Assembly: GCA_943331855.1 (NCBI GenBank)
Contig: CALQNE010000020.1
Span: forward strand, 1 to 26,674
Source: Bordetella parapertussis
GTDB taxonomy: Bacteria; Pseudomonadota; Gammaproteobacteria; Burkholderiales; Burkholderiaceae_B
Length of the DNA stretch: 26,674 nt
Reading direction: 5' to 3'
Position 1 is the stretch's first letter, and each line of letters opens with the position of its first letter. This document shows, piece after piece, positions 1 through 26,674 of the stretch. The notes under the pieces are model-generated. The model ran no database searches. It was not told where the DNA came from and saw only the letters and a program-made list of their open reading frames with translations. Made by a program: the position numbers and the translations under genes.

Positions 1-1691
1 AACGTTATGGCAAGGGCAGTTCGCGCGAACATAGCCCTGTTGCCGAACAAGCGGCAGGTGTGCGCTTGATCATCGCCGAAAGTTTTGAACGCATCTATCG
101 CCAAAACGCCGACAATCTTGGCTTGTTCACCTCAACCAATTTTGCGCTTCTTGAGAAAATCACGCGCGGTCAGGCCATCGAACTCGATGAACTCCTCGAG
201 GGGCGCGACGCGGTCGCGGCCGCCATCTTACGCGCGGGTGGCCTACTGAACTACGGGCAAGCAAAGTTAAAGGATAACCTTTGCAAACCTCTTGTTTTAA
301 AACAATCACTCACGCTTTTTGAAAAAATAATTTCTCGGCATTTAATGTCAACCGAAGATGCGCCCGCCTGGCTATCCCCAGGTGAAGGCGGTTTTGTTCG
401 TGCAGATTTACGTTTTATTCATGAGTACTACACAGGCATGTGTGCGCATGGTTTAAATAAAAAATTTGGAGAGCATTTAACGCTGCATGAGCCCGCTAGC
501 ATCGTCTGTTTTGAAGATCACCTTTCGTATGTGCATCGTAGCCCTGCACATTTAAAACAAGGACTGGTCGGTGCCGTGAACAATCTTTCAAAAGGTCATC
601 GTCACTTCGTGAAGCGTCATCGACTAAAGGATCACGGTTATTTGCAAGCGCTTGAAGCAGGCGACACAAACAACACAGGTTCAGAAGGTATCTCGCACGC
701 GCTGATCGCTGAAAATTACGCACTGCCCGGTCAGCTCATTGCAGGCACTGATTCGCACACGCCGCATAGCGGTGCGTTGGGCTGTGTCGCTTTTGGGGTG
801 GGCACGACCGACATGGCAAATGCTTTTGTCACGGGCGCTGTGCGTTTCACCATGCCAGAGTCTTTACGTATCAATGTTTCGGGTCCCCTACCAGCGGGCG
901 TGACCGCAAAAGACCTTGTTCTGCATTTGTTGGCAGACCCTAGCATCCGGGCAGGCAGTGGCGTTGGAAAAGTATTTGAGTTTGCCGGCGATGCCATTCG
1001 CGCGATGTCGATTGACGAACGTGCCACCCTTACCAATATGACAGCCGAGCTCGGTGGGTTTACAGGCATTGTCGAACCCGACGAAGAGACTGTGCGCTTC
1101 ATCAAAGAACGTCGAGGTATCGATTTTGCACTCGAACCTTGGATGAAAAGCGATCCGGGCGCAGCCTATGCACGCACGATCCACATCGATGGTACGCGCT
1201 TGTCACCCATGGTTGCGCGGCCCGGTGACCCAGGCAATGGGGTAGCGCTACATACGCTTTCCGAACGCACCAAGATTGACATTGCCTACGGGGGGTCGTG
1301 TACGGCGGGTAAACGTGAAGACTTTGATCAATATCACACTGTGCTGTCGTGGGCCGCAGGCAAAGGACTTAAGGCAGCACCGGGTGTCACGCTATTTTTA
1401 CAAGCGGGCACGCAGGGCGTGTACGACTATTGCAAAGCAAAAGGCTATCTAAGCGCTTTTGAGGCAGTTGGAGCTGAGTTTTTGCAGCCAGCCTGTGGCG
1501 CGTGCGCGAACTGTGGTCCCGGCTCCTCATCCGAAGCCAACCAAGTCACGGTCAGCGCCATTAACCGCAACTTTCCTGGTCGCTCGGGGCCGGGGCAGGT
1601 ATGGTTGGCGAGCCCCGCAACCGTTGCCGCCAGCGCGATTGCGGGTAAATTGGTGTCTTTTGCTGAACTCCAGGCGACTCATCCAAATTGA
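1..1691 (+). CDS. Aconitase/IPM-dehydratase family hydro-lyase, swivel-first fusion, 5' end cut by window edge
   Basis: This is a [4Fe-4S] hydro-lyase of the aconitase superfamily. The reading frame is open to the left edge: the bases before the GTG at 60 encode YGKGSSREHSPVAEQAAG, the conserved swivel-domain segment with the GSSRE substrate loop, so that GTG is internal. Residue numbers below count from it. A LeuD-like swivel part (about 1-60) is followed by a linker and a LeuC-like catalytic part (about 110-530) with GTDSHT (229-234), ERATLTNM (320-327) and the three expected cluster ligands Cys414 (GGSCTAG), Cys479 and Cys482 (PACGAC); Cys485 is extra. Isopropylmalate dehydratase usually has the two parts on separate chains, and AcnA has the swivel last. 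Swivel-before-catalytic order recalls AcnB, but the catalytic motifs look more like LeuC or homoaconitase. The substrate cannot be named; the Old Yellow Enzyme gene follows after 76 bases. Confidence 0.88.
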   Translation, partial: RYGKGSSREHSPVAEQAAGVRLIIAESFERIYRQNADNLGLFTSTNFALLEKITRGQAIELDELLEGRDAVAAAILRAGGLLNYGQAKLKDNLCKPLVLKQSLTLFEKIISRHLMSTEDAPAWLSPGEGGFVRADLRFIHEYYTGMCAHGLNKKFGEHLTLHEPASIVCFEDHLSYVHRSPAHLKQGLVGAVNNLSKGHRHFVKRHRLKDHGYLQALEAGDTNNTGSEGISHALIAENYALPGQLIAGTDSHTPHSGALGCVAFGVGTTDMANAFVTGAVRFTMPESLRINVSGPLPAGVTAKDLVLHLLADPSIRAGSGVGKVFEFAGDAIRAMSIDERATLTNMTAELGGFTGIVEPDEETVRFIKERRGIDFALEPWMKSDPGAAYARTIHIDGTRLSPMVARPGDPGNGVALHTLSERTKIDIAYGGSCTAGKREDFDQYHTVLSWAAGKGLKAAPGVTLFLQAGTQGVYDYCKAKGYLSAFEAVGAEFLQPACGACANCGPGSSSEANQVTVSAINRNFPGRSGPGQVWLASPATVAASAIAGKLVSFAELQATHPN

Positions 1692-1696
1692 AATCT

Positions 1697-1710
1697 TCGC
1701 AAACTTGCGA
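1697..1710. repeat. Short palindrome after the hydro-lyase gene
   Basis: TCGCAA, two bases, TTGCGA forms a perfect 6-bp inverted repeat starting six bases after the stop codon. The loop is too short for a good terminator and no T-run follows. It could be a weak hairpin or a small protein-binding site; chance is also possible. Confidence 0.25.
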
Positions 1711-1767
1711 TCAACCTCGCGCCCCGTTAGCATTGGGCTTAATCATTACCCACTAGGATTCTTGCAC

Positions 1768-2880
1768 ATGAGTCAGCTTTTTACCCCCATCCAGCTTGGT
1801 CCACTTAAACTGGCCAACCGCATCATCATTGCGCCAATGTGCCAATATATGGCCGAAGACGGACTGGTAACCGACTGGCACACCATTCATCTTGGCCAAA
1901 TGGCCTTGTCGGGTGCAGGGCTCTTAATTATTGAAGCTACGGGTGTAGAGGCGATCGGTCGCATTACCAACGGCTGCGTTGGGCTCTACTCTGATGCGCA
2001 CGAAGCTGCGCTCAAAAAAGTCATTGATTCAGTGCGCCAGTACTCGCCAATGCCCATCATGATTCAGTTGGGCCACGCGGGTCGTAAAGCCTCAAGCTAT
2101 CGACCCTGGGAAGGCGGCCAAGTCCAACTACCCAAAGACGGCGGCTGGTTAGTCGCGGGGCCCTCAGCCATCCCACAGTTACCGAACGAACCTGTGCCGC
2201 GCGCGTTCGATCATTCTGATCTCAAACGCATTCGCGAAGCCTTTGTCGACGCTGCAAAACGTTCAGTACGAATCGGCTTTGACGGTATCGAGTTACATAG
2301 TGCCCACGGCTATCTGTTGCATCAATTTTTGTCACCCATTTCAAATCAACGTACTGATGAATACGGCGGCTCGCTTGAAAATCGCATGCGCTTCCCGCTT
2401 GAAGTGTTCAAGGCCGTGCGAGAAGTGACGCCCGCCACGATGTGCCTCGGATTGCGTATTTCAGGTACTGACTGGATGGAAGGCGGCTGGACCGCTGAAG
2501 ACAGCATTGTCTTTGGGCGCGCCATCAAAGCCTTGGGTTGTGATTTTATTGACGTATCGAGCGGCGGCGTCTCGCCTAAGCAACAAATACCTCTCGGTCC
2601 AAAATATCAAGTGCCACTTGCCGATCAAATCAAAAAAGGAACCGGACTGCTCACCATGGCCGTCGGTTTGATCACCACACCCCAAGAAGCTGAGGGCATT
2701 ATCGTGAATGGTGAGGCCGATATGGTGGCTTTGGCGCGCGGGATGCTTTTTGACCCCCGTTGGCCTTGGCATGCAGCCGCAGAGCTTGGTGCCCAAGTAC
2801 AAGTGGCCAAGCCGTATTGGCGTTCACAGCCTCGCGGCTTGAGCACGCTATTTGGCGACATCACATCAGGCGGTCGCTAG
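1768..2880 (+). CDS. NADH:flavin oxidoreductase, Old Yellow Enzyme family (YqjM/NamA-like)
   Basis: This is an FMN-dependent ene-reductase of 370 residues that would reduce the C=C bond of alpha,beta-unsaturated carbonyl compounds with NAD(P)H in the cytoplasm. The YqjM-subclass marks are present: Cys25 in APMCQY, the residue that tunes the flavin; His177 and His180 in ELHSAHGYLL, which bind the substrate carbonyl; then SNQRTDEYGGS; and a C-terminal phosphate-binding region (ADMVALARGML). The ATG at 1768 is chosen because AGGA lies nine bases upstream and MSQLFTPIQLG is a typical family N-terminus. The frame stays open upstream to 1459, but that stretch overlaps the hydro-lyase gene and resembles nothing. 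It may be co-transcribed with the hydro-lyase (76-base gap). The natural substrate is unknown. Confidence 0.95.
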   Translation: MSQLFTPIQLGPLKLANRIIIAPMCQYMAEDGLVTDWHTIHLGQMALSGAGLLIIEATGVEAIGRITNGCVGLYSDAHEAALKKVIDSVRQYSPMPIMIQLGHAGRKASSYRPWEGGQVQLPKDGGWLVAGPSAIPQLPNEPVPRAFDHSDLKRIREAFVDAAKRSVRIGFDGIELHSAHGYLLHQFLSPISNQRTDEYGGSLENRMRFPLEVFKAVREVTPATMCLGLRISGTDWMEGGWTAEDSIVFGRAIKALGCDFIDVSSGGVSPKQQIPLGPKYQVPLADQIKKGTGLLTMAVGLITTPQEAEGIIVNGEADMVALARGMLFDPRWPWHAAAELGAQVQVAKPYWRSQPRGLSTLFGDITSGGR

Positions 2881-2902
2881 GCGCTGCGCAGCACCCGAGC
2901 AC

Positions 2903-2941
2903 GCACGATCAAAACGGCTAAACCTAAGCCAATGATCGTGC
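2903..2941. terminator. Hairpin between convergent genes, probable two-way terminator
   Basis: GCACGATCA (2903-2911) pairs perfectly with TGATCGTGC (2933-2941). A nested GGCT/AGCC stem (2916-2919 with 2927-2930) lies inside the loop. It sits between the stops of two convergent genes (2880 and 2957). There is no T-run on either side, so it would be an imperfect intrinsic terminator or an RNA 3'-end stabiliser. Confidence 0.5.
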
Positions 2942-2956
2942 ATCGTCGACCGCGCG

Positions 2957-3439
2957 TTAGTCTCTGAAATTATTGAACTGCAAAGGCAACGCTACATCAG
3001 CCTTTTTTAGCAGTGCAATTGCGTCTTGTAGGTCGTCGCGCTTTTTACCCGTCACGCGCAGTTTCTCGCCAGTGATTTGGGTTTCAACTTTAAGTTTTGC
3101 CTCTTTGATCGAAGCAATCAATTTTTTAGAAATGGGTTGTTCGATCCCCTGCTTAACCGTCACCTTTTGGCGTGCACCGCCCAAGTTTTCAAGCGGATCC
3201 GCCACATCTAAGCAACGGGTATCGATACCACGCGCACTTAAACGCGCACGCAGAATATCAAGCATTTGTTTAAGCTGAAACGCACTGGCTGCGACTTGTG
3301 TGACCACAAACCCTTCAAGCTCAAACTTAGCATCCGTGCCCTTGAAATCAAAGCGAGTGCTGAGTTCTCGGTTGGCTTGATCAACCGCATTGGTGAGTTC
3401 GTGTTTATCGACCTCAGAGACCACATCAAAAGAGGGCAT
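2957..3439 (-). CDS. yajQ: YajQ family nucleotide-binding protein
   Basis: A 160-residue protein of the YajQ/UPF0234 family, made of two ferredoxin-like folds. Members bind nucleotides or RNA, and the Xanthomonas protein is reported to bind cyclic di-GMP and act through a transcription factor. The sequence begins with the near-invariant MPSFDVVSEVD and ends with PLQFNNFRD, both hallmarks, and the length is standard. The ATG at 3439 is chosen over an in-frame start at 3511 because the family always begins at MPSFD and because TAGGA lies at a normal distance upstream. It is divergent from the MOSC gene, and the shared 89-base gap holds an inverted repeat at 3479-3500. The precise cellular role in this organism cannot be read from sequence. 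Confidence 0.96.
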   Translation of the reverse strand: MPSFDVVSEVDKHELTNAVDQANRELSTRFDFKGTDAKFELEGFVVTQVAASAFQLKQMLDILRARLSARGIDTRCLDVADPLENLGGARQKVTVKQGIEQPISKKLIASIKEAKLKVETQITGEKLRVTGKKRDDLQDAIALLKKADVALPLQFNNFRD

Positions 3440-3478
3440 CGCCGTATTCCTAACAAAAGTGTTAAGGCTTATTTTAGG

Positions 3479-3500
3479 ATACATTCGCTTTAGAATGTAT
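3479..3500. promoter_or_regulatory. Perfect 8-bp inverted repeat in a divergent promoter region
   Basis: ATACATTC, six bases, GAATGTAT lies between the divergent yajQ and MOSC genes, about 40 bases upstream of yajQ and 29 upstream of the MOSC start. The spacing fits a dimeric repressor site of about two helical turns. No regulator gene lies beside it, so the binding protein is unknown. A small hairpin in one transcript is the alternative. Confidence 0.4.
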
Positions 3501-3528
3501 TGAAACCCCACTTTCTAGCGAGATCTTG

Positions 3529-4392
3529 ATGGCTGACTGCACAGGCGTGATTCGCCAACTCTTCATTTATCCAATCAAATCCTGCGCAGGCATTGAAGTC
3601 ACGCATGCCCAGTTGACCCCGACAGGCTTAAGCATGGATCGCGAGTGGATGATCGTCGATCAAGAGGGCATGTTTTTAACGCAACGCCAGATTCCACATA
3701 TGGTTTGGATTACACCGTCTCTTTCGAGCACAGCGCTCACACTGACGGCGCCGGGCGTCTCGCCCATCAGCATTGCACTGGATCAGGCAGAAAGCCCTCG
3801 TACGGTGACCGTATGGCGCGACACACTGCAGGGCGACGACCAGGGCGATGCTGTGGCCACTTGGCTCGATGCGTATCTTGCAGTGCCTGGCAAACACTAT
3901 CGTTTAGTACGTTTTTCAAAAAAAGCGCGTCGCTTATCTGCGCTTGACTGGACCAAGGGCGTTGAAGCCGTCAATAAGTTTAGCGACGGCTTTGCCGTCT
4001 TAGTGGTGAGTCAGCGTGCATTGACCGAGCTCAACGAACGCCTGATGCAGCAAGGTCACGAGGCCGTCTCGATGCTGCGCTTCAGGCCAAACATCGTGCT
4101 GGATGATCTGGACGCGCACCTTGAAGATCACCTGAATGAATTAGTGATTGAAACAGAAACCGGTTCAGTCGAATTAAGTTTAGTTAAACCCTGCCCGCGT
4201 TGTCCGGTCCCCAACATTGATCCGATCACGGCGATCTCTTCACCTGAGGTCATTGAGACTTTACAGGGGTATCGAAGCTTGGCGCGTATTGACGGTGGAA
4301 TCGGTTTTGGCATGAACGCGATCGTCAAAGACGGCGTCGGCCATACGTTGGCTCTCAAACAAATCGCAAATGGGACGCTCGCCTTTGATTAA
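3529..4392 (+). CDS. MOSC-domain protein with N-terminal beta barrel (YcbX/mARC-like)
   Basis: A 287-residue molybdenum-cofactor sulfurase C-terminal (MOSC) protein. Relatives such as YcbX and eukaryotic mARC carry molybdenum cofactor and reduce N-hydroxylated compounds. The N-terminal barrel begins IRQLFIYPIKSCAG (8-21), and the MOSC domain holds the Mo-ligand region VKPCPRCPVPNID (219-231) with Cys222 and Cys225. Unlike E. coli YcbX there is no C-terminal [2Fe-2S] ferredoxin domain, so electrons must come from another protein. The ATG at 3529 is preferred over the TTG just before it; the ribosome site is weak either way. The M23 peptidase gene starts 19 bases after the stop. A link to the molybdenum enzymes further right is possible but not shown. 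Confidence 0.93.
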   Translation: MADCTGVIRQLFIYPIKSCAGIEVTHAQLTPTGLSMDREWMIVDQEGMFLTQRQIPHMVWITPSLSSTALTLTAPGVSPISIALDQAESPRTVTVWRDTLQGDDQGDAVATWLDAYLAVPGKHYRLVRFSKKARRLSALDWTKGVEAVNKFSDGFAVLVVSQRALTELNERLMQQGHEAVSMLRFRPNIVLDDLDAHLEDHLNELVIETETGSVELSLVKPCPRCPVPNIDPITAISSPEVIETLQGYRSLARIDGGIGFGMNAIVKDGVGHTLALKQIANGTLAFD

Positions 4393-4411
4393 CGCGTCAA
4401 TCACTGATCAT

Positions 4412-5260
4412 ATGCGCAAGTTTGCCTCGCACTGCCTGGCCCTCTGGGTAATCGGTTTCTTTAACCTGGCGCACGCAACGCCGCCTTCGCTTCAAGCGTT
4501 ACATCACCCTGTGCCGGGTGGCGTCGCAATCGTCGGGCTGCCCGGTACGTACCGAAACGCTCCCGAAGTCACCTATCAGACAAAGCCCGTTTTGGTCGTG
4601 ACCAACGAACGACAGCAATGGGTTGCGGTCGTTGGCTTGCCGCTCGATATCCCACTCAATACTCAGATACTGCTCGTCAAAAACGCTCAGTCTGTCACTG
4701 AAGTTCGCTTCGAAGTGGTAGATAAAAAATATCGAGAACAACGCATCACGGTCAACAATAGTCGACACGTCAATCCATTGCCTGATGATATGACCCGCAT
4801 CACGCGTGAACTCGCACTTCAAAATAAAGCCTATCAACAGTTCAGTCCGAACTTGCCAAGCAATGTGATCTTGGATCCCCCAGTCAAAGGCCCGCTTTCA
4901 AGCCCGTTTGGTTTAAAGCGCTTTTTCAACGGCGAACCCCGCGCGCCTCACTCGGGTCTGGACTTCGCCGTTCCGACCGGAACGCCTGTACACGCACCTG
5001 CTGCGGGCAAAGTCATCTTGACGGGTGACTATTTTTTTAACGGTAACACCGTCTTTATTGATCACGGTCGCGGCCTGATCACAATGTATTGCCACTTGTC
5101 TGTGATTGATGTTCAGATTGGCGACGCACTGACGCGCGGACAAGTCTTAGGTAAAGTCGGTGCAACCGGTCGGGTAACCGGCGCGCACCTGCACTGGAAT
5201 GTCAGTTTGAATGATGCCCGAGTCGACCCTGCGATTTTTATCGGGCAATTCAAACCATAG
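4412..5260 (+). CDS. Secreted M23-family metallopeptidase
   Basis: A lysostaphin-type zinc endopeptidase of 282 residues that would cut peptidoglycan cross-links in the periplasm. Residues 1-22 form a Sec signal peptide (basic start, hydrophobic core, AHA cleavage site). An N-terminal beta-rich domain follows, and the M23 domain occupies about 160-278 with every catalytic feature: His180 and Asp184 in HSGLD, His228 in MYCHLS, and His259 and His261 in GAHLHW. The ATG at 4412 is chosen because it gives a clean signal peptide; an in-frame ATG at 4370 inside the MOSC gene would add 14 residues in front of it. Neither start has a strong ribosome site. The stop lies only eight bases from that of the convergent DUF805 gene. 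Confidence 0.94.
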   Translation: MRKFASHCLALWVIGFFNLAHATPPSLQALHHPVPGGVAIVGLPGTYRNAPEVTYQTKPVLVVTNERQQWVAVVGLPLDIPLNTQILLVKNAQSVTEVRFEVVDKKYREQRITVNNSRHVNPLPDDMTRITRELALQNKAYQQFSPNLPSNVILDPPVKGPLSSPFGLKRFFNGEPRAPHSGLDFAVPTGTPVHAPAAGKVILTGDYFFNGNTVFIDHGRGLITMYCHLSVIDVQIGDALTRGQVLGKVGATGRVTGAHLHWNVSLNDARVDPAIFIGQFKP

Positions 5261-5268
5261 TCACACCG

Positions 5269-5610
5269 CTAAACAGTTGGCGCGATGTACTCACCGTATT
5301 GATTTGCAGCCTTTTCAGAATCGGTTGAATACCAAACGATTAAAACGATAATGCCAATAATGGTGAAGGCGATCAACTGCCACCAACCTGTGCGACCAAT
5401 GTCATGCAAGCGACGAGCACCCGCGGCCCACAGTGGCAAGATCATCACCAGACTGACAACGCCGGCAACGCCTGAACCAACCGCCATCTGAGCAAACCAG
5501 CTGAGCAACAGGGTAAACAAATAAAACCACCAAAATTCACTACGCGTTGCACGACCGCTAAACGTAGCAAACTTTGAAAAACAAGTGGTAATCGCTGTTG
5601 GAAAATTCAT
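5269..5610 (-). CDS. DUF805 small membrane protein
   Basis: A 113-residue inner-membrane protein of the DUF805 family, whose function is not established. The marks are RATRSEFWWFY (20-30), two or three hydrophobic segments through the middle, the RRLHDIGRTGWW loop (66-77), and a last hydrophobic segment (about 80-93) before a polar tail. The start has GAGG five bases upstream. It is convergent with the M23 gene and divergent from the Bug receptor gene, so it is probably a single transcription unit. Confidence 0.92.
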   Translation of the reverse strand: MNFPTAITTCFSKFATFSGRATRSEFWWFYLFTLLLSWFAQMAVGSGVAGVVSLVMILPLWAAGARRLHDIGRTGWWQLIAFTIIGIIVLIVWYSTDSEKAANQYGEYIAPTV

Positions 5611-5629
5611 TTGAACCTCAGACTGGTAG

Positions 5630-5656
5630 TTGGTAAAAACTGTAAATCACTATAAT
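5630..5656 (+). promoter_or_regulatory. Candidate promoter for the Bug receptor gene
   Basis: A perfect TATAAT lies at 5651-5656, with a TTGGTA at 5630-5635 as a weak -35 and a 15-base spacer, shorter than ideal. It would start transcription near 5663 and give a leader of about 150 bases. The AT-rich block could also serve the divergent DUF805 gene. Confidence 0.4.
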
Positions 5657-5686
5657 ATGTTTTAGTGCCTACATGCGTGAAATGTG

Positions 5687-5745
5687 CGTTTGCAGCATAA
5701 CATTCGTGTCACTTCTGCAACGTGGGGAATACTGGCCAGGCCCCA
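5687..5745 (+). promoter_or_regulatory. Two adjacent hairpins in the leader of the Bug gene
   Basis: CGTTTGCAG (5687-5695) can pair with CTGCAACG (5715-5722) with one bulged T. Directly next to it TGGGG (5723-5727) pairs with CCCCA (5741-5745) around a TGGCCA palindrome. They lie in the roughly 150-base leader before the Bug receptor start. I do not recognise a known riboswitch class. The rest of the 201-base gap (5611-5811) shows only the candidate promoter and the ribosome site. Confidence 0.3.
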
Positions 5746-5811
5746 GAATCACTTCCGCTCTCAAGCCTCAAAAACAATATACCGCTCACCTGCACGAGCT
5801 CCGGAGACTTC

Positions 5812-6771
5812 ATGAAATTTCGAATTATTGCCAGCCTTGTCACGCTGCTTTTAAGTGCAAACTGTTTCGCGGCTTTCCCCGAGCGCGCAGTGACACTTGT
5901 TGCCCCCTTCCCGGCAGGCGGCGCCGCTGACGTCATCGCACGCTTACTGGCTCGCCAACTCGAGATTCAACTTGGCAAATCCGTCATTGTTGAAAATAAG
6001 TCTGGTGCAGGTAGCGTCATTGGTGCCGCCTATGTCGCCAATGCCAAGCCCGATGGCTATACGATCTTGCTAGGTTCAAACTCCACCTTTGTACTCAACC
6101 CTGCCTTGATGGCAAAGATGCCTTACGATGCGGCGGTGGATTTTGATGTGCTCGGAAAAATTGGCACGCTTGGTTTAGCCTTATTAGTCAACCCTCAGGT
6201 TCCTGCAAAGAATGTTGCCGAACTGATCGCCCTGATCCGTGCGAACCCTGATAAATATTCATATGCAAGCTATGGAAATGGCACCACATCAAATTTTGCA
6301 GGGGCGATGTTTAACTCGGTCACCGGTTTAAATGTGATGCATATTCCATACAAGGGAAGCACACCTGCCATGAACGATACGATTGGCGGACAAGTGCCGA
6401 TGGCCTATGACACCATCCTGGCCACGACACCGCAAGATAAAGCAGGTCGCATTCGAGCGCTGGCGGTCACGAGCCTTAAGCGCTCACCCTTGTTGCCCGA
6501 TGTACCAACACTGGCAGAGTCAGGCCTGAAAGACTTCAATGTCGTGGCCTGGCAGGCGATTGTGGGGCCGAAGGGCTTGCCCGCAGACGTGAAGGCTGTT
6601 TTACAAAAAGCGCTGAAGGCCGTCATTGAAGACCCCGCTGTTGTCGAAAAAATGGCTGCAACGGGTTTTGATATCAGTTGGAACCCTGCTGATAACTGGA
6701 CCCAAATGATTCGAGCTGAAATTGCCGAATCCAAAGATATTGCAGCCAAAGCAAAAATTACTGCCGACTAA
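5812..6771 (+). CDS. Bug/TctC-family tripartite tricarboxylate receptor protein
   Basis: A 319-residue periplasmic solute-binding protein of the Bug family, very abundant in Bordetella and relatives, which binds carboxylates or other small organic ligands. Residues 1-20 are a Sec signal peptide ending in CFA, and the mature protein begins FPERAVTLVAPFPAGGAAD, the family signature whose loop holds the ligand carboxylate. Further family segments are GYTILLGSNST, the region around HIPYKGS, and LPDVPTLAESG. The ATG at 5812 is supported by GGAG five bases upstream. No TctA/TctB membrane genes accompany it, which is normal for Bug orphans. A histidine phosphatase gene follows after 16 bases. The ligand cannot be told from sequence. 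Confidence 0.95.
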   Translation: MKFRIIASLVTLLLSANCFAAFPERAVTLVAPFPAGGAADVIARLLARQLEIQLGKSVIVENKSGAGSVIGAAYVANAKPDGYTILLGSNSTFVLNPALMAKMPYDAAVDFDVLGKIGTLGLALLVNPQVPAKNVAELIALIRANPDKYSYASYGNGTTSNFAGAMFNSVTGLNVMHIPYKGSTPAMNDTIGGQVPMAYDTILATTPQDKAGRIRALAVTSLKRSPLLPDVPTLAESGLKDFNVVAWQAIVGPKGLPADVKAVLQKALKAVIEDPAVVEKMAATGFDISWNPADNWTQMIRAEIAESKDIAAKAKITAD

Positions 6772-6787
6772 TTTTTTTGGATTTCAA

Positions 6788-7402
6788 ATGCCACTTCTTT
6801 TAATTCGCCATGGCGAGACCTTGTTAAATGCTGCGCGAACGGTTCAACCCGCCGCGACGCCGCTTGCACCGCGAGGCCTTGCCCAAGCCGAACTTCTTGC
6901 GCAACGCGTCGTTGGCCTCAAGCCCGCTGCAATTCTATCGAGCGATATGCCTCGCGCCTGGCAAACAGCAGAAGCGATTGGACGCCATACTGGGCTCGAG
7001 CCGATCAGCACTGAGTTGTTACGCGAACGTAATTTTGGTGACTTACGTGGGCGCCCCTATGACTCACTGAGTTTTAACCCGCTTGAGATGATCGAAGCAC
7101 CTGCAAACGGTGAATCATTAGCCGAGTTTCATGAGCGCGTTGCCGAGGCATTTGAATACGCCGCCCGTATGAGAGTCACGCTGGATGGGCCCTTGGTCGT
7201 TGTCTGTCATGGCTTGGTAATTCATGCCATGCTGGCAAATTGCATTGATACGGGCAAGCATCCCGTACCAGCTCGCATTGGCAACACCTCGATCACACAA
7301 GTTGTGGCACAGCACCCCTTCAAAGCCGAACTCGTGAACTGCACGGTGCACTTGGATGGCACTGACTTAGCCGAGGATACTAAAAGCTTATCAGGCGGTT
7401 AA
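6788..7402 (+). CDS. Histidine phosphatase family protein (phosphoglycerate-mutase-like)
   Basis: A 204-residue cytoplasmic member of histidine phosphatase branch 1. The phosphorylated His8 lies in LIRHGET (5-11). Arg56 (SDMPRAWQTA), Glu80 (LLRERNFG) and the second catalytic His141 (VVVCHG) complete the pocket. The length fits small broad-specificity phosphatases or CobC-like enzymes rather than full phosphoglycerate mutase. The ATG at 6788 is chosen because families of this kind start just before the RHG motif; an in-frame ATG at 6722 lies inside the Bug gene. It probably shares a transcript with the Bug gene (16-base gap). Its stop overlaps that of the convergent hydroxylase small-subunit gene. 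The substrate is unknown. Confidence 0.92.
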   Translation: MPLLLIRHGETLLNAARTVQPAATPLAPRGLAQAELLAQRVVGLKPAAILSSDMPRAWQTAEAIGRHTGLEPISTELLRERNFGDLRGRPYDSLSFNPLEMIEAPANGESLAEFHERVAEAFEYAARMRVTLDGPLVVVCHGLVIHAMLANCIDTGKHPVPARIGNTSITQVVAQHPFKAELVNCTVHLDGTDLAEDTKSLSGG

Positions 7403-8583
7403 GCGCTAAACAATCGTTTGATTTTGCTCCAAATAATGCTGAGCAAGACGCGTACTGGGTTCATTGACTGAGACGCGAGCGGTGCTGCATCATCTGGATC
7501 TTGCAGCCGCTGTGTCACATTTTTACCAAAGTCAGCTACCATTCGACGCACAAATTCTTGCACTAAGCCCGAGCGTGAAAACTGCGCCAGCGGACCTTGC
7601 AAGGTATAGGTCAAATCCACAGAAACTTGCGTGCGCGCAACCTCAAGGGCCATCAGTTGATAACGCACATCGCCCGTGGCGCGCGACTGACTGAGTGAAT
7701 CCTGCCCCGTTCCCCTCAAGGTGGCGCAGCGTTTGACCTCGTCGCGTTCGATCGTCGCACTACCTTTAAATTTTGCCGCCATCGGACCGAACTTAATCGC
7801 GATATAGCCCTCAACGCGCTCGGGGGTCTGCGCATCAATTTGCGCACCGGGCAAACAGCCCGCTACGGCGTTCAAATCAGACATGAAAGACCACACCGAT
7901 TCAATCGCAAACGGCACTTCAAAAGAAGCATTGACTCGTGTACCTTTACCCTCTTGCACATTTTTTTCTGGTACGGCTGCAGAAGCCGACGCAACATCAC
8001 TGACAATGCGCTTGGCCTCAAAACTCGTAAAGTTTTGCACAGCGACAGAGTTCGCCACTGAAACCGTCACGCCTTGTCCAGTTTCGTCACGCAACGTCTG
8101 AACAGCTGGATCAGGCTGCTCACGCAACTCTTTTAAGACAGCCAAGATCGCAGACACAATCCCCATATAACCGGTGCATCGACATAAATTACCAGCAAGC
8201 TCAATGCGCACGCGATTCTCATCAGCTTCAGGTAAACGCAAAACGATATCGCGCGCTGTCGCCAGCATCCCAGGCGTACAGTATCCGCATTGCAACGCAT
8301 GATGCGCAGTAAACGCTGCGCGTAAACGCGACATCACCGGGTCAGCTGCATACCCTTCAATCGTCGTGATTATGCGGCCTTCACACGCAACAGCATAGGT
8401 AATGCACGAACGGATGGGCATACCATCCAAGAGCACTGTACATGCGCCACAGACCCCATGTTCGCAGCCGAGATGGGTGCCCGTAAGCTGCACGGTATCG
8501 CGCAAAAAATCACCTAGATGTGTGCGGTCAGAGACAGCCTTCTGGATCGATTTTCCGTTGACCAAGAGCGTGACAAGTTTCAT
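7399..8583 (-). CDS. [2Fe-2S] small subunit of molybdenum hydroxylase fused to a CoxG (SRPBCC) domain
   Basis: The electron-transfer subunit of the hydroxylase encoded by the two preceding genes, with an extra domain. Residues 1-155 are a normal CoxS-type protein: Cys40, 45, 48 and 60 hold the plant-type [2Fe-2S] cluster and Cys99, 102, 134 and 136 the second cluster. After a variable linker (156-215), residues 217-360 form a CoxG-type SRPBCC domain (FEVPFAIESVWSFMSDLNAV; CLPGAQI; KFGPMAAKFKGSATIER). The tail MNPVRVLLSIIWSKIKRLFSA (374-394, quoted in part as its hydrophobic-basic core) looks like a membrane-associating helix. CoxG is normally a separate protein linked to membrane attachment and quinone use of CO dehydrogenase. 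The fusion would bind the electron-exit subunit to the membrane or quinone. The start overlaps the medium-subunit stop by four bases (ATGA). Confidence 0.93.
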   Translation of the reverse strand: MKLVTLLVNGKSIQKAVSDRTHLGDFLRDTVQLTGTHLGCEHGVCGACTVLLDGMPIRSCITYAVACEGRIITTIEGYAADPVMSRLRAAFTAHHALQCGYCTPGMLATARDIVLRLPEADENRVRIELAGNLCRCTGYMGIVSAILAVLKELREQPDPAVQTLRDETGQGVTVSVANSVAVQNFTSFEAKRIVSDVASASAAVPEKNVQEGKGTRVNASFEVPFAIESVWSFMSDLNAVAGCLPGAQIDAQTPERVEGYIAIKFGPMAAKFKGSATIERDEVKRCATLRGTGQDSLSQSRATGDVRYQLMALEVARTQVSVDLTYTLQGPLAQFSRSGLVQEFVRRMVADFGKNVTQRLQDPDDAAPLASQSMNPVRVLLSIIWSKIKRLFSA

Positions 8584-9425
8584 GCAGCGACTCGCAAACC
8601 AAAAGCCTGTTCAAGGCACCGCTTCACCGCAGTCGCGGCCATACGACGCCCAAGGACATCCAACTGCGCAATCGACGCCGTCAAGGCGGCATCAATTGCC
8701 GCTTCGGAGGCAACAGCAACACCTGACTGCGCCACGTGTGCGGCAAGTTCGTTCAACGCAACCGGTGCACCGTCTAACGCTCCAACCACAATCTGTGCCG
8801 ATCCCGTAGCCGGCTCGAAATAGACCGCACAGCTGGCCTCGGCAAACTCGCCCGTTTTTCTGCAAAACTTGTAATAGCCCCAGCGCGCCGCCGTCGTCAT
8901 CTGCGGGATATGCAAGGCCGTAATGATGTCGTGCTCGGCCAATACGGTGGTGTATGCCGCCAGCATGAAGTCGTGCATTGGGATCAAGCGCGGCACTTGC
9001 CCATGGGCACAAACCTCAACCTGCGCCTCAAGTGCCGTCGCGGCCAGAATCCAGTCAGCTGCTGGGTCCGCGTGTGCCAAACTACCACCTACGGTACCGC
9101 GATTACGCACTGAGCGATAAGCAATTCGTGCGGCCATTTCTTGCACGGGATGGCCCCTGAGTTTTTCAAAACGGCCATCCTCAAGTTCAGCATGCGTCAC
9201 GCAGGCACCTAGGCGTAAGCGCCCCTCGATGAGGGTCACATCACGCAATTCACTCAAGCTCGATACATCGAGGACTTGCGCCGGACGTGCCAGGCGCAAA
9301 TTAAGCATCGGCCCTAATGATTGGCTTCCCGCTATCAACTTGGCTTGCCCACCAGACTGCGCAAGTTTCTGCAAGGCCTCAATCAGGGTCGCCGGCCTGA
9401 TGTATTCAAATTGTGCGGCTTTCAT
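8580..9425 (-). CDS. FAD-binding medium subunit of molybdenum hydroxylase (CoxM-like)
   Basis: A 281-residue flavoprotein of the xanthine-oxidase/CO-dehydrogenase medium-subunit family. It passes electrons from the [2Fe-2S] subunit to an acceptor through FAD. The FAD-binding loops are visible: IAGSQSLGPMLNLRLARP (31-48) and RNRGTVGGSLAHADPAADW (107-125), followed by the usual C-terminal domain. The length is standard, and no signal peptide is present, so the complex is cytoplasmic. Both ends overlap neighbouring genes by four bases (ATGA), which indicates translational coupling of the L-M-S set. Confidence 0.95.
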   Translation of the reverse strand: MKAAQFEYIRPATLIEALQKLAQSGGQAKLIAGSQSLGPMLNLRLARPAQVLDVSSLSELRDVTLIEGRLRLGACVTHAELEDGRFEKLRGHPVQEMAARIAYRSVRNRGTVGGSLAHADPAADWILAATALEAQVEVCAHGQVPRLIPMHDFMLAAYTTVLAEHDIITALHIPQMTTAARWGYYKFCRKTGEFAEASCAVYFEPATGSAQIVVGALDGAPVALNELAAHVAQSGVAVASEAAIDAALTASIAQLDVLGRRMAATAVKRCLEQAFGLRVAA

Positions 9426-11791
9426 GAAGGTTGAACCTTCGTTTGTGCAAGCGCCTCGAGCACGCGGCGCGGCGTGAGTGGCGTACGAGCCAGTTCGGTG
9501 GCGCCAACCCGGCGCAGTGCATCATTGACCGCACCAAAAATCGCGGCAGGCGGCGCAATCGCACCACCCTCTCCCATCCCTTTCGCGCCAAACTCCGTAT
9601 GTGGTGAAGGCGTTTCAAAATGATCCATTCGAATATTGGGCACTTCAGTCGCACCTGGCATCACATAATCTGCAAGTGTTGAGGCTAACGGTTGCGCCAA
9701 GTCGTCATAACGCATCTCTTCGTAGAGTGCAGTACCAATGCCTTGCGCAACGCCACCAATCGTTTGACCTTCAACCACCATCGGATTAACCAACACACCA
9801 CAATCTTCAACGACGACATAATCCAAAATCTCGATACCACCCATCTGAGGATCGACAGCCACTAACGCCACGTGGGTGGCGTAACTAAAAGCGCCCGTAT
9901 CCACGCGAGGCTTATAACCGACGGTTGCCTCTAAACCTACAGGGTCAACATCTTTAGGTAATAACTGGGGGCTCAGATACCAGGCGTTTGCAATCTCGGC
10001 TAACGAAACACTCTTACCACTGCCATGCACCGACCCATTTTGAATTGACACCGCACTTGTATCAACTTGCAGCAGGTGCGCGCCAATCTTCAAGATTTGC
10101 GGCAATAGTTTCTGACAGGCTTGCGAAACTGCGCCACCCGACATCACCAGTGAGCGTGAGGCATAGGTGCCACTGGAGTACGGCGTCTGGCCCGTGTCAC
10201 CATGCGTCACACGCATTTTCTCAAGATCAATTCCCAAAACCTCGTGTGCAATTTGCGCGAAGGTGGTTTCCATTCCTTGCCCATGCGAATGCACACCTAC
10301 GCGAATTTCAAGACCGCCATCGGGCGTCATACGCACCATCGCCTGATCAAAGCCTGGCACAATCGGCATACCCCAGGCCGCGAACACCGAAGTGCCGTGA
10401 GCAGATTGCTCGGTGTAGGTCGCCAAGCCCACTCCGATTAAACGTCCGTCTGCCTCACCTTGTTGTTGTCGCGCTCGCACCGCATTAACATTAATCATTT
10501 CTAGCGCACGTCTGACGCTTGCCGGATAGTCACCACTATCAAAGTGCTTGTTCGCCACGTTGATATAAGGCATTTGCTCGGGTTGTACTAAATTTTCAAG
10601 ACGAATTTCCCAAGGCTCGCGGCCGACTTCAAGTGCAAGTGCATTGAGCGTGAGTTCCATCGCAAAACATACGCCGGTGCGTGCGACACCCCGATAAGGA
10701 ACAAAACCGGGCTTGTTTGTGGCAACGCATTGGGTCACACAGCGATACCCATCAAACGCATAGGGGCCAGGCAAGTTACCGATCGCTTGACCAGGTTCGA
10801 TTCCAATCGTAAACGGCCAGACTGAATAGGCGCCACCATCGATCGTAATTTTTGCGTCAAGCGCCAACAACCGGCCACGACGATCTGCGTAGGCAGTCAT
10901 TTCGTAGTGATGTTCTCGGGTGTTCGCGCCTGCAATCAAATGCTCGCGGCGATCTTCCAGATAGCGAAAAGGCTTGCGATACGTTTTAGCCAACCAGGCC
11001 ACGCACAACTCTTCTTGCTGGAGCACACACTTATAACCAAAGGCGCCACCAACATCGGGCGATATCACCCTGACTTGGCCTTGATCCATTTGCAGATACT
11101 GAGCAAGCGCCGTACGAATTAAGTGCGGGACTTGCGTCGCACTGACCACAACCAACTGATTCGCCTGATGATCCCAATAGGCAAGCACCGCCTTACCTTC
11201 AAGCGGTACCATGCACTGACGCGCAAGACTCATCTTGCGATGAACCACAACGTCTGCTTTTGCAGCAAGTGCGTCAAAATTTTTATCGATCGACAAGGTC
11301 ACGAAGGCATTATCTTTCCATTGCTCGTGCACCAAGTGCTCGGTCGCTTTCATCGAACTCAAAACATCGGCATACGCAGGCAAATCTTCGTAGTCAACTT
11401 GCACCGTTTCAAGCAAGTCCTCTGCCTCAGCACGCGTTGCCGCATAGCCCATGACAACCGGCTCACCAACAAAGCGTACTTTTTGACTTGCCAAAGGAGG
11501 ATGCGAGGACAACTGATACGTGGGCAAAGAAGAGTCTGCCGTGATATCCAGAACATCGGTCAACATCGTGCGCGTCAATACCGAAGACTGACTCGCCTCT
11601 GGAATCACGATCGAGGTAATTCGGGCATGCGCCAGTGGACTGCGCATAAACGCAACTTCAGACAATCCAGGCATCACCATATCTGCGACAAAATTTCCGG
11701 TGCCTTGCAGATGCCGGTGATCTTCTTTGCGCAGCACGCGCGCCCCAATCCCTTGGGGTTTGATACGCGCGCTGCTACCTGGATGTCCCAT
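9422..11791 (-). CDS. Molybdopterin-binding large subunit, xanthine dehydrogenase/CoxL family
   Basis: The 789-residue catalytic subunit, carrying molybdopterin cytosine dinucleotide. It contains GVGARVLRKED-like N-terminal residues, VGEPV (108-112), the cofactor loop PDVGGAFGYK (245-254), the active-site loop VPYRGVAR (364-371) and the catalytic Glu741 in GAKGMGEGGAI. True CO dehydrogenase has a cysteine in this loop (AYRCSFR) that binds copper; here glycine stands in its place, so CO is very unlikely as substrate. The expected reaction is hydroxylation of an aldehyde or a heteroaromatic ring carbon using water. There is no Tat signal, so it is cytoplasmic. It lies 36 bases after the TRAP receptor gene with only a weak ribosome site. 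The substrate is not determined. Confidence 0.94.
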   Translation of the reverse strand: MGHPGSSARIKPQGIGARVLRKEDHRHLQGTGNFVADMVMPGLSEVAFMRSPLAHARITSIVIPEASQSSVLTRTMLTDVLDITADSSLPTYQLSSHPPLASQKVRFVGEPVVMGYAATRAEAEDLLETVQVDYEDLPAYADVLSSMKATEHLVHEQWKDNAFVTLSIDKNFDALAAKADVVVHRKMSLARQCMVPLEGKAVLAYWDHQANQLVVVSATQVPHLIRTALAQYLQMDQGQVRVISPDVGGAFGYKCVLQQEELCVAWLAKTYRKPFRYLEDRREHLIAGANTREHHYEMTAYADRRGRLLALDAKITIDGGAYSVWPFTIGIEPGQAIGNLPGPYAFDGYRCVTQCVATNKPGFVPYRGVARTGVCFAMELTLNALALEVGREPWEIRLENLVQPEQMPYINVANKHFDSGDYPASVRRALEMINVNAVRARQQQGEADGRLIGVGLATYTEQSAHGTSVFAAWGMPIVPGFDQAMVRMTPDGGLEIRVGVHSHGQGMETTFAQIAHEVLGIDLEKMRVTHGDTGQTPYSSGTYASRSLVMSGGAVSQACQKLLPQILKIGAHLLQVDTSAVSIQNGSVHGSGKSVSLAEIANAWYLSPQLLPKDVDPVGLEATVGYKPRVDTGAFSYATHVALVAVDPQMGGIEILDYVVVEDCGVLVNPMVVEGQTIGGVAQGIGTALYEEMRYDDLAQPLASTLADYVMPGATEVPNIRMDHFETPSPHTEFGAKGMGEGGAIAPPAAIFGAVNDALRRVGATELARTPLTPRRVLEALAQTKVQPS

Positions 11792-11802
11792 GCTTCACAC
11801 TC

Positions 11803-11821
11803 GATTCAAACAAGATTCAAA
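11803..11821. repeat. Direct repeat of GATTCAAA, 11-base period
   Basis: GATTCAAA occurs at 11803-11810 and again at 11814-11821, one helical turn apart, in the short gap before the hydroxylase large-subunit gene. It could be a regulator half-site pair or chance in a small AT-rich gap. Confidence 0.25.
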
Positions 11822-11827
11822 TAAAAA

Positions 11828-12922
11828 TTAACGGCGATTCACCGCTGCGAAAGTGTAGTTATCCAGAGTTGCCTCAGCCAAGCGGAACCAACTGGCTTCA
11901 CTTTGCTGGAACTTCTGCCACTCTGGGAAAATCGCTGCAAAATCTGGATTTTTTTCTGACAGCTCTTTCCACAGATCTTGAGAGGCTTGATACGTTGCAT
12001 CCATCACATCTTTTGAGAACAGATTCACTTTAGCGCCACCACCGATCAACTTACGCAAGGCCTCAGGATTTTTAGCGTCGTAATTGGCCAGCATTTTGAG
12101 CGTTTGTTCATTACAGGCAACTTCAAACGCTGCCTGATATGCGGGCGGCAAGGCCGCAAACGCCTTGTCATTGACCATGGTGGTAATAGAGGCACTGCCT
12201 TCGAACCAACCTGGCGCATAGTAAAACGGCGCAACTTTATTTAAACCAAGTTTTTCGTCATCGTACGGACCGATCCACTCAGCAGCGTCAATCGTCCCTT
12301 TTTCGAGCGATGAGTAAATATCGCTAGGCGGAATCTGCTGCGGGACTGCACCGAGCTTTGACAGCACCATTCCACCGATACCACCGATACGAATTTTCAA
12401 CCCTTTAAGATCTGCCAGAGACTTAATCTCTTTGCGATACCAACCGCCCATTTGCACGCCAACGTTGCCACAGGTGAAATTAATGATGTTGTATTTTTTG
12501 TAGACCTCACGCACTAAGGGTAGTCCGCCGCCATACATCAACCACGCATTGTGTTGACGGGCATTCAAGCCATAACTTAGCCCTGTATCAAACGTCAGTG
12601 CGGTGTTCTTGCCAATAAAGTAAGTGCTTAAGGTGTGATTACATTCAACGGTACCGTTGCTGACACCATCCATACTTTGTGGTGCCGGCATGATTTCACC
12701 ACCTGCAAATACACGAATTTCAAATTTACCGTCTGTGAGCTGACCAACGCGTTTGCCGAGCTCTTCTGCAGAACCATAGATCGTATCGAGTGTCTTGGGC
12801 CAGCTGGTCGACATACGCCATTTGACCGTAGGGCTTGCTTGAGCAAAAGCGGGTGCGCCAATTGCGGCTAAACCAGCGCCAGCTGCTGTTGCTGTTTGGG
12901 TAAGAAAGCGACGTCGTTGCAT
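11828..12922 (-). CDS. Tat-exported TRAP transporter solute-binding protein (DctP/TakP-like)
   Basis: A 364-residue periplasmic receptor of the TRAP family, in the subgroup associated with 2-oxo acids, mannitol and chloroaromatic acids. A twin-arginine signal (RRRFLTQ, residues 3-9, ending near AFAQA) precedes KWRMSTSWPKTLDTIYG and the domain-linking segment LADLKGLKIRIGG. Later elements such as IDAAEWIGPYDD carry ligand-contacting positions. The ATG at 12922 is chosen because GGAG stands at a normal distance and the Tat motif follows at once; the frame stays open to 13060 without meaning. No DctQ or DctM membrane gene lies in the window, so its transporter must be elsewhere. It has its own promoter, matching that of marR, and leads into the hydroxylase genes, so it probably captures the pathway substrate. 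Confidence 0.94.
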   Translation of the reverse strand: MQRRRFLTQTATAAGAGLAAIGAPAFAQASPTVKWRMSTSWPKTLDTIYGSAEELGKRVGQLTDGKFEIRVFAGGEIMPAPQSMDGVSNGTVECNHTLSTYFIGKNTALTFDTGLSYGLNARQHNAWLMYGGGLPLVREVYKKYNIINFTCGNVGVQMGGWYRKEIKSLADLKGLKIRIGGIGGMVLSKLGAVPQQIPPSDIYSSLEKGTIDAAEWIGPYDDEKLGLNKVAPFYYAPGWFEGSASITTMVNDKAFAALPPAYQAAFEVACNEQTLKMLANYDAKNPEALRKLIGGGAKVNLFSKDVMDATYQASQDLWKELSEKNPDFAAIFPEWQKFQQSEASWFRLAEATLDNYTFAAVNRR

Positions 12923-12949
12923 GCGGTTCTCCAAGGAATGAGTTAAATG

Positions 12950-12978
12950 AGCATACTGATAGATGAAGCAAAGATCAA
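12950..12978 (-). promoter_or_regulatory. Promoter/operator of the TRAP receptor-hydroxylase unit
   Basis: On the minus strand TTGATC (12978-12973), a 17-base spacer and TATGCT (12955-12950) form a promoter with its start site about 20 bases before the ATG. The last spacer bases and the -10 read CTATCAGTATGC. The same arrangement, with CATCAGTATACG and an identical 17-base spacer length, stands before marR. The agreement of 11 in 12 bases between the + strand sequences at 12951-12962 and 18687-18698 supports a shared regulator. Confidence 0.6.
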
Positions 12979-12998
12979 CAACTAGACATACGACGGCC

Positions 12999-14543
12999 TC
13001 AGCTTTTGACGCCGTAACCACCTCCACCCGGCAAGCCGAGCTCGAGAATATCGCCCTCAATCATATCGACCACACCTTTGGGATGTTCGACTGATTTTCC
13101 ATTGAGCCACACGTGACCCGTGCGACCCGCCTGCCCACCCTGAATTCCCTTGGCAGGCACGCGCGTTCGTTCTGTTAATAAAGAAACACGTAGTCGCCCG
13201 GGCCAGCGCGACTGAAAGGATACTTTCTGACCCATTCCACCGCGATGCGCGCCTTCGCCACCCGAGCCGTCGATCAGACTTTTACAACCAAACAATACCG
13301 GCGAAAGCATCTCAGCCACTTCGATCGGCGTGTTTGAAATATTGGCAGGAAAACCAGACGTCGGTGGGCCGTCGCGATCACGCATCGCGCCCATTCCACC
13401 ATTAAAAAAGAGAATGCTTGAAAATGATGTGCCAAGCAACGGATTCACGCCACGCATCAGCACAGACCAAAGTGGCGTACCACTATCGGCTTGAACGCGT
13501 TCGGGCATCACTGAAGCAAGCGCTTCAAACACTGCAGCCTGTAGTTGATGACCAATTAAGTGACGCGCTCCAACCGCAGCAGGTGGCTTGGCGTTGACGA
13601 TGGTCCCTTCGGGTGCAATGACTTTAAATAAGCGCGTAAAGCCATCGTTATTGGGGATACCCGGTGACAACAAACATTTAAAAGGATAGATCGTATATGC
13701 GTAGGTGTGATTGAAGGTTTCATTAATCCCAAAACGAACCTGCGCCGTGCTACCGGTGTAATCGATGGTCACGCCATCATGGCTCACAATAATTTTTGCC
13801 TGGATTTTGATACGCTCATCCCAACCATCCGACTCAACAGAGCCGTGATACACACCTGGCGGAATTTTGCGCAACTCACGCAAGGCGGCATCTTCGGAAG
13901 CTTTGAAAATCGCAGCCGCGATCTCATTGATATCACTCAGTCCATATTCTTCAAGCAACTCAACCAGACGACGTTCAGCAACGCGCAGCGCACCGACTTG
14001 CGCCTCGATATCACCGCGCACTTGCTGCGGTAAACGCACGTTAGCCTCGAGCATTTGCATCACCCAGGGATTAAATACCCCTGCCTCAGCCAGCTTAATC
14101 ACAGGGAACCGAATACCTTCTTCAAAAACCTCACCTGCATCCGCTGACCACTGGCGACCACCTACGTCTGACAAGTGTGCCACCGCCATCGCAAAAGCCA
14201 CCAGGCGCTCACCAACAAAAATAGGGGCCACCATGGTTGCATCAGGCAAATGGCCTGTGCCAATCCAAGGGTCGTTGGTAAAAAGGATATCACCAGGCTT
14301 CAAGGACTCTTGCGGAAAAACTTTTAAAATCCCTTTAAGCGATAAAGGTGCGGTACCAATAAAGCCAGGGATACTCAGCGCAGACTGCGCCACCAAACGC
14401 GCCTCAGGATCAAGCAGAACGCAAGCAAAGTCGTTAGACTCGCGCACCACCGTCGAAAACGAAGTGCGCTTTAACGTTGCGCCCGCTTCATCAGTAATGG
14501 CGATCAGTCGATTCCAGTAAATCTCTAGGTCAATCGGGCTCAT
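12999..14543 (-). CDS. hyuB: HyuB: hydantoinase B/oxoprolinase/acetone-carboxylase family subunit
   Basis: A 514-residue partner subunit of the ATP-dependent hydantoinase, oxoprolinase and acetone/acetophenone carboxylase family. Members hydrolyse lactam or imide rings, or carboxylate ketones, with ATP-driven activation by HyuA. Family segments are visible: DLEIYWNRL near the start, TSFSTVVRESNDFAC (26-40), GDILFTNDPWIGTGHLPD (83-100), the VAHLSDVGG region, and a glycine-rich C-terminus ending LPGGGGYGV. The length is close to the usual 520-580. It follows hyuA after 19 bases, and its ribosome site is weak, so it is probably coupled to hyuA. Which of the three reaction types applies cannot be decided from sequence; the nearby reductase and hydroxylase make ring opening attractive. 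Confidence 0.93.
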   Translation of the reverse strand: MSPIDLEIYWNRLIAITDEAGATLKRTSFSTVVRESNDFACVLLDPEARLVAQSALSIPGFIGTAPLSLKGILKVFPQESLKPGDILFTNDPWIGTGHLPDATMVAPIFVGERLVAFAMAVAHLSDVGGRQWSADAGEVFEEGIRFPVIKLAEAGVFNPWVMQMLEANVRLPQQVRGDIEAQVGALRVAERRLVELLEEYGLSDINEIAAAIFKASEDAALRELRKIPPGVYHGSVESDGWDERIKIQAKIIVSHDGVTIDYTGSTAQVRFGINETFNHTYAYTIYPFKCLLSPGIPNNDGFTRLFKVIAPEGTIVNAKPPAAVGARHLIGHQLQAAVFEALASVMPERVQADSGTPLWSVLMRGVNPLLGTSFSSILFFNGGMGAMRDRDGPPTSGFPANISNTPIEVAEMLSPVLFGCKSLIDGSGGEGAHRGGMGQKVSFQSRWPGRLRVSLLTERTRVPAKGIQGGQAGRTGHVWLNGKSVEHPKGVVDMIEGDILELGLPGGGGYGVKS

Positions 14544-14562
14544 GATTTAGTCTTTGCCTTGT

Positions 14563-16689
14563 TCATGCTGCGCGACCCTGACGGGCGCCGAGCGTCATTC
14601 TTAAATTACCGTGAATATCTAATATAAAAACATCGCCCGGGCCCACGACCACCGTTGAACCGGGTTGCTCAATCAAGGCCGGTCCGTCATAACGTTGATC
14701 TGTTTGAAGTTGCTCAAGGGACAGCACGGGAGTTTGAACAAAACCCTCGATATCTGGAAAAAATACCTGCCGCACGCGCGCGTTTTGCTTGCCGCTACCA
14801 GCCTGTGCTTGAGTACGATCAACCTCAGAACCATGCGACGCGTTGGCCGTTGCCTCGACGCGCCAGTTCACGGCCTCCACGCGCTGGCCCACTAACTTGC
14901 CGCCAAAACGTGCGGCGTAGGCCTGTGCAAACGAGGCTTCAATCACAGACTGTTCAGCTTGCAACAAGTGGGTGGGCAGTTCGGTCTCCACTTCAAAGCC
15001 TTGGCCAACGTAACGCATGTCAGCGCTACGACGAAACGAAATTGTCTCTGGCGCCACGCCGGCTGATTCGAGCTCTTTACGTAGAGCGTCTTCCATCCCG
15101 AGTAATAAGGCTTCGATTGAGGACCAATCCATCTCACTCAAACGCGCATAACGCGTGCGGACCATATCCATTTTCATGGGGGCCACCAACAAGCCGAACG
15201 CCGAAAACACCCCTGCGTTAGCAGGCACTAATAAATCAGAGCAACCACTACGGCGTGCAACCTCACGGGCATGAATCGGACCAGCACCGCCAAACGCAAG
15301 CAAGGTATAGCGTCGAATGTCGCGTCCATTTTCAACCGCATGGATTTTGGCAGCGACCGCCATGTGTTCACACACAATGCGATGGATGCCATTGGCTGCC
15401 TCGATCACACTCAGCCCTAAGGGACGTGCCACATGCTCTTCAATGGCTTTTTCTGCTAAGTCCAGACGCAAAGTCACCGCACCGCTCAAGGTGCCTTGGG
15501 GATCCAGGTAACCCAACACCAGTGCCGCATCCGTCACAGTGGGACGCGTACCCCCCAAGCCATAGCACGCAGGCCCCGGACTTGACCCGGCACTTTGAGG
15601 ACCGACCTTAAGCAAACCCGTGGTGTCGACATGGGCAATACTGCCGCCGCCTGCGCCGATTTCGATCAAATCAATCGTGGGCAATCGAACAGGCAACCCA
15701 CTGCCCTTTTTAAAGCGCTGTTGCCGGGCAGCCTCGAACTCGGTCGTGATTGAAGGTCGACCATTCGAAATCAAACACGCCTTTGCGGTCGTGCCCCCCA
15801 TATCAAAGGCCATCACGTTTGGAGTATTTGAAACGCGCGCTGAATGTGCCGCACCGAGCGCACCTGCAGCGGGCCCAGATTCGAGCATACGGATGGGCAT
15901 GCGCTCACCGAGTTCACGCGAAATGACGCCGCCATTCGATTGCATGATGTGCAAGGTTGCATTCAAGCCGGTTGCACGCAAGCCATCTTCAATCGCACCC
16001 AGGTAACTGCCGACCATTGGCATGACACAAGCGTTCAAGACGGTTGCAACCGTACGCTCGTACTCACGGATCTCGCCCAAGACTTCAGACGAGAGCGAGA
16101 TCGACAACTCGGGTGCGACACGTTGGGCGATTGCTTTGACACGTTGCTCGTGCGACGGATTCGTAAAGCTATGCAAGAAACACACTGCGATCGCACGAAC
16201 CCCCGCATCACGCAATTGACAAATGACCCGCTCAACCTCGTCATCCTGCATTGCAATCACAACTTGACCCGCCGCATCGACACGTTCGCTCACTTCGGCG
16301 CGCAATGCTCGCGGAACGATCGCATCAGGCCCAGGCGCGGTGAGGTCGTACAGGTCGTAGCGTAACTCGCGAGCAATCTCAATCACATCGCGAAACCCTT
16401 TGGTCGAGATCAGACCTGTGACCGCACCCTTACGCTCAATCACAAGATTGGTCACAGCGGTGGTCGCACCCACCACGACGTCAGTTACCTGCTTCAACGA
16501 AAGCTGATGCTCTTGCAGCAAAGCCAATAAACCAAGGCGAATCGGCATCACAACATCAGGGGCGCCCGTTAGCACTTTAGACGTATAGATCGTGCCATCT
16601 GAGCCTAATAAAACGAGATCAGTAAAGGTTCCACCTATGTCGAAAGCAAAACGAAAGCGGATTTCTGAAGCGAGCGTTTGAGCAAGCAT
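14563..16689 (-). CDS. hyuA: HyuA: hydantoinase A/oxoprolinase/acetone-carboxylase family subunit
   Basis: A 708-residue ATP-binding subunit partnering HyuB. The N-terminal actin-like ATPase fold starts with FAFDIGGTFTDLVLL (14-28). VVGATTAVTNLVIERKGA and MQSNGGVIS follow, and the second phosphate region is AFDMGGTTAKACLI. A C-terminal domain closes the protein near GPGDVFILDIHGN. The subunit phosphorylates or activates the carbonyl substrate so that HyuB can act. ATG at 16689 is preceded by AAGGG at a good distance, and the preA stop is only two bases upstream, so preA-hyuA-hyuB form a tight operon. The family is shared by N-methylhydantoinase, 5-oxoprolinase, caprolactamase and several carboxylases, so the substrate is open. 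Confidence 0.94.
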   Translation of the reverse strand: MLAQTLASEIRFRFAFDIGGTFTDLVLLGSDGTIYTSKVLTGAPDVVMPIRLGLLALLQEHQLSLKQVTDVVVGATTAVTNLVIERKGAVTGLISTKGFRDVIEIARELRYDLYDLTAPGPDAIVPRALRAEVSERVDAAGQVVIAMQDDEVERVICQLRDAGVRAIAVCFLHSFTNPSHEQRVKAIAQRVAPELSISLSSEVLGEIREYERTVATVLNACVMPMVGSYLGAIEDGLRATGLNATLHIMQSNGGVISRELGERMPIRMLESGPAAGALGAAHSARVSNTPNVMAFDMGGTTAKACLISNGRPSITTEFEAARQQRFKKGSGLPVRLPTIDLIEIGAGGGSIAHVDTTGLLKVGPQSAGSSPGPACYGLGGTRPTVTDAALVLGYLDPQGTLSGAVTLRLDLAEKAIEEHVARPLGLSVIEAANGIHRIVCEHMAVAAKIHAVENGRDIRRYTLLAFGGAGPIHAREVARRSGCSDLLVPANAGVFSAFGLLVAPMKMDMVRTRYARLSEMDWSSIEALLLGMEDALRKELESAGVAPETISFRRSADMRYVGQGFEVETELPTHLLQAEQSVIEASFAQAYAARFGGKLVGQRVEAVNWRVEATANASHGSEVDRTQAQAGSGKQNARVRQVFFPDIEGFVQTPVLSLEQLQTDQRYDGPALIEQPGSTVVVGPGDVFILDIHGNLRMTLGARQGRAA

Positions 16690-16691
16690 TA

Positions 16692-18008
16692 TTAACCCTT
16701 CACCTTCGAGAGTTTGATGCCTCGGTCAAAGCCTTTTTCAAATTTTTTATTTTCAAAGACATCGTCTTTAATCATGAAAAATTCTTGTAAGGCGCGCTGT
16801 TCTTCGGTTGTCGTGTGCATGGTGGTGGCGTCAAACGGACAGGTCTGCGTACACATCTCGCAGCCGATACAGTTTGCATGAATCGATTCGACTGAACCGT
16901 CGCCTTGTGCCAGCGCATCGTAAAAACAAGTCTGAATGCAAATGGTACAGGTCGGATTCTTGCAAGCCTCAGAGGCAATCTCGCTATGCATGCGTGGCTT
17001 ACGAAACTGTTCACCGTAGTCTTTCACGGCAGCGCGCGAAGCGATACCTGTCATCGACGCAATATCTGGATAGCCATGGCTATCCATGAAATTATCAAGC
17101 CCGGTAATCATGCTCGGCAGATACTTAATGCCTTTGAGCATCAACACTGAACCCACTTGCACCAGTGGCGCACCCGTCATAATGAATTCGACGATATCTT
17201 TGTGATCGTAAATGCCATTCGAGCCCGTAATGGGCATGCCCAACTCGGTGTAAATCCGATTCACCCAGCGCAGCGACAAGGCCTTAGCCCACACGCCACC
17301 AATACCTGCAGGCCCCCCTAAACGAGGCAACCCTGTTTCAATATCGACTGAAAACCCTGTGTACCGATTGGTCGCCGTCACACCCGCAGCACCCGCCTCT
17401 TTGACGGCCCGCGCCACATCCAGCACGCGCGACTGATCTGGGGTCAGCTTGATCACCACGGGAATCTTTACTGCCTCGCATACCCGTGCCGTCACCTCGC
17501 GAGCGATTTCAGGTTCTTGCCCAATCATCGAGCCGCCATGTACCCCAGGCATCATGGCAGGATGCGGACAGCCAAAATTCAACTCGACCATGGGTAACCC
17601 ACAGTCTTCAATCGTGCGACAAATATCGATCCAGCTTTGTACGGTTTTGCCACCGGCACTGCCGATGAGATGTGACCCTTGATCTTGTGCGTATTTATTT
17701 AAATCTTTCAGGTGAGGAATCCATTCGCGCAAAGGCGTACTTGAATAGCCTGAACGACTATAGAAGACAAAATTCTTATTCACTTTGCCACGAATCAATT
17801 CATTTTTTTCGTTCAATATGGCGTACTTCGAATTTTGAGTCAGCCGCGCCATGTCTTCGATGTCGGTAAGGGTCTTGATAATCATGCCCCCCGCACCAGC
17901 GTCCACACACTCGCGGATCACTTCAGGGCTATTGGTCGTTTCAAGCGACGCAATCACCACCGGGTTCTTAAATTTGATGCCACAAAATTCTAATGAGAGA
18001 TCAGCCAC
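16692..18008 (-). CDS. preA: PreA-like dihydropyrimidine dehydrogenase subunit (FMN barrel plus 2x[4Fe-4S])
   Basis: A 438-residue protein with a dihydroorotate-dehydrogenase-like FMN barrel (about 1-330; starts LSLEFCGIKFKNPV, with ELNFGCPHP at 142-150 and VTATNRYTG at 210-218). A C-terminal two-cluster ferredoxin follows: Cys349, 354, 357, 361 and Cys380, 383, 386, 390. PreA with PreT reduces uracil or thymine using NADH. Here no preT lies nearby, and in the loop GGSMIGQEP (158-166) Ile162 stands where mammalian dihydropyrimidine dehydrogenase has its catalytic cysteine (ACGQD). It may therefore reduce a different ring using another electron donor. Translation starts at GTG 18008, with AGGGG seven bases upstream. 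It lies 31 bases after marR and two bases before hyuA. Confidence 0.92.
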   Translation of the reverse strand: MADLSLEFCGIKFKNPVVIASLETTNSPEVIRECVDAGAGGMIIKTLTDIEDMARLTQNSKYAILNEKNELIRGKVNKNFVFYSRSGYSSTPLREWIPHLKDLNKYAQDQGSHLIGSAGGKTVQSWIDICRTIEDCGLPMVELNFGCPHPAMMPGVHGGSMIGQEPEIAREVTARVCEAVKIPVVIKLTPDQSRVLDVARAVKEAGAAGVTATNRYTGFSVDIETGLPRLGGPAGIGGVWAKALSLRWVNRIYTELGMPITGSNGIYDHKDIVEFIMTGAPLVQVGSVLMLKGIKYLPSMITGLDNFMDSHGYPDIASMTGIASRAAVKDYGEQFRKPRMHSEIASEACKNPTCTICIQTCFYDALAQGDGSVESIHANCIGCEMCTQTCPFDATTMHTTTEEQRALQEFFMIKDDVFENKKFEKGFDRGIKLSKVKG

Positions 18009-18039
18009 GCGTTGCCCCTATGTCAGCAAAATAAATGGA

Positions 18040-18666
18040 TTAGGATGAAGATTGACGGCTCGCTTGACGAATACGCGCCTTCAACGCTTCGCCACCCGGA
18101 CGCAAAGAAGTTCGACCACTTTCGTTATTGCCCTCAACCAGTCGCCCAAGAAGATCCATAAACATCTTACGGTCGGTGGGGTTTAAAGGGCTTAACAACT
18201 GCTCTTGAGACAGTTGCATATCTTTTTGATACCGTTGTACAAATTTTTTACCTGCCGCAGTCGCCAGGCATAACTTACGACGGCGATTCAAGGGATCCAC
18301 CACGCGGGTTAAAAGCTGGCGATCTTCAAGCCGTCTGAGAATTTCAGCCACGTTGGCAGGATCCAGACCCAGCTCAGCACCTATGGTGGCCTGGTCAATG
18401 CCAGGTCGACTCATCAAAATGCTTAACAGCCCAAACTGAACTGGGGTCACTTGGCCATCGGCGACGCGCGCCGAAAACATCGCGACATGAATTTGATGCA
18501 GGCGCCGCACAAGATAGCCAGGCCGATCCCAAATCGTGTGATTTGTTGGCGCAACCATCGACGTGGATTTTGCAGGGGCTGGCACGACTACCAGCGCAGG
18601 TGGCCGACCTAAGCCAGGCTTGCGTCCCACTTTGGATTGTAGGGTGCTGGTAGTTTTGCTCAACAT
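18040..18666 (-). CDS. MarR-family transcriptional regulator with AT-hook-like N-terminal extension
   Basis: A 208-residue MarR-type winged-helix repressor, longer than the common 140-160. The core begins near residue 45. The helix-turn-helix reads ATIGAELGLDPANVAEILRR (93-112), followed by the wing DPLNRRRKLCLATAAG (124-139). The first 35 residues are basic and proline-rich and include GRKPGLGRPP, similar to an AT-hook core. A shorter protein starting at Met37 is possible, but GAGG upstream favours the ATG at 18666. It heads the preA-hyuA-hyuB group. A tandem repeat overlapping its own promoter, echoed before the TRAP receptor gene, suggests autoregulation and control of the whole block, probably relieved by a pathway ligand. 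Confidence 0.9.
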   Translation of the reverse strand: MLSKTTSTLQSKVGRKPGLGRPPALVVVPAPAKSTSMVAPTNHTIWDRPGYLVRRLHQIHVAMFSARVADGQVTPVQFGLLSILMSRPGIDQATIGAELGLDPANVAEILRRLEDRQLLTRVVDPLNRRRKLCLATAAGKKFVQRYQKDMQLSQEQLLSPLNPTDRKMFMDLLGRLVEGNNESGRTSLRPGGEALKARIRQASRQSSS

Positions 18667-18682
18667 ACACCTCGGTTAGACT

Positions 18683-18712
18683 GTTCGTATACTGATAGTT
18701 CGTATACTGATG
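18683..18712. repeat. Tandem 15-base direct repeat in the marR promoter
   Basis: GTTCGTATACTGAT occurs at 18683-18696 and again at 18698-18711, a perfect 14-base match with a 15-base period. Each copy contains the self-complementary core GTATAC with partly symmetric flanks (T..GTATAC..A). One copy covers the -10 and the other the start site of marR. It is a likely double operator for the MarR protein. Confidence 0.65.
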
Positions 18713-18729
18713 GTTTATTGTCCAATCAA
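18701..18729 (-). promoter_or_regulatory. Promoter of marR and the preA-hyuAB genes
   Basis: On the minus strand TTGATT (18729-18724), a 17-base spacer ending CCATCAG, and TATACG (18706-18701) form a promoter with its start about 28 bases before the marR ATG. Its build matches the promoter at 12950-12978. The elements deviate from consensus, so activity is inferred. The remainder of the 99-base gap to the fccB stop shows no convincing terminator. Confidence 0.5.
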
Positions 18730-18765
18730 GTCCAGCCGCGTGTCAAGCGGGAAATCCCTAGATTT

Positions 18766-20040
18766 TCAAAGTAAGCTGTCAGCCCAAATATTGCGCGCCC
18801 AGCCCCAGCCGTACACCCCTTCAAGCTCACTGGGTGCTGCCGAAACACCGCCCGAGCCCGCGACGGTTTTAAAGGTTTTTTCTGCCGCACTATATTGATG
18901 CACACTCGCAACGTGAACCACTCTTGTTGCGTCGACAAAGCTGTAACAGGTATTGGTCAAAACGGGCTGCGGATTCAGATCAAATCCTCGCAACTCAGCC
19001 ACAATCGCCGCGGCAGCAACCTTGGCATGTTGATTGGCCATATGGCCGGACTTTGGCATGAAGGGCGCGTTTTGCACAGAATCACCAATGACATAAATAT
19101 CTTTTGCCGCGGTCGATTCAAAATTTAAATAGTTCACTTGCGCCCAACGCTTGTTTGAGTTGGCCAGCTCGGCCTGCACCACGACTTCACTGGCGCGCAT
19201 TCTAGGCAAGACGTTCAACACATCTGCTCGAACCGACTCCTGGATATCAAACTTGAGCGTCTTTGTGGCGGCCTCAACTCGAATCAAATTATGCGACGAA
19301 CGATATTCAATCATGCCCGGATACAAATCAGCCCAGGCCTTTTTAAAGAGACCCGGCTTGGACACCACGTCTTCATTTGCATCCAGAATTAATACTTTAG
19401 CGGCGGGCTTATGCTTCTTAAAATATGCGGCAACCTGACATGCACGTTCGTAAGGGCCAGGCGGGCACCTGAAGGGAGCTTCAGGGATGCTCAAGGCATA
19501 AACGCCGCCATCAGGCATCTGTTGCAATTGCTTTTGTAGCGCAAGTGTTTCAGCGCCCGCCTTCCAGGCTTGCACGGTCACGCCCGATTCATTAGCCTGC
19601 CTTAAGCCCTCGACGCTATCCATCATCAAACCAATCCCAGGCGACAAGACGAGTTTGTCGTAGGCGAGTACGTCGCCTGACTTTAATTGGACCTGCTTTT
19701 TAATTCGATCGATTGAAGTGACCCAATCTTGAATTAAAGAAATGCCATGCTGCTTTTGCAAACTCTCGTATGAAACTGTTAACTCTGAGAGCGTGTGCGA
19801 GCCACCCAACACCAAGTTAGATAGCGGGCAAGAAATAAAAAACGGTTCGGGCTCAATCAACGTGACCGACACACTCGCATTCGAAAGAAGACGAAGGTAT
19901 TTTGCGGCCGTCGCACCGCCGTAGCCCCCGCCCACTATCACTACACGAGCCGCTTTCAGGTCAGCGCGTACAAGGCTCGGAAAAACCAGGCCGCCAGCGA
20001 ATAGCGCAGCATTCTGATTTAAGAATTGGCGACGTTTCAT
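18766..20040 (-). CDS. fccB: Flavocytochrome c sulfide dehydrogenase flavoprotein subunit (FccB/SoxF)
   Basis: A 424-residue periplasmic FAD protein that oxidises sulfide or sulfane sulfur and passes electrons to cytochrome c. A Tat signal (KRRQFLNQN) is followed by the dinucleotide fold VVIVGGGYGGATAA (33-46). All three functional cysteines of FccB are present: Cys71 in FISCPLSN, equivalent to the covalent FAD attachment site; Cys192 in FRCPPGPYERA; and Cys365 in TNTCYSF, the redox-active pair. The C-terminal FAD segment IYVIGDSV (315-322) and the small FCSD domain complete it. No fccA cytochrome gene is adjacent; soxA, 20 bases upstream, encodes the nearest cytochrome. It closes the sox group and probably handles sulfide or polysulfide formed there. 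Confidence 0.95.
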   Translation of the reverse strand: MKRRQFLNQNAALFAGGLVFPSLVRADLKAARVVIVGGGYGGATAAKYLRLLSNASVSVTLIEPEPFFISCPLSNLVLGGSHTLSELTVSYESLQKQHGISLIQDWVTSIDRIKKQVQLKSGDVLAYDKLVLSPGIGLMMDSVEGLRQANESGVTVQAWKAGAETLALQKQLQQMPDGGVYALSIPEAPFRCPPGPYERACQVAAYFKKHKPAAKVLILDANEDVVSKPGLFKKAWADLYPGMIEYRSSHNLIRVEAATKTLKFDIQESVRADVLNVLPRMRASEVVVQAELANSNKRWAQVNYLNFESTAAKDIYVIGDSVQNAPFMPKSGHMANQHAKVAAAAIVAELRGFDLNPQPVLTNTCYSFVDATRVVHVASVHQYSAAEKTFKTVAGSGGVSAAPSELEGVYGWGWARNIWADSLL

Positions 20041-20060
20041 TAGAGTCTCTGCATCACTTG

Positions 20061-20870
20061 TTAGGGCCGCACGCCTGGAGTCTCGAGAAGCATGCCGCGC
20101 GCACGCCAGGCTAAAAATAATTCAAGCTCGAGCAGCTCTTTAGAACCAAGGGCATAGGGCTCGGCTCGCACACCCGTTAAACAATTACGCAAGCGCCGCT
20201 GAAGCGAACCCACCGCCTGCCATTCGAGTCGATAAATTGGGTAGGCCGTAGGGTGCGCTTGGGGAATGGGATTTCCTGCTAATTTTTGACCCGCACGCTC
20301 GGCGTGACATTGCGCGCACGACAAATTAAGTTGCCCCATCCGCTGATTAAATAAGTGCTGGCCCGCATCGAGCGACGTCGCATTCGCGACATTACGTTCG
20401 ACTGTTATTGGCATACCTTTAGACTGCGTCGCCACAAAAGTTGACAGCGACAAAAGAGGTTTACTCTCGAAAGCCAGAGGTGCAGCTTCTTGATGCGTGA
20501 CCCGACAGTCGTTAATCTGCCCCTCAAGATTGACAAGAGAACCCTTGGCAGAGTTGAACTTTGGAAAACTTGCCGCAACCCCTTTCATTGAGGTGCTCGC
20601 ATCGCCATGACATGTCGCACAAGAGCGATTTTTCTTACCTGCAGACTCTTGCCATAAGGCCTGACCATCCAATACCGCAAAGGTCGCGGGGTTCAACAGC
20701 GGATCATCTTGCATTGCTTTCGTATCTGCAGACATGAGCGCGTAGCTTGATTGTCGCTCAGCGCTCGGCGAAGCCGCCTTTGATACCGTCACAACTGATA
20801 CGACCACACTCATGGCACATATCACCAGCGCTTTTATTATCTTAGGTAGCAAGTCGCTCAAACGCGTCAA
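20061..20870 (-). CDS. soxA: SoxA, dihaem c-type cytochrome
   Basis: The 269-residue large subunit of the SoxAX cytochrome, which joins sulfur substrates oxidatively to the SoxY cysteine. A Sec signal peptide (1-32, cleavage near SKA) precedes two haem sites, CATCH (84-88) and CAQCH (185-189), making it the dihaem type. Cys230 in RNCLTGVRAE corresponds to the persulfide-modified haem ligand of the active site. Cys122 in INDCR is another conserved family position. The start is TTG at 20870, overlapping the soxZ stop (TTGA); the later ATG at 20813 would remove the positive part of the signal peptide. There is no clear ribosome site, so it is probably coupled to soxZ translation. Confidence 0.95.
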   Translation of the reverse strand: MTRLSDLLPKIIKALVICAMSVVVSVVTVSKAASPSAERQSSYALMSADTKAMQDDPLLNPATFAVLDGQALWQESAGKKNRSCATCHGDASTSMKGVAASFPKFNSAKGSLVNLEGQINDCRVTHQEAAPLAFESKPLLSLSTFVATQSKGMPITVERNVANATSLDAGQHLFNQRMGQLNLSCAQCHAERAGQKLAGNPIPQAHPTAYPIYRLEWQAVGSLQRRLRNCLTGVRAEPYALGSKELLELELFLAWRARGMLLETPGVRP

Positions 20871-21196
20871 GTCACAGTGAGTTTGCTAGAGGTACTTGAG
20901 GCATAGCCATTATCGCCCGACCATTTAAACTCAAGCGTGCCACTTTCAGTTGCGACTGTCGAAAAAATAATCAGCGGGTTGGCGCCCATCGCAGGATGCA
21001 ACTCCACACGAAATACTTCAACGCCGTTATAAATACAAAGAAAATCTCGGATAATGTCTCGGGGCACACGTTGGCCCGTTTCGGTATGACGAAAACCAGA
21101 TTCCATATCATGCTGCACGATGATGCGGATTTCAAGAATTTCGCCTTTCTTGGCCGTAGTCGGCATCGTGACGAGAGTGCGAGAAGTCTTGCTCAC
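20867..21196 (-). CDS. soxZ: SoxZ, partner of the sulfur carrier SoxY
   Basis: A 109-residue immunoglobulin-like protein that forms the SoxYZ heterodimer, the carrier of sulfur intermediates in the periplasm. Family features are PTTAKKGEILEIR, HDMESGFRH and the C-terminal beta segments LEFKWSGDNG. It has no signal peptide and would be exported with SoxY through the Tat system. The GTG at 21196 is chosen because a strong GGAGGTG stands just upstream and gives the normal length; an upstream ATG at 21220 would place the ribosome site inside the gene, and ATG 21166 lacks support. The start overlaps the end of soxY. Confidence 0.94.
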   Translation of the reverse strand: MSKTSRTLVTMPTTAKKGEILEIRIIVQHDMESGFRHTETGQRVPRDIIRDFLCIYNGVEVFRVELHPAMGANPLIIFSTVATESGTLEFKWSGDNGYASSTSSKLTVT

Positions 21197-21197
21197 G

Positions 21198-21641
21198 TTA
21201 CACCTCCGTGCAGGCTGCAAGCGTCACCAACGTCGCTGCATCACCCTGCCAAAAAGAGCCATCACTCATTTGCGCAATTGCCCTCACGCGCTGCGAATCA
21301 CCTAGACGTATGCGCGTCGTGATTGCCGCAAGCCCCGCACGAGGAGATAAATAAAAGCTCACCACGTTCGGCAAGGGATTACCCTCGGCCACGATATGAA
21401 TCGCACGTACATAATCTGCTTGAGTCATGGGGCTCTCGACGGCAACCTTCATCGTCACTAGATTGCCATTTTCAACCAAAGGTGGAATCTCCAAGGTCAC
21501 GCGCCCGACCTTGGCTTTTTGATTTCCCAAAATCTTATCGACGGCCTGTGTTGCATCATCGACCGTCGCAAATGCCTTCACTGCCGGCAACACACTGGCG
21601 GCCGCAGCGCTTATCACAAAGACTCTCCGGGTTAGGCTCAT
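21198..21641 (-). CDS. soxY: SoxY-type sulfur carrier with atypical C-terminal tail
   Basis: A 147-residue SoxY. The Tat signal is TRRVFVISAAAASVLP (4-19), and the body contains PPLVENGNLV (53-62), the family signature, and the YVRAIHIVAEGNPLP strand region (77-91). The carrier cysteine normally sits in a flexible GGCGG tail that enters partner active sites. Here the protein ends LVTLAACTEV: Cys144 is kept, but the flanking glycines are alanine and threonine and the tail ends with two further residues. The swinging arm would be stiffer and sterically different. The last codons double as the soxZ ribosome site (GGAGGTG, 21207-21201). The start overlaps the soxX stop (ATGA). Confidence 0.93.
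   Translation of the reverse strand: MSLTRRVFVISAAAASVLPAVKAFATVDDATQAVDKILGNQKAKVGRVTLEIPPLVENGNLVTMKVAVESPMTQADYVRAIHIVAEGNPLPNVVSFYLSPRAGLAAITTRIRLGDSQRVRAIAQMSDGSFWQGDAATLVTLAACTEV
21201..21207 (-). promoter_or_regulatory. Strong ribosome-binding site of soxZ inside the soxY 3' end
   Basis: GGAGGTG on the minus strand covers the Glu-Val codons at the end of soxY, four bases before the soxZ GTG at 21196. This decides the soxZ start and couples production of SoxY and SoxZ. It also means that the unusual SoxY tail residues coincide with a ribosome site. Confidence 0.75.
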
Positions 21642-22078
21642 TGTTTTAAGCTCACTAAAAAAGCGACGACATCTTCAATTTCTTGTGCCGTCAAAATTGT
21701 TTTTCCAGCAAATTGTGGCGCTACCCGCGCGCCGCTCTCTATACGAAAGTACGAAGGCATGATGGTGTCCGGATTAAAGCGACTGGCATCTACAATTCGG
21801 GCACGCAACTGCGCAGGCGACAACGCAGCAGAACTCGCTGCCAGATCAGGTGCCAACGTGCCTTGAAACCGCTCTTCCGGAAAAGGGCCACTGTGACACA
21901 AAATACACAAGCCACCCTGACGACTCAACACTAAGGCACGTCCACGTATCGCGTCACCGGGCTGGCCCGACAGGGATACCTGAATCTGATCACCTACAAA
22001 AACCTGCGCATAAAGGGGGTTGGGGTTGGCAAGCCAAATACATAGCGCGACCAAACACCCAACACCCCCTCTCGTCAT
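21638..22078 (-). CDS. soxX: SoxX, monohaem c-type cytochrome
   Basis: The 146-residue small subunit of SoxAX. A Sec signal peptide (1-24, LYA cleavage) is followed by one haem site CILCH (58-62), and Met107 in DTIMPSYF is the expected distal ligand. The C-terminal segment LTAQEIEDVVAFLVSLKQ is typical for class I cytochromes. It takes the electrons released when SoxA attaches sulfur to SoxY. Its ATG overlaps the stop of the molybdenum hydroxylase large subunit by four bases (ATGA) with only a weak ribosome site of its own, so its translation probably depends on the upstream hydroxylase gene. This junction is the main evidence that the hydroxylase and sox genes form one operon. Confidence 0.95.
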   Translation of the reverse strand: MTRGGVGCLVALCIWLANPNPLYAQVFVGDQIQVSLSGQPGDAIRGRALVLSRQGGLCILCHSGPFPEERFQGTLAPDLAASSAALSPAQLRARIVDASRFNPDTIMPSYFRIESGARVAPQFAGKTILTAQEIEDVVAFLVSLKQ

Positions 22079-24264
22079 ACCAACGTGATTCCGCTATTTT
22101 TCAAAGGCACGTTACGGAAACGCTTGCCCGTTGCGCGATAAAGCGCGTTGAGCACAGCGGGTGCTGCGACACAAATCGTGGGCTCACCAATACCGCCCCA
22201 CTCTTTGCCGCCACCTTCCAAAATAATCGTTTCAACTTTAGGCATTTGCGCAAGGCGAATCGAACCAAAGGTATCAAAATTCTTTTGCTCGATTCTGCCG
22301 TCTTTGACCGTGCACTCTTCTTCGAACAGTGCTGATAAGCCATACACAAACGAACCCGAAACCTGACGTTTGATTTGAGCAGGATTGACGGCATAGCCGC
22401 AGTCGGTCGCAGCAACAATACGATGGATCTTCACTTTTGTGCCATCTGTTACGGACAACTCACACGCAGCCGCTACGTAGCTGCCAAACGCCGTCATCTG
22501 CGCAACACCACGATGCACGCCGGGCGCTGCAGGCTTGTTCCAACCAATGCCATCAGCCACCGCATTGAGCACAGCTAGATTGCGAGGGAATTTGCCCATG
22601 AACTTGCGACGAAACTCGACAGCATCTACACCTGCCGCCTCAGCGAGTTCATCCATAAAGCACTCGATAAACACCGCGTTCTGGTTGACGTTCACACCGC
22701 GCCAAAAGCCTGGTGGCACGTGCGTATTACGCATCGCGTGATCCATCAACTGATTTGGAAACTCGTAACCAAACCCGTGTTCGCCACCATCAAAGACACC
22801 TTGAAACACCAAGGGGTCGCGGCCCTTTTGCTGCGCAACCACCGCCGGACGCACGGCAGCCAAAATCGACTGCCCTGACAAACGCATGTGCACGCCCGTC
22901 AGATTTTTGTCCTTGTCAAAGGAGCCCGTCAGCTTGCACATCATGACGGGATGGTAACGACCTTGGGTCATGTCTTCTTCGCGAGTCCAGATCAACTTGA
23001 TCGGCGTACCAGGCATTTGCTTAGCGATCGCAACCGCTTGCGTGGTGTAGTCCTGAAACGCACCTCGACGACCAAAACCGCCACCCAAATTGATTTTGTA
23101 GACTTCGCATTGTTCAGCTGGCAAACCCGAAGCTGCAATCACCGCCGCCAATGAGGCTTCGCCGTCTTGCGTAGGCACCCAGGCTTCACAACGCGCTGGC
23201 GTCCACTTCGCCGTCGCATTCATCGGCTCCATTGGCGCATGATTCAAGAAGGGATAAAAATAAGTTGCCTCGGTCTTTTTAACAGCAGAGGCAAGCGCAG
23301 CTTTAGTATCGCCACGGGTATTACCCACAAACGCTTGCTCGGCCGTCAAACCCTCTTCAAGCATTTTGGCGATAGAAGCACTTGAAACAGTAGCATTTGG
23401 GCCCTCGTCCCACACAATCGCAACCTGATCAAGCGCCGTCTTGGCAAGCCAGAAAGTCTCAGCGACTACTGCCACCGCAGTCTCGCCCACTTTAATGACT
23501 TTTTTCACGCCCTTGATGCTGGTGACTTTACTGTCATCAAAGCTTTTCACTTTGCCGCCAAACACCGGGCATTCTTTGATGGTGGCCACCAACATGCCAG
23601 GCATTGTTAAATCCATGCCATAGACCTGCTTACCCGTGACCTTGTCTGCGAAGGTGTCAATGCGATTCAAGGGCTTACCAATGATCTTCCACTCTTTTGG
23701 ATCTTTCAGAGTGATTTCAGTGGGCACCGCAAGCTTTGACGCCGCCTCAGCAACTTTACCAAAACTGACTTTACGACCGCTCGGTTTATGGGTAATCACG
23801 CTTTCAGCGGCCACACATTCTGCAACGGGAACCTTCCATTCGTCCGCAGCGGCTTGCACCAGCATCAAACGGGCTGCTGCGCCACCTTTGCGAACATATT
23901 GCTCTGACGTGCGAATCCCGCGGCTACCACCGGTTGAGAAATCACCCCAAATGCGTTTACGCTTGAGGCTTTCACCGGGCGTTGGATATTCAACCGTGAC
24001 TTTGCTCCAGGCGCACTCAAGTTCTTCAGCGACCATTTGAGCCAAACCAGTAATCGTGCCTTGGCCCATCTCTGAGCGCACAACGCGCACAATGACCGTG
24101 TCATCAGGCTTGATCACCACCCAAGCACCGATTTCAGGGGTGGACTCTGCGGCTTGCGCTGAGCCCATAAAAGGAATTTGCAAGCCTAGTGCCAGGCCGC
24201 TACTGACTGCAGTCGTGCCAACAATAAACTGACGACGTGAGGGATTCGGGACGCGTGCGTTCAT
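22075..24264 (-). CDS. Periplasmic molybdenum hydroxylase large subunit, IorB-like (copy 2)
   Basis: A 729-residue single-chain molybdopterin-binding subunit resembling isoquinoline 1-oxidoreductase beta and the membrane-associated aldehyde dehydrogenases. A Tat signal (SRRQFIVGTTAV, ending near SAQAAE) precedes SEMGQGTITGLAQMVAEELE, STGGSRGIR, the cofactor loop NLGGGFGRRGAF, PPGFWRGVNVNQNA, and the catalytic Glu694 in WGGIGEPTICVAAP. It would hydroxylate a heterocycle or aldehyde in the periplasm. The ATG at 24264 is chosen because the Tat motif follows and AAGGAG, overlapping the IorA stop codon, lies six bases upstream. It uses the preceding IorA-like subunit. Relatives usually pass electrons to a c-type cytochrome subunit; none of that type is here, but SoxX and SoxA follow directly. 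Confidence 0.94.
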   Translation of the reverse strand: MNARVPNPSRRQFIVGTTAVSSGLALGLQIPFMGSAQAAESTPEIGAWVVIKPDDTVIVRVVRSEMGQGTITGLAQMVAEELECAWSKVTVEYPTPGESLKRKRIWGDFSTGGSRGIRTSEQYVRKGGAAARLMLVQAAADEWKVPVAECVAAESVITHKPSGRKVSFGKVAEAASKLAVPTEITLKDPKEWKIIGKPLNRIDTFADKVTGKQVYGMDLTMPGMLVATIKECPVFGGKVKSFDDSKVTSIKGVKKVIKVGETAVAVVAETFWLAKTALDQVAIVWDEGPNATVSSASIAKMLEEGLTAEQAFVGNTRGDTKAALASAVKKTEATYFYPFLNHAPMEPMNATAKWTPARCEAWVPTQDGEASLAAVIAASGLPAEQCEVYKINLGGGFGRRGAFQDYTTQAVAIAKQMPGTPIKLIWTREEDMTQGRYHPVMMCKLTGSFDKDKNLTGVHMRLSGQSILAAVRPAVVAQQKGRDPLVFQGVFDGGEHGFGYEFPNQLMDHAMRNTHVPPGFWRGVNVNQNAVFIECFMDELAEAAGVDAVEFRRKFMGKFPRNLAVLNAVADGIGWNKPAAPGVHRGVAQMTAFGSYVAAACELSVTDGTKVKIHRIVAATDCGYAVNPAQIKRQVSGSFVYGLSALFEEECTVKDGRIEQKNFDTFGSIRLAQMPKVETIILEGGGKEWGGIGEPTICVAAPAVLNALYRATGKRFRNVPLKNSGITLV

Positions 24265-24274
24265 ATTTGACTCC

Positions 24275-24727
24275 TTAAGCTTTAGCAACTGAGTGGATGG
24301 CGGCGCGCACTTCTTGAAAGCTGCCACAACGACAAATGTTCGTAATGGCCGCATCGATATCTGCATCGGTCGGCTTAGCATTTTTAGCGAGCAAGTCTGT
24401 GGCAGCCATCAACATGCCCGATTGGCAAAAGCCACATTGCGGCACTTGATGCTCAATCCAGGCTTGCTGTAGCTGTGTCATTTTGCCGTCTTTCGCCAAG
24501 CCTTCAATGGTTTGAATCTGCTTGCCCACCGCGGCGCTGACAGGCAATACACATGAACGAATAGCTGCGCCATCCATCATGATGGTACAGGCGCCACATT
24601 GCGCGATACCACAGCCGTATTTAGTACCGGTTAAACCCACTTGCTCGCGGATCACCCACAGCAAAGGGGTGGTTGGGTCGACATCAACGCTATGCGCTTT
24701 GCCGTTAACAGTTAACTGAATCGCCAT
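24275..24727 (-). CDS. [2Fe-2S] subunit of periplasmic molybdenum hydroxylase, IorA-like
   Basis: A 150-residue electron-transfer subunit with two [2Fe-2S] clusters: Cys39, 44, 47, 59 (YGCGIAQCGACT) in the N-terminal plant-type domain and Cys98, 101, 132, 134 (PQCGFCQSG; NICRCG) in the helical domain. It has no signal peptide and would be exported folded with its Tat-bearing large subunit. GGAG lies eight bases before the ATG. It is the only such gene between two large-subunit genes, so it may serve both. The 61-base gap upstream (24728-24788) is AT-rich and shows no convincing terminator; a weak internal promoter cannot be excluded. The next gene follows ten bases downstream. Confidence 0.95.
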   Translation of the reverse strand: MAIQLTVNGKAHSVDVDPTTPLLWVIREQVGLTGTKYGCGIAQCGACTIMMDGAAIRSCVLPVSAAVGKQIQTIEGLAKDGKMTQLQQAWIEHQVPQCGFCQSGMLMAATDLLAKNAKPTDADIDAAITNICRCGSFQEVRAAIHSVAKA

Positions 24728-24788
24728 GGATGAGCTCCGAAGTTTTTATCGTGAATAAAAATAGTTTTAAATCAAACATCAAAAAAAT

Positions 24789-26674
24789 CTACACCAAGGT
24801 GAAGCCATGCTTACGCAAAGGCAGATCACGCACTGGTTTACCTGTTGCCGCCAAAATTGCATTCAACACTGCGGGACCCACGACACAAATGGTCGGTTCG
24901 CCCACGCCACCCCAAAAATCATGACTCGGCACCAACACGCACTCAACCTTTGGCGTGTCTTTAAGTTTAGCCAACGGATAGGCGTGATAATTCGTTTCTT
25001 TCACCTGCCCGTTTTCAATCGTAATGTCTTCATTAAAGATTGCAGACAACGCCATCACGACCGAACCCTCGATCTGCGCTTTAACTTGCGAAGGGTTCAC
25101 AAAATGACCTGAGTTCAGCGCAAACACCATGCGGTGCACCTTGACTTGACCGCTGTTTGAAACAGATACCTCGGCGGTGGCCGCCGAGTAACTGCCATAG
25201 CCCATAAACTGGGCGATGCCGCGATGACGCCCAGCAGGCAAGGCTTTACCCCAGTCGCCTTTTTGCGCGACCGCATCCAAAACCGCCAGATGTTTCGGAT
25301 GCTTCTTCATCAGATCACGACGAAAGGCAAGCGAATCGCGACCCGCAGCACGCGCGCACTCTTCAATAAAGCACTCCATGTAAATACCGTTTTGATTGGT
25401 ATTGACACCGCGCCAAGGACCCACCGGCACGTGACTATTGCGCATGACATATTCAGTTAACAGACTAGGAAAGGTATAACCAAGTTGCGCATCACCCGGC
25501 TCTTCGTAAAACCCTTGCAACTGGCGAACATCTTTATTGTTTTTAATGGCAGAAGGATTTAAATACGCGTTAATCGACTGCCCCGACACACGAACATGGA
25601 ATCCAGTTAGATTGCCCTTGTCATCCAGGCCCGCCGACATTTTGGCCATCGAAATCGGACGATAGAAGTCGTGCATCATGTCTTCTTCACGACTCCAAAC
25701 CATTTTGATCGGAGTATTTGGATATTTTTTGGCGATCGCTACAGCGTGATGCATAAAGTCTTGCGTACCGCCACGACGCCCTAAGCCACCGCCCAAGTCC
25801 ATGGTTTTAATATCGCAATTTGCCAGTGGCAAACCCGACGCTTCCGAGAGCGCGGCGATTGATGCCTCGGCATTTTGCGTGGGCACCCAAGCATAAGCTC
25901 GATCACCACTGATCTGCACCACGCAGTTCATCGGCTCCATCGTGGCGTGTGCAAGAAACTGACTGCTGTAAACGGCCTCGACAACTTTGGCTGATCCTTT
26001 AATGGCAGCAAGCGCATCGCCCTCTTTACGCTGCCAAAAATCGCCTTCTGCAGTCAGGCCCTCTTTCAAGCCCGCCGCGATGGTTGAGCTTGAGGCTTTT
26101 GCATTTGGGCCTAAATCCCAATCGATCGGCAAATTGTCTAAGGCTGTCTTGGCACGCCACCAGGTATCGGCAACCACCGCCACTGTCGAGTCATTGACCT
26201 TCAAGGCACCTTTAACGCCACGCATCGCTTTAATTTTTGACTCATCAAAACTGACGAGCTTGCCGCCAAAGACTGGGCAGCTTTTAACTGCGGCGCACAA
26301 CATATTCGGCAAACGCAAGTCAATGCTGAAGACTTTGGCGCCGTTGACTTTATCGACCGTGTCCAGGCGAGGCACTGCTGTTCCGGCAATCTTCCACTCT
26401 TGAGGCTTTTTCAACACGATGCTTTTCGACTCGGGCGGTGTGAGCTTGGCAGCCGCATCCGCGACCTTGCCATAATTCACCGTACGGCCAGACTTCGCGT
26501 GCGTGATGATCCCTTTGCTCACAGTGAGTTCTGCAACGGGTACATTAAATTGATCGGCAGCCGCCTGCATCAACATCATCCGCGCTGCAGCGCCACCACG
26601 ACGCACATAGTCATGCGAGTCACGAATACCGCGACTACCGCCAGTTGCCATCGCACCCCAAGCACGCTTACGTG
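24789..26674 (-). CDS. Molybdenum hydroxylase large subunit, IorB-like (copy 1), 5' end cut by window edge
   Basis: A paralogue of the large subunit at 22075-24264, similar along its whole visible length (about half the residues identical by eye). The frame continues to the right edge: the bases before the ATG at 26651 encode RKRAWGA, matching RKRIWGD of the other copy, so that ATG is internal and the N-terminus, presumably with a Tat signal, lies outside. Visible features are ATGGSRGIRDS, PVGPWRGVNTNQNG and the catalytic glutamate in WGGVGEPTICVVGP. The cofactor loop is LGGGLGRRGG, with leucine where copy 2 and most relatives have phenylalanine. No small-subunit gene follows other than the shared IorA. 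A different substrate from copy 2, or a two-headed complex, are possible. Confidence 0.93.
   Translation of the reverse strand, partial: RKRAWGAMATGGSRGIRDSHDYVRRGGAAARMMLMQAAADQFNVPVAELTVSKGIITHAKSGRTVNYGKVADAAAKLTPPESKSIVLKKPQEWKIAGTAVPRLDTVDKVNGAKVFSIDLRLPNMLCAAVKSCPVFGGKLVSFDESKIKAMRGVKGALKVNDSTVAVVADTWWRAKTALDNLPIDWDLGPNAKASSSTIAAGLKEGLTAEGDFWQRKEGDALAAIKGSAKVVEAVYSSQFLAHATMEPMNCVVQISGDRAYAWVPTQNAEASIAALSEASGLPLANCDIKTMDLGGGLGRRGGTQDFMHHAVAIAKKYPNTPIKMVWSREEDMMHDFYRPISMAKMSAGLDDKGNLTGFHVRVSGQSINAYLNPSAIKNNKDVRQLQGFYEEPGDAQLGYTFPSLLTEYVMRNSHVPVGPWRGVNTNQNGIYMECFIEECARAAGRDSLAFRRDLMKKHPKHLAVLDAVAQKGDWGKALPAGRHRGIAQFMGYGSYSAATAEVSVSNSGQVKVHRMVFALNSGHFVNPSQVKAQIEGSVVMALSAIFNEDITIENGQVKETNYHAYPLAKLKDTPKVECVLVPSHDFWGGVGEPTICVVGPAVLNAILAATGKPVRDLPLRKHGFTLV

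Follow-up and report, generated by a model that had tools for sequence, protein, structure and literature searches.

Introduction

Why should the genes of a molybdenum hydroxylase run directly into soxXYZA, and what might the two sets of proteins do together? The question is raised by a stretch of 26,674 nucleotides from Bordetella parapertussis (hereafter, the window), for which a preliminary description had proposed that the hydroxylase prepares an organic sulfur compound for the Sox carrier, feeds its electrons into SoxAX, or works on a carrier-bound intermediate. No description of an IorAB-Sox pairing was found among the matches listed in the open-access literature searched, and the open-access texts that name both SoxY and isoquinoline 1-oxidoreductase do not join the two in the parts available. 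Here, the locus is compared with its relatives in other bacteria, and a periplasmic module in which SoxXA would serve as the cytochrome partner of IorAB is proposed.

Organization of the Operon

The window contains an unbroken run of eight genes on the minus strand, followed by a regulatory gene:

iorB1, 24789..26674, minus strand: molybdenum-cofactor-binding subunit (MoCoBD_1/MoCoBD_2), 5′ end truncated at the window edge
iorA, 24275..24727, minus strand: small subunit with two [2Fe-2S] domains (Fer2 and Fer2_2)
iorB2, 22075..24267, minus strand: molybdenum-cofactor-binding subunit (MoCoBD_1/2)
soxX, 21638..22078, minus strand: one CxxCH haem motif, TIGR04485 above cut-off
soxY with AAC arm, 21198..21641, minus strand: C-terminus LAACTEV, TIGR04487 and Pfam SoxY
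soxZ, 20867..21196, minus strand: likely GTG start one base past the soxY stop, Pfam SoxZ
soxA, 20061..20870, minus strand: two CxxCH motifs, TTG start, TIGR04484 above cut-off
fccB, 18766..20040, minus strand: flavocytochrome c sulfide dehydrogenase flavoprotein (FCSD_central and FCSD-flav_bind)
MarR-type regulator gene, 18040..18666, minus strand: Pfam MarR

The gene order, strand and family assignments agree with the preliminary description, with the qualification that SoxY and SoxZ score below the canonical cut-offs. The four-base overlaps were also found again, namely iorB2/soxX (22075-22078), soxX/soxY (21638-21641) and, with the TTG start, soxZ/soxA (20867-20870). The three-base overlap reported between soxY and soxZ was not confirmed: the only in-frame starts there are the GTG at 21196 (one-base gap) and a TTG at 21220 (23-base overlap). 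The start of iorB2 is probably at 24267, which is preceded by AAGGAG, rather than at 24381. The count of two IorB and one IorA subunits holds within the window but is an effect of its edge: in a near-identical locus (L001, operon proteins 96-100% identical) iorB1 is preceded by a further iorA-like gene (57%), which indicates two tandem iorAB pairs, and the iorB1 homologue likewise has its own iorA ahead of it in L041. The MarR-type regulator gene is probably a separate unit, with a promoter-like site ahead of it (18746-18717, TTGACA-18-GACAAT), such matches being no commoner in the region than in shuffled sequences.

The hydroxylase is of the IorAB type, consisting of a cofactor-binding large subunit and a separate small subunit with two clusters, and no FAD_binding_5 gene is present among the operon ORFs. 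IorB2 carries a twin-arginine-like signal (SRRQF) and the motifs GGIGEP and GGGFGRR; iorB1, whose product is 51% identical to it, encodes GGVGEP. The glutamate of this G[VI]GEP motif, found in 89 of 90 long IorB2 proteins of the loci compared, is presumably catalytic. The cofactor motifs of the Sox cytochromes are intact as well. SoxX (76.4 bits, cut-off 61) matches the solved SoxX chains 2c1d_B and 1h31_B, and SoxA (224.5 bits, cut-off 110) has a cysteine that aligns with that of the RxxC motif of solved SoxA (1h31_A), so that, as in canonical Sox systems, SoxXA carries three haem motifs and the cysteine motif of SoxA. SoxZ has SoxZ 2ox5_Z as its top solved match and is SoxZ-like, yet it remains below the SoxZ_true cut-off (70.3 versus 76). 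For FccB the top solved match is 5n1t_A (E 1.2e-93), with which the cysteines in FRCPPGPYER and TNTCYSF align; we take these two to be the redox cysteines. No FccA cytochrome subunit adjoins fccB in the window; a small cytochrome c adjoins it in four other loci (L041, L113, L236, and L244). A search of the window with one SoxB query found no SoxB-like sequence.

The Altered SoxY Arm

Instead of the canonical GGCGG arm, SoxY ends in LAACTEV. It passes the model of the SoxY-related AACIE arm protein (TIGR04487, 187.8 bits, cut-off 172) and falls below the cut-off of the true-SoxY model (TIGR04488, 90.3 bits versus 125). The preliminary description did not mention this arm. A cysteine near the C terminus of SoxY is present in all 98 loci with an AAC-type SoxY, and the pairing of TIGR04487 SoxY with IorAB emerged from the present analysis.

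Conservation of the IorAB-Sox Linkage

The complete set iorA, iorB2 and soxXYZA is present in 88 of these 98 AAC loci, and seven of the ten remaining loci are truncated at contig ends. The order iorA-iorB2-soxX-soxY-soxZ-soxA is found in Beta- and Alphaproteobacteria, in some cases with fccB placed between iorB2 and soxX, and the combined unit occurs in many freshwater and soil bacteria. The association follows the type of arm: among the loci fetched in a survey of Pseudomonadota, IorAB accompanies 18 of 18 altered-arm SoxY and SoxB none of them, while the GGCGG loci have IorAB in 0/20 and SoxB in 18/20. In the reverse direction, 20 of the 24 IorB2-class matches listed in a 398-genome survey (55-77% identity) adjoin an AAC SoxY, and four (G007:C13, G159, G207, and G318) have no SoxY nearby. 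The Sox label needs 6 changes on the tree versus 14.9 in shuffles. The SoxA cysteine motif was recognized by pattern in 94 of 96 extracted SoxA proteins; one of the two misses has the cysteine at a different spacing and the other is an extraction artefact. The proposed join of a periplasmic XO-family molybdenum enzyme with SoxXYZA is thus strongly supported in many genomes, and its recurrence across loci and survey rules out an accident of one genome.

Some loci are incomplete. L197 retains iorA-iorB2-soxX-soxA, with the SoxA cysteine, but lacks soxYZ, and the genome that it comes from gave no SoxY match; L062 and L064 keep soxXYZA without iorAB; and in L078 IorAB-SoxXYZ are present and SoxA was not found at the locus. 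As regards the surroundings, FccB is not a fixed part of the module (41/98 AAC loci). Neither are MarR and PreA, which follow the operon in 7/80 loci, all close relatives, nor HyuAB and the CoxLMS set, a distant HyuAB upstream of iorA being found also in L111 and L112. Among the 60 largest ORF clusters of the 98 loci, only IorA, IorB, SoxX, SoxY, SoxZ, SoxA and FccB are widely common to beta-type and other loci, so that no wider conserved neighbourhood emerges.

SoxB and SoxC Elsewhere in the Genomes

A search of the locus DNA, which amounts to at least 19 kb in 69 of the 98 AAC loci, found SoxB in none of them. SoxB is nevertheless encoded elsewhere, above the cut-off, in 31 of the 38 AAC genomes tested, as would be expected if the cluster were an accessory thiosulfate-oxidation set feeding a canonical SoxB. 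This explanation is scarcely probable: the other seven genomes, including those of the isolates Sheuella amnicola and Jezberella montanilacus, have no SoxB above the cut-off, and a canonical GGCGG-type SoxY is present above the cut-off in 17 of 20 genomes tested, the same 17 that have SoxB. In addition, according to the part of the source available, only soxY1 of sox locus I is essential for thiosulfate oxidation in Bradyrhizobium diazoefficiens (PMC5748708), which bears on the AAC module only if soxY2 is of the AAC type. The presence of soxXYZA in freshwater bacteria (e.g., Polynucleobacter) or in Bradyrhizobium is by itself no evidence for thiosulfate oxidation. The suggestion that the molybdenum enzyme takes the place of SoxCD does not fit either, since SoxB is missing from the module too and SoxC is found above the cut-off elsewhere in 18 of 26 genomes.

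SoxXA as a Probable Cytochrome Partner

A different role for the Sox proteins is suggested by the closest solved structure. IorB2 and IorA best match two chains of one complex, the aldehyde dehydrogenase 8gy3 (large subunit 8gy3_C, E 4.5e-68; small subunit 8gy3_B, E 8.5e-43), whose chain A is a cytochrome c. The window operon has no homologue of this 8gy3_A-type subunit; soxX, soxY, soxZ, soxA and fccB follow iorB2 instead. An 8gy3_A homologue does follow a distant Sox-free iorB (L221), and a cytochrome frame with two or three haems lies downstream of 14 of 24 distant Sox-free IorB genes, nine of the 24 having no CxxCH frame downstream. Among closer relatives, a cytochrome c frame occurs within 1.5 kb upstream of iorA in 8 of 10 Sox-free orthologues (L198-L200, L234, L235, L237, L239, L240, L242, and L243) versus 2 of 89 Sox-linked loci, where the 8/10 may stand for perhaps three independent cases, because seven of the ten, six of them from Rhizobiaceae, come from plasmid matches selected by hand (8 of 175 records). 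This pattern suggests that SoxXA takes the place of the cytochrome subunit in IorAB. In L198, L200 and six IorB1-type loci there is no Sox, nor any cytochrome in the vicinity. Group-specific docking-site residues were considered and rejected: compared with the Sox-free orthologues, IorAB shows no conspicuous Sox-specific residues, only three weak positions, a result that fits a change of acceptor alone. The AlphaFold models of IorB2 and SoxY (mean pLDDT 58.0 and 57.7) are too low in confidence for use.

The ten Sox-free orthologues and the survival of soxXYZA after the loss of iorAB in L062 are also what one would expect of two independent periplasmic oxidations that are co-expressed, for example on the same dissolved organic matter, with no direct electron contact; IorAB might pass its electrons to a soluble cytochrome, and SoxXYZA might function by itself. 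We regard this as unlikely, given that the AAC arm pairs near-exclusively with IorAB in two proteobacterial classes, that IorAB is mostly accompanied by either a cytochrome c or SoxXA, and that IorB2/SoxY distances correlate like those of SoxY/SoxZ (0.88 and 0.89 in 41 loci, values uncorrected for shared species history).

Proposed Mechanism

The reading that we favour, with a probability of roughly 0.55, is a periplasmic module in which the two-subunit, aldehyde-dehydrogenase-like hydroxylase IorAB has SoxXA as its cytochrome partner. An organic substrate would be oxidized by IorB, and the electrons would pass through the [2Fe-2S] clusters of IorA to the three haems of SoxXA and from there to the respiratory chain. 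Since its catalytic cysteine motif is kept, SoxXA would be able to load SoxYZ, attaching a thiol or sulfane oxidatively to the cysteine of the altered carrier, which would represent an added thiol-carrier arm. The module would couple the oxidation of an organic compound with sulfur capture, the substrate most likely carrying or releasing reduced sulfur (perhaps an organosulfur compound), and FccB, where present, would deal with sulfide. The sequences themselves show the conserved module, the altered arm, the lack of SoxB at the loci, the intact cofactor motifs and the pattern of cytochromes around IorAB; that IorA reduces SoxXA, what type of compound is oxidized, and the cargo and role of SoxYZ are what we infer. 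Of the options in the preliminary description, the feeding of electrons into SoxAX has the most support. With IorAB as its near-exclusive partner, the AAC-arm carrier can be placed in a definite biochemical setting, and the reduction of SoxXA by IorAB is directly testable.

The cysteine conserved in every AAC SoxY, the lack of an accompanying SoxB, and the fact that L197 is the only Sox-linked locus seen without SoxYZ would also suit an IorAB that acts on an intermediate bound to that cysteine, like SoxCD or SoxB in the canonical cycle. This option, likewise put forward in the preliminary description, gained no support and seems quite improbable: IorAB has no conspicuous residues particular to the Sox-linked group, it has orthologues without SoxYZ at the locus, SoxC is often encoded elsewhere, and XO-family enzymes hydroxylate carbon.

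Alternatively, SoxXA and SoxYZ could serve the cofactor, with sulfane sulfur of the carrier restoring the sulfido ligand of the IorAB molybdenum in the periplasm, beyond the reach of the cytoplasmic XdhC chaperone. Since a SoxB alongside the carrier is lacking in the DNA searched, the locus encodes no other evident sulfur acceptor than IorAB. In the parts of the sources available, an equatorial sulfur ligand is described in XO-family enzymes (PMC2997495), and PQQ dehydrogenases having adjacent active-site cysteines are accompanied by a fused SoxYZ-like protein (PMC12997753), so that there too a carrier is found next to a dehydrogenase. Nonetheless, we consider such a service very unlikely, because the Sox-free orthologues evidently manage without SoxXA and SoxYZ, and L197 lost SoxYZ and retained SoxXA. 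As a more tentative and rather doubtful extension, IorAB could represent a class of molybdenum hydroxylases with SoxXA as a dedicated redox subunit, in which the AAC-arm SoxYZ holds an organic or organosulfur substrate or brings sulfur to the molybdenum centre. If true, a lithotrophic swinging-arm carrier would have been re-used for periplasmic organic chemistry or cofactor upkeep.

Comparison with Known Systems

With canonical Sox (SoxXAYZBCD) the module has in common SoxX, SoxA with its cysteine motif, the SoxY and SoxZ families, an FccB/SoxF-type flavoprotein and a presumably periplasmic location. It differs in that the search found no SoxB at the window locus, in that the window operon has no SoxCD, and in having an AACxE-type arm in place of GGCGG together with a built-in XO-family molybdenum enzyme. 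By score, the window SoxY belongs to the TIGR04487 family, whose name is silent on any molybdenum hydroxylase. The quinoprotein dehydrogenase-associated SoxYZ-like carrier TIGR04557 (PP_2677 of Pseudomonas putida) is likewise a divergent carrier of the SoxYZ kind that accompanies a periplasmic dehydrogenase and not SoxB; however, there SoxY and SoxZ are fused, the enzyme is a PQQ enzyme, a SoxH-like hydrolase is present, and the arm region reads GGCSAPA in L213/L214. Isoquinoline 1-oxidoreductase, from which the source annotations take the name IorAB, is also a two-subunit XO-family enzyme without FAD subunit; the present genes differ in being linked to Sox genes. Finally, the aldehyde dehydrogenase 8gy3, with its molybdenum large, iron-sulfur small and cytochrome c subunits, is the closest solved relative of IorB2 and IorA, and differs in that soxX and soxA stand in the window operon in place of the cytochrome subunit.

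The operon

Between the right-hand end of the window and position 18766, the operon is encoded on the minus strand in the order iorB1, iorA, iorB2, soxX, soxY, soxZ, soxA and fccB, with iorB1 truncated by the edge. L001, a locus whose operon proteins are 96-100% identical to those of the window, has a further iorA-like gene (57%) upstream of iorB1, so that iorAB occurs as two tandem pairs. The 4-base overlaps of the preliminary description are present at the iorB2/soxX and soxX/soxY junctions and, provided that soxA starts at TTG, at soxZ/soxA; the 3-base overlap of soxY and soxZ was not recovered, a GTG start giving a 1-base gap. No SoxB-like sequence was found within the window. Judged by eye from the window translations, the N termini of IorB2 (SRRQF), SoxY (TRRVF) and FccB (KRRQF) are Tat-like and those of SoxX and SoxA look like Sec-type export signals; IorA and SoxZ, without a signal-like N terminus, would presumably be exported along with their partners. 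The surroundings of the operon include:

18683-18711, minus strand: two adjoining copies of ATCAGTATACGAAC, which separate a promoter-like site from the marR start; a possible operator
11828-18008, after the MarR gene: PreA-like protein, HyuA, HyuB (caprolactamase/oxoprolinase type) and DctP binding protein
7399-11791: a second xanthine-oxidase-family Mo enzyme, of CoxL/CoxM type, its [2Fe-2S] subunit fused to a CoxG domain

The PreA-like/HyuA/HyuB/DctP block is also present in close relatives (e.g., L002, L003, L016), and in L111 and L112 HyuAB precedes iorA as well; this neighborhood perhaps hints at a cyclic amide substrate.

An altered SoxY arm linked to IorAB

In a profile search, the window SoxY exceeded the cut-off of TIGR04487, "SoxY-related AACIE arm protein" (187.8 bits, cut-off 172), and fell short of that of the true-SoxY profile (90.3 bits, cut-off 125). 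Its C-terminus reads LAACTEV, and the aligned stretch of solved SoxY proteins KVTIGGC. Loci of this AAC type number 98, namely the best 80 of 286 relatives and 18 from a genome survey, and the two sets share no pair 95% alike over 2.5 kb. The arm cysteine is followed by 3-6 residues in all 98, is preceded by SA (51), AA (45) or GA (2), and has E at +2 in 93.

By tblastn with the window proteins, 88 of the 98 loci contain the complete set of iorA, iorB2, soxX, soxY, soxZ and soxA, and a contig end cuts seven of the ten incomplete ones (L004, L005, L014, L039, L045, L065, L067). Three true exceptions are left. L062 and L064 are without iorAB at the locus, and both genomes encode an IorB of 52-54% identity elsewhere; since a 31-residue IorA scrap directly precedes soxX in L062 (9342-9434, Polynucleobacter isolate), iorAB was lost there by deletion and soxXYZA retained. 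At L078, soxA was not found by tblastn. The AAC loci, from MAGs and isolates, are labelled Alcaligenaceae, Comamonadaceae, Polynucleobacter, Bradyrhizobium and other Alphaproteobacteria, and the module is also plasmid-borne in Methylobacterium, Neorhizobium (iorB match in two pieces, no iorB CDS annotated) and Roseomonas. With each start chosen as close as possible to the stop before it, overlaps of 1-4 bases are predicted at 18/97 iorB2/soxX, 47/101 soxX/soxY, 74/101 soxY/soxZ and 81/98 soxZ/soxA junctions. L005, a MAG labelled Bordetella parapertussis, has an operon near that of the window (IorB2 93%), and its label looks wrong. Downstream of soxA, one lineage (L113:11473-14141) encodes a LysR-type HTH protein, an XdhC-MobA fusion for Moco insertion and a TauE/SafE-family protein, possibly a sulfite/sulfonate exporter.

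The linkage was followed in both directions among 398 Pseudomonadota genomes, 120 of which match TIGR04487 (15 above the cut-off). All 18 places fetched from the 20 top-ranked ones (~20 kb each) combine an AAC- or SAC-type arm with iorA and iorB2, as do the other two, G012 (L073) and G007 (L054). The control loci were 20 of more than 100 lower-scoring places listed, mostly from the upper ranking and not random (L136 spans 11.7 kb); all 20 end in GGCGG, none has iorA or iorB, and soxB is present in 18, compared with 0 of the 98 AAC loci. Conversely, in an IorB2 search limited to two scored candidates per genome, the close matches form a class at 55-77%, separated by a gap from the next match at 42%; G400 (L201) has an IorB1-type match at 52%. 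Among the 24 close matches, 20 adjoin an AAC SoxY, the others being G007:C13 (L200), G159 (L197), G207 (L198) and G318 (L199).

In a tree of 75 IorB sequences, the IorB2 class forms a single group (support 98) neighboring the IorB1 group, and its 55 rows comprise 51 with SoxY, one with SoxXA only and three without Sox. The Sox label requires 6 changes on this tree, compared with 14.9 in shuffles. Distances correlate at 0.88 for IorB2-SoxY and 0.89 for SoxY-SoxZ (41 loci), values that still include shared species history. No conspicuous position distinguishes Sox-linked from Sox-free IorA or IorB2. L157 (IorB2 46%) falls outside the group on a long branch. Two divergent SoxXYZA sets and one further soxYZ locus were observed:

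L157:8580-13279, Comamonadaceae MAG: SoxXYZA with its own IorAB, SoxY ending ESACVDGT
L158:1-5041, Comamonadaceae MAG: SoxXYZA with arm TACFDET, adjoining a GMC oxidoreductase and the end of an iorB1
L245:5908-8349, Sinorhizobium meliloti pSymA: soxY-soxZ-cytochrome c-fccB, SoxY ending ATNGCL, with neither soxXA nor soxB in the 12 kb viewed

The cytochrome position

Among solved structures, the best matches of IorB2 and IorA are chains C and B, respectively, of the aldehyde dehydrogenase 8gy3; its chain A is a cytochrome c subunit. For distant Sox-free IorB genes (24 loci, 36-42% identity), the 2.5 kb downstream contain frames bearing two or three CxxCH motifs at 14 loci (in L218, three motifs over two frames), a single motif at one and none at nine; one locus has an upstream motif. 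The sole frame tested, that of L221, gave matches to the cytochrome subunits of several structurally solved dehydrogenases, 8gy3_A being one of them. A CxxCH frame lies within 1.5 kb upstream of iorA in 8/10 close Sox-free orthologues versus 2/89 Sox-linked loci; seven of these ten stem from eight plasmid hits chosen from 175 records (six Rhizobiaceae, one Methylosinus). Three annotated Rhizobiaceae plasmids have the order cytochrome c-iorA-iorB, the Methylosinus cytochrome is multihaem, and the eighth cytochrome-bearing orthologue is G318. L198 and L200 have neither Sox nor a nearby cytochrome frame, and six IorB1-type loci of Polynucleobacter-like genomes lack such a frame upstream and downstream. 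In Polynucleobacter L205 (11278-11877), an iorB1 homologue is followed by a Ferric_reduct-family membrane protein (MsrQ-like by eye) and no cytochrome c; L201:11158-11790 looks similar. In L234:5662-12551 (Sinorhizobium medicae), the genes for cytochrome c, IorA and IorB run consecutively, flanked on one side by a response regulator and an ATP-binding protein and on the other by a sorbosone-dehydrogenase-family protein; such neighbors may be a sign that IorAB takes part in aldehyde or sugar chemistry.

SoxX and SoxA together have three haem motifs, and soxX begins at the position of the cytochrome gene in IorB relatives. The most straightforward interpretation is that SoxXA has assumed the role of electron acceptor for IorAB. 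Electrons would then pass from IorAB to SoxXA in place of the cytochrome subunit. In canonical SoxAX, a SoxA cysteine has been proposed to accept thiosulfate and pass it on to SoxYZ (PMC4423706); the SoxA cysteine motif is kept here, so loading of SoxYZ would still be expected. L197 (8283-12413), where soxX and soxA are the only sox genes after iorA-iorB2 and SoxA retains its cysteine motif, comes from a genome (G159) that is not among the survey genomes with a SoxY match, and offers a natural test case for the contribution of SoxYZ.

Relation to known Sox systems

SoxB is above its cut-off in two groups of AAC genomes at 17/20 and 14/18. It does not reach the cut-off in seven genomes (completeness not given): two isolates (Sheuella amnicola, Jezberella montanilacus), MAG G020, and G342, G328, G095 and G240; in the two isolates and G020, no true SoxY reaches its cut-off either. 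SoxC is above cut-off in 18/26 genomes, Jezberella included. Therefore, the module does not seem to require SoxB, and the idea that it replaces SoxCD was rejected, since SoxB is missing from the AAC loci as well and SoxC is encoded elsewhere in 18 of the 26 genomes.

No description of the IorAB-SoxXYZA pairing was found in the matching passages of the open-access literature searched, and a term search of PMC11237559 gave no match. Three SOX clusters, Pnuc_1154-1157 among them, are described for a Polynucleobacter strain, with some SOX genes common to Alphaproteobacteria such as Bradyrhizobium; sulfur oxidation as its energy source is unconfirmed, and the passages on these clusters make no mention of a Mo enzyme (PMC3308952). 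In the relevant passages of PMC3623810, IorB appears solely within a list of Tat substrates. For thiosulfate oxidation by Bradyrhizobium diazoefficiens, soxY1 is the only essential soxY (PMC5748708). In SAR324, SoxYZ adjoins flavocytochrome c, and isoquinoline 1-oxidoreductase is mentioned apart (PMC4782131). PQQ dehydrogenases, for their part, are accompanied by a fused SoxYZ-like protein (PMC12997753).
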